The notes under the pieces: generated by a model
Databases searched by the model: none
Told to the model about the DNA's origin: nothing
Seen by the model: the letters and a program-made list of their open reading frames with translations, nothing else
Shown: positions 1 through 41,794 of the stretch, one piece after another
Layout: each line of letters opens with the position of its first letter
Numbering within the stretch: position 1 is the first letter of the stretch
Assembly (NCBI GenBank): GCA_017404385.1
Contig: JAFRCK010000025.1
Location: forward strand, 1-41,794
From: Bacilli bacterium
Lineage (GTDB): Bacteria; Bacillota_I; Bacilli_A; RF39; UBA660
Length of the DNA stretch: 41,794 bases
Reading direction: 5' to 3'
Program-made: the position numbers and the translations under genes

Positions 1-310
1 AAAGTTTGTTAAATCAATTTCTGTTAAGCTACTACAACTTTGAAACATATATGATGTATTTGTTAATGAATCTCCTCTAAAGTTACTTAAATCTAGTTCA
101 CTTAATCCACTACATCCATTAAACATGGATGCCATTGTTGTAGTATTTGGAGATATTATTGTATTCAAATCTATTGATGTAACACTAGTAAATCCACTAA
201 ACATAGATGATGCATTTGCATTTAATTCTGGATCATCATCTTGTGTCCACCAGTAGATTGTACCTTCTTCATACCATGCATATATTGGTACATTAGAAGT
301 TGCTGTTGAA
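1..310 (-). repeat. Second BspA/DUF285 block (cut by window edge)
   Basis: The frame encodes a YAWYEE-YWWT lead-in (290-240) followed by SMFSG, MFNGC and MFQSC units with LDLS or IDL strands. It matches the block at 3540-5540 and continues past base 1. Confidence 0.85.
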
Positions 311-3300
311 ACTACATTACTACTATTTCTATTAGCTTTTATAGGTGCTGTATTTGATTTTACTATTGAAGTTATATTTTCTTTTGAGCCAGCTAATGAT
401 GTTAATTTGCTATTAACATTTGAACCAGTATCAAATGTAGATTCAGCAGGAAGCCATTGAGCATATAATGTAACTATATCATTATTAACATTTGATAGTT
501 TGTTAACTATAGCTTCATCAGAATAAGAATTACCAGTACCATCTGGTTCTGTATTCCAACCTACAAATCCATAATCGAATCTTGTGAATGTGTTTTCTGG
601 GAGAGTTGCTTTAATTCCATATATCATATCTAAATCAGGTATAGATCCTTCACCATCATTAGAATCAAATCTTATTTTATATCTATTTCTTGTTACTAAA
701 CCATAATATGTTACATCATCATTTATTTCAGTATCATCCTCTAATAAAGTACCATTTTCTTTAGCTGTATAGAAGCCAAAATTAATTCCTTCTTCAAATA
801 GAATATTTGGTACAGTTGTTATTGTATATCTACTAGTTAAATCTTTAGTTATCTTAAAGTTACCAAGTTTAACATTTGTAGTTTCACCATCTGCGGCATA
901 TGCAAATATAAATGATAAATATGTTGTAGTTCCTGTTGCCTTAAATGTTATTGTTCTATGTTGTATATCAGGATTTGCTTGTCTAGGTAAATAACTAGAT
1001 GTTATTGAACTTATAGACGAAGAATTTGTTGGCTCCGATTTTAAAGCCATCATACCAATTCCTTCATACGAACTATAGCCATTATAACCATTTGGATTAT
1101 AATAATCTACCTCAAATTTATAAGTTTCTCCTACTTCTGTTCTTACTGGAATATATATATTTTCCCATGTTCCACTTAAACCATTAACAGTTATATCATT
1201 CATACCAGTTGAAGAATCATATGTTATATTAAATTGATTTTCACCTATAAATTTCCATGATTGGACATCATTTACTTCATTGAAATCATAAGTTAAGACA
1301 TAAGACCATTGTGCATATAACGTTTGACCATTTAATTCTTCAAAATCATTCATTATTTCTTCTTCAGTATAATATGTAGTACCTGAACCATCTTGTGCAG
1401 TATTCCATCCAGTAAATGATTTGTTTGTTCTTGTTGGTACAGTATATTCAGCATCTTGACTATATTTACTATCAGCTGATACTACAGCATAATATCCATA
1501 ATAAGTACTACTAGAATCAGAATAGAATGCAAATGTTACAGTATCACCTTCTACATCAAATTCTACAGTTGTAGTAGTATTATTACTACCATTATAAGTA
1601 TATAATTGACCAGCACTCATATTTTTTGAAACATTGCCTGAATATTGTCCTTTAAATACATATACATAATCATAACTTGCTTCAGTTCCATATGTTAATT
1701 TAACATGTACTGATGATGCTCCTGGGATAGTTACTACCTCTTTTGTCGCTAAATTATTTACGTAACTACCATTTTGAACTCCATCATTACTTATATTTGA
1801 AGTATGAGAATACTCAGTTTTATTTTGTTTATATACAGTATATGTAATAGAATTACTTGTTTCTCCATTAAAACTGCCACCATTTGCATTGTAATTTACA
1901 TTATATATAGTAGGAACATTAACAGTTACTTCAACTTCTTTTGTTATTCCAGATACATTACCAGTAATCTTAATAGTAGTTGTACCTCCAGATATACCAG
2001 TTAATACGCCATTTGAATCAACTGTAACAATTGTTTCATCTTCTGATGAAATTGTATAAGGTTCCATATCTTCTGGTCCAGTTACAGTTATTGTTGAAGT
2101 TTCATCTAAATCCATTGTTACACTACTTGGAGTTATAGTAGCATCATCAATAGATTTAACCCATTTTGCATATATTGTTGTATCACTTGTTATTAGTGTA
2201 GTGAAATCAAACTTAGTTGTATATGTATCATCTGTATACCAATCATCAAACACGTATCCATCTTTTGTTGGATTCAATAATGGTTTTATAGCTAATCCAC
2301 CATAGTTAACTATTTGATCTGATACTATTGAACCTCCATCAGTATTAAATTTTACTGTAAATTCTGATATAGTTCCAATTCTAAATGCAGGTGAAACTCC
2401 GTAAACATGTTCAGCACTAGGCTGACTGAATCCTCCAGTATCATAAATAACAAGGAAATTACTAGGAAGAGCACTATACGCTGTACGAAGCCACCATGTT
2501 CCTGCCACACCTGATAAATCTTTTTTAATTCTCCTTGAATCTGCTAAATCAACATCAGTTACTACAGGATCAACATAGTAATCAAGTGTTCTTGTATCTG
2601 TTAATACATTTCTCTTATTATCATATGAAAGATCAAGTCCAACTTCTCTTAATGAAAGTAAATATATCTTATTCTTAGTTTTATCATCAGCTGTTATATT
2701 TGGGGAAACTCCGCCTGATCCACTACCGGATACTATTGGATATGTTCTAATTATTACATTTTGCAAATCACTTGGTAACTTATTATAGAATGTACTATTT
2801 AAATAAATCACCATGTTTGTTGAAGCCCAACCACCAGCATTTGAATTTTTAGAATTCATGGAACCGGATCCAACAATATCGGAAAATTCTATTACAATAC
2901 CACAACCAGTTTGTGAATATCCTTCTACTTCACATACTTCTGGAGTACTAGTATTAGCTAATCTTACAGTATACGATTCATCAGTACCGTCATTATCCAT
3001 ATCCATTGGAACTTCCTTAGTACAACCAACTGCATAATATTCTGAATTATTTTCTAGATTTGTTTTAATTGTTGACCAAGAATCTGTACTAAATCCTTTA
3101 CATAAATCTATAAACTTAGCATAAATAATTGTATCACTTGTTATTGGTGTAGTGAAATCAAACTTAGTTGTATATGTATCATCTGTATACCAATCATCAA
3201 ATTTATATAGTTCTTTAATTGGATTCGTTGCTGGTCTTGTTGCAGTACTACCATAATTAATTGTTTGAGAAGGTACTTCAGATCCTCCATCTATATCAAA

Positions 3301-6300
3301 TGAAACTGTTACTTTCTTTATATATCTAGCATAAATATTTATATTATCCTGTGGAACATACTCTTCAGTTATCTCTATGCCATCTACATTTGAAGAATAC
3401 CAACCTACAAAATCATATCCTTCTTTTGTTACTACTGGCAATGAGCCAACTCGATTTCCTTTAGTAATATATCTCTTAAATAATATTTTATTATTGTCTT
3501 TAAATGTAATTTCGAATTTTGAAGAAATATCTGTAGCCGTAAAGTAACCCGGATATAATTCTCCACCATCATAATGCGCATATTCTTTATCTATATGGTT
3601 GGCGTCATATGTTGTACCTAAACCTCCAACAACACTTTCACATCCAAGGAACATATCTCCTGAAGAAGTTACTTGATTTACTACAAAATCATCGCTGACA
3701 TATACTGTTGTCAATCCTGAACAATTTTTAAACATATTTGACATATTTTCTACATTTCTTGTATCAAAATCAGATAAGTCTAGTTCCGTTAAATTAGGAC
3801 TATTTTCAAATAATGAAATCATACTAGTAACGCTTGAAGTATCAACATTTTTTAATGAAATTGTTTCAACACTTCCTGCGTCTGAAAAATATGCTATCAT
3901 ATTCTTTCCAAAAACAGAATTATCAAATATTATTGTTTTTAGTGAAGGAGTTGTAGAGATTCCTAAGTTAGAAAATAAACCTGAAGGAAGATTATTAGTA
4001 AAATTAAAATTACTCATATTTAATGTTTCTAACGATGTACATCCTGAAATAAAACCTCCAAAACCAATTACATTACGTGTATCAAACATGCTTAAATCTA
4101 ATTCCGTTAACGAACTACAATCACCGAACATATAATACAAGTTAGTCACATTGCTAGTATTAAATGAACTTAAATCTAGTGACTTTAAATTTGTACATCC
4201 TTGGAACATCCAATTCATACTTGTAGTTAGACTCGTATCAACATTTTTCAATGAAATAGTTTCAATTGTTGAATAATTATGAAATGTATTAAACATATCT
4301 TTTCCAAAAATTGCATTATCTAATATTACTGTTTTCAAAGATGCATCAGTTGGTACACCCATGCTAGCCAATAAAGGTAATGAGGTATTTTTTCTCAAAT
4401 CAAAATTACTCATATTTAATGTTTCTAATGATGTACATCCAGAAAGAAATCCTCCAAAAGAAGTTACATTGCTTGTATTAAAACTACTTAAATCTAGTTC
4501 TGTTAGACTACTACATCCTGAAAACATAACGACCATATTCGTAACATTTTCTGTATCTAAATCACTTAAATCTAATGTTGTTAAACTAGGGCAATCTTTA
4601 AACATACCATACATATCAGTTATAGTACTTGTGTTTACATTATCAAGTATTATTTCTTCTAATTGTGGTAATCCATGACTAAAGAAACCAGACAATGATG
4701 TCATTCCACTAAAATCCCAATTACTCATATCTATTGTTTTTAAATTAGAATTACCTGCAAACAAACTATTCATATTTGTTACATTATGTGTATCTAAATC
4801 ACTTAAATCTATTGATTCAAGATTAATACATCCTGCAAACATTTGTGCAATATTTGTTAAATTTTCTGTATCTAAATCACTTAAATCTATTGATTTAAGA
4901 TTACTACCTACAAATAAATTCGACATATTTGTTACATTATGTGTATCAAATTTACTTAAATCTAATTCAGTAAAGGCAGCACTATTGAACATATTATTCA
5001 TATCAACTAAACTATCTGTTTCGATATCTCCAAAGTCTACAGTTTGTATATGTGAACCTGTAAACATATATGACATATCTTCTACTTTACTAAAATCATT
5101 ATTACTTAAATCCAAGGAAGGAACTGTTGTTACGCAGAACATATAAGACATGTCAGTTACATTACTTGTATTTAATGATGAAATATCTAATTCATCATAA
5201 GTAGAGCCATAGAACATACCTTTTGTATTTGTTAGATTATCTGAATTAAATATAGATAAATCTAGAGTATTACAATTATTAATATAAGCAAACATATAAG
5301 AACTATCTTCGTTTAAATAAACATTATTTGTATCAGTCCACCAATATAATGTTCCATTATCAAACCAAGCATATATTGGTAATAATGAATCATCTGATGA
5401 AATAATATTATCCTCAGTCATTAAAGATATATCAGGAGTTCCAACATATTTTGTAATTGAAGTTATATTTGAATCAGCATATGAATATGATGTTATATTT
5501 GCTTCTGGATTTGCTAATTTCTTCATTTTTACATTAACAGTTAGACCTTCATCAAATTCTGCAGTTGCTTCTCCCCATTTTGGATATAAAATAAGATCAC
5601 TATCAACTATATAATTTTTATCTATTTTTATACCATCTACTAAACCTTTATACCATCCTACTACTACATCTTCATCTTTTGTTCCAGTTGGAAGTACTCC
5701 AATTGGTTGACCTTCATAAACATATCTAGTTGTTTCGGAAATAGTTCCACCATTAGCATTAAATGTTACTTTATATCTAGTTGCTGATATAACTTCAACC
5801 TCAATAGTTTTAGTTATACCGGATTCATTACCAGTTACAGTTAATGTAGTCTCACCCATGCCTACAGCTGTTACTGTATTTCCTGAAACAGTTGCTACAT
5901 CAGTATCATTTGATGTAATCGTATAACTTTCCATATCTTCTGGACCAGTTATAGTAATTGTTCTTTCGTCACCAATTTTCATTGCTACTCTAATTGGAGT
6001 TATATTAGCTTGATCCATTGTTGAATAATATTGTGCGTAGTAAGTAACATTACCTGTTATTACTGTATCACTTGTTACTTCAGTACCTCCAGTAGCTGCC
6101 GTATACCAACCCTTTGTAATTGAGTTAGATCTATTGGCGGTTGGTAAATTACCTAAAGTATTATTTGCTGTTACTGTTCTAGTTGTTTCTGAAGTATTAC
6201 CACCATTAGGATTAAATGTAACAGTATAAGTACTTGGTGCTGGTGTTGTTTTTTCTAACTTAATTGTATAGTAAGTTGATCCTGAAATAGTTTCTTGGCC

Positions 6301-9300
6301 TAATACTTTTTGTGAATCAGTTTCTATTTCAGTCATCTTAGTTTCATCAGTATCTACTGAGACTGTTGGTGTATTACCAGTATTACTTGTTTTACCAACA
6401 TGATATGTAATACCTTTAATAATACCATCATAGAAATTATATGTATTATTAGCAACTATACCATAAGTCTTACCTTGAATTACTGGAGATTCTTGATTAA
6501 TATTTCCATCTTTTGTACCTATATTTAATGTACCTTTTTCATTATATATTGCATAAGTACCAGTAGATATAACAGTACCACTATTTAAATTAATAATACC
6601 ATTATTTAAGTTATGTAATGCCGCTCTTTGAGTTGATTCAGAACTTAAATAACAATTTCCATTAATAGTTAAATTACCACCATCATTATATAATGCTTGT
6701 TTTGATCCTGTCTTTGTAACGATAATACTTACATTTTCCATAACTAATGTACCAGTAGAATTATTATTAATAGCTCCTTGTGCTACATTAGTTGAAATAG
6801 TACCATTATACAGTTTTAATGAACCATTATTAATAACTACATTTGCATTTCCATTATTGCTAAGTGTATGATTTTGTAAATCAAGTATTACTCTCTTAGT
6901 ATCTGCTATTTCAGCCTTTTCAGCTGTATCTTTTAATAATACTACTTCTGTTTCTTCACCAGTTGTAGGAACTGCTTTTATAGCATTAACTAAAGAAGTA
7001 TAGTATGTATTACCTATTCTTGCTACCTTATCTTGTGGTGCCCAAATTGCATATAAAGTAATATTTGTATTTCTAGTTATTTCTTCTTCATCAAAATAGC
7101 TATCACCAGTTCCATTTGATTCAGTATTCCATGAATCAAAAATACTATCACTCTTAGTGTATAAATTCTTACTTAATTTAGTCGTAACATTCTTAGTAAT
7201 AGTTTGAGGTAACATATCTCCTGTTCCACCATTTGCATCAAATGTTACTTCATATGATACTGAATCATATATAGGTGTTACAGTTTTACTTTCAGTTAAT
7301 GTAAATGTATATGGATTAGATGTTTCTCCATCACTCCAACTAGTAAATACATAACCTTCTTTATCATTTGCTTTAATAGAAACAATAGTACCATATGGAT
7401 ATGTTCCTGCTGGTACATTTGAAGTAATATCTGTATTATTATCAAATGATAATGTATACATATTTCTTGTATAAACATATATTACTTCTGTACTTCCATC
7501 TCCTGCGATTGTTACTGTTTGAACACTTGGTGATGTGAAACCGGCATATGTTTTTACTGCTGGGGTTACAGAAGAATCTGTTGTTCCAAATCTTTCTTCT
7601 ACTTCATCTAAATATGTAGTTAAATCTAAATTTTGTTTTCTATGAATAATTTTATATAAAGTATTAGTATTTGGTATATATAAAGGTTTAATTGTAACAT
7701 TACCAGTTAAGTTAAATGTATATGGGTTACTTATTTCTTCGTTTGACCATTTATCAAATGTATAACCAGCTTTTTGATTTGCTGTTATAGTTATTTCTTT
7801 ACCATATGGATATTCTCCAGCTGGTGTTGATGTTGTTATATCTGTACTTCCATCATATGATAAAGTATACATTTCTCTATTATAGTTATATGTTACTACT
7901 GTACTTCCATCACTTGCTATAGTTACTGTTTTTGATGCTGGAGATATGAAACCGGTATATGTTTTAACTACTGGTGTTATAGAAGAACCAGATATACCAG
8001 TTAAGTTTTCTGTTTCTTCTATATCATATCCATCTAATGTGATTTTTTGTTTTTGATGTATAACTTTATATGATACTTCAGTTGATTCTTCTTCATAAAT
8101 TGGAGAAATACTTAAATCACTTTCTAAAGTAAATGTATATGGGTTTGAAACTTCTCCATTAGTCCAACCAGTAAATGTATAACCTTGTACTTCACCTGCT
8201 GTTAATGATATTTCTGTTCCATATGGATAATCTCCATTTTCTTTAGTTGATGTAACATTAACTGTATCACCTAATGTAAATGTATATATCTCTCTATCAT
8301 AGTTATATATAACTTCTGTATTACCATTTCCGCTTATTGTCGTTGTTTGAACACTTGGTGATGTGTAACCAATATATGATTTAACAGCTGGTGTTATAGA
8401 TGCATCTGTTGTTCCAGTTAGATTTTCTGTTTCTTCTATATCATATCCATCTAATGTGATTTTTTGTTTTCTATGAACTACTTTATATGGAGTATTTGTT
8501 TTTGCTTTCCATGTTGCGTATAAAGTTATTTCTCCCGAAGTAACTAAATTAACAATTTCTTCTTCATCAGAATATGAATCTCCTAATCCATCTGCTTTTG
8601 TATTCCATCCATCAAAATCATATCCCGATCTTACAAAAGTATTTTTATCTAAAGTATCTGATTCATCATATGTCATTTCTTGATTTGACATAGAACCAAC
8701 TCCACCGTTTGAATCAAATACAATTTCGTAATTATTAGCTTCATAAATCGGTTTAATTGTAGTATTATTTACTAAATTAAATACTAAAGTAATACTTGTT
8801 GAATCATTACTCCATTTTTTAAATGTATAACCTTCTTTTATTTTAGCAATTGCAGTTATCTCTGTTTCATATAAATATGAACCTTCTGGTGTAGAATTTA
8901 TCATATCTATATTTTCTTTATCTTCATAGTTAATAGAATAACTCTTTCTTGTGTACACGTATATAACTTCTGTACTTCCATCAGCATCTATATTAACAGT
9001 TTGTGTACTTGGGCTTATAAAACCTGTATAGTTTCTTACTGATGGTGTTACTTCTGTATCTGTAACACCTGTGAAATTTTCTATTTCCTCTTCATAAGTT
9101 ATTAAATCTAAATTTTGTTTTCTATGTTTTACTTTATAAGGTGTTGTTGTACTTGATGTATATACTGGACTTATTACTACATCTCCCTCTAAAGTAAATG
9201 TAATTGTTTTTTCTAATTCACCATTACTCCAATTACTGAAATTATATCCTTGTTTTTCTTTTGCTGTTAATATTACAGTAGTTCCATATGGATATTCTCC

Positions 9301-12300
9301 TTCTGGAATATTAGATTCAATATATTCATCATCATTAAATGTTAATGTATATTTTTCTCTGTTGTATGTATATACTACTTCTGTACTTCCATCTCCATTT
9401 ATTGTAACAGTCTTTGTACTTGGCAAAATGAAGCCAGTATAATTTCTTACTGATGGTGTTACTTCTGTATCTGTAACACCTGTGAAATTTTCAATTTCCT
9501 CATCATAACCATCTAATGATAATTTTTGTTTCTTATGAATAACTTTATATGGAGTATCAGTTCTTGCCTCATATTCAAGTGATAGAGTTATTATTTCATC
9601 TATTTCAAATCTTCTTTCATAATTTGTTATTCCATCACTCCAACTGAAATCATATCCTACTCTTTCTTCTGCTATTAATACTATCTCTGTACCATATGGA
9701 TATTCTCCATTTGCTGTACTTCCATCTTTTAAATGTGATCTATCAGCTATATTTAATTCATATTTTTCTCTTTCATATGTATATGTTACTGATGCTAGTC
9801 CATCTGCTGTTATTGTTATATTTTGTGCTTCTGGTGTTACAAATCCTGTTCTTGGTTTTAATGCTGCTTCTACTATATCTCCTGTTGTTCCTACAGATGT
9901 AACTTCTTCTACTTCAAATGTATTATCTAATTTTCTATATCTATGTATTACTTTATATTCTGTATTCTCACTATTTGTATATATTGGATTAACTGTTATA
10001 TCTGAAGCTCCTATTTTTACTGTTATTGTCTTTGTTGTTTCTCCTGTTGACCATCCTGCAAAATCATATCCTTGTCTATCTTTTGCTGTTAATTCTATTT
10101 CTTCTTCATAATAATAACTTCCACTCTTATCTTCTACTACATACTCTGAATTTGTTATTGTTAATTGATACTTATTTCTCTTATATTCATAAATTACTTC
10201 TGTACTTCCATCTCCATTTACTGTTACTGTTTTAGTATTTGGACTTATAAATCCTTCATATGTTTTTACTGATGGTGTTACTTCTGTATCTGTTGTTCCT
10301 ATTAAGTTTTCTGTTTCTTTTGTCTCATATGTTTCATCTATTTTTTGTGTTTTATGTATTACTTTATATGGAGTATCAGTATTTGCCGAATATAATGGTT
10401 TTATTTCTAGATTTTGATCTAAGTTGAAGGTATATGGATTTTCATCACTTCCATTTGTCCATTCATCAAATGTATATCCAGGTCTTTCTTTAGCAGTAAT
10501 TGTTACTTCTGTACCATATGGATAATTTCCTTCTGGTAAAGATGATTCTATATATTCATTATCTTCAAAATCTAATGAATACATTTCTCTTGTATAAATA
10601 TATACTACTTCTGTTTTTCCATTTCCATTTATTGTTACTGTCTTTGGTTCTGGTGATACAAATCCAGTATAATTTCTTACTGATGGTGTTACTTCTGCAT
10701 CTGTTGTACCTTTTAAGTTTTCAACCTCTTCATCATACTCTTCTGAATTTAATTTTTGCTTTTTGTGAATGACTTTATATGGAGTGTCTGTATTTGCCGA
10801 ATAAGTTGGCTTAATTGTTATACTTTCATTAATACTGAAGGTATATGGATTATCAACACTACCATTTGTCCATTCTACAAATGTATAACCTTCTTTTTCT
10901 TTAGCAGTTATAGTTACTTCTGTTCCATAAGGATAATTTCCTTCTGGTAAAGATGATTCAATGTATTCATTATCTTCAAAGTCTAATGAATATATTATTC
11001 TTGTATAAATATATACTACTTCTGTTTTTCCATTACCATTTATTGTTATTGTCTTTGGTTCTGGTGATACAAATCCAGTATAATTTCTTACTGATGGTGT
11101 TACTTCTGCATCTGTTGTACCTTTTAAGTTTTCAACCTCTTCATCATACTCTTCTGAATTTAATTTTTGTTTCTTGTGGATAACTTTATATGCAGTGTCT
11201 ATATTTGCTTTCCACTGTGCATACAATACTATATTTCCACTTGTTTTTAAATTCTTTACTGATGCTTCATCTTCATAAGAAGTCCCTGTTCCATCTTCCT
11301 TTGTATTCCATCCATCAAAACTATATCCTTCTTTTGTAAACGTATTCTTTCTTAAGTTACTAGTAATATCATATGTCATTTCTTGATCAGCCATACTACC
11401 AGTTCCACTTGTAGGATTATAAACTATTGTATACTTGTTAGCTTCATATACTGGATATATTGTTATATCGCCCGTTAATGGGAATACTGTAGGATTAACA
11501 TCACTACCATTACTCCAATGATTAAAAGTATATCCTTCTTTTTCTTTTGCTTTTACTGTTATTGGTGTTTCATACACATAACTTCCTTCTTCTGTTGAAT
11601 TATCTAAATCTATATCTTCCACATCACTCATACTAAATTCAAATGAATCTCTATTATATGTATAAGTTACTTTTGAACTTCCATCAGCATTAATTGTTAT
11701 TTCTTTTGGTTCTGGTAATATAAATCCTTCCAAGTTTCTTACAGCTGGTGTTACTTTTGAATCTGTTGGACCATATAATAATTCTGTATCTTCTGTATAT
11801 GAACTTAAATCTTCTAATTTTTGTATTCTATGGATTACACTATATTTTGTTCCTTCATTTGGTGAATAATGAGTTGTATAAGATAAATCTCCTGTAGTTC
11901 CCGAAGAAACTGTTACTTGAGTTTGAAGATTTTCTCCATTACTTCCAGTCCATCCTGCAAATGTATAACCTGTTTTAGTTGGATTTTTTAAAGTAAATTC
12001 ACTTGTTACGGTATAAGTATCTGGGTTACCTGTTACTGTTCCTCCATCTAGGTTATAAGTTATATTATAGATTATCACATCATAATGTGCCTCTAAAGTA
12101 ACATCTTCATCTTTAGTATAAAGCGTATCTTCTTCAATCTTTGATTCACCTAAATACCATCCTACAAAATTATAACCAACTTTTGATGTTGTAGGTAACA
12201 CACTATATGCTTCTTGATATCTTCTTGTTACTGGTAATACTGCAGTTCCACCCTTACTATCAAAAGTAATTGTATATTCATTAGCAATATATTGAGCATA

Positions 12301-14070
12301 TAAAGTTATACTTTCATTAGTTGTTATATTTTTTACTTTTTCTTTATTTTCATATGATTGCCCACTTCCATCAGCCTTTGTATTCCAGCCTATAAAGCTA
12401 TTTCCTTTTTTAGTAAATGTGTTTTCTTTTAAATTAAATTCTTCATCATATTTTGCTGACTGGTTAGACATTACGCCTTCTCCACCATTTGAGTTAAATA
12501 CAATTTCATATGTTTTTGCTTCATATACTGGTTTTATAGTTACGTTGTTCTTAATTGGAAAATTAATTGTTTTTGTTGTTAATCCATTATTCCAACCAAC
12601 AAAATTATATCCAACTTTATCTTTTGCTACTAATGTAATTTCTGTTTCATATGGATAACTTCCCTCTTGTGTACTCAAAGTCAAATCAATATTTTCTTTA
12701 TTTTCTAAAACTAATTCATAGTTTTTTCTTGTATATTTATATTCTAATTCGCTAGTACCATCTTGTTTTATAACTAATTCTTTTTTATTAGGGCTATCAA
12801 AACCATCATATGATTTTGTATTAGGTTTAAGTGTTGTTCCATAAGGAGCACTTAATTCATCTGTATCAGACAATTCAAATGATCCATCTAGTTTTTGTTT
12901 TTTATGATATACTTTATAACCTACTACTTCATTTTCTGAATAATTAGCTAAAAATTGTTTTTTGCCTGTAGATCCTTTTTCTATTACAACACTTAGTTCT
13001 GGAACATCACCGTTACTTCCAGTCCATCCAACAAATGTATAACCATTCTTTACTGGATTATTTAACGAGAAAGTTGCTGTTTCAATTGTATATACGTTTG
13101 GATTACTTGTAGTAACTGATCCACCATTTAAATTATAACTTATTGAATATTCAACAATAATGTATTTAGCTTCTAATGTTACATCTTTAGTTAAATCAAC
13201 TATACTTTCACTTGTTATTTCCTTGTTTCCAAGATACCAACCTGAAAAAGTATAACCTGTTTTATTTCCTACTGGCAAATCACCATATTTTTCTTTATAT
13301 GTTACTACTTTACTAGTTTTTGGCATTCCATTTTTATAATCAAATGTTACAGTATACTGTTTCTTTTCTTCTGGTGTTACATTATTATCACTACTATCTG
13401 AATTATTATTGTTATTGTTATTATCATCTGTAGATGTATCAGGATTATTATCAGCTTTTTTTTCATATATTGGATATAATACTGTTCCATCTTTTATCGA
13501 ATAAGATTCATTTACTTTATATTTAACTACTTGTGAACCTTCTAAATCTGTATATCCCTTTAATTCATATCCTTCTTTTTCTTCTTTTAAAACTGGTATA
13601 GTTACTTTTTCATTTCCGTAACTTGATATTGTTTCATCGCCTATTTTAATTTCCTTTAATTTTCCATAGTAGAACTTTATATTAAATGGTTTATCTATTT
13701 TTTTTGTTGTTTTGATAGTGAACTTAAACTTTGTATCTTTTCCTGCAGGTAATAATTTAATAAATTTTTCAAAACTTATATTTTTATTACTTATTTCAGT
13801 TTTGTATAGATAGTAATCATCTCCTAGATAGTTATGAATTGTAATAGTATAAGTGTACTCTTTATTTGATGATAATTCATTTGCTACAAATATTGTATCA
13901 TCATTAAAACTATCAACCTGTTCGTTGATATTTATAATTTTTATTCCTTCTGCTATTTCTTTTTTAGTAGTGCATCCTTTAAATAATAATAGTAATAATG
14001 TTATTATTATTGCTATTAAAAAAACAATTTTTAGTACAGTTTTTTTAGTACCTTTTTTATTATCATTCAT
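1..14070 (-). CDS. Giant modular repeat surface protein (C-terminus beyond window)
   Basis: The frame is open from ATG 14070 to base 1: 4690 codons without a stop, so the protein is longer still. Residues 12-33 are a hydrophobic segment ending in a Cys (FKGC), a poor lipobox, so it is either a lipoprotein signal or a membrane anchor. Next come a beta-rich domain (about 38-200), an Asn/Asp/Ser linker (about 202-230), InlB/Flg_new repeats with the GY.F.GWY and ITLYA.W signatures, eleven MucBP-like modules (12930-7500), a beta-helix-like stretch (7020-6260), a Big_2 domain (6000-5790), a BspA/DUF285 block (5300-3540), a DUF6273-like domain (3125-2390, WWLR and GVSPAFRI motifs), a second Big_2 (2150-1930), a CUB-like and a carbohydrate-binding-like beta domain (1905-830), and a second BspA block (400-1). 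It has its own promoter and a GAGGTAA ribosome site. The likely role is adhesion or surface interaction. No LPXTG or other anchor is visible because the end is missing. Confidence 0.93.
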   Translation of the reverse strand, partial: MNDNKKGTKKTVLKIVFLIAIIITLLLLLFKGCTTKKEIAEGIKIININEQVDSFNDDTIFVANELSSNKEYTYTITIHNYLGDDYYLYKTEISNKNISFEKFIKLLPAGKDTKFKFTIKTTKKIDKPFNIKFYYGKLKEIKIGDETISSYGNEKVTIPVLKEEKEGYELKGYTDLEGSQVVKYKVNESYSIKDGTVLYPIYEKKADNNPDTSTDDNNNNNNNSDSSDNNVTPEEKKQYTVTFDYKNGMPKTSKVVTYKEKYGDLPVGNKTGYTFSGWYLGNKEITSESIVDLTKDVTLEAKYIIVEYSISYNLNGGSVTTSNPNVYTIETATFSLNNPVKNGYTFVGWTGSNGDVPELSVVIEKGSTGKKQFLANYSENEVVGYKVYHKKQKLDGSFELSDTDELSAPYGTTLKPNTKSYDGFDSPNKKELVIKQDGTSELEYKYTRKNYELVLENKENIDLTLSTQEGSYPYETEITLVAKDKVGYNFVGWNNGLTTKTINFPIKNNVTIKPVYEAKTYEIVFNSNGGEGVMSNQSAKYDEEFNLKENTFTKKGNSFIGWNTKADGSGQSYENKEKVKNITTNESITLYAQYIANEYTITFDSKGGTAVLPVTRRYQEAYSVLPTTSKVGYNFVGWYLGESKIEEDTLYTKDEDVTLEAHYDVIIYNITYNLDGGTVTGNPDTYTVTSEFTLKNPTKTGYTFAGWTGSNGENLQTQVTVSSGTTGDLSYTTHYSPNEGTKYSVIHRIQKLEDLSSYTEDTELLYGPTDSKVTPAVRNLEGFILPEPKEITINADGSSKVTYTYNRDSFEFSMSDVEDIDLDNSTEEGSYVYETPITVKAKEKEGYTFNHWSNGSDVNPTVFPLTGDITIYPVYEANKYTIVYNPTSGTGSMADQEMTYDITSNLRKNTFTKEGYSFDGWNTKEDGTGTSYEDEASVKNLKTSGNIVLYAQWKANIDTAYKVIHKKQKLNSEEYDEEVENLKGTTDAEVTPSVRNYTGFVSPEPKTITINGNGKTEVVYIYTRIIYSLDFEDNEYIESSLPEGNYPYGTEVTITAKEKEGYTFVEWTNGSVDNPYTFSINESITIKPTYSANTDTPYKVIHKKQKLNSEEYDEEVENLKGTTDAEVTPSVRNYTGFVSPEPKTVTINGNGKTEVVYIYTREMYSLDFEDNEYIESSLPEGNYPYGTEVTITAKERPGYTFDEWTNGSDENPYTFNLDQNLEIKPLYSANTDTPYKVIHKTQKIDETYETKETENLIGTTDTEVTPSVKTYEGFISPNTKTVTVNGDGSTEVIYEYKRNKYQLTITNSEYVVEDKSGSYYYEEEIELTAKDRQGYDFAGWSTGETTKTITVKIGASDITVNPIYTNSENTEYKVIHRYRKLDNTFEVEEVTSVGTTGDIVEAALKPRTGFVTPEAQNITITADGLASVTYTYEREKYELNIADRSHLKDGSTANGEYPYGTEIVLIAEERVGYDFSWSDGITNYERRFEIDEIITLSLEYEARTDTPYKVIHKKQKLSLDGYDEEIENFTGVTDTEVTPSVRNYTGFILPSTKTVTINGDGSTEVVYTYNREKYTLTFNDDEYIESNIPEGEYPYGTTVILTAKEKQGYNFSNWSNGELEKTITFTLEGDVVISPVYTSSTTTPYKVKHRKQNLDLITYEEEIENFTGVTDTEVTPSVRNYTGFISPSTQTVNIDADGSTEVIYVYTRKSYSINYEDKENIDMINSTPEGSYLYETEITAIAKIKEGYTFKKWSNDSTSITLVFNLVNNTTIKPIYEANNYEIVFDSNGGVGSMSNQEMTYDESDTLDKNTFVRSGYDFDGWNTKADGLGDSYSDEEEIVNLVTSGEITLYATWKAKTNTPYKVVHRKQKITLDGYDIEETENLTGTTDASITPAVKSYIGYTSPSVQTTTISGNGNTEVIYNYDREIYTFTLGDTVNVTSTKENGDYPYGTEISLTAGEVQGYTFTGWTNGEVSNPYTFTLESDLSISPIYEEESTEVSYKVIHQKQKITLDGYDIEETENLTGISGSSITPVVKTYTGFISPASKTVTIASDGSTVVTYNYNREMYTLSYDGSTDITTSTPAGEYPYGKEITITANQKAGYTFDKWSNEEISNPYTFNLTGNVTIKPLYIPNTNTLYKIIHRKQNLDLTTYLDEVEERFGTTDSSVTPAVKTYAGFTSPSVQTVTIAGDGSTEVIYVYTRNMYTLSFDNNTDITSNVPAGTYPYGTIVSIKANDKEGYVFTSWSDGETSNPYTFTLTESKTVTPIYDSVSYEVTFDANGGTGDMLPQTITKNVTTKLSKNLYTKSDSIFDSWNTESNGTGDSYFDEEEITRNTNITLYAIWAPQDKVARIGNTYYTSLVNAIKAVPTTGEETEVVLLKDTAEKAEIADTKRVILDLQNHTLSNNGNANVVINNGSLKLYNGTISTNVAQGAINNNSTGTLVMENVSIIVTKTGSKQALYNDGGNLTINGNCYLSSESTQRAALHNLNNGIINLNSGTVISTGTYAIYNEKGTLNIGTKDGNINQESPVIQGKTYGIVANNTYNFYDGIIKGITYHVGKTSNTGNTPTVSVDTDETKMTEIETDSQKVLGQETISGSTYYTIKLEKTTPAPSTYTVTFNPNGGNTSETTRTVTANNTLGNLPTANRSNSITKGWYTAATGGTEVTSDTVITGNVTYYAQYYSTMDQANITPIRVAMKIGDERTITITGPEDMESYTITSNDTDVATVSGNTVTAVGMGETTLTVTGNESGITKTIEVEVISATRYKVTFNANGGTISETTRYVYEGQPIGVLPTGTKDEDVVVGWYKGLVDGIKIDKNYIVDSDLILYPKWGEATAEFDEGLTVNVKMKKLANPEANITSYSYADSNITSITKYVGTPDISLMTEDNIISSDDSLLPIYAWFDNGTLYWWTDTNNVYLNEDSSYMFAYINNCNTLDLSIFNSDNLTNTKGMFYGSTYDELDISSLNTSNVTDMSYMFCVTTVPSLDLSNNDFSKVEDMSYMFTGSHIQTVDFGDIETDSLVDMNNMFNSAAFTELDLSKFDTHNVTNMSNLFVGSNLKSIDLSDLDTENLTNIAQMFAGCINLESIDLSDLDTHNVTNMNSLFAGNSNLKTIDMSNWDFSGMTSLSGFFSHGLPQLEEIILDNVNTSTITDMYGMFKDCPSLTTLDLSDLDTENVTNMVVMFSGCSSLTELDLSSFNTSNVTSFGGFLSGCTSLETLNMSNFDLRKNTSLPLLASMGVPTDASLKTVILDNAIFGKDMFNTFHNYSTIETISLKNVDTSLTTSMNWMFQGCTNLKSLDLSSFNTSNVTNLYYMFGDCSSLTELDLSMFDTRNVIGFGGFISGCTSLETLNMSNFNFTNNLPSGLFSNLGISTTPSLKTIIFDNSVFGKNMIAYFSDAGSVETISLKNVDTSSVTSMISLFENSPNLTELDLSDFDTRNVENMSNMFKNCSGLTTVYVSDDFVVNQVTSSGDMFLGCESVVGGLGTTYDANHIDKEYAHYDGGELYPGYFTATDISSKFEITFKDNNKILFKRYITKGNRVGSLPVVTKEGYDFVGWYSSNVDGIEITEEYVPQDNINIYARYIKKVTVSFDIDGGSEVPSQTINYGSTATRPATNPIKELYKFDDWYTDDTYTTKFDFTTPITSDTIIYAKFIDLCKGFSTDSWSTIKTNLENNSEYYAVGCTKEVPMDMDNDGTDESYTVRLANTSTPEVCEVEGYSQTGCGIVIEFSDIVGSGSMNSKNSNAGGWASTNMVIYLNSTFYNKLPSDLQNVIIRTYPIVSGSGSGGVSPNITADDKTKNKIYLLSLREVGLDLSYDNKRNVLTDTRTLDYYVDPVVTDVDLADSRRIKKDLSGVAGTWWLRTAYSALPSNFLVIYDTGGFSQPSAEHVYGVSPAFRIGTISEFTVKFNTDGGSIVSDQIVNYGGLAIKPLLNPTKDGYVFDDWYTDDTYTTKFDFTTLITSDTTIYAKWVKSIDDATITPSSVTMDLDETSTITVTGPEDMEPYTISSEDETIVTVDSNGVLTGISGGTTTIKITGNVSGITKEVEVTVNVPTIYNVNYNANGGSFNGETSNSITYTVYKQNKTEYSHTSNISNDGVQNGSYVNNLATKEVVTIPGASSVHVKLTYGTEASYDYVYVFKGQYSGNVSKNMSAGQLYTYNGSNNTTTTVEFDVEGDTVTFAFYSDSSSTYYGYYAVVSADSKYSQDAEYTVPTRTNKSFTGWNTAQDGSGTTYYTEEEIMNDFEELNGQTLYAQWSYVLTYDFNEVNDVQSWKFIGENQFNITYDSSTGMNDITVNGLSGTWENIYIPVRTEVGETYKFEVDYYNPNGYNGYSSYEGIGMMALKSEPTNSSSISSITSSYLPRQANPDIQHRTITFKATGTTTYLSFIFAYAADGETTNVKLGNFKITKDLTSRYTITTVPNILFEEGINFGFYTAKENGTLLEDDTEINDDVTYYGLVTRNRYKIRFDSNDGEGSIPDLDMIYGIKATLPENTFTRFDYGFVGWNTEPDGTGNSYSDEAIVNKLSNVNNDIVTLYAQWLPAESTFDTGSNVNSKLTSLAGSKENITSIVKSNTAPIKANRNSSNVVSTATSNVPIYAWYEEGTIYWWTQDDDPELNANASSMFSGFTSVTSIDLNTIISPNTTTMASMFNGCSGLSELDLSNFRGDSLTNTSYMFQSCSSLTEIDLTNF
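2178..3201 (-). repeat. Pair of 73-nt near-identical repeats
   Basis: 2178-2250 and 3129-3201 match over 73 nt with one mismatch (at 2195). The offset is 951 nt, or 317 codons. Both copies encode the end of an InlB-type repeat (FDDWYTDDTYTTKFDFTT) and bracket the DUF6273-like domain. Confidence 0.85.
3540..5540 (-). repeat. BspA/DUF285 leucine-rich repeat block
   Basis: In the giant protein this stretch encodes more than ten units of about 22-26 residues of the form L..LDLS.F.T..VT.M..MF..C, the signature of BspA-type (DUF285) surface leucine-rich repeats. It is introduced near 5380-5330 by a YAWF-YWWT lead-in, which also precedes the second block at the left edge of the window. Confidence 0.9.
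7500..12930 (-). repeat. Eleven MucBP-like modules in a higher-order array
   Basis: Each module opens with a YKV.HKKQ or YKV.HRKQ motif and ends with a Y.YTR strand. These openings lie near 12900, 11830, 11180, 10770, 10360, 9950, 9540, 9130, 8480, 8060 and 7650. The usual spacing is about 403-416 nt (near 137 codons) and pairs a MucBP-like unit with a shorter strand set carrying a YPYGTE motif and a GY.F..W motif. Longer gaps (12900-11830, 11830-11180 and 9130-8480) hold an extra classical InlB-type repeat of about 80 residues. The tandem copies are diverged, apart from one recent duplication listed separately. Confidence 0.85.
10639..11169 (-). repeat. Recent in-frame duplication, 411-nt offset
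   Basis: Bases 10639-10758 are identical over 120 nt to 11050-11169. The offset is 411 nt, exactly 137 codons. Similarity continues on both sides with few differences, while the other modules of the array are clearly more diverged. This points to a recent module duplication or gene conversion. Confidence 0.9.
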
Positions 14071-14091
14071 ACTATCTTACCTCTAGTATAA

Positions 14092-14120
14092 ATTATAACA
14101 TTTTTCAAGTACTTTCTCAA
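14092..14120 (-). promoter_or_regulatory. Promoter of the giant gene
   Basis: On the minus strand TTGAGA (14115-14120), a 17-nt spacer and TATAAT (14092-14097) in the extended form TGTTATAAT. It lies 21 nt before ATG 14070, with GAGGTAA between. The gene is therefore probably transcribed separately from the gene upstream. Confidence 0.75.
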
Positions 14121-14144
14121 TGATTTTACACTTTTTTTATAAAA

Positions 14145-14167
14145 AAAACACTAATAATTAGTGTTTT
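14145..14167 (-). terminator. Terminator after the AbgT-type gene
   Basis: Perfect 10-bp stem (14145-14154 with 14158-14167) with a 3-nt loop, followed in the minus direction by a run of T. It overlaps the stop codon of the transporter gene. Confidence 0.8.
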
Positions 14168-15677
14168 AAATTGTAGGATAAATTTTAGGACCAATTGGTG
14201 TTCCTAAGATATAGAATCCAAATATTATAAATAACCATAAAATTGTAATAGCAATAAAGTATATTATTAATAAATTATAACTTTTCTTTATACTAAAATC
14301 ATTTCTATTATATAAAGACATAAATCCAAGATATACTGCAAAATAAGGAAAAACTGGACTTATTGTATTTGATACACTTGATGATAATCTAAATAACGCA
14401 CCTGAAAATTCTGGAGTTATATTTGATTTCATAAATAATGGCATTGTACTTGATGAGAACATAGACCATTTGGTAGCTAAAGATGATATTAATACACCTG
14501 ATAAAACTAAAGCTATAAATGAGAATAATATTAATAATATAAATGAGAAATTACCATTTTTAATCATATCAAACATAATAGCTGATAAAACATCACCTAT
14601 ATTTGTAAATTTAAATAAAGCTACAAATTGTGAAGCAAAGAATAATATTAATAATAGTTCTCCTATGTTATTTAAACTACCTGATAGAATTTTAACTAAA
14701 TCTCTTTCTCCTTTTATTTGTTTTGTTGTTATACCGTAAACTAAACCAGATAATAAAGCTGTACCTGATATTATGCATAAAATACCATTAACAAATGGAG
14801 AATTTGCGCCAAATAATTGATTAACATACAATACCTGTTCAGTATCTAAAAGTAGTCCTGAAAAAGGAAGACCAGGAATAATAGAATATGTTACTAAACC
14901 TGCTACTATTAATAATACTAAGAATGCTCTTTTCAAACCTTTTCTATTTAATTTTTCATTTATAGGTTCTTCTTCTGTAATTCTAACAGGCATCTTTCTT
15001 GATATAATTTCAGTCATAATACTTATTAAGAAAGCTAATAATAAAGAAGCTATTACTATTATATATAGATTCCCACTATATCCATAAGAATAATCTTTAT
15101 CTATCATTTTAACTGAATTTTTTGCAAGTTCAATTAAACTATAATCTAGTGAAGTAATAAATAAATTAATACTTGCTCCAGCTGCTACTGAAACAAATGC
15201 CATAGTCATACCAACAACCTGACTTCGTTTATATTCAGTAAATAATGCTATTGATACAGGTATCATTATAATAAATGCTAAATCTTGACTAAATCCCATT
15301 ACAATGCATAATAATGAAAACAAGAAAAATGCTACTCTTCTTGGAATTTTTTTGCTAATCTTATTGAATATTTGTTTTAATAATCCCGTTTTTATTGCCA
15401 TTCCCATTCCAAGCATACCAATTATTATTGTTCCAAATGGAATAAACTTAAGAACATTATTAATTCCTTCTCCAAATATAAATTTTATTCCATCAGCACT
15501 TAATAATGATTTAACTGTTAAAATAGTAGTAACAACTTTACCATTTTGTGATACTGTATACATATTTCCTTGTAATTTAAGTAATGATAGTATAAAACTA
15601 AGAACAATAGTTATACCACATAGTATTACAAAGAACCAGACTGGATGTAAGCCTCTCTTTTTTACATTTTCGTCCAT
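14166..15677 (-). CDS. AbgT-family transporter
   Basis: 503 aa, a normal length for the AbgT family (p-aminobenzoyl-glutamate and related export or uptake). The start HPVWFFVILC, the GINNVLKFIPFGTIIIGMLG segment, the ATKWSMFSSS motif and the SNTISPVFPYF motif near the C-terminus are the parts I recognise. More than ten hydrophobic segments place it in the membrane. It follows the DUF951 gene, overlaps or abuts it (start ATG 15677, DUF951 stop at 15680), and carries a GGAGTA ribosome site inside that gene's end. Substrate cannot be told from sequence: some family members are drug or folate-precursor exporters. Its position after parA-parB-DUF951 looks like cotranscription rather than shared function. 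Confidence 0.88.
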   Translation of the reverse strand: MDENVKKRGLHPVWFFVILCGITIVLSFILSLLKLQGNMYTVSQNGKVVTTILTVKSLLSADGIKFIFGEGINNVLKFIPFGTIIIGMLGMGMAIKTGLLKQIFNKISKKIPRRVAFFLFSLLCIVMGFSQDLAFIIMIPVSIALFTEYKRSQVVGMTMAFVSVAAGASINLFITSLDYSLIELAKNSVKMIDKDYSYGYSGNLYIIVIASLLLAFLISIMTEIISRKMPVRITEEEPINEKLNRKGLKRAFLVLLIVAGLVTYSIIPGLPFSGLLLDTEQVLYVNQLFGANSPFVNGILCIISGTALLSGLVYGITTKQIKGERDLVKILSGSLNNIGELLLILFFASQFVALFKFTNIGDVLSAIMFDMIKNGNFSFILLILFSFIALVLSGVLISSLATKWSMFSSSTMPLFMKSNITPEFSGALFRLSSSVSNTISPVFPYFAVYLGFMSLYNRNDFSIKKSYNLLIIYFIAITILWLFIIFGFYILGTPIGPKIYPTI

Positions 15678-15679
15678 TT

Positions 15680-15865
15680 TTACTCCTCCATAATCTTTTT
15701 TATCTTTTTATTAAAATCTATTCTAGGAAGCATAATAGTTCTTCCACAATTAGTACATTTTATTTTAATATCAACACCTAATCTAGTTATTTCAAATAAA
15801 TTAGATCCGCAAGGATGTTGTTTTTTCATAATAACTTTTGTACCAATTTTATATTCACTATTCAT
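15680..15865 (-). CDS. DUF951 family protein (YyzM-like)
   Basis: 61 aa. The features are those of DUF951: a basic start, V.MKK.HPCG, a C..CGR motif and a final basic tail. The pattern of H-P-C-G and C-T-N-C-G-R may bind metal or nucleic acid, but no function has been assigned to the family that I know of. In Bacillus the homologue also lies just after parB, so the place supports the call. It starts 12 nt after parB with an AGGTTA-type site (CTGGAGGTTAA). Confidence 0.88.
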   Translation of the reverse strand: MNSEYKIGTKVIMKKQHPCGSNLFEITRLGVDIKIKCTNCGRTIMLPRIDFNKKIKKIMEE

Positions 15866-15877
15866 ATTAACCTCCAG

Positions 15878-16771
15878 TTATTCGTTAATATCAAAATTCA
15901 TTATTTCTAATATTCTATTTAAATCTTGTACTGTAGAAAAACTAATTGTTAGTTTATTATTACTAATTTTAACTTTAGTACCTAACTTTTCTTTTAACAT
16001 TTTTTCAACACTTTTGTATTCATTATTTTTTTCTACCCTATTTACTGGAAATAATCTTTTTAAATCTTTATTTTTAGATAATTCCTCTAATTCTCTAACA
16101 CTTAAATCATCATTTACTACTTTATCAGCAAGTTCCTCAATTTTACTAGTATCTTCTAATTTACTAAGCACTCTAGCATGACCCATTGATATTTTATTAT
16201 ATAAAACAAGATCTTGTACTGATTTAGGTAATTTTAATAATCCTAATGTATTTGTAATGTGACTTCTACTTTTTCCAACTTTTTTAGCTAATTCATCTTG
16301 TGTTAATCCTAGGGAATCAATCATAGCTTTATAAGCATTAGCTTCTTCAATAGCAGTCAAATCTTCTCTTTGTAGATTTTCTAATAAAGCTATATTCATC
16401 ATTTCTTCATCAGTAAAATCTTTTATAATTGCTGGTATTGTAGTTAATCCTGCTTTTTTAGAAGCTCTATATCTTCTTTCACCTGCAACTATATCATAAC
16501 CTTTTACAGTTTTCTTAACAATTATTGGTTGAAATACACCATTTTCTTTTATAGATGAAGCTAATTCATTTAATGCTTCGTCATCAAATATTTTTCTTGG
16601 CTGATATGGATTTGGTCTTAACTCAGATAATGGTAATTCCACTATTTCCTTATTCTTTTTAGCCTCATCAACTATACTTTCTTCTATTTCATCAAAAGAT
16701 ATAGCTTCATCACTAAATAATTGTTCTAATCCTCTACCTAGCGCTTTCCTCTTCTCTTGCATTTCTTTCAA
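15878..16771 (-). CDS. parB: Chromosome-partitioning protein ParB (Spo0J)
   Basis: 297 aa from TTG 16771 or 294 aa from ATG 16762; both choices overlap parA. AGGAGG lies 3 nt from the TTG and 12 nt from the ATG, so the start is unsettled. Recognisable parts are the ALGRGL start (binds ParA), the NPYQPRK box, the GERRYRAS box that forms the CTP-binding clamp, ENLQRE.L...EEA, and the helix-turn-helix segment TQDELAKKVGKSRSHITN. ParB loads at parS sites, slides as a CTP-dependent clamp and works with ParA in origin segregation. I saw no parS-like site (TGTTTCACGTGAAACA type) in the window. Confidence 0.95.
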   Translation of the reverse strand: MKEMQEKRKALGRGLEQLFSDEAISFDEIEESIVDEAKKNKEIVELPLSELRPNPYQPRKIFDDEALNELASSIKENGVFQPIIVKKTVKGYDIVAGERRYRASKKAGLTTIPAIIKDFTDEEMMNIALLENLQREDLTAIEEANAYKAMIDSLGLTQDELAKKVGKSRSHITNTLGLLKLPKSVQDLVLYNKISMGHARVLSKLEDTSKIEELADKVVNDDLSVRELEELSKNKDLKRLFPVNRVEKNNEYKSVEKMLKEKLGTKVKISNNKLTISFSTVQDLNRILEIMNFDINE

Positions 16772-17534
16772 TGACCTCCTTTGCTAAATTAATATATGCT
16801 GTTGTCCCCTTGCTCTTAGAATTATAATTTGCTATTGGCTTTCCATGAGATGGGGCTTCAGCTAATACTATTAATCTTGGTATTATTGTATCATATACTT
16901 TTTCTTTAAAGAAACTTCTTATATTTTCTACTACATCTAAACCTAATATAGTTCTAGAATCTAACATAGTTAAAACTACACCCTCTATCTCCAAATTAGG
17001 ATTAGTTTTCGATCTAGCAACCCTGATAGTATTTAGTAATTGCATTATTCCTTCTAGTGCAAAAAATTCACATTGAACAGGTATAATTACAGAATCAGAT
17101 GCTGCTAAAGCATTAGTAATTAATATACCTAAACTAGGAGGACAATCAATTAATATATAATCATAATTATCTCTAACTTCTTCTAGTACTCTTTTTAACT
17201 GTTCATTCTTTTTAAAATCCGGGTTATTAGCTTTCATATTAGAAAAGTATACTTCTAAAGCAGCTAAATTTATATTCGCTGGTATAATATCTAAGTTTTT
17301 AAATTTAGTTTTCTTAACTATTTGTTTACCTGTTTTAACTTTAGTTAAAGCTTCATATATTGTATCTAATCCATTTTTATCTACTCCAACACCAGTAGTT
17401 GCATTTCCTTGTGGATCAAAATCAACTAATAAAACTTTTTTACCTAATAATCCTAAAGATGATGCTAAATTAATACTAGTTGTAGTTTTACCTACACCAC
17501 CTTTTTGATTAACAAGCGAAATAATTTTTCCCAT
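16734..17534 (-). CDS. parA: Chromosome-partitioning ATPase ParA (Soj)
   Basis: 266 aa. The deviant Walker A motif KGGVGKTT is at residues 11-18, followed by LLVDFDPQGN and the IDCPPSLG motif. These are the marks of a ParA-type ATPase, which dimerises with ATP on DNA and drives movement of ParB-parS complexes. It begins at ATG 17534 after an AGGTG ribosome site and ends inside the start of parB, so the two are translationally coupled. A phospholipase-like gene is divergent upstream, with about 130 bp between them. Confidence 0.96.
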   Translation of the reverse strand: MGKIISLVNQKGGVGKTTTSINLASSLGLLGKKVLLVDFDPQGNATTGVGVDKNGLDTIYEALTKVKTGKQIVKKTKFKNLDIIPANINLAALEVYFSNMKANNPDFKKNEQLKRVLEEVRDNYDYILIDCPPSLGILITNALAASDSVIIPVQCEFFALEGIMQLLNTIRVARSKTNPNLEIEGVVLTMLDSRTILGLDVVENIRSFFKEKVYDTIIPRLIVLAEAPSHGKPIANYNSKSKGTTAYINLAKEVIERNAREEESAR

Positions 17535-17641
17535 ATATATAACACCTACTTAATTTTTAATTGCTAATATATATTTTACCAAAAATACTATTTTTTTTAA
17601 ATGGTTTAGCATAAAAAAGTAATATTATTTTTTTAATATGA

Positions 17642-17647
17642 TATAAT
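17642..17647 (+). promoter_or_regulatory. -10 box of the phospholipase-like gene
   Basis: TATAAT at 17642-17647. Transcription should start near 17654, at or after ATG 17653, so that ATG cannot be the start. The next ATG (17668) is preceded by GGGAAGTGAT, a usable ribosome site. No clear -35 is visible. Confidence 0.55.
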
Positions 17648-17667
17648 TTGTTATGGGAAGTGATATT

Positions 17668-18612
17668 ATGGCTGGAACTATTACACATGCATACTTTGCA
17701 ATGGATGTTTTTAACAAGTTAGATAATAATATTAAAAAGAATTTAAGTAATTATCAGAATAATTTAAGAACATTCGCACAAGGACATGATATATTTGATT
17801 TTACTTCAGGAGATGGTCATTTATTTCATACAAAGAATACAGATAAATTTTTTATTAATTTAATTAAATATACAAAAGAAAAAGAACTATATAATAATGG
17901 AGAAATACTTTCTTTTATATATGGCTATATATGTCATTATGTTTTAGATAAAAATATTCATCCATATGTTATCTACATTAGCGGTGCTTATGATAAAAAT
18001 AGAAAAAAAGAAACTAAAAAATATAGATGTAAACATGCTGAAATGGAAACTTTTTTAGATTGTTATATGGTAAAAATAAAAGAGAAAGAAAAAGAAAAAG
18101 AATTTAAATCTCATAAATTTTGTTTAGAACCAAATAAGTTTTCTAAAGAACTAAATGATACTATTGATTATACTTTTAATAAAACATATAAATTAAAAAA
18201 TGCCAGCAAAAAATACTATAGAGGCATAAAAAATATGCATTTCTTATATATATTATTAAGAAATGATAAGCATAAAATTAAATATACCATGTATAAAATA
18301 GTAGACAAGATTACACCAATAGGATTCTATAAATTTGCACCCATTTCTTTTACATATAATGACAATTTAAGAGAATATTTAAATGAATATAATGAAGAAT
18401 GGATAAACCCAATAGATCTTAATGAAAAGAATCATACTTCATTCTTAGAAATCTACAACAACTCAATAAAAGAAGCAACAAAAATTATAAAACAAGTCAA
18501 TGACTATTTTAACAACAAGGATATAGATTTAACGAAAGTATTTGATAATAGTTCTTTTGTTACAGGTAGAAATTGCAATATAAAAACAAAACCAAAGTAT
18601 TTTAAAAAGTAA
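17668..18612 (+). CDS. Zinc-dependent phospholipase C-like protein
   Basis: 314 aa from ATG 17668. An upstream in-frame ATG (17653) is less likely because the TATAAT box ends only 6 nt before it. The protein opens with MAGTITHAYFA and carries GHDIFDF, IYGYICHYVLDKNIHPY and a CKHAEMETFLD motif. These histidines, aspartates and glutamates fit the metal-site pattern of the zinc-dependent phospholipase C fold (PF00882). There is no signal peptide, so it is probably cytoplasmic, unlike secreted alpha-toxin types. Substrate unknown; the family is widespread in Firmicutes as a cytoplasmic protein of unknown role. It converges with pgeF, and a shared terminator lies between. Confidence 0.75.
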   Translation: MAGTITHAYFAMDVFNKLDNNIKKNLSNYQNNLRTFAQGHDIFDFTSGDGHLFHTKNTDKFFINLIKYTKEKELYNNGEILSFIYGYICHYVLDKNIHPYVIYISGAYDKNRKKETKKYRCKHAEMETFLDCYMVKIKEKEKEKEFKSHKFCLEPNKFSKELNDTIDYTFNKTYKLKNASKKYYRGIKNMHFLYILLRNDKHKIKYTMYKIVDKITPIGFYKFAPISFTYNDNLREYLNEYNEEWINPIDLNEKNHTSFLEIYNNSIKEATKIIKQVNDYFNNKDIDLTKVFDNSSFVTGRNCNIKTKPKYFKK

Positions 18613-18631
18613 GATAATATCTTACTTTTTT
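18605..18631. terminator. Bidirectional terminator between convergent genes
   Basis: Perfect 12-bp stem (18605-18616 with 18620-18631), 3-nt loop, with T-rich sequence on the exit side in both directions. It separates the plus-strand phospholipase-like gene from pgeF on the minus strand. Confidence 0.85.
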
Positions 18632-19392
18632 TATTTCATCATAATAATAGATATATTTCTTCCACCAGAACCATTGCTTCCTCTATGTGAATGTATTTTA
18701 TCAGAATTACATTTACTACATATATTTGATTCAACAATATTATCTTCTTTTAAACCAATATTTATTAATACTTCTTTATTAATACCTACAGTATCTATAT
18801 AATATTTTTGCTTATTTTCTTTTATTAATCCTTTTGTAATAAATTTTTCTATTTCTATATCATTAAATTCATTTTTAAATAAATTAACAACATCTTCATC
18901 AACTTCAAAACAACATTTTAATATACTAGGGCATATAAAAGCCATTATATCTCTAGTATTAGAACCATACTCTTTTACCATTAAATCAATAGCATTTTGT
19001 ATAATTCTTCCTAGTGTTCCTTTCCATCCAGAATGAACATTTCCTATCACTTTCTTTTTATCATCATATAATAATATACTTTGACAGTCAGCAGCACTAA
19101 CTACCAATGCTACTCCCTTAAGATTTGTAATAGTACCATCAACAGATAAGAATTTATCATCTAGATTTTCTTCGGTAACACTCTTAACTATATTAGTATG
19201 TTCTTGATAAGGAAAAACTATTTTTCTAAACTTAACACCTAAAATAGTTTCTATTTCACTAAACTGACTTTCTAATTCATCAATAGTTTTTACTTTTCTA
19301 TTAAAATCGATATCCTTTTTAGTAAACATATGAACTAAATTTTCATATTTAGTTAATTCTTCAAATTGATAATATTTATCTTTTTCTATCAT
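18631..19392 (-). CDS. pgeF: PgeF/YfiH family (laccase-domain, multicopper-oxidase-like fold)
   Basis: 253 aa, the usual family length. The three metal or catalytic residues are seen: His65 in QEHT, Cys103 in AADCQS and His120 in VHSGWKG. Family members (YlmD, YfiH, LACC1/FAMIN) act on purine nucleosides, and in E. coli the protein edits wrong peptides out of peptidoglycan precursors. It starts at ATG 19392 after GGTGAT and has its own -10 box overlapping the end of the kinase-like gene upstream. Cell-envelope editing or purine metabolism are both possible; the neighbours do not decide. Confidence 0.92.
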   Translation of the reverse strand: MIEKDKYYQFEELTKYENLVHMFTKKDIDFNRKVKTIDELESQFSEIETILGVKFRKIVFPYQEHTNIVKSVTEENLDDKFLSVDGTITNLKGVALVVSAADCQSILLYDDKKKVIGNVHSGWKGTLGRIIQNAIDLMVKEYGSNTRDIMAFICPSILKCCFEVDEDVVNLFKNEFNDIEIEKFITKGLIKENKQKYYIDTVGINKEVLINIGLKEDNIVESNICSKCNSDKIHSHRGSNGSGGRNISIIMMK

Positions 19393-19407
19393 TTTATCAC
19401 CATTTTT

Positions 19408-19416
19408 ATTATAACA
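19408..19416 (-). promoter_or_regulatory. Extended -10 box of pgeF
   Basis: TGTTATAAT ending 15 nt before ATG 19392. The predicted mRNA start lies almost at the GGTGAT ribosome site. The box abuts and overlaps the last codon of the upstream gene. Confidence 0.65.
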
Positions 19417-20070
19417 CTAAATTGTTATTGATTCATATATATTATTACCTTTTAGTTTATTCATTACACACTTATCTAATGATAAACCTCTTTTATAAGG
19501 ATTACTTAATAAATAAGAAACTCTTTTTTCTTTCATTTCTTTCATAATTGTAGAAATAAAATATTCAAATATCTTCTGTTTATTTAATTCATATATTGTT
19601 TTTTTACTTAAAAGTCTTGAATGAAAAAATTGATCAGGATCTATAATGGTTGCGCCATTCTCTTTAAACAAAATATTATCACAATTTGTATCAAATATAA
19701 CAATCTTTCTATCACTTAATTTTTTTATTGTTTCATCTAACTTAGTTAACACATCAGATAAATATTCTTTAGGAGCTGTTATTAATTCAACTTCTTTGCC
19801 ATCTATAAATTTCATCGAATATGCATCCATTGGTAGTATATGAGAAGTAGAATTATGATAGTAATCTATTAATTCAACCAAACCACTTGATTTTATTGTC
19901 TTTAATATTTCAAATACCTTTCTAGATAAATACAATCTATATTTACAATCAAAATTGTATAATTTAAATGCTATATCATCTTTTCTATATACTTTTGCAC
20001 ATTCACCTGATGAATAATACTCAAAGCCATCTAAATCAAATATTTCATTTTTTTTGTTTCTAAATTCCAT
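19417..20070 (-). CDS. Degenerate protein-kinase-fold protein
   Basis: 217 aa. A glycine-rich start (SSGECAKVY, about residues 20-28) is followed by Lys36 in AFKLYN, a catalytic-loop equivalent with Asp127 and Asn132 spaced as in HRDxxxxN (the His-Arg is replaced by Ile-Phe), and a DFG-like Asp144 in IIDPDQ. The essential Lys, Asp, Asn and Asp are thus present, but the C-lobe is very short. It could be an active small kinase or aminoglycoside-phosphotransferase-like enzyme, or a nucleotide-binding pseudokinase. Start ATG 20070 after GGTGAT. The gene stands next to pgeF; no known partner is visible. Confidence 0.6.
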   Translation of the reverse strand: MEFRNKKNEIFDLDGFEYYSSGECAKVYRKDDIAFKLYNFDCKYRLYLSRKVFEILKTIKSSGLVELIDYYHNSTSHILPMDAYSMKFIDGKEVELITAPKEYLSDVLTKLDETIKKLSDRKIVIFDTNCDNILFKENGATIIDPDQFFHSRLLSKKTIYELNKQKIFEYFISTIMKEMKEKRVSYLLSNPYKRGLSLDKCVMNKLKGNNIYESITI

Positions 20071-20089
20071 GTAATCACCAATGGGATAT

Positions 20090-20098
20090 ATTATAACA
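20090..20098 (-). promoter_or_regulatory. Extended -10 box of the kinase-like gene
   Basis: TGTTATAAT 19 nt before ATG 20070. No good -35 is visible. Confidence 0.6.
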
Positions 20099-20180
20099 TG
20101 TATAATAAACTAAGTAAATTAGTATAATATAAAAATATATATCATATTAAAATTTAATATTAATATAATAACTGAACAAA

Positions 20181-20204
20181 AAAAGTACGAATAATCGTAC
20201 TTTT
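20181..20204 (-). terminator. Terminator of the rplM-rpsI operon
   Basis: Perfect 10-bp stem (20181-20190 with 20195-20204), 4-nt loop, followed in the minus direction by seven T. It lies 16 nt past the rpsI stop. Confidence 0.88.
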
Positions 20205-20220
20205 GAAACACAAATATAAA

Positions 20221-20637
20221 TTATCTCTTTGAGAATTGTGGTGCTTTTCTTGCTTTCTTTAATCCTGGTTTCTTTCTTTCTTTAATTCTAGAATCTCTAG
20301 TAATCATACCTTTAGCTTTTAGAATTTTTCTGAAAGAAGAAGCAGAAGTTGGATCAGTATTCTTATCATATTCTAATAATGCTTTTGTAATACCTAATCT
20401 AACTGCTCCTGCTTGACCTGAGAATCCTCCACCTTTTACTTCTACTGTAATATCAAATTTTTCTTCAGTACCAGTAAATACTAGAGGTTGTTTTAAATCC
20501 ATAACCAAAGTTGGGAATGGAAAATATTCATTAACATCTCTTCCGTTAACTACTATGTTACCTTTACCGGAAACTAAAGTAACTTTAGCAATTGAAGATT
20601 TACGATGTCCTGTACCTTGATATACTTTATTTGCCAT
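20221..20637 (-). CDS. rpsI: 30S ribosomal protein S9
   Basis: 138 aa, close to the family length of 130. The marks are [12 protein letters not shown] at the start, [19 protein letters not shown] in the middle and the invariant C-terminal QFSKR that reaches the ribosomal P site. It follows rplM by 10 nt and has an AGGAGG ribosome site, as in nearly all bacteria. Confidence 0.99.
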
Positions 20638-20647
20638 TTTAACCCTC

Positions 20648-21082
20648 CTATAAGTTTAATTCCTTAGGTTGTTGAGCTTGTTGCTTATGTTCTGAACCAG
20701 CATATACAAATAATTTCTTATTCATAGCTCTACCTAATCTTCCTTTTGGAAGCATTCCTTTGATAGCTCTTTGAAGCATTTCTTCAGGATATTTTTCTCT
20801 CATTTCTCTAGCAGTTCTTTCTCTTAATCCTCCTGGGTAATCACTATGATTATAATACATCTTATCATCTAGCTTATTACCAGTTAAATTAACTTTTGAA
20901 GCATTGATTATAATTACATAATCTCCACAATCAACATTTGGTGTATAAATTGCTTTGTGTTTTCCACGAAGAATAGTTGCGGCTTTAGATGCTACACGAC
21001 CTAAACTTTTGCCTTCAGCATCAATAACGAACCATTCACGCTTTACATCTGACTTTTTTGCCATAAATGTATTCATTTTCAT
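20648..21082 (-). CDS. rplM: 50S ribosomal protein L13
   Basis: 144 aa from ATG 21082; a second ATG at 21076 gives MNTFMAKK, the more usual family start. Both have a fair ribosome site (AAGGA for the first, AAAGGG for the second). Recognisable are [27 protein letters not shown], the D-Y-V-I-I-N-A segment and the MLPKGRLGR motif. L13 is a primary 23S rRNA binder and heads the L13-S9 operon. The leader carries a hairpin consistent with L13-type autoregulation. Confidence 0.99.
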
Positions 21083-21149
21083 TTCCCTTTCCTTATAAGA
21101 ATTAACCTTCCCATAGTTAATTCATATGTGGGGTTTTTTAAATGTACCA
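21083..21149 (-). promoter_or_regulatory. Candidate L13 autoregulatory leader
   Basis: The predicted 5' leader of about 67 nt holds a perfect 8-bp stem (21099-21106 with 21116-21123) with a 9-nt loop that contains UAUGGGAAG. A CCCC run about 12 nt upstream could pair with the GGG of the loop. Bacilli carry a known ribosomal leader (the Rfam L13 leader) in this place; whether this sequence fits that model needs a covariance search. Confidence 0.55.
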
Positions 21150-21155
21150 TGATAG

Positions 21156-21184
21156 ATTTTACTAAAATTAATAAAAAAAGTCAA
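21156..21184 (-). promoter_or_regulatory. Promoter of rplM-rpsI
   Basis: TTGACT (21179-21184), 17-nt spacer, TAAAAT (21156-21161) on the minus strand: a near-consensus housekeeping promoter. Confidence 0.8.
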
Positions 21185-21241
21185 TATTTATATATAAAAA
21201 TCAATTATATTTACTATATTTACACATGTTTTATAAAATAC

Positions 21242-21270
21242 TTGATATAATTTTTAAAAAAAGATATAAT
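21242..21270 (+). promoter_or_regulatory. Promoter of the 37-aa gene
   Basis: TTGATA (21242-21247), 17-nt spacer, TATAAT (21265-21270) on the plus strand, divergent from the rplM promoter. Confidence 0.82.
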
Positions 21271-21295
21271 GTATATGCAAGTGGAGGTGCACTAA

Positions 21296-21409
21296 GTGAA
21301 AGTAATAAAAGCAAACTTACCAGATGGAGTTAGAAAAAAATTTGAAACTAGAATAGGTAAAAAAGTAAAATTAGTTAATAAAAAATATTGTAAAAAGAAA
21401 AATAAATAA
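21296..21409 (+). CDS. Small basic 37-aa protein, unknown function
   Basis: GTG at 21296 with a strong GGAGG site at 21283-21287 and a spacing of about 8 nt. The product starts MKVIKANLPDGVRKKFETR and ends YCKKKNK: about 15 Lys or Arg against two acidic residues, with one Cys. It has a near-consensus promoter, a ribosome site and a terminator whose stem overlaps its stop codon, so it is a complete single-gene transcription unit. I do not recognise the family. Its charge and the position beside rplM-rpsI suggest RNA or ribosome binding, which is inference only. Confidence 0.7.
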   Translation: MKVIKANLPDGVRKKFETRIGKKVKLVNKKYCKKKNK

Positions 21410-21430
21410 TCCATTAACGGATTATTTATT
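21401..21430. terminator. Bidirectional terminator
   Basis: Perfect 12-bp stem (21401-21412 with 21419-21430), 6-nt loop, T-rich after it on the plus strand and moderately so on the minus strand. It overlaps the end of the 37-aa gene and lies 5 nt past the ybbR stop. Confidence 0.9.
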
Positions 21431-21434
21431 TTTT

Positions 21435-22844
21435 TTATTTCTTTATAATTAAAAGTTTTATTTCATTAATTGATGGTTCATAAGTTGCTCTATTATCTTT
21501 ACCTGTTGTATTAACTTTAACAGTTACTTCTCCTTCAGCTGTTATATCTTTTAAATCAACATATGCCTCTATATCTTGAGCTGATATATCACTTATTACA
21601 TCTTCAACACCTTTAACAATAACTGGTATTTCAGTTGTACTATCTTGAGTAGCTTGTACTAAGAAACTACTATTTAAATTTCTATAACTTATCTTAACTC
21701 CAGATACTTTAGTTTGAGCTGATTCGCCTAATTCCACATCAACTGTAATAGTTTTAGTAGATAGATCTCTTACTCCATTTGGTTTCTTAATAGCAATAGT
21801 GTACTTTTTACTACTTTTCATATCTGCTGGTATATCTATAGCAACATCTATCTTATTTATATTCTCTAATACTTCTGAGCTACCATATAATGTTACTTTA
21901 TCAATACTTGTATCAATACTTGAAATTGCTTTACCAAATTCAATATTATCAATATCGTTTACAACAACATTAATAGGTACTTCTTTTGATGAAGATTCAA
22001 GATTAACAACTGCCCTAACTTTTGAAGGAACAATTTCAATATCCATCTTTTCACCATCTGAATCATATGCAACTAATGGAACATCTACTATCGTATTATC
22101 TCCATCTTTTGCACTAGATCCTGAAAGTTGATCCATATTTATTAATGCTTTTACTATAGCTACTTTTTTGATTGTATCTTCTTTTCCTTTAACAATTACA
22201 CTTGTTAATTCTTCATTTTTTTCTACAGTTTCTTCTTTCCCATCAACTATCTTTTTTTCTTCTTTTACTGTTACTAATTTAACATCTTTTATAGAAAATT
22301 TTGAATTTAATTTTTCCATATTAACATACTCATTAGTAATATCTTTAGATAAAGATTGTTTATTGAAAATTGTTATACTAACTGTAGATGGGTCTAGTTT
22401 GTATTGAACACTAGATACTGCTTGTTTATATTTTAAGTTAACTTGATGAGTTCCTACTCCTAAATCACTTAAATCAACAGTTACTACCTGATTAGATAAT
22501 TGTTTAGCTAAATATAAATTTGCTCTACTACCTATCATTGTTATATCAACAGTTTTAGGCAATCCTTCTATAACATATTCTTCAGTATTATATACAGCAT
22601 TTACAGGTTGATTATAAAGTACTTCTGCATTATTTTCCATAGTTAGATTACTTCTATCAACTAATACAAATATAATAGCTGCTACTATAAGTGCAATAAC
22701 TATAGTACTACTTTTCTTTCTAAGTAATACTTCTAATGGTTTATTTAATTTCTTGATTTTATCTCCTATTAACGTTATTAATCTTGTAATAGGTACGATT
22801 ACTTTTTTATCAAAGAAATTATATATTTTTTTAATTAATTTCAT
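21435..22844 (-). CDS. cdaR: CdaR (YbbR-domain regulator of CdaA)
   Basis: 469 aa. One membrane segment at about residues 45-63 (IVIALIVAAIIFVLVD) is followed by an extracellular chain of YbbR-type repeats, starting with NAEVLYNQPVNAVYNTEEYVIEG and ending in NEIKLLI. YbbR proteins bind the cyclase CdaA in the membrane and modulate c-di-AMP production. The gene overlaps cdaA by 14 nt, with the ribosome site AGGAGG inside cdaA's end, so translation is coupled. In most Bacilli glmM follows; here the 3' neighbour is a bidirectional terminator instead. Confidence 0.92.
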   Translation of the reverse strand: MKLIKKIYNFFDKKVIVPITRLITLIGDKIKKLNKPLEVLLRKKSSTIVIALIVAAIIFVLVDRSNLTMENNAEVLYNQPVNAVYNTEEYVIEGLPKTVDITMIGSRANLYLAKQLSNQVVTVDLSDLGVGTHQVNLKYKQAVSSVQYKLDPSTVSITIFNKQSLSKDITNEYVNMEKLNSKFSIKDVKLVTVKEEKKIVDGKEETVEKNEELTSVIVKGKEDTIKKVAIVKALINMDQLSGSSAKDGDNTIVDVPLVAYDSDGEKMDIEIVPSKVRAVVNLESSSKEVPINVVVNDIDNIEFGKAISSIDTSIDKVTLYGSSEVLENINKIDVAIDIPADMKSSKKYTIAIKKPNGVRDLSTKTITVDVELGESAQTKVSGVKISYRNLNSSFLVQATQDSTTEIPVIVKGVEDVISDISAQDIEAYVDLKDITAEGEVTVKVNTTGKDNRATYEPSINEIKLLIIKK

Positions 22845-23658
22845 CTATATCATCCTCCTCAGGTTCATCTTTTTCAACAATAAATGTCTCTGATTTTGGC
22901 ATTAATTCTTCAAGAATCATTAATTTAACCTCATCTATTGATAAATTATAACTTAGTTTCCCACCTGCTGCTACAGATATTCTACCTGTTTCTTCAGACA
23001 CAACAACAGCAAGTGCATCACTTTCTTCAGAGATACCAATAGCAGCTCTATGTCTTGTACCAAGTCTCTTACTAAACTTCATATCTACTGTTGTAGGGAA
23101 TACAGCTCCAGCACATGTAATTTTATCTCCCTGAATAATAACTCCACCATCATGTAATGGATTATCTGGGAAGAATATTGAACATAATAATTCATTTGAA
23201 AATTCAGCATAAATCTTTTTTGCTTTTTCAATATAATTTAATAAACTTGTATCTCTTTCAAAAACAATTAAAGCACCAATTCTATTTTTTCTTAGATATT
23301 CAAGTGATTGTCCAAGTTCAGTAACTACTTTTTCTCTTTCACTTACAGTTAAAGTCTTATGTCTACCTAACAAATTTGTCTTTCCTAATTGTTCCAATGC
23401 AGTTCTTATCTCAGGTTGGAATATTATAATAAGAGCTAATGGCCCCCAAGTAATTACATATTCTAACAATAATCCAATTGTTACAAAACCGAAATAATCG
23501 CTAATTATTTTTATAAGTATAATTACAATTATTCCTTTAAAAATCATTGAAAACTTAACATTTCTTCTAATATTTTTTAATATATAATAAATTATTATCC
23601 AAACAAAACATATGTCTATTATCTTTTTTAATATATTTAACAATGTAGCTAATGTCAT
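22831..23658 (-). CDS. cdaA: Membrane diadenylate cyclase CdaA
   Basis: 275 aa. Three N-terminal membrane segments within residues 5-80 are followed by the DAC (DisA_N) domain. HDGGVIIQG lies at residues 169-177, where the family usually has DGA, and RHR at 202-204 within LGTRHRAAIG. The enzyme makes c-di-AMP from two ATP and so affects osmotic balance and the cell wall. Ribosome site AGGAGG. It follows the lipoprotein gene by 11 nt and overlaps cdaR. Confidence 0.96.
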   Translation of the reverse strand: MTLATLLNILKKIIDICFVWIIIYYILKNIRRNVKFSMIFKGIIVIILIKIISDYFGFVTIGLLLEYVITWGPLALIIIFQPEIRTALEQLGKTNLLGRHKTLTVSEREKVVTELGQSLEYLRKNRIGALIVFERDTSLLNYIEKAKKIYAEFSNELLCSIFFPDNPLHDGGVIIQGDKITCAGAVFPTTVDMKFSKRLGTRHRAAIGISEESDALAVVVSEETGRISVAAGGKLSYNLSIDEVKLMILEELMPKSETFIVEKDEPEEDDIDEIN

Positions 23659-23669
23659 TTATACTCCTC

Positions 23670-24368
23670 CTATATCCTATTATTCTTTTTATTATTAATT
23701 AAGACTACTATAAATATTATACCTAATATTAAACAAATAATAAATAACGCTATATATTGGTATTTAATATTAAATGTCTTACCACCTATTGTAATTTTTT
23801 GCTCATCTCTAAGAGCATTTTTGTCAAATGAAATTCTAATTGTTTTCAATCCTTCATTTTCATCTATATTCCAAGTATACTTACTATATCTTACTTCATC
23901 TGCATTATGTTCTTTTACTTTAAAAGGTAAATCTATCACAACCTTAATATTATTATATAAAAGAGTATTTGATCTATCTCTTCCTACTTTTTCTGATTGA
24001 TTCATTGTCAAAGTAATAATGTCTCCATCTTCCTGATAATCAATATATCTAAATACATCAGAAGTAAAATTGTTAACATAATTTTCTAATGATTTATGTT
24101 TTCCTGTTACAGTTGAAATGGTATTTCCAGAATCTGTAATTGTTGAAATTTGGGTTTGCAATCCCTCTCTATCAAACATTTTGTATAAATAGTTTACTGC
24201 ATCTTTTTCATTTAAGTTTGTATTAATTTTTAATCTAATAGTATTATCACTAGCTATAACTTTTTCATTAACAGATAAATCCTTATTTATTGTTAAATTA
24301 TATTCAACTGAACAACCAGTAACTAAAAATATAACTAGTAACAATAAAAACATTTTTATTCTTTTCAT
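23670..24368 (-). CDS. LppM-like lipoprotein with C-terminal membrane segment
   Basis: 232 aa. A lipoprotein signal peptide ends in LVTGC (Cys19), then a beta-rich part with YNLTINKDLSVNEK, which resembles LppM-type domains, and a C-terminal membrane segment (about residues 207-226, IALFIICLILGIIFIVVLI) with a short basic tail. The protein would thus be held at both ends with the domain outside the membrane. It heads the cdaA-cdaR unit (GGAGG ribosome site), so a link with c-di-AMP control or the envelope is possible. No function is known to me. Confidence 0.75.
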   Translation of the reverse strand: MKRIKMFLLLLVIFLVTGCSVEYNLTINKDLSVNEKVIASDNTIRLKINTNLNEKDAVNYLYKMFDREGLQTQISTITDSGNTISTVTGKHKSLENYVNNFTSDVFRYIDYQEDGDIITLTMNQSEKVGRDRSNTLLYNNIKVVIDLPFKVKEHNADEVRYSKYTWNIDENEGLKTIRISFDKNALRDEQKITIGGKTFNIKYQYIALFIICLILGIIFIVVLINNKKNNRI

Positions 24369-24400
24369 TTTATACCTCCAATTATAATAGGTACTATAAA

Positions 24401-24409
24401 ATTATAACA
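24401..24409 (-). promoter_or_regulatory. Extended -10 box of the lipoprotein-cdaA-cdaR unit
   Basis: TGTTATAAT 32 nt before ATG 24368. A second TATAAT lies at 24381-24386, too near the start for the usual layout. No good -35. Confidence 0.6.
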
Positions 24410-24446
24410 TATTTTTAATCATAAATATATATTTTTTATTTAATAA

Positions 24447-24512
24447 TTAAAAAAAGATAATTATAAAATTATCTTCTTTTCCCCATATAGAATTAGTAGT
24501 ATTATCAGACAT
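24447..24512 (-). CDS. Possible 21-aa peptide
   Basis: ATG 24512 with AGGAG 3 nt upstream and a TATAAT at 24524-24529. The product would be a short peptide beginning MSDNTTNSIWGK and ending in hydrophobic residues. The end of the frame coincides with the hairpin terminator at 24454-24475. The short spacing between -10, ribosome site and ATG is a weakness. A small RNA is an equal alternative. Confidence 0.25.
   Translation of the reverse strand: MSDNTTNSIWGKEDNFIIIFF
24454..24475 (-). terminator. Terminator in the M23-lipoprotein gap
   Basis: 8-bp stem (24454-24461 with 24468-24475), 6-nt loop, followed by seven T in the minus direction. It is separate from the M23 gene's own terminator and may end a short transcript starting near 24520. 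Confidence 0.65.
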
Positions 24513-24544
24513 ATTCTCCTACTATTATAAAATATGAATTTAAA

Positions 24545-24574
24545 AAAATGTGATTAATTAATTAACCACATTTT
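24545..24574 (-). terminator. Terminator of the prfB-M23 operon
   Basis: Long stem formed by 24545-24552 with 24567-24574, extended inward through a G-U pair, followed by a T-run in the minus direction. It overlaps the stop codon of the M23 gene. Confidence 0.75.
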
Positions 24575-25760
24575 AATTATAAAAACTAGTTCTATCTTCC
24601 CAATCAACATAAAAACTTGATGGATAATTTATATAGCCTCTTGAATCTACTGTATCCCCAGGATAACTACAATATTCACCAGGTTTCCATAAATGACACG
24701 TCAACATAGTTAAATGTAAATGAGTTGCTGTAGACCAACCAGTATTACCCATATGTCCTATTACTGTATCTTTTGTAACTTCTTGACCAGAAGATACATA
24801 AGTATCAGATAAATGCATATATAAACTTGAATAATCTTGACCATTTATATTATGCCAAATTAATACATAATTACCCATTGATGAACTATAACCTGTTGTT
24901 CCAACAACACCTGTAGCTACTGAATAGATTTCTTGACAATCCCAACATGAACTATAAGATGACATATCAGTTCCAGTATGGAAATTACCCCATATTCCTG
25001 TAAATGGATCAAATCTATATCCATATTCATCAGTTACATATCCTAAAACTAAAGGTCTATAGAATTTTGTACCAATCGGTAATGATTCTTTACCACATGT
25101 TGAAACTTCTTGATTTTCCTCACACCCCATATCTTCATATTGCTTAACAATTGCCATTTGAGCCTCAACTTCTTCTTGAATAGATAATGATTCATCACCC
25201 AATTGTTGACGTTCATTTCCTAATATTACTAATTGTTTATTTAATTCAACTTGTAAATTCTTTAGTGATTGCTCTTTTTCTTGAAGATTACTAATATTAA
25301 CTTTATTTTTTTCTATTAAATCATGCATCTCTGAAATCAACTGATCATTATATTTAGATAATTGTTCTGTTACAGAATACCTATATATAAAATCAGTAAT
25401 TGAATCTGCACTAAACATATATTCTAGATAAATTGATTCACCATTTGAAAATTGATAATATCTCATTAAATCTTTTATTTCTTTATCTTTTGATAATATA
25501 TCACCATTTAATTTAGAAATTTCTTTATTAATTTCTATCATTTCACCTTCAATAGAATCAATTTCTCCATATATTTCTTGAACTCTAGCATTTGCTGCTG
25601 CTATTTCTTCATCAGTTCTAGCTATACTAGCCTGATTATCCTCATATTGCTTTTGTAATGCTTCAAGTTCTGCTCTATATTCTCCTAAAGTTTTTGCTTC
25701 TATATTTATTGGTATTATTATTGTTAATATAAGAATTATTACTAATATTCTTTTCTTCAT
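24573..25760 (-). CDS. Coiled-coil M23 peptidoglycan hydrolase
   Basis: 395 aa. Signal peptide (residues 1-22, ending IEAK), a long coiled coil (about 25-210), then an M23 domain with the zinc ligands His261 and Asp265 (HTGTD), and His316 and the HLH pair 347-349 at the active site. Cysteines near 213, 222, 272, 275, 355 and 364 might form disulfides or hold the fold. It is the last gene of prfB-yitT-ftsE-ftsX. FtsEX activates coiled-coil hydrolases of this kind (EnvC, PcsB, CwlO, RipC) at division, so this is probably that hydrolase. The start ATG 25760 overlaps the ftsX stop by one base (TAATG). Confidence 0.93.
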   Translation of the reverse strand: MKKRILVIILILTIIIPINIEAKTLGEYRAELEALQKQYEDNQASIARTDEEIAAANARVQEIYGEIDSIEGEMIEINKEISKLNGDILSKDKEIKDLMRYYQFSNGESIYLEYMFSADSITDFIYRYSVTEQLSKYNDQLISEMHDLIEKNKVNISNLQEKEQSLKNLQVELNKQLVILGNERQQLGDESLSIQEEVEAQMAIVKQYEDMGCEENQEVSTCGKESLPIGTKFYRPLVLGYVTDEYGYRFDPFTGIWGNFHTGTDMSSYSSCWDCQEIYSVATGVVGTTGYSSSMGNYVLIWHNINGQDYSSLYMHLSDTYVSSGQEVTKDTVIGHMGNTGWSTATHLHLTMLTCHLWKPGEYCSYPGDTVDSRGYINYPSSFYVDWEDRTSFYN

Positions 25761-26683
25761 TATATCTTTAAGTACTTTCTAACGGCTCTACTACTACCGA
25801 ACATACCAACAATAACACCAATAACTAATAATATAGCTGAAACATATAAGGAGAATGGTAACGGTTCAACTAATTTAATAAATTGTGAGAATAGTTTTCC
25901 ACCAGTTTTTTCATATAATATAGAGTATCCATAAATTGTTACTATAATTGGAATAATTGATCCAAGTGTACCAATTATAAGACCTTCTATTATAAATGGT
26001 TGTTTAATAGAAGTATTTGATGCTCCTACTAATCTTTTTATTTCTATCTCTTCTTGTCTACTAAATATTGTTATTTTAATTGTATTAACTATTAAGAAAG
26101 CTGTTACAACAACTAATCCTAAAACCATTGCTATCAATATATATCTAATTATTTTAAATATAGAAACCATGGATTCAACCATTCCCTCACCATATTTAAC
26201 TGTATCAACTTTTTCAATAGCTTTTATTTTTTCAGCTGTATCACTTATTTTTTCATCATTTTTAACTCTAACTTGAAAAGTATCATCTAATGGATTTTCA
26301 TTTTCATCCCAAGAAGACATTACATTGTTAAATGTTTGACTAGATTTTTTCATTTGATCCATTATTTCTTTTTTAGACATAAAATCAATGGATTCGACGT
26401 TATTTATCTTTTCTATTTCTGATCTAATCTTAGTTTCATCTTCTGCTGAAGCATCATTTTTTACAAATACAACTATAGTAAAATCATCCCTAATTAATTT
26501 AGTAAAGTTTTGAACATTCCAAGAACCTACAATTGATACTGCAACTATTATTAATGTTACCGTGATACATGAAATAGATGCAAAAGCTAAACTAAAATTT
26601 CTAAATACATTTTTAATACCATCTCTGATATTTCTACCTAAAATTCTAATGTTTCTCATTCTTATCGTAAGTTCCTTTCTCAT
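25760..26683 (-). CDS. ftsX: Cell-division ABC permease FtsX
   Basis: 307 aa from ATG 26683, or 299 aa from ATG 26659 where the sequence reads MRNIRILGRNIRDG, the usual FtsX start. Four membrane segments (about residues 35-57, 180-205, 230-255 and 280-300) with a large outside loop between the first and second, as in all FtsX. It overlaps ftsE by 38 nt (or 14 nt with the later start). With FtsE it passes the ATP cycle across the membrane to a wall hydrolase, here probably the next gene. Confidence 0.95.
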   Translation of the reverse strand: MRKELTIRMRNIRILGRNIRDGIKNVFRNFSLAFASISCITVTLIIVAVSIVGSWNVQNFTKLIRDDFTIVVFVKNDASAEDETKIRSEIEKINNVESIDFMSKKEIMDQMKKSSQTFNNVMSSWDENENPLDDTFQVRVKNDEKISDTAEKIKAIEKVDTVKYGEGMVESMVSIFKIIRYILIAMVLGLVVVTAFLIVNTIKITIFSRQEEIEIKRLVGASNTSIKQPFIIEGLIIGTLGSIIPIIVTIYGYSILYEKTGGKLFSQFIKLVEPLPFSLYVSAILLVIGVIVGMFGSSRAVRKYLKI

Positions 26684-27344
26684 AGTCCTTCTTTAATCTA
26701 CCTTTATCAAGTAGTATGACCCTCTTCTTAAGTCTATTAACTATGTCTCTATCATGTGTAACTACTATTATAGTAGTGCCTAAATCATTTATTACTTCAA
26801 GCACTTTCATTATTTCCATTGATGTATCAGGATCTAAGTTTCCAGTTGGTTCATCACAAATAAGGAGTTTAGGAGAGTTAACAATTGCTCTTGCAATAGA
26901 AACTCTTTGTTGTTCTCCACCAGATAATTGATGTGGATAACTTTTTGTTTTTTCTTTCAAACCAACAAGTTCAATTGCTTTTAAAGTTTTTTGTCTTATT
27001 TCTGATTTTGGTAAACCATACATTTCTAATGCAAATGCTACATTTTCATAAACAGTTAATTTAGGTAATAATTTAAAGTCTTGGAATACTATACCTAATT
27101 TTCTTCTAAGTTTATAAACTTTTCTATTTCTTAATTTACCTACATTAACTCCTCCAACTAGAATTTCTCCTCTAGTCGGTTTTTCCTCCCTATATAACAT
27201 TTTGATTAAAGTAGATTTTCCAGATCCAGAAGCACCAATTATAAATGCAAAGTCTCCTTTTTTTATTCTTAGATTAAGACCATATATTGCTGTTACACCG
27301 GTCTTATATACTTTTTCTACATCTGTTATTTTTATAAATTCCAT
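26646..27344 (-). CDS. ftsE: Cell-division ATP-binding protein FtsE
   Basis: 232 aa. Walker A GASGSGKST (residues 37-45), ABC signature LSGGEQQRVSIARA (about 140-153), Walker B LLICDEPTGNLD (about 160-171), and the switch His in VVTHD. The FtsE-type start MEFIKITDVEKVYKTG also fits. ATG 27344 has an AGGAGG site and follows the YitT stop by 2 nt. Confidence 0.96.
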   Translation of the reverse strand: MEFIKITDVEKVYKTGVTAIYGLNLRIKKGDFAFIIGASGSGKSTLIKMLYREEKPTRGEILVGGVNVGKLRNRKVYKLRRKLGIVFQDFKLLPKLTVYENVAFALEMYGLPKSEIRQKTLKAIELVGLKEKTKSYPHQLSGGEQQRVSIARAIVNSPKLLICDEPTGNLDPDTSMEIMKVLEVINDLGTTIIVVTHDRDIVNRLKKRVILLDKGRLKKDYEKGTYDKNEKH

Positions 27345-27346
27345 TA

Positions 27347-28240
27347 TTATATACCTCCTTTTTTATTTCTATGAGAATCCTGTCCTAAAACATGATATGA
27401 ATCCATTATTGTAAAAAATGCATTCTCATCTATTTCTTTAATCCCTTCTTTTGCTTTAAAATATTCAATAGTTGGGACAACTGCCATTATTACCTTCTGT
27501 TTGCTATCAGAATAACCACCATGTGCATCTAGTACTGTTACTCCTCTAGATAAGTTATTCATAATATAATCCTTAACTTCATCAACCTTTGATGTAACAA
27601 TAAAGAATGTTTTATTTTCAGATACTGATAACATAATTTTATCAGTTACAATATTAATGATATATATTATTATTAAAGCATATAGTAAAATTCTCCATCC
27701 AAATGTATATCCGCCAATTAAAACTATTATTCCATTAACAATCAAAAATGCATTACCAGTAGATATTTTTAGTTTTTTTGAAATGATATTTATAACTGTA
27801 TCAACTCCACCTGTAGTAAGTCCAGCACGTCCAATTAAACCTGTAGCAAATCCTATTAAAACAGAGCCACATATTACAATAAGCATCATATCATCCGTTG
27901 GAACTGGTAAACTAACATTCTTTGTTAACTCTACAAATAATGGAAATAATAAGGATCCAATTAATGAATTAAAAGCATATCTTTTTCCTAAAAATATATA
28001 CCCTAGAATAAATGCTATTATCGATATTGTCATTATAGTTATCGATGGATCTATATAATCTTTTATAATCATGGCAATACCACCAGACCCACCATATACT
28101 AAATTGTTAGGTACAAAAAATACATTATATGCAATCGAATATATCAATGAACCAATTATTAACAAAATATATCTTTTAACAATATTTTTATTTTCAATTT
28201 CATATATTATATCTCTTTTTGCCTTATCAATTATTTTCAT
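27347..28240 (-). CDS. YitT-family membrane protein (DUF161 + DUF2179)
   Basis: 297 aa. Five to six membrane segments in the first 200 residues, with NVFFVPNNLVYGGSGGIAMI and GRAGLTTGGVDTV, the marks of YitT/DUF161. The soluble tail (about 210-290) has the DUF2179 pattern, with ITSKVDEVKDYIMNNLSRGVT and DSYHVLGQ near the end. The function of the family is unknown. The ATG overlaps the prfB stop by 4 nt (28237-28240) and has a GGGAGGTAC site inside prfB. Confidence 0.9.
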   Translation of the reverse strand: MKIIDKAKRDIIYEIENKNIVKRYILLIIGSLIYSIAYNVFFVPNNLVYGGSGGIAMIIKDYIDPSITIMTISIIAFILGYIFLGKRYAFNSLIGSLLFPLFVELTKNVSLPVPTDDMMLIVICGSVLIGFATGLIGRAGLTTGGVDTVINIISKKLKISTGNAFLIVNGIIVLIGGYTFGWRILLYALIIIYIINIVTDKIMLSVSENKTFFIVTSKVDEVKDYIMNNLSRGVTVLDAHGGYSDSKQKVIMAVVPTIEYFKAKEGIKEIDENAFFTIMDSYHVLGQDSHRNKKGGI

Positions 28241-29323
28241 TCTTTTGTACCTCCCTTTAAGTATTCTTCTATAAAATCATCAATATAACCATCCATTACT
28301 TTATATACATCACTTTTTTCATAGTTAGTTCTATGATCCTTAACCATTGAATAAGGATGCATCACATAACTTCTAATTTGTGAACCAAAATTAATATCAC
28401 TTTGATTATTTAATTGATTTTCTTTTTCTTTTCTTTTATTCTCTTCTTCTAAAGCAAATAACTTTGCTTTTAATACTTTCATAGCTAGTTCTTTATTCTT
28501 TAACTGACTTCTTTCATTTTGACATGTAACTATTATTCCAGTTGGTAAATGAGTAATACGAACAGCTGAATCTGTTGTATTAACTCCCTGGCCACCTGCT
28601 CCTGTGGAACGATATACATCAATTCTTAAATCTTGTTCTTTAATATCGATAGTAACGGTATCATCTATTTCAGGGGTTACTTCAACAGAAGCAAATGAAG
28701 TGTGTCTTCTTTTATTAGAATCAAATGGTGAAATTCTAACAAGTCTATGAACTCCTCTTTCACATTTAAGATAACCATAAGCATTATTTCCTTTAACTAA
28801 TACTGTAACTCTTTTAATACCAGCTTCTTCACCATCTAGCTGATCAATAATTTCATACTTATAATTATTTCTTTCACACCATCTTTCATACATTCTAAGA
28901 AGCATACTTACCCAATCACAACTTTCTGTTCCACCTGCACCTGAATGTAGTTCCATGATAGCATTATTCTTATCATACTTACCTGATAACTTCGTTTCTA
29001 ACTCTAATTTAGTTATTCTTAAATCCAAATCCTGAATTTCATTTTGAATTGCTTCTAGATAAGATTCATCCAAATCTATCAATTCTTTATATGATAGTAA
29101 TTCTTGTTTAATATTAAATATATTTTCTATTGTTCTTTTTTTATCGCCTAATTCTTTTAAAATTTCTGAAGAATTATCTTTATTCCAAAAACTTGGATCT
29201 AATGTTTCTTTTTCTAATGATTCTACTTCTTTTTGTTTCAAATCAATGTCAAAGTAACCTCCAAATTAAATCAACTTTATCTAACAATCCATCTATTTTT
29301 ATTTTTACTTCCTTATTATCCAT
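28237..29323 (-). CDS. prfB: Peptide chain release factor 2 (programmed +1 frameshift)
   Basis: The start is ATG 29323 with a GGTGA site. After 24 codons the frame meets TGA at 29249-29251 directly after CTT. GGAGG (29258-29262) lies 3 nt before the CTT, and a +1 shift leads into GAC and the long frame, giving 361 aa. Residues 198-200 are SPF, which reads UGA and UAA, and 243-245 are GGQ, which triggers peptide release. The presence of RF2, and its control by its own UGA, show that UGA is a stop in this organism. The gene begins the prfB-yitT-ftsEX-M23 operon. Confidence 0.97.
29249..29262 (-). promoter_or_regulatory. RF2 programmed frameshift site
   Basis: GGAGG, 3-nt spacer, CTT TGA C: the canonical slippery arrangement with an internal ribosome-like site at the short spacing that pushes the +1 shift. 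Confidence 0.95.
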
Positions 29324-29339
29324 ATTTTTCACCATAAAA

Positions 29340-29348
29340 ATTATAACA
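29340..29348 (-). promoter_or_regulatory. Extended -10 box of the prfB operon
   Basis: TGTTATAAT 16 nt before ATG 29323. A TTGACA lies only 8 nt upstream, too close to act as its -35. The mRNA would start at the GGTGA ribosome site. Confidence 0.65.
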
Positions 29349-29365
29349 TAATTTGTCAAAAAATA

Positions 29366-29391
29366 AAATCCTAATAGCAAAATTAGGATTT
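29366..29391 (-). terminator. Second terminator before prfB
   Basis: Perfect 10-bp stem (29366-29375 with 29382-29391), 6-nt loop, T-rich on both sides. With 29422-29444 it forms a double terminator that isolates the prfB promoter. Confidence 0.75.
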
Positions 29392-29421
29392 ATTTTTATT
29401 AATTATCTAATGAGTTAGAAA

Positions 29422-29444
29422 AAAAGAACAAAAATTGTTCTTTT
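29422..29444 (-). terminator. Terminator of the small membrane-protein gene
   Basis: 9-bp stem (29422-29430 with 29436-29444), 5-nt loop, followed by T in the minus direction. It overlaps the stop codon of the gene ending at 29443. Confidence 0.8.
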
Positions 29445-29763
29445 ATATTTTTTTTCTTCTAGCAAGAATTCTAATTAAATAGAATAATAAAATACAATAT
29501 GCTATAAACATAGCCCATAATGTTATATCATAAAGAATATTTTTTGTACCAATATAATTTGCAATTGCATTAGGAATACTAGTTGGAATATATTTTCTTA
29601 TTAAAGATGATAATTCAGGCACCTTAACATTATCAGCAATAAAATGAAGTAACCTATATACCATATTTAATGAACATATCAAAATAATAAAACTAGAAAA
29701 TCTCTTAAAAAAGAATATTACTGCTAATATAATCGCTACTAAAAGTATTAAATCAATATACAT
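29443..29763 (-). CDS. Small membrane protein, unknown
   Basis: 106 aa from ATG 29763, which has AGAGGT 7 nt upstream; an earlier in-frame start (29793) lacks such a site. Three hydrophobic segments: near residues 3-20, 22-42 and 80-100, ending in ARRKKI. It has its own terminator and is flanked by terminators on both sides, so it is a single-gene unit. I do not recognise a family. Confidence 0.65.
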   Translation of the reverse strand: MYIDLILLVAIILAVIFFFKRFSSFIILICSLNMVYRLLHFIADNVKVPELSSLIRKYIPTSIPNAIANYIGTKNILYDITLWAMFIAYCILLFYLIRILARRKKI

Positions 29764-29796
29764 AAACACTACCTCTATTTTTAATAATATCATCTA

Positions 29797-29824
29797 AAAA
29801 AAACTATATCAATATAGTTTTTTT
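29797..29824 (-). terminator. Terminator of the DUF6020-like gene
   Basis: 12-bp stem (29797-29808 with 29813-29824), 4-nt loop, A/T-rich with a T-run in the minus direction. Confidence 0.75.
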
Positions 29825-29844
29825 ATTTTTTACACATAATTAAC

Positions 29845-31476
29845 TTATTCTCTAATAGTTTTTATAAAAATTCCTATGTTTAATGGTAATGCAAATATAA
29901 ATGGTAAAGCATATCTAAAATAAGTATTTGCTGGCGAAGCAAAACATATTAGTAATAATACTAATGATGGCAATAAATATATTATGCTACTATATTTCTT
30001 TTTATATATTAAATAAAACAATAGGAATAATAATATCCATGCATTAAAAGCTATATTAATTAATAAACCTATAAGAGGTATATATGGAAATATATTACCA
30101 AAACCAGATAATACATTCCTAACACCCTTTAAAGAATGTGAATAACTATATTTAAAACCATCTTCCACTATTCTAGTATCATGTCTTGAGTGAAAATACC
30201 AACTTGTTTTTAATGGATAAAAATAACCATATGTATTATTAAGTGTAGCTTCTATATAGACCCCAGGATGTTTAATAAACTGATTAAACCATACCTTAAA
30301 ATACTCTTTTAAATCTTCTTTTGTTGCATATTTATTATATGAATTTTTTACAGGATCTGCTAATTCAGGATTATATCTATCAGCTAAAGTATCATATGTT
30401 AAAATCTTATCAATTGCTTTTTCTTCTTCAGAAGTTACTTCAATAGAATGTTCTTTAACATATCTTGCAGTTTGTTGAAACGGTATAGATAACACCTCAC
30501 GAACACTAGTTGGAGTTATCTTAAAATATGGTAATATTAAATTATTATATGAATAACTAAATCCAAATATAATTAATAATATTATCAATACTTTTTTTCT
30601 AAAATGATTCCCTTTTTTCAAAAATAATAAAAAAGGAAAAGATAAAAGTATAGTATGAATACCATTATTTCTAAATAAAACAATTAGAATCATTAAAAAC
30701 AGAATTTTAATAATATTTTTAATTTTTAAATTGTCAGTTTTTAATAATTTATACAATGAAATAATATATAAAATTATAAGAGAACCAAATATTACATCCT
30801 TAACCGCAGACATACTATATATAGGAAAAGCAGGAACTAATGCAAATACTAATAAAGAACCAATTACATATTTAGTATTTAGTTTTAATTCTTTTAAAAA
30901 TTTAACTACGTATGATAATACAGAAGCTAAAATAGTTATTTGAATAATACTATATAGAAATAAACCTAAATTATCATTTCCAATCATATTTCCTATTTTT
31001 AAACATGAACCTAATAATAAAGTATGAACCACAGGATGATGATTAGTAATAATAACATTAGGATCTAACAAAACATTATATGTAGAATACTTATTAGGAA
31101 TACCAAAAAACTGTTTTATTTGAAAAGACGGATCTGGGGATAAAATAACTGGGTAAAATGCAATAATATATGGTAACCAGCATATAATTAATACAATAAA
31201 ACAAAATAAAAAAGTATGTTCATCAAATAATTTAAATAGTTTCAATTTAGATATTTTTTTATTGTTTTTTTTCTTTTTATTTTCTATGAACAAAAAGAAA
31301 TAATGAAGAACAATAAAGAATAATACAAACAAAGAAATAAAAGTAAGTAATGATGTTAAAAAATTATTTTTTATATAATATAAACTACTAGATTTAACAA
31401 ATGAATTACCTATAACACAAAAAAATGAATATAAAAAACTTAAAATTGTTATAATTATAAATCTTCTTTTAGACAT
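29845..31476 (-). CDS. Polytopic membrane protein, DUF6020-like
   Basis: 543 aa with about 11-12 membrane segments. The first extracellular loop holds SPDPSFQIKQFFG and ITNHHPVVHTLLLG, an Asp and paired His in a layout that resembles the GT-C type of lipid-linked glycosyltransferases and the DUF6020 family. A large soluble loop (about 330-430) lies before the last segments. It may work in wall or surface polysaccharide building, but no substrate can be named. ATG 31476 has GAGGAG upstream, and TGCTATAAT lies at 31501-31509. Confidence 0.7.
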   Translation of the reverse strand: MSKRRFIIITILSFLYSFFCVIGNSFVKSSSLYYIKNNFLTSLLTFISLFVLFFIVLHYFFLFIENKKKKNNKKISKLKLFKLFDEHTFLFCFIVLIICWLPYIIAFYPVILSPDPSFQIKQFFGIPNKYSTYNVLLDPNVIITNHHPVVHTLLLGSCLKIGNMIGNDNLGLFLYSIIQITILASVLSYVVKFLKELKLNTKYVIGSLLVFALVPAFPIYSMSAVKDVIFGSLIILYIISLYKLLKTDNLKIKNIIKILFLMILIVLFRNNGIHTILLSFPFLLFLKKGNHFRKKVLIILLIIFGFSYSYNNLILPYFKITPTSVREVLSIPFQQTARYVKEHSIEVTSEEEKAIDKILTYDTLADRYNPELADPVKNSYNKYATKEDLKEYFKVWFNQFIKHPGVYIEATLNNTYGYFYPLKTSWYFHSRHDTRIVEDGFKYSYSHSLKGVRNVLSGFGNIFPYIPLIGLLINIAFNAWILLFLLFYLIYKKKYSSIIYLLPSLVLLLICFASPANTYFRYALPFIFALPLNIGIFIKTIRE

Positions 31477-31500
31477 ATGAAATACTCCTCTATTTATTTA

Positions 31501-31509
31501 ATTATAGCA
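31501..31509 (-). promoter_or_regulatory. Extended -10 box of the DUF6020-like gene
   Basis: TGCTATAAT, the same extended type as at other genes here with one base changed, 24 nt before ATG 31476. Confidence 0.55.
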
Positions 31510-31517
31510 CAAAATAA

Positions 31518-31543
31518 AAATATCTACATAATTGTAGATATTT
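31518..31543 (-). terminator. Terminator of the GYDPKTGKPIY-tail gene
   Basis: 10-bp stem (31518-31527 with 31534-31543), 6-nt loop, 11 nt past the stop of the upstream gene, T-rich in the minus direction. Confidence 0.75.
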
Positions 31544-31554
31544 ATTTTTTAGTA

Positions 31555-32061
31555 TTATTTTTCTTCGTAAATTGGTTTTCCAGTTTTTGGATCGTAACCA
31601 GTTACTTTAGCATAAATTGGTTTTCCAGTTTTTGGATCATAACCTGAAACTGGAGCTCCACTAGTGAATGGAGTATCTGAAACGAAATTCCAAAGAACTG
31701 ATAAAGTTCCCATTCCTAATGCAGCGAATAAACCTAACCAAATTCCAACGTATATATTATCAATATATCCGAAGAACATTGTTAAGTATGAAAGTACTAC
31801 AAATCCAGTAGCATAGTTAACATAACTCATCCATTTATCTTTAAATATGTTGAACATATTTAATAAATAGCAAGTGATTATTCCAATATAGCAGAATAAT
31901 AAAACAATTGCTGTAGATCTCATTCCATCAGCCCAAAGATTACTACTTGATGAATAATATGATGAACTGAATTTAATATGTGGAATGAATGAATTGATAA
32001 ATAAGAATAATGCTAAAGAACCAATTATAATACTAAATACTTTTCTTTTGCTAAGTTTCAT
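31555..32061 (-). CDS. Four-TM protein with tandem GYDPKTGKPIY tail
   Basis: 168 aa. Four hydrophobic segments (about residues 8-26, 48-68, 80-100 and 105-128) are followed by a soluble tail holding the motif GYDPKTGKPIY twice in tandem, separated by AKVT. The tail motif occurs in Firmicutes membrane proteins of unknown role; the membrane part has no family I recognise. ATG 32061 has an AGAGGTG site and a TATAGT box upstream. It forms a single-gene unit. Confidence 0.7.
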   Translation of the reverse strand: MKLSKRKVFSIIIGSLALFLFINSFIPHIKFSSSYYSSSSNLWADGMRSTAIVLLFCYIGIITCYLLNMFNIFKDKWMSYVNYATGFVVLSYLTMFFGYIDNIYVGIWLGLFAALGMGTLSVLWNFVSDTPFTSGAPVSGYDPKTGKPIYAKVTGYDPKTGKPIYEEK

Positions 32062-32230
32062 TGCTTACACCTCTCTTCTATATATAACTATATCATATTT
32101 TTTTTTAATTAAAAAGTACTTTTTAATTTTTTTTACAAAAATATTTATTAAAATATTAATAATACTATTTCTAGTTTATTAACAATAATCATTACATATA
32201 TCTCTATATATTATTAATTTTTTTGTAAGC

Positions 32231-32293
32231 CTATTTAGAACAACATTGCTTGCAGTTATTACCACTGCCACATGGGCTGAGTGTTACTATTTT
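32231..32293 (-). pseudogene. SEC-C-motif tail remnant
   Basis: The minus strand encodes SPCGSGNNCKQCCSK before a TAG (32231-32233), which matches the C-terminal SEC-C zinc motif (CxCGSGKKYKxCC). A TAG at 32294-32296 cuts the frame on the other side and there is no start codon. The likely source is the end of a lost SEC-C protein gene. A similar tail with its own start lies at 35200-35352. Confidence 0.65.
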
Positions 32294-32384
32294 CTAGCAA
32301 TAACTTGTGAATAAGTTGTAATTAATGCTAATAATTTGTAAGATATTCAACAAATTTTTAAAAAAATCACTCAGAAGTTATCTA

Positions 32385-32399
32385 AAAAGGTATCTAAAA
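32385..32399. repeat. 15-bp direct repeat, copy 1
   Basis: AAAAGGTATCTAAAA, identical to 35095-35109 and in the same orientation. The two copies bracket the 155-aa gene and the zinc-ribbon nuclease gene. A shorter partial copy, TTATCTAAAAA, stands just beside it (32378-32388). Confidence 0.7.
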
Positions 32400-32438
32400 T
32401 ACTTTTTTAATGGTTTTTCAATATTTTTTAGTAAGTTC

Positions 32439-32906
32439 TTAAAATCTTTCAATACCATTTTTTATTATTTTATAAACTTTATTAATGCTTGATTGTAGAT
32501 CTTTATTTAATAATTTTTCATTGTAACAATCATATTGATTTTTAAACTTATTATTATCTAATGGTAATGTATTCCACCATATTTTAAAGGCTGAAGGATA
32601 TAAACTATTGGAAGGAAAAAGATTATCAGATGGATATAACGCTAATGTTGAAACTGAATAATCAAACAATGAATGACTATGTTTTTTTATATTATTGGCA
32701 TATTTAATTGCACTAATTAACGAACAATCATAATCTGAAATATTTGTGTATTTTAAACATACTTCAAATTGACCCAATATATCATTAAGTTGTTCCTTTA
32801 GCAATAATTCGTCAACATTATTTTTTCTTTCAAATTCGTCTATAATATTATTAAATTTTTTAATTTTTCTATCTAATATAATTATTTCATCGTCTATCAT
32901 TTTCAT
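32439..32906 (-). CDS. 155-aa protein of unknown function
   Basis: ATG 32906 after AAGGAA. The N-terminal half (about 1-75) is charged and helical, perhaps coiled; the middle holds an unusual run of YPS/FPS motifs (LYPSDNLFPSNSLYPS, about residues 90-105) like those in phage tail proteins; the end is basic. It starts 14 nt after the zinc-ribbon nuclease gene and is probably cotranscribed with it. No family recognised. Confidence 0.55.
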   Translation of the reverse strand: MKMIDDEIIILDRKIKKFNNIIDEFERKNNVDELLLKEQLNDILGQFEVCLKYTNISDYDCSLISAIKYANNIKKHSHSLFDYSVSTLALYPSDNLFPSNSLYPSAFKIWWNTLPLDNNKFKNQYDCYNEKLLNKDLQSSINKVYKIIKNGIERF

Positions 32907-32920
32907 GGTTTTTTCCTTAA

Positions 32921-35026
32921 TTAATTCTTTTGCTTACATTTTTTGCATTTTTGATACCCTTGTGTTCTTGTATTTATTACAGCTTGCCATTCGTGCCCTT
33001 TTGAACATTTCCACCATACTTTTTTATTTGACCCTGCTTTAACTTCTATCGGTTTTAAATGTCCATTTTTTTCATAATTCCATTCTTTTGCGATTTCAGG
33101 ATGAGTAGTTACTAAATCGTTAAATCCTGACCAAACTTTACGTCCACTACAATAAGGGCAATAAGGTCTAAGCACAAAATCTCCAGCTTTAGATATCCAT
33201 GTATGACCTTGTGAACATTTTAAATATATCTTTTTTTCACTAGCATGAGATATTTGCTCTGGCCTGATTATTCCATTTTTTTCATAATCCCAATACTCTT
33301 CAATATTTGGACAATAGTTAGCAAGTGAATTCTTTTTTTCTGATAAATTCATTAGTTCTAATATTTTTACTCTATCTCTATCAACATCTACATCTGGTTT
33401 TATTTTTAAACCAAACTTTTTGTTTAAATAATTAAATATAAATAAAATCGCATTATTTAATTCTTCCATATTATATGATGTTATATATGTTTTTATAGAA
33501 GTACTATCATATTCATAACAGCCATATTCTCTTACTCTTAATAATTCTATCCCATTTTTATAACAAACTTTATCTTTTTCTATATCTCTATTATAATCTT
33601 TATGCCAAGCTTGACCATCATATTCAATTCCAAAATTATACTTTGGCAAGAATATATCTATTTCTTTTCTACCAATAATAGGATTATGATAACTATCTTC
33701 TACTTCACCTATATATTGCTTCATATAATAGAAAATTGCTCTTTCAGGGAATGATGTATGATTTTCAATATTACATTGTGGACAATCAGTGCCTCTTTTT
33801 CTTCCTAATACAGTAGTTTTATAACTATGACCTTTTGGACAAATAAACCAATATTTTTTAATATTACTCCCAGCCATTACCTCATCGGGCTTTTCTTTGT
33901 TTCTTTCATAATCCCATTCTTTTGCTATTTCAGGGTGTGTAGTTGCTAAATCATTTATTCCTTTAACAAGAATATTATGACTACAAATTCCACAACCTGA
34001 ACCTTTCATAACTCTACGAGAAGGACTTGATTTATATGAATGACCATTAGGACATTTCCACCAAGTATCTCTATCGCTACCAGCAGTTACATCTTTCATT
34101 GTAAATTTATTTTTATCAGTATCAAATTCGGTTATTACATCTTCTAAATGATTATTGATACAATATGTGTACAAATCATTATATCCTACTAATACTCTCT
34201 TATTGGAACAATATGGACAATTTTGCCCCATGTTTCTTTCTTTTGCAGACATTATCCACTCATGGCCATATTGACATTTCCAATGTACTTTTTTATGGCT
34301 GCCTGCTGTTATATCAGTTGGTTTTAAATTACCATTTTTCTTATAATCCCATTCCTTTGTCAAATTGGAATTAGTTGTTGCCAAGTCATTATAACCAACC
34401 AATACTTTTTTACCATCACAATACGGGCAGCCAACACCTTTTTTTCGATTAAATGCAAGCGACTGATATGAATGACCTTTATTACAAATCCACCAAATCA
34501 TTTTTTCAGCACCAGCAGTTATCTCTTTAGGCGAAATTGTATTTTTATTATAGTCCCATTCTGGTAATAATTCTGGATTAGTAGTTGCTAAATCATTATA
34601 TCCGATTAATACTCTTTGATTAGAGCAATATGGACAATTTAATCCACTATTTCTATCTCCTATGGACTTTTCCCATTCATGGCCATTTGAACACTTCCAC
34701 CATACTTTTTTATGCGAGCCAGGTAGCACATCTGAAGGTTTTAAATCTCCATTTTTTTCATAGCACCATTCTTTTGCCAATTGTGGGTTTACTGTCGCTA
34801 AATCATTATAACCTGCTAAGGCTTTAAGATTATTACAATAAGGACACCCATGGCCTTTACTTCTACTACTAACTACCGCTTTCCATTCATGACCATTTTT
34901 ACATTTCCACCAAATTTTTTTACTAGAAAACGGTTTCAAATTATCAAGGTCAACATCTTTGTTTTTTTCAAAATAATATTCTTTCATTAGTTCTTTATTA
35001 TCTTTTAATAAATTACTCAAGTTCAT
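32921..35026 (-). CDS. Eight-zinc-ribbon protein with embedded Vsr/DUF559-like nuclease
   Basis: 701 aa from ATG 35026; ATG 35035 is possible but lies at the predicted mRNA start. Six copies of a roughly 70-residue unit (EWDY.KN, WWKC.NGH.W, CPYC, GYNDLATT; the DUF4379 zinc-ribbon type) precede a nuclease-like domain at about residues 425-530. That domain has SFPERAI, then EIDIFLPKYNFGIEYDGQAWH, the Glu/Asp pattern of PD-(D/E)xK Vsr and DUF559 enzymes. Two more ribbons follow. The ribbons probably bind nucleic acid. The 155-aa gene lies just downstream. A direct repeat brackets the pair, and the gene stands next to a helicase, so a mobile or defence role is possible. Confidence 0.82.
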   Translation of the reverse strand: MNLSNLLKDNKELMKEYYFEKNKDVDLDNLKPFSSKKIWWKCKNGHEWKAVVSSRSKGHGCPYCNNLKALAGYNDLATVNPQLAKEWCYEKNGDLKPSDVLPGSHKKVWWKCSNGHEWEKSIGDRNSGLNCPYCSNQRVLIGYNDLATTNPELLPEWDYNKNTISPKEITAGAEKMIWWICNKGHSYQSLAFNRKKGVGCPYCDGKKVLVGYNDLATTNSNLTKEWDYKKNGNLKPTDITAGSHKKVHWKCQYGHEWIMSAKERNMGQNCPYCSNKRVLVGYNDLYTYCINNHLEDVITEFDTDKNKFTMKDVTAGSDRDTWWKCPNGHSYKSSPSRRVMKGSGCGICSHNILVKGINDLATTHPEIAKEWDYERNKEKPDEVMAGSNIKKYWFICPKGHSYKTTVLGRKRGTDCPQCNIENHTSFPERAIFYYMKQYIGEVEDSYHNPIIGRKEIDIFLPKYNFGIEYDGQAWHKDYNRDIEKDKVCYKNGIELLRVREYGCYEYDSTSIKTYITSYNMEELNNAILFIFNYLNKKFGLKIKPDVDVDRDRVKILELMNLSEKKNSLANYCPNIEEYWDYEKNGIIRPEQISHASEKKIYLKCSQGHTWISKAGDFVLRPYCPYCSGRKVWSGFNDLVTTHPEIAKEWNYEKNGHLKPIEVKAGSNKKVWWKCSKGHEWQAVINTRTQGYQKCKKCKQKN

Positions 35027-35039
35027 CACTTCCATTATT

Positions 35040-35048
35040 ATTATAACA
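35040..35048 (-). promoter_or_regulatory. Extended -10 box of the zinc-ribbon nuclease gene
   Basis: TGTTATAAT ending 13 nt before ATG 35026 and only 4 nt before ATG 35035. The mRNA should start near 35033, right at GGAAGTG, so the later ATG is the better start. Confidence 0.6.
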
Positions 35049-35094
35049 TATTAAAGATTTTTCTCGTGATGATTACTACTAAAAAACTACCGTG

Positions 35095-35119
35095 AAAAGG
35101 TATCTAAAAGGTATCTAAA
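35095..35119. repeat. 15-bp direct repeat, copy 2 (doubled)
   Basis: AAAAGGTATCTAAAA at 35095-35109 matches 32385-32399 exactly. A second unit, AAAAGGTATCTAAA (35106-35119), follows directly with an 11-bp step. Confidence 0.7.
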
Positions 35120-35199
35120 GTGAAATTTTAGTAATTTTTCGCAATTTTTTAGCAAAGAAAAAACTCACGTTTTCCCTTATTTTATGCGGGTTTGCGAGT

Positions 35200-35352
35200 T
35201 TATTTACCATGGCACTGCTTATATTTCTTGCCCGATCCACATGCGGGCCAAATTAGTATATTATCCATACTTATAATATTATGAGTATTTCCTTTATTTT
35301 CAAGGGTTTGTGGACAGGTAACATTTTGTATTTTAAGTACTATTTTTGTCAT
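35200..35352 (-). CDS. 50-aa SEC-C-tail frame, probably a gene remnant
   Basis: From ATG 35352 the frame ends in WPACGSGKKYKQCHGK, a full SEC-C zinc motif (the last Cys-Cys reads Cys-His). A TAA stands in frame just before the ATG and there is no ribosome site, so this is more likely the end of a decayed SEC-C protein gene than a live one. SEC-C tails bind zinc and often join to nuclease, helicase or SecA-type proteins. The C-terminal motif is far better kept than in the remnant at 32231. Confidence 0.45.
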   Translation of the reverse strand: MTKIVLKIQNVTCPQTLENKGNTHNIISMDNILIWPACGSGKKYKQCHGK

Positions 35353-35377
35353 TTTTTATATAAAATATTCATCTAAT

Positions 35378-35394
35378 GTGCACAAAATGTGCAC
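35378..35394. repeat. Two GTGCAC palindromes, one helical turn apart
   Basis: GTGCAC at 35378-35383 and 35389-35394, embedded in two direct copies of ATGTGCACAAA with an 11-bp step. It lies between the helicase stop and the SEC-C tail. It could be a dimer-binding operator or a recombination core. Confidence 0.45.
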
Positions 35395-35468
35395 AAATTT
35401 CTAGCATATCCTATATTTTCTTTGTCAACTAAATTATATAACATATAGTTTAATTAATCAATTTATCA

Positions 35469-38400
35469 TTATAGTTTCATTAATCCAAATATTACCTTAT
35501 AGTCTTCCTCTTTCAGTTTATCTTTTAATACTGTAGTTCTACCAAAATCTGCTTCGTTTACATTTATTATTCTTGCTTCTTTTAATGCACTAAACACTGA
35601 ATAGAATTTACTTTTATCTTCAGCACTTAAGAATCCAAACCTTGGATTATTATACATTTTAAAATTATCTATCATTTTTGTATGTTCACCAGATAATAAT
35701 GAAAATAGCATTTTTGGACCTAAAGATAATTTTAAATCTTTATATTTATCTATTACTTCTAGGATTACATTAACCAATTCTATTAATCTATGGCCACATA
35801 TAAATACATTATGAATATCTATATCTTCATCACAAAATCTAATACTTAATTCTTCTTTATCTTGCGTATAATTATGAGGCATCATAATAGTATTACATCC
35901 TGTACCATCTGCTTTATAATTTGTACATCCTAATACTCTTTGCTCAGAATTGTCTTTATTCTTACGTTTTTTTACCACTAGATATCCATCTTCACAATTA
36001 GGACATTTTGAAATTGACATCTTACCACCTAATAAGTCGTTTGTTACAAAGCCACATATTTCTGGATCATTAGAACATACCCATAGCTTTTTAGCTGCAG
36101 TAAAATGCTTATTTTCTCTTCTTTGTAAGGGATAATCACAGCATGGACATTTAATCATATTATTCAAATTTTCTACTGGATCTAATTCTTCTCCATCTAA
36201 AATAACATTTTTAAACTTATCCTTTATTTCTAGGATAAATTTAGATGGTCTATGTATTGGAGTTATTATAAATACTCTATTTTTTGTTCTTGTCAAAGCA
36301 ACGTAGAATAGTCTTCTCTCCTCAGCATATTCAATATCCTCGGTATCTTTTATTACTAATTTCATGACAGGATCATCAACAATTTTTGATGGGAATCCTA
36401 ATATAGCATCTTTTCCATTAATAATAATTACATTGTCATACCCCAATCCCTTAGATGAATGTGCAGTTAAATATGTTATTTTCAGATCTGGATATTTTAC
36501 TGATTTAATGATTCCGTTATTAAATGAAAAGTATTTTGATTGATTACCCAATTGGAATCCTTCGAATCCATATCTTCCTACCAAAAGTACACTTCCATCT
36601 TTTCCATTTGTCTTAACAATCATATCTAAAGATTTTTCAATAGCTTGACACATTCTATCAATAGGTTTATCTGTATCTTCCTTATCATATGTATCTTTAT
36701 ATGACATTAATAACACTGGATCACTAATTGATTTATTGGATTTTAATTCCTTCTTAATTTGTTCATTGTTTGCCATTACAAATCCACCGGCAATATCTAT
36801 TAATTCTTGTGAGTTTCTATATGTTTTCGTTATCTTCAAAACATTTGCATATCCCATCATTTCTTCAAATTTAGTAAATAACTCTACTTTAGCTCCACTA
36901 AATCTAAATATTGATTGCCAATCATCACCAACTGCAATAATTTTTGCATTTGAACATTTAGACAATCTTTCACATAAATCAAACCTTTGTAGTGAAATAT
37001 CTTGATATTCATCCACAAAAATATAATCATAAGGAAGTTTTTCTCCACTTTCTATTTTATTTTCAAGTATATTTGAAGCATTGTTAATCATATCTTCAAA
37101 ATCAATACTATTTGTATTCTTTAATTCAGTCATATATGCTAAATAACACTGATAACAAATATTTATAAATAACTTTGTTCTTTCATCTTTTAATGATACT
37201 TTCCATTCATCAAATTTAGACGGTGTAAAATTGTTAGTTTTAAATCTAGAAATAAATACACATACTAACTGAATAAATTTATTAAAATATTTGTCTTCAA
37301 TATTTTGAATAATTGCTTTATATACTTCTTTACTATTTTTAAATTCAAATGAAATACCGGCTTTTTGAAGTTCTTCTTTTAAATGTGTTATTGTGTCTCT
37401 TCCATCTTTATATTTGGAAAAAGTATATATTAATTTTGTTCCATGCTGTTTATGAAGCAATATTTTATCGTTAACGTGTTTTTTATACGTTTCAAGTTCT
37501 TCTTCACTAAATCTAGGATTCTTACCATCTTCAGAAATACCAAAGTGCTCTAAGTATATTTCTTTATCAAATTGTTTAATTAAAAAATCAGGACAATATG
37601 GTTTAATAGTATCTTTGAATCCATATTTGTAAATTGGCTCATAATCATAATCAATTCCATTAATAAATAAAAAATTTGCTATCCTACACTCTTCTGCGCT
37701 TCTAACTTTTTCATCTTTTATTGTTCTTCTATTCGTTTCTTGTTTCTTTTTAAAATCTTCTATTGTTTTAGCTATATCCGATCTCATTGTTGAGCAATCA
37801 TTCTTGTTTAATTCATTAATTAATAAGGCGAGATTATCTTCTCCTTGCGGAGCTTGCAAATAACTTGCGAAAAATAATAGTATTTTTTTGACAAATTCTT
37901 CATCATTAGCATTTTCAAGTAAAAACTTCTTTATTGAAGTAAACATAACATCTCCTGTGGCAATATTATGTTTTTCATCTTCAGAGCCTTTAATTATTGT
38001 ATTAGCTATTGAATGAAATGTAGAAATAACTACAGGTAACCCTAATTTTTTACATCTATCTTGTAACTCCTTTGTTGCTTTTCTAGTAAAAGATATAATA
38101 AGTATCTTATTAGGATCTATATGCTTTTTGTCTATTAAGTATTTAACTTTTGCCTCGATAGTTGTAGTCTTTCCTGCTCCTGCCCCTGCAATAACTAAAG
38201 TATAATCTTCATCAGATAAAACTACTTTTCTTTGCTCTTCATCTAATTTAATATTTGGATCATCTTTTAATAAAATTTCATCTAAGTATTGTTTGTCAGA
38301 CTGCATATGTCTTAAAACAAATGTATTATTATGATTTTCGATTAATACTTTTGTGTTGGTATAAAAATCTATTAAATCTTTTAATTTTGGATAATCTGTT

Positions 38401-38609
38401 CTATTATTTTTACACCAAGACTGCAAAACAGCCTCATTATCCATCATTAATAATTTTTCATATATTTCTTTATTGGCATCATAAAAATGAATATAATCTT
38501 TTCTTGAAATATAATCATCGCTTGATAATAATAACCCAATATTATTCTTATATTCTTCTAATACCTTATACTCAATTGATTCATTTGTATTCTTATTAAA
38601 AAATAACAT
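35469..38609 (-). CDS. UvrD/REP-type helicase with inserted nuclease-like domain and zinc ribbons
   Basis: 1046 aa from ATG 38609 (AGGTG site); a GTG at 38618 is the alternative. Helicase motifs appear in order: Walker A GAGAGKTT (about 142-149), DEYQDIS, GDDWQSIFRFSG, TYRNSQEL, TAHSSKGLGYDNV, and EERRLFYVALTRTK. Between motif Ia and motif II lies an insert with EECRIANFLFINGIDYDYEP and PDFLIKQFDKEIYLEHFG, a PD-(D/E)xK-like pattern seen in helicase IV-like proteins. The C-terminal third has two Cys4 clusters (CPCC...CSN...C and CPNC...CTN...C) of the topoisomerase zinc-ribbon type. It would be a 3'-5' DNA motor for repair or defence. A single-gene unit with its own promoter. Confidence 0.9.
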   Translation of the reverse strand: MLFFNKNTNESIEYKVLEEYKNNIGLLLSSDDYISRKDYIHFYDANKEIYEKLLMMDNEAVLQSWCKNNRTDYPKLKDLIDFYTNTKVLIENHNNTFVLRHMQSDKQYLDEILLKDDPNIKLDEEQRKVVLSDEDYTLVIAGAGAGKTTTIEAKVKYLIDKKHIDPNKILIISFTRKATKELQDRCKKLGLPVVISTFHSIANTIIKGSEDEKHNIATGDVMFTSIKKFLLENANDEEFVKKILLFFASYLQAPQGEDNLALLINELNKNDCSTMRSDIAKTIEDFKKKQETNRRTIKDEKVRSAEECRIANFLFINGIDYDYEPIYKYGFKDTIKPYCPDFLIKQFDKEIYLEHFGISEDGKNPRFSEEELETYKKHVNDKILLHKQHGTKLIYTFSKYKDGRDTITHLKEELQKAGISFEFKNSKEVYKAIIQNIEDKYFNKFIQLVCVFISRFKTNNFTPSKFDEWKVSLKDERTKLFINICYQCYLAYMTELKNTNSIDFEDMINNASNILENKIESGEKLPYDYIFVDEYQDISLQRFDLCERLSKCSNAKIIAVGDDWQSIFRFSGAKVELFTKFEEMMGYANVLKITKTYRNSQELIDIAGGFVMANNEQIKKELKSNKSISDPVLLMSYKDTYDKEDTDKPIDRMCQAIEKSLDMIVKTNGKDGSVLLVGRYGFEGFQLGNQSKYFSFNNGIIKSVKYPDLKITYLTAHSSKGLGYDNVIIINGKDAILGFPSKIVDDPVMKLVIKDTEDIEYAEERRLFYVALTRTKNRVFIITPIHRPSKFILEIKDKFKNVILDGEELDPVENLNNMIKCPCCDYPLQRRENKHFTAAKKLWVCSNDPEICGFVTNDLLGGKMSISKCPNCEDGYLVVKKRKNKDNSEQRVLGCTNYKADGTGCNTIMMPHNYTQDKEELSIRFCDEDIDIHNVFICGHRLIELVNVILEVIDKYKDLKLSLGPKMLFSLLSGEHTKMIDNFKMYNNPRFGFLSAEDKSKFYSVFSALKEARIINVNEADFGRTTVLKDKLKEEDYKVIFGLMKL

Positions 38610-38627
38610 AACCAACACCTATACTTA

Positions 38628-38636
38628 ATTATAACA
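38628..38636 (-). promoter_or_regulatory. Extended -10 box of the helicase gene
   Basis: TGTTATAAT, 18 nt before ATG 38609. Confidence 0.6.
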
Positions 38637-38641
38637 TAAAA

Positions 38642-38664
38642 AAGCAGATTTTTTATATCTGCTT
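38642..38664 (-). terminator. Terminator of the XRE gene
   Basis: 8-bp stem (38642-38649 with 38657-38664), 7-nt loop, six T in the minus direction, directly before the helicase promoter. Confidence 0.8.
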
Positions 38665-38680
38665 GAAAACTCGTAATATC

Positions 38681-39160
38681 TTAATCTTCCGATACTTTTT
38701 TACCTAACTTCTTATAAAAATCATAAGCATCTGAACATTCTTCTTTTGAAAGTTTTGTTTCTTTCATCATATAATCAACTGCTTCTTCTTTTGATTCAAA
38801 TTTATTTAATAATACTATAGCCTCAGATATTCTATTTAAAGCATTATCAAATTCTTTAAAAGATATGCTTTTATCAGATGATTCATATAAACTATTTTTT
38901 AAAAGTATTAACAAATTTTTATCTGCGATACTTTTATAATCGCTATTATTTATTTTTTGTCCTGCAAATAATTCATTTATTGAAATATTTAAAATATTAC
39001 ATAAAGGCTCATATTGTGAAGAATCTGGTAAGCATATTCCGTTTTCCCATTTAGAAACAGATTTATCGGTTGTTCCTAATTGCTCTGCTAATTGAACTTG
39101 GGTTAGTCCTTTTTCCTTACGACATTCAGCAATAAATTTTCCAATTTTATCTTGATCCAT
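38681..39160 (-). CDS. XRE-family transcriptional regulator
   Basis: 159 aa. The helix-turn-helix fills residues 5-62 (IAECRKEKGLTQVQLAEQLGTTDKSVSKWENG, HTH_3 class). The C-terminal part is helical and acidic and probably a dimer or sensor part; I do not recognise it. ATG 39160 has GGAG upstream. It lies at the edge of the accessory island, between the helicase and the ART-like gene, and may control either or itself. Its last codons are echoed at 39231-39252. Confidence 0.9.
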   Translation of the reverse strand: MDQDKIGKFIAECRKEKGLTQVQLAEQLGTTDKSVSKWENGICLPDSSQYEPLCNILNISINELFAGQKINNSDYKSIADKNLLILLKNSLYESSDKSISFKEFDNALNRISEAIVLLNKFESKEEAVDYMMKETKLSKEECSDAYDFYKKLGKKVSED

Positions 39161-39230
39161 AATATTGCTCCTTTCGTAAATATTTTATCTTATTTTTTTA
39201 TTCACTAACACCCATCAAAAGTAGAGTTTT

Positions 39231-39280
39231 TCATAATATCTTAATCTTCCGAGCAATTTTTTTAGATTTGTAAAATATAT
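39231..39280 (-). pseudogene. Duplicated 3' end of an xre gene
   Basis: 39231-39252 matches 38671-38692 in 21 of 22 bases with an offset of exactly 560 nt, and weaker likeness to the end of the xre gene continues to about 39275. Only the last codons and the stop region are kept, and the frame is broken. The 560-nt unit that holds the live xre gene is thus bounded by a direct repeat. Confidence 0.55.
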
Positions 39281-39326
39281 ACTGTTATTACTCTTACTAA
39301 TTTTTCATAGTTTGCACATAAAAAAA

Positions 39327-40355
39327 CTATATTCTTCTTTTAATTAAAACACTTGGTAACCTTTGTGACTTATATAAGATTTTATTTCTCATTGCAATCA
39401 TCTTTTGTTCTTCTTCAGGAGTTGATGTTATTTCTGCTATATTATGTTTCTTTAAATATAATTCATCAAATACATATAACATATATGGGTTATTTTCTTC
39501 TTTAACATGTTTTAATATCAATTCTTTTAGTCTATTTAATTCTTGAATTTGTTGACGTTGATTTAGTTTATAATATTCTTCATTTAACATATCAGCACAT
39601 ACTAAATCGATTTGTAATGATTCTAATACAGAAACTACTGATTCTTTTGGTATGTGTTCAAATATACTATGCTCTTTAGATGCTGCAGCAAAATTAAATC
39701 CCATAAATCTTTTATTTGTTGGTCTCATAACAAATTTTTCAAATGCTGCAGGAATATGATCTTTATATGCTGGATTTTCTTCAATAAATTTAATAAATGA
39801 ATTAAATGTATCGTCATCTATTTTATTGCTTAAGAATTCGATATTCTCAATAGTTTTTCTATTTGATAAGTCAATTACATAAGTATCTTCATCAAATACA
39901 CCATTTGTATATACATCTAAAACAGCTACATTATGTACTTTTTGTCTATCATAATATCTCCACACACAATCAAATTCACTCGTAGAGGAAATCCAATTGG
40001 TATATGTTCTAGAACCATTTACTAAATGGTTAGGTAAAGATGATAAATCTTTTAATAATTCACAATATGCAAATGGATCTTTTTCTTCAACAAATTTATG
40101 AATTCTATCTCTTACAGGTTTATGGTCTTTTCTAAATATTTTACTTAATTTATATTTATGATCTAATAAGTATTTATTCATATAACTTTTTATATATTCA
40201 TCTCTATCTTTAATAGATAATTTTTCCATTGTTTCTCTATCAGTGTTATATAAATATCTTTTAGTAGCATTATAAATTAATTCTTTAGAAGCTAATCCAT
40301 TTTTAATCGGATCTATTGTCATATCTAAATCATTCATTGCCCTAAAAAGAAGCAT
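39327..40355 (-). CDS. Unknown protein, possible ADP-ribosyltransferase-like fold
   Basis: 342 aa. The start MLLFRAM places an Arg at residue 5 after a short hydrophobic strand; YTNWISST (about 118-124) and a strand VAVLDVYTNGVF follow. An Arg strand, a Ser-Thr-Ser region and a later acidic residue is the outline of ADP-ribosyltransferase folds (the R-S-E class), but the match is by eye and the Glu is uncertain. No signal peptide or membrane segment. ATG 40355 has a GGGGG site. The neighbour upstream also opens with an Arg-bearing strand, which may be chance or a pair. Confidence 0.4.
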   Translation of the reverse strand: MLLFRAMNDLDMTIDPIKNGLASKELIYNATKRYLYNTDRETMEKLSIKDRDEYIKSYMNKYLLDHKYKLSKIFRKDHKPVRDRIHKFVEEKDPFAYCELLKDLSSLPNHLVNGSRTYTNWISSTSEFDCVWRYYDRQKVHNVAVLDVYTNGVFDEDTYVIDLSNRKTIENIEFLSNKIDDDTFNSFIKFIEENPAYKDHIPAAFEKFVMRPTNKRFMGFNFAAASKEHSIFEHIPKESVVSVLESLQIDLVCADMLNEEYYKLNQRQQIQELNRLKELILKHVKEENNPYMLYVFDELYLKKHNIAEITSTPEEEQKMIAMRNKILYKSQRLPSVLIKRRI

Positions 40356-40382
40356 AATAAATCCCCCTTTTGCCGATTTGTT

Positions 40383-40391
40383 ATTATAACA
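40383..40391 (-). promoter_or_regulatory. Extended -10 box of the 342-aa gene
   Basis: TGTTATAAT, 27 nt before ATG 40355. Confidence 0.6.
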
Positions 40392-40408
40392 TATATTGAA
40401 TGACTTTC

Positions 40409-41359
40409 CTATTTTTTCAATATTTTTCCAACTTCTTCTTTATGTTTTGGAAGTAATCCTTCTTCTTCAGGATTATCTGAATAATAAATAGTTTCAACTA
40501 AATGGTCTCTTACTCTGTCTAAATCAGACTTTTCCCAATGCATTGCTTTGGTATCGTCATCATCTATAACACAATAATGTTCTATTTCTGGATGCATTTC
40601 TAAGTATTTTAGAATTTCTAAATCTTTCCACATTGATATATAAGAGTTTTCTCCAGTTTTGATTGTAACATTAGGAGTTCTTCCTATACATTCTATACCA
40701 TATTTTTTAAAGAATCGAAATATATCATTTACCCAAGATCCTTCTCCGACCTCTAATGTTTCTTCATCAATTGCATCTTTTGCGGATGCTTCAATTACAA
40801 CCTTACAATTATATTCTTTACAAATATCTGCAAGTATTTTGATTCTTCTTTCAATATCTTCCATTGATTTATAATGAACTGTATCTAACACTCCATCAAA
40901 ATCTAGAAATATTACATTTGTCTTTAGTCTCTCTTTTTTATAAATTGTTTCTAAATTATCTTTATAATCTTCATATAGATAATCTTCAAAGTCAATATAA
41001 TCTATTACTTTATCTATCCTTTGAAGATAACTAGAATCTATTTGGCTACTTGGAATTGCATATTCTCCTACTTGTTCTTCTTTTTTCATAAAGACTCTAT
41101 CTAAATATCTTCCACTTCCTACATATTCAGCAAGTATTTCATCTGGAATATCATATGTACAAATATAATGATCTTTCGTAACATTCAGATAGAAAATACT
41201 TCCATAATCTTTATAAAAATGAAGATACTTTATATTCGGTTTATATTCATGATTATTTAATTTAGAATCATTTGTACATGTTCTACCAATATCACTAAAA
41301 GGAATACCATTTATAATTTTGTCTAATTCTTCTTTTTTACAAATTCGATATACAACCAT
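40409..41359 (-). CDS. ART-like N-terminal domain fused to HAD phosphatase domain
   Basis: 316 aa. Residues 1-110 (MVVYRICKKEELDKI start, Arg5, KYLHFYK, CTYDIP, EYAIPSSQ with Glu99) resemble a family of small proteins that I believe has an ADP-ribosyltransferase-like fold. Residues 147-270 form a HAD domain: DFDGVLDT (Asp153 and Asp155, the nucleophile and acid-base pair), and CVIDDDD (263-269) as motif IV, of the HAD type found in RNA-repair and polymorphic conflict proteins. The HAD part could act on a phosphorylated or ADP-ribosylated target or on RNA ends. ATG 41359 has a GGAG site and TATAAT at 41386-41391. The function is inference. Confidence 0.6.
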   Translation of the reverse strand: MVVYRICKKEELDKIINGIPFSDIGRTCTNDSKLNNHEYKPNIKYLHFYKDYGSIFYLNVTKDHYICTYDIPDEILAEYVGSGRYLDRVFMKKEEQVGEYAIPSSQIDSSYLQRIDKVIDYIDFEDYLYEDYKDNLETIYKKERLKTNVIFLDFDGVLDTVHYKSMEDIERRIKILADICKEYNCKVVIEASAKDAIDEETLEVGEGSWVNDIFRFFKKYGIECIGRTPNVTIKTGENSYISMWKDLEILKYLEMHPEIEHYCVIDDDDTKAMHWEKSDLDRVRDHLVETIYYSDNPEEEGLLPKHKEEVGKILKK

Positions 41360-41385
41360 ATATAATACTCCTTTTCTTGCTTAAT

Positions 41386-41391
41386 ATTATA
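41386..41391 (-). promoter_or_regulatory. -10 box of the ART-HAD gene
   Basis: TATAAT 26 nt before ATG 41359, directly after the terminator of the gene upstream. Confidence 0.6.
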
Positions 41392-41399
41392 CACTAAAA

Positions 41400-41419
41400 A
41401 AGAAGATTTTCATCCTCTT
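41400..41419 (-). terminator. Terminator of the small membrane-protein gene at the right edge
   Basis: 8-bp stem with one G-U pair (41400-41407 with 41412-41419), GAAA loop on the minus strand, then six T. Confidence 0.75.
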
Positions 41420-41427
41420 AATGTTTG

Positions 41428-41447
41428 CGCAATAGCAACCTATTGCG
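41428..41447. other. Inverted repeat of unknown role
   Basis: CGCAATAG and CTATTGCG (41428-41435 with 41440-41447) with a 4-nt loop. There is no T-run on either side, so it is not a plain terminator. It could be an operator or part of a longer mRNA 3' structure. Confidence 0.4.
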
Positions 41448-41475
41448 AACAGAATATCTTAATATTCTGATTGTT

Positions 41476-41794
41476 TTATTTTTCTCTTTTTATAAATAAT
41501 ATTATTAATATAACTGTAATTATAATAATTAATAATGGTGCTATTCTAAAAAATATCCACTCAAATGAGTGCCATAATGTTCCAATAACAGACCATTCGG
41601 GATTACCATAATCCCATGTTAAATATGGGCTACCTAATAGTGCTAATAAAACGAAGAAAAATATTAAACATATGTCTATTATTAATAATACCATAATTTT
41701 TCTTTTTCTTTTTTGTTTTTGACTAATTGATAATTGTTCATTAATAACTTCCAATTTTTCAGATATTACTTTTAAATCATTTGTTTCTTTTTCT
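41476..41794 (-). CDS. Small two-TM protein (N-terminus beyond window)
   Basis: The frame is open to the right edge; at least 105 codons are visible. It reads a short charged helix (KVISEKLEVINEQL), a basic stretch, a membrane segment (MVLLIIDICLIFFFVLLALL), a short loop with TWDYGNPEWS, and a second membrane segment ending in KREK. An internal TTG at 41754 is not needed as a start. No family recognised. Confidence 0.6.
   Translation of the reverse strand, partial: EKETNDLKVISEKLEVINEQLSISQKQKRKRKIMVLLIIDICLIFFFVLLALLGSPYLTWDYGNPEWSVIGTLWHSFEWIFFRIAPLLIIIITVILIILFIKREK

Follow-up and report, generated by a model that had tools for sequence, protein, structure and literature searches.

The stretch of DNA analysed here (the window) is the entire contig C9, 41,794 bp in length, of a draft genome that comprises 1,298,072 bp in 43 contigs and is 93.5% complete. 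Position 1 of the window is the end of the contig, and the minus strand from 14070 to 1 carries a single frame of 4690 codons, which is opened by an ATG at 14070 and has an open 3' end in an ORF listing that allows open ends. This frame had been described beforehand as unbroken, and re-translation yielded 0 stops, as compared to 483 and 675 stops in the two remaining minus frames. Given the base composition of this DNA, a stop-free run of 4690 codons has a chance of approximately 10^-198, the GC contents at codon positions 1, 2, and 3 of the frame are 0.375, 0.389, and 0.099, respectively, and no frameshift was found anywhere between 14070 and 1. The ribosome-binding site AGAGG is positioned 9 nt 5' of the ATG, and the sequence TTGAGA-17-TATAAT, with 11 of 12 consensus matches and a TG ahead of the second hexamer, lies further 5'; across the region, promoter-like sites are not in excess. 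The frame is the 5' part of a genuine gene that has normal expression signals and encodes a giant cell-surface adhesin-like protein, which supports the original prediction of a single very long surface-protein gene running past the window. It has no stop because contig C9 ends mid-gene, inside a second leucine-rich array; the frame is cut by the contig edge and is not endless. The features of the locus are as follows.

1 to 14070, minus strand: 5' part of the giant surface-protein gene, 4690 codons, ATG at 14070, contig end at 1
14092 to 14120, minus strand: sigma-70-like promoter TTGAGA-17-TATAAT
13975 to 14070, minus strand: N-terminal charged tail and membrane helix (residues 12-30, by hydropathy) followed by K/R-G-C, kept in genome G008
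13456 to 13974, minus strand: N-terminal extracellular domain (residues 33-205), with no Pfam family above cut-off
7051 to 13350, minus strand: stalk-like region of InlB B-repeats (Flg_new, Flg_new_2) and nine MucBP-like/InlB units of about 137 aa
10366 to 11190, minus strand: two adjoining 411-bp units, 89.5% identical in DNA sequence with a 120-bp exact run (repeat comparison)
6391 to 7023, minus strand: beta-helix-like region (residues 2350-2560), recognised by eye from a repeated NNG/TLNI pattern
3535 to 5562, minus strand: first DUF285/TIGR02167 (PARCEL, BspA-type leucine-rich) repeat region (Pfam, NCBIfam)
4772 to 4964: tandem 78-bp unit within the first DUF285 region
2371 to 3102, minus strand: DUF6273 domain (residues 3732-3898 in the Pfam alignment)
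1948 to 2142, minus strand: Big_2 (bacterial Ig-like) match, below cut-off (19.0 versus 22.8 bits)
841 to 1905, minus strand: two conserved regions rich in beta structure, which resemble CUB and sugar-binding domains by eye only
1 to 438, minus strand: first part of another DUF285 array, which the contig end truncates and which likely continues on contig C43

A listing of closed ORFs shows only small shadows at this locus, as had been anticipated, with one ORF of at least 100 aa (105 aa). The accompanying claim that a normal ORF caller would miss the frame applies only to callers that demand closed ORFs, since a listing with open ends reports the gene directly; metagenome callers such as Prodigal include genes truncated at a contig edge in their default output. 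No RNA families or tRNAs were found in the window, and a search of phages with the N-terminal part of the giant protein gave no match.

Elsewhere on the contig, the prfB-like gene (release factor 2; 28237-29241) has a classical +1 frameshift site, CTT TGA C, at 29248-29254 on the minus strand, which sits after a short leader; the ORF list holds only the second part of this gene, with a false TTG start. Two ribosomal-protein genes of less than 150 aa each, rplM and rpsI by eye, are located at 20221-21082 (minus), and a possible L13-type leader 5' of these genes had no Rfam match at the gathering score. The sole plus-strand ORF of at least 150 aa (17653-18612) matches a Zn-dependent phospholipase C domain with 51.8 bits. 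The minus strand further encodes a 704-aa protein (32921-35035) that contains eight repeats of the treble-clef zinc-finger type (DUF4379) and matches families of phage HNH/homing endonucleases, and a protein (40409-41359) whose HAD domain is of the 'Swiss Army Knife RNA repair' type.

Four independent Pfam families exceed their curated cut-offs in the giant frame: Flg_new (PF09479; 595 bits, cut-off 27, 16 stretches), Flg_new_2 (9 stretches), DUF285 (260.7 bits, cut-off 25, 6 stretches), and DUF6273 (1 stretch). The PARCEL repeat model TIGR02167 of NCBIfam scores 234.6 bits (cut-off 30) in 10 stretches. At least six domain classes had been proposed from the letters; these four families bear out part of that count, whereas LRR_4 passes the Pfam cut-off but overlies the DUF285 region, and Big_2 and MucBP remain below theirs. 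The frame contains some 25 InlB B-type repeats, nine of which are paired with a MucBP-like half in units of about 137 aa that each open with a YKVIHKKQKL-like motif. The fold predicted for the aligned unit has a pLDDT of 92.9; the first half of the model (residues 1-65) lies near MucBP and MUB/YwfG repeats (Z of approximately 5-7, all below 8), and the second half near the InlB B-repeat 2y5p (Z below 8). PF06458 (MucBP) reached 16.6 versus 23 bits in one unit scanned alone and was not reported for the whole frame, and the unit had no sequence match in the PDB; its profile matches to multicystatin and actinidin look like chance and were discarded. No Pfam family was found in the beta-helix-like residues 2350-2560 or in the region 841-1905; the CUB-like and sugar-binding-like reading of the latter was set aside, as it was made by eye only and the AlphaFold model was too poor (pLDDT of 40.7). 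The best reading of the product is a surface adhesin built from PARCEL/BspA-type leucine-rich and InlB/MucBP repeats that is membrane-anchored at its N-terminus.

The hydrophobic N-terminal helix is of the signal-anchor type, with a hydropathy of 3.17 in the C9 protein and 3.35 in G008. It is followed by F-K-G-C in the C9 protein and by L-R-G-C in G008, and the identical place of the Cys in both could point to a non-canonical lipoprotein that is cleaved before this residue rather than spanning the membrane. This alternative is rather unlikely, as, by the lipobox rules, the charged residue at position -2 and the hydrophobic stretch of 18-19 residues fit a membrane anchor better. Reading of the sequences revealed no canonical lipobox before the Cys in either protein.

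A homologous N-terminus was found in just one of the 11 other genomes of the genus, G008 (63% identity over 250 aa). The G008 ortholog is a frame of 5894 codons that is collinear with the C9 frame: residues 1-3583 of the C9 protein align with G008 residues 1-3822 at 42.8% identity, and residues 3904-4690 with G008 residues 5058-5844 at 69.0% identity. The G008 frame itself runs off its contig C1, 50 residues past the match to the end of C9 and within the same leucine-rich-repeat array. Ka/Ks values versus G008 are 0.27 for the N-terminus and 0.43 for residues 3904-4690 (0.46 for the tail on C43, see below), and values of 0.27-0.43 imply that selection has maintained the protein sequence even as it changes rapidly. 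The comparison thereby indicates that the C9 frame codes for protein and is subject to purifying selection.

The frame had also been regarded as easy to misassemble. One near-identical pair of units does occur, and the 411-bp pair at 10366-11190 is a recent duplication and a possible point of collapse; its 120-bp exact run is the longest exact internal repeat found, exact repeats of 150 bp are absent from the frame, and the G008 ortholog is collinear. An assembly chimera, or collapsed or expanded repeats, such that no protein with the sequence as read exists, would be in keeping with a draft genome in 43 contigs, with the 89.5% identity and the exact run of this pair, and with the break of contig C9 inside a repeat array. 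Nevertheless, the assembly of a second species holds an ortholog that is collinear along almost the entire frame, and neither a 150-bp exact repeat nor a frameshift is present, which renders this explanation highly improbable. The risk of misassembly inside the frame is small.

A candidate for the missing 3' part is found on contig C43, which opens mid-frame (locus L037:1-1788) and runs for 595 codons to a stop. This tail consists of, in order, a DUF285 array, one InlB repeat, wall-binding repeats, and an acidic Asn-rich linker, and ends in KFILPKEAYNLRRYFMGVFN, with the conserved C-terminal motif KF[IV]LPKEAYNLRRYFMG. The match to Choline_bind_1 (PF01473; 3 stretches) is marginal at 20.8 versus 20.5 bits, and was over the cut-off on a second scan; among PDB entries, the wall repeats also match a choline-binding protein of the pneumococcus (E of 0.0009). 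A search for an LPXTG anchor had been suggested beforehand. Neither the likely C-terminus on C43 nor its counterpart in G008 carries LPXTG, a result that bears on the C9 protein only if the two contigs are joined correctly; the C43 tail has no C-terminal membrane helix, and the bin has four sortase matches.

Several observations suggest that the C9 gene probably continues on C43 after a gap. In the bin, DUF285 is restricted to C9, including the partial copy at its very end, and the start of C43. Strong homologs of the N-terminal part and of the tail were found in the present bin (G000) and G008 only, among the relatives and family genomes searched, and the two parts are split alike in G008, where the N-terminal part runs off C1 and the tail homolog opens contig C16 (78% identity over residues 14-488 and 66% over 262-594). 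Moreover, the G008 N-terminal frame holds a block of DUF285, InlB, and wall repeats that resembles C43 (42% over 413 aa), and therefore both sets of modules occur in one frame. Conversely, C43 could encode the C-terminal part of a separate surface protein, paralogous to that of C9; the C9 gene would then end on a contig that the bin lacks, perhaps with a membrane helix at the C-terminus, as in the C15 protein. The genus has several paralogous giant genes per genome, C9 and C43 do not overlap (the longest shared string is 15 bp), and the gene order does not confirm the join because the genes 3' of the tail differ between G000 (DinD-like, ychF, rpsF, ssb) and G008 (lipoprotein, DUF1016, mrnC). 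The restriction of DUF285, the co-distribution of both parts, and the C43-like block in the G008 frame nevertheless make this alternative unlikely. A gene order near oriC (parA/parB on C9, ychF-rpsF-ssb-dnaB on C43) was considered as support for the join and dropped, as the order in G008 differs, and C15, which holds the one further gene that begins mid-frame at a contig edge, was rejected as the continuation of C9, being 62% identical to a closed, separate 4996-aa gene of G008. With C43 as its continuation, the C9 protein would measure at least approximately 5,285 aa, a length that is well supported although not proven.

The C9 protein fits among the large repeat-built surface proteins of host-associated Gram-positives, and no new mechanism is needed. 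With the PARCEL/DUF285 (TIGR02167) surface proteins of Mollicutes and others (PMC2996958) it shares tandem repeats of about 25-26 aa, and its host is a small-genome relative of the Mollicutes, but in the C9 protein the PARCELs are part of a far larger protein. Dyad symmetry in the coding DNA belongs to the PARCEL definition (PMC2996958); in a simple test that counts exact matches only, C9 had 13 exact reverse-complement k-mers (k=9) versus 31 in codon shuffles. Proteins with the internalin B-repeat (Flg_new/List_Bact_rpt) likewise correspond to C9 in its many above-cut-off copies and in the InlB B-repeat-like half of the fold, whereas the NCBIfam models of InlA and InlH score far below their cut-offs, and the C9 protein is therefore not an internalin. 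The giants of Apilactobacillus kunkeei (3,000-8,000 aa; PMC12863079) are similarly multi-domain, occur several per small genome, and vary between relatives, but they have an N-terminal beta-solenoid where the C9 protein has a membrane helix with InlB, MucBP, and PARCEL modules. The 7,651-aa giant adhesin of Mobiluncus mulieris (PMC10619420) resembles the C9 protein in size class and repeat-rod plan; that adhesin has 51 cross-linked Ig-like domains. Within the genus, the giants of the type encoded on C15, closed in G005, G006, G007, G008, G010, and G011, have InlB repeats, a similar size, and, in the closed members, a hydrophobic N-terminal helix as in the C9 protein; unlike the C43 tail, these giants have a membrane helix at their C-terminus, and the C15 protein of the present bin has no DUF285 match. 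Huge bacterial proteins in general have been described (PMC11573180), and a narrow literature search found no paper on giant proteins of metagenome-assembled Bacilli.

The size and domain variety of the protein had been called extreme, a view that is not supported for the genus, where InlB repeats occur in 12 of 12 genomes and frames of more than 4,000 aa in 10 of 12. Measured from stop to stop, frames closed inside contigs were found in six genomes (G005:C8, 4250 aa; G006:C2, 4360; G007:C16, 4275; G008:C6, 4996; G010:C5, 4309; G011:C6, 4721). As InlB-repeat frames of this size are present in 10 of 12 genomes and several are closed, at about 4,250-5,000 aa, giant size is a trait of the lineage. 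Other very large frames with DUF285-like arrays (C9, G008:C1, G005:C2, G001:C7) run off their contigs. Five genes of at least 1,300 codons in the bin (C9 with C43, C15, C35, C22, and C26) amount to approximately 48 kb, or 3.7% of its DNA. The C15 gene (L038:2-14494) has 4830 codons with its 5' end cut by the contig edge, and encodes InlB repeats, Laminin_G_3, and a C-terminal membrane helix.

The nearest named relatives of the host bacterium by DnaB are all metagenome-assembled genomes of uncultured Bacilli (at best 90% identity to RGIG5784 from sheep ileum, 88% to RUG13038, and 65% to Candidatus Aphodocola), which come from the guts of sheep, cattle, and other hosts; the host is thus probably an RF39-like, gut-dwelling bacterium of ruminants. 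A peptidoglycan wall is predicted to be kept in most RF39 species (PMC10868615).

Taken together, we consider it likely that the locus holds the first 4690 codons of a giant adhesin-like gene that has its probable tail on C43. Judged from the domain types, the N-terminal helix would insert the exported protein in the membrane and anchor it there, and the InlB/MucBP array would form an extended stalk with possible binding to mucin or glycans, and the leucine-rich/PARCEL, DUF6273, and other beta domains would bind ligands; an adhesive role is suggested by the same domain types. The C-terminal wall-binding repeats, with putative choline or teichoic acid binding, would fix the far end to the wall of the same cell or to an adjacent cell. 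Duplication of repeats, as exemplified by the 411-bp pair, is a likely source of length change. Tentatively, the protein could be attached at both ends, by the N-terminal membrane helix at one end and by the wall-binding repeats with the conserved LPKEAYNLRRYFMG motif at the other; this fast-evolving protein, which would reach at least 5,285 aa in the present bin and 7,080 aa or more in the relative, might conceivably leave sortase unused despite the sortases of the bin.

Uncultured Bacilli that probably live in the gut and have genomes of approximately 1 Mb devote a notable share of their DNA to giant surface proteins, the true lengths and anchors of which are missed because such genes are often cut at the ends of draft contigs, as is the case for C9, C15, G008:C1, G005:C2, and G001:C7. 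Resolving these cut genes would show how such bacteria hold on to mucus, food particles, and other cells.

What the first reader, a model, noticed from the sequence alone, without database searches (positions are those of the whole stretch)
32921..35026. Eight zinc ribbons around a Vsr/DUF559-like nuclease
Six ribbons come before and two after a PD-(D/E)xK-like domain in one chain. Such an array could recognise long or structured DNA or RNA, with the nuclease cutting it. Together with the next gene (155 aa) it may form a two-gene system.
Basis: partly seen in the sequence, partly recalled or inferred. Interest (0 to 1): 0.7.

Follow-up and report, generated by a model that had tools for sequence, protein, structure and literature searches.

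The report
Zinc-finger-array nuclease on mobile secA cassette
A bacterial protein with eight zinc fingers around a DNA-cutting domain is real, and it travels as cargo of a precisely bounded 3-kb mobile cassette that inserts at the end of the essential gene secA, where related gut bacteria stack up strings of such cassettes, several carrying anti-phage genes.

Summary
In detail: on the minus strand, one ORF has eight DUF4379 treble-clef zinc units, six before and two after an EDxHD/Vsr/DUF559-type nuclease domain. Metal ligands are intact and catalytic residues are conserved in 64 homologues. The predicted nuclease fold matches homing endonuclease I-Bth0305I and Vsr; the units match trypanosome mitoribosome protein mt-SAF33.

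The larger result is context. The gene and its 155-aa neighbour form a 2,972-bp cassette (window 32272-35243). It recurs at 96% identity in another MAG with unrelated flanks, and both ends fall on copies of the last 44 bp of secA. The homologous gene lies in integrase-less cassettes directly behind secA in seven other MAGs, and in mobilizable elements with integrase and relaxase. Related genomes carry up to eight such cassettes in tandem (integron-like), with cargo including a retron-type RT, type III restriction-modification and AbiE. Nucleases at secA are polyphyletic, so secA is probably not their own homing target. Inside 95%-identical mobile elements the nuclease gene is swapped for one about 45% identical.

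Best reading: a mobile-element cargo nuclease that cuts invading DNA found by its finger array. The target is untested. The proposed two-gene system is not supported. New variant of a known kind.

The parts
32272..35243 (-). Mobile cassette (2,972 bp): nuclease gene plus 155-aa gene, bounded on both sides by copies of the secA 3' end
   Evidence: blastn to L084 (JAUNMV010000030.1): 96.3% over exactly 32272-35243, flanks unrelated; ends coincide with the secA-end copies
32921..35026 (-). DUF4379(x6)-nuclease-DUF4379(x2) protein, 701 aa from the probable start (704 aa from the upstream ATG at 35035)
33766..35026 (-). Six N-terminal DUF4379 treble-clef units (CxxGH at residues 45, 115, 184, 254, 328, 399)
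33311..33766 (-). EDxHD/Vsr/DUF559-type nuclease domain (residues about 424-575; E431, D460, E471, D473, H478, K487)
32924..33310 (-). Two C-terminal DUF4379 units (CxxGH at residues 607, 677)
32439..32906 (-). 155-aa gene of the same cassette, no known family
35200..35243 (-). secA 3'-end copy (att-like, ends ...CGSGKKYKQCHGK*) at the upstream end of the cassette
32231..32274 (-). secA 3'-end copy (att-like, degenerate) at the downstream end of the cassette
35097..35116 (-). Two direct AGATACCTT repeats just inside the upstream end (possible integrase arm sites)
32387..32395 (-). AGATACCTT repeat just inside the downstream end (possible integrase arm site)
35469..38618 (-). UvrD-family helicase, 1049 aa: the same gene is the last one of an integrase/relaxase element ending at a secA-end copy in G068 (L255), so here it is most likely the end of the neighbouring upstream element
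28237..29241 (-). prfB, host gene that marks the far side of the secA-prfB hotspot

Best explanation
The gene is cargo of a small mobile cassette and encodes a single-chain, zinc-finger-array-guided nuclease. SHOWN by sequence: the domain layout, conserved active site, predicted fold, and a cassette with precise ends at copies of the last 44 bp of secA. Also shown: the same nuclease family in integrase-less secA cassettes of other species and in integrase/relaxase elements, and swapping of the nuclease gene inside nearly identical elements. INFERRED: (1) cassettes are moved in trans by tyrosine recombinases of neighbouring elements that use the secA 3' end as attachment site; each insertion gives secA a new SEC-C tail and pushes the old tail to the far end of the cassette. 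(2) The treble-clef units, beads on a string in the model, read a long nucleic-acid target, most likely DNA. (3) The EDxHD/Vsr-type domain cuts there. (4) The benefit is exclusion of invading DNA (phages, rival elements), which would fit the rapid replacement of the recognition array and the company of defence genes in the same arrays.
For: Eight units and conserved catalytic residues; model pLDDT 88.9, nuclease fold nearest I-Bth0305I 3r3p (Z 9.6, rmsd 2.4, 94 of 98 residues), NGO0050 3hrl and Vsr 1cw0. Exact cassette ends in window and L084. All 7 genome-contig loci with the gene right behind secA have a second copy of their own secA end downstream, 6-12 mismatches in 44 bp against at least 16 in shuffles, with no integrase inside. 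Displaced copies have a sharp boundary: 0.05-0.14 bit per base at -6 to -2, 1.9 bits at CATGTGG. AGATACCTT repeats cluster at the ends (43 of 50; 6.4 expected). Integrase, Mob_Pre and HTH genes lie beside it in G024, G011, G004. In those elements Int 97.7-99.1% and Mob 97.2-99.0% aa identity, nuclease 44-47%. Recombinase/Mob gene within 300 bp: 6/66 nucleases vs 7/412 control genes, p 0.004; secA: 6/66 vs 6/412, p 0.003. Cargo of neighbouring cassettes: 154 PADLOC models hit vs 8 for as many control genes (redundant models), including Ec107-like retron RT, type III methyltransferase, AbiEii.
Against: No target, cleavage or phage-resistance data exist. PADLOC and NCBIfam have no model for the protein, and most of the 80 loci show no recombinase within reach. 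Phage relatives are annotated as homing endonucleases, a selfish and not a defensive role. The solved relatives of the finger unit sit in mitoribosomes and presumably bind rRNA. Transfer by integrase in trans is not demonstrated; the nearest genomes are MAGs with contig breaks at this locus.
Confidence: 0.5

Rival explanations
1. Homing endonuclease: the protein cuts the cassette-free secA 3' end and repair copies the cassette in, replacing the secA tail with a resistant version, as yeast WHO elements do at FBA1.
For: Closest fold is the catalytic domain of the EDxHD homing endonuclease I-Bth0305I; phage relatives are annotated as Hef-like/homing endonucleases; PMC12350094 calls CapR/DUF4379-like repeats plus an EDxHD/Vsr domain a large outgroup of homing endonucleases; WHO elements also join zinc fingers to a nuclease, sit behind the 3' end of a conserved gene and leave tandem gene-end fragments (PMC7282813).
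Against: Nucleases at secA are polyphyletic (at least 5 changes forced on the tree) and relatives sit in many other places; cassettes without any nuclease use the same site; copies begin at one fixed base and are only 44 bp long, whereas WHO fragments are about 400 bp; tyrosine-integrase elements use the same site.
Confidence: 0.2
2. Structured-RNA or ribonucleoprotein nuclease: the array binds RNA and the domain cuts RNA or an RNA-DNA hybrid, for example as a retron effector.
For: Solved DUF4379 relatives are trypanosome mitoribosome/assembly proteins mt-SAF33 and mS66; two loci have a retron-type RT 28 and 135 bp upstream (L111, L049/L090).
Against: The structural neighbours of the catalytic domain that are characterised (I-Bth0305I, Vsr, restriction enzymes) act on DNA; most loci, the window included, have no RT; no Rfam match in 32000-36000.
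Confidence: 0.12
3. Two-gene toxin-antitoxin-like or defence pair of the nuclease with the 155-aa protein.
For: 14-bp gap, same strand, moved together.
Against: The 155-aa gene occurs only in this cassette; other cassettes have different second genes.
Confidence: 0.06
4. Helper of the cassette's own movement or maintenance, for example cutting rival cassettes or empty sites to aid integration.
For: Present in integrase elements and in integrase-less cassettes; recombinase neighbours of two unrelated kinds.
Against: Many cassettes at the same site lack it; no direct evidence.
Confidence: 0.12

Closest known systems
DUF4379 / 'zinc-ribbon domain-containing protein' (Pfam PF14311)
   Same: All eight units score far above the Pfam cut-off; widespread in Bacillota, also plasmids, phages, and by fold giant viruses
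   Different: No function is recorded for the family; nothing found describes the internal nuclease or the cassette context
CapR/DUF4379-like + EDxHD/Vsr homing-endonuclease outgroup of phage introns (PMC12350094)
   Same: Repeated roughly 60-aa zinc units joined to an EDxHD/Vsr-related domain
   Different: There and in the viral hits here the nuclease is C-terminal; here it lies inside the array with about 2-12 units in all, free-standing, in cellular mobile cassettes
Hef-like homing endonucleases of Campylobacter and T4-type phages
   Same: tblastn matches over units and nuclease to records annotated as Hef/homing endonuclease; hef of phage U5 cleaves nrdB according to PMC2988022
   Different: 22-36% identity; phage intergenic genes beside their target, not secA cassettes
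I-Bth0305I and Vsr endonucleases
   Same: Catalytic-domain fold
   Different: No treble-clef array; 13-16% identity
Yeast WHO/HO elements (PMC7282813)
   Same: Zinc-finger-fused nuclease cargo behind the 3' end of a conserved gene with tandem gene-end fragments
   Different: Unrelated nuclease (LAGLIDADG), homology-driven, about 400-bp fragments, eukaryote
Integrons, CIME/IME accretion arrays, tycheposons
   Same: Same-orientation cargo cassettes separated by attachment-site copies, recombinase supplied elsewhere
   Different: Attachment site is the SEC-C-coding end of secA; integrases are Phage_int_SAM_3-type; no IntI or attC identified. Comparison partly from general knowledge

Membership tests
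DUF4379 (PF14311) | Profile match above the curated cut-off with CxxGH...CxxC ligands | tested here: met
   443 bits against cut-off 24.5, 8 stretches; ligands in all units
EDxHD/Vsr nuclease superfamily | PD-(D/E)XK-like fold of Vsr/I-Bth0305I type | tested here: met
   3r3p Z 9.6 over 94 of 98 residues, 1cw0 Z 8.9, on a model with pLDDT mostly above 85 in this region
EDxHD/Vsr nuclease superfamily | E, D, H, D catalytic residues in order | tested here: inconclusive
   E431 and D460 invariant, H478 and D484 at least 90%; residue-by-residue match to 3r3p not done
Homing endonuclease | Cuts the element-free allele of its insertion site and is copied in | not testable with these tools
   needs biochemistry
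Homing endonuclease | Lineage tied to one target site | tested here: not met
   secA-linked nucleases are not one clade, at least 5 changes forced
CIME-type integrase-less mobile element | Flanked by attachment-site copies, no recombinase inside, found with and without | tested here: met
   G005 has secA without such copies
Integron | IntI integrase and attC recombination sites | tested here: inconclusive
   Integrases found match Phage_integrase plus Phage_int_SAM_3; no test with IntI or attC models was run
Known anti-phage defence system | Match to a described system | tested here: not met
   no PADLOC match for the nuclease or the 155-aa protein
Retron | Retron RT and ncRNA with the effector | tested here: not met
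   No RT in this cassette; Ec107-like and type VI-like RTs only beside two relatives

The most novel reading that the evidence does not exclude
The secA 3' end in these uncultured gut Bacilli anchors an integron-like gene-capture system: integrase-less one-to-four-gene cassettes, same orientation, each ending in a SEC-C-coding att copy, moved in trans by tyrosine recombinases and enriched in defence genes. The zinc-array nuclease is a recurrent cassette whose array is replaced module-wise to change its DNA target.
Probability: 0.4. Interest if true: 0.85.

Novelty: new variant of a known kind. Interest (0 to 1): 0.64.

Why it matters
It turns a database 'zinc-ribbon domain-containing protein' into a testable object: a modular, naturally reshuffled finger array around a nuclease, carried on elements whose near-identical backbones hold different arrays (a natural experiment for reading out specificity). 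It also points to a tandem cassette array at the end of an essential gene, for which no paper was found in the held library, with anti-phage genes among its cargo.

Tried and rejected
Two-gene system: rejected, the partner is not conserved. SecA-specific homing as the main reading: lowered by polyphyly, nuclease-free cassettes and fixed 44-bp boundaries. The small ORF with the SEC-C motif upstream of the gene is not a separate gene but an att copy. RNA element in the cassette: no Rfam match at gathering thresholds. Promoter and terminator scans are uninformative in this AT-rich DNA (27 found, 23.9 expected). UvrD helicase as partner: it belongs to the neighbouring element. Nuclease alignment A1 was too divergent to seed a scan. 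Literature: DUF4379 in three papers, PF14311 in none; Sandegren 2005 (SegH/Hef) not held. The serine-recombinase/nuclease single ORF in L116 was not pursued; it could be a chimera.

Full report
OBSERVATION. The ORF is on the minus strand, 32921-35035 (704 aa). Pfam gives eight DUF4379 units (E 5.2e-136). Their CxxGH motifs are at residues 45-399 (six) and 607-677 (two), each followed by C..C. Between them lies a nuclease domain that Pfam sees only weakly (MTES_1575, E 0.008). Alignments of 16 full-length and 64 partial homologues keep E431, D460, E471, D473 and K487 invariant, and H478, D484, R500 and E503 at 90% or more. AlphaFold2 models: pLDDT 88.9 for unit 6-nuclease-units 7/8 and 87.6 with pTM 0.39 for the whole chain, i.e. 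well-folded beads without a fixed mutual arrangement. Against the PDB, the nuclease is nearest I-Bth0305I (Z 9.6), NGO0050 (9.4) and Vsr (8.9). The units are nearest mt-SAF33 of the trypanosome mitoribosome (Z about 12; 7pua_Fd 1.3 A over 67 residues) (sequence). dN/dS is 0.12 against the 97%-identical copy.

CASSETTE. L084 (JAUNMV010000030.1, another Bacilli MAG) matches the window at 96.3% over exactly 32272-35243 and nowhere else around it. Both ends lie on copies of a 44-bp sequence, window 32231-32274 and 35200-35243. The sequence is the SEC-C-coding 3' end of secA; three shuffles of 311 kb gave no hit. In L084 the cassette interrupts a ToxN-like gene: the right-hand piece alone matches ToxN_toxin, E 7e-24.

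secA HOTSPOT. Among 80 genome-contig loci found with the nuclease profile, seven have the gene 169-281 bp behind secA on the same strand. All seven carry a second copy of their own secA end 2.4-4.0 kb further on, 6-12 mismatches against at least 16 in shuffles, without an integrase between. In G024 one contig holds secA (55317-57809), the nuclease (66185-68324) and prfB (from 74342). In G005 secA is followed by ordinary genes without such copies. Elements with tyrosine integrase, HTH and Mob_Pre relaxase genes start directly behind secA in G000 (this genome, contig C18), G008, G068, G127, G019 and others. In G068 such an element ends with a helicase whose first residues equal the window's 1049-aa helicase, followed by a secA-end copy. 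So the window probably reads: secA (C18) - element - helicase - att - [nuclease + 155 aa] - att - host genes - prfB. The C18-C9 link is inferred.

ARRAYS. A degenerate pattern for the secA end gave hits in 93 of 117 family genomes and none for the reversed control. G072 has eight copies in 14 kb and G091 eight in 18.5 kb, 1.1-4.1 kb apart, all on one strand behind secA. 93 of 97 ORFs in the examined intervals point the same way (two of these ORFs come from L262, a different SEC-C gene). In 51 copies classed as displaced (about three are really secA ends), information content jumps from 0.05-0.14 bit at -6 to -2 to 1.9 bits at CATGTGG, while true secA ends stay high upstream. Such a fixed boundary is expected of site-specific recombination, not of homologous recombination. 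AGATACCTT repeats lie near these copies (43 of 50, 6.4 expected), including both ends of the window cassette. The motif was noticed first in this region, so the p-value is optimistic. Cargo: 59 cassette genes hit 154 PADLOC models at 1e-10, 59 control genes 8 (several models per protein). Named hits are an Ec107-like retron RT, type III methyltransferase, AbiEii and PDC-S05. Ordinary genes (GNAT, Nudix, radical SAM, tRNA synthetase, HTH) are also there.

THE NUCLEASE AS CARGO. In G024, G011 and G004 the elements are 95-96% identical over 3.8-3.9 kb up to the first unit of the nuclease gene; G024 and G011 are again 85% identical behind its stop. Int is 97.7-99.1% and Mob 97.2-99.0% identical, but the nucleases only 44-47%, with arrays 3+4, 5+5 and 5+(contig end). 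So this gene is replaced inside a constant element. The tree of 88 nuclease domains places the window next to other secA cassettes, then to Ruminococcus genes beside serine recombinases. secA linkage needs 6 changes, at least 5 on starred branches. Immediate recombinase or Mob neighbours are commoner than for control genes of the same loci (6/66 vs 7/412, p 0.004), and so is secA (6/66 vs 6/412, p 0.003). Two loci have retron-type RTs just upstream.

INTERPRETATION. Shown: protein architecture, conserved active site, fold, cassette ends, recurrence at secA, cargo swapping. Inferred: movement in trans by tyrosine recombinase, target reading by the array, DNA as substrate, anti-invader benefit. 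The main rival is homing. Phage relatives are annotated as Hef/homing endonucleases, and PMC12350094 describes a related outgroup of EDxHD/Vsr homing endonucleases with CapR/DUF4379-like repeats. Yeast WHO elements show how a zinc-finger nuclease can build tandem gene-end fragments. Against homing to secA: polyphyly, nuclease-free cassettes at the same site, the short fixed boundary, and integrase elements on the same site.

NOVELTY. The domains and their combination are known at database level. The internal position of the nuclease, the variable array on both sides, the swapping and the secA cassette arrays were not found described in the held library, which lacks most subscription papers. 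I rate it a new variant of a known kind; the arrays, if confirmed, could be more.

Noticed in passing
L246 (G072:C27:21500-41499), L247-L248 (G091:C35:4000-31000): Tandem arrays of about eight cassettes behind secA separated by secA 3'-end copies, no integrase inside, with cargo such as a retron-type RT with an AAA gene, HD + RhuM, SLFN_AlbA + WYL, nucleotidyltransferase.
   Followed up: partly
L111:5742-9128; L049:6277-9305 (= L090): Retron-type reverse transcriptase (Ec107-like E 3.6e-114; type VI-like E 4.7e-55) 28 and 135 bp upstream of a DUF4379 nuclease, in L111 next to type IV restriction and Schlafen-type helicase genes: possible retron effector.
   Followed up: partly
L048, L051, L053: Integrative mobilizable elements 95-96% identical in backbone but with nuclease genes only 44-47% identical, break inside the first zinc unit.
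   Followed up: yes
L116:1134-5300: Serine recombinase and DUF4379 nuclease in one 1388-aa open reading frame; first half of unit 1 missing, so a fusion or an assembly chimera.
   Followed up: no
L097:5662-9314: GIY-YIG/NUMOD1 homing-endonuclease-like gene overlapping the start of a DUF4379 nuclease gene by a few bases.
   Followed up: no
L084:6546-9507: The same cassette inserted inside a ToxN-like type III toxin-antitoxin gene rather than behind secA: a secondary insertion site.
   Followed up: partly
L086:9564-10508: A DUF1848/radical-SAM gene matching PADLOC's RTasDUF1848 (DRT-associated) just behind the att copy that ends the nuclease cassette.
   Followed up: no
window 40409-41359: HAD_SAK_2 domain protein (Swiss Army Knife RNA repair) in the upstream accessory region, with an unassigned 342-aa gene and an XRE regulator next to it.
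   Followed up: no
G000:C18:77429-86458 (L074) and window right end: This genome's secA contig carries an integrase-HTH-excisionase-integrase-Mob_Pre element; it probably joins the right end of the window contig.
   Followed up: partly
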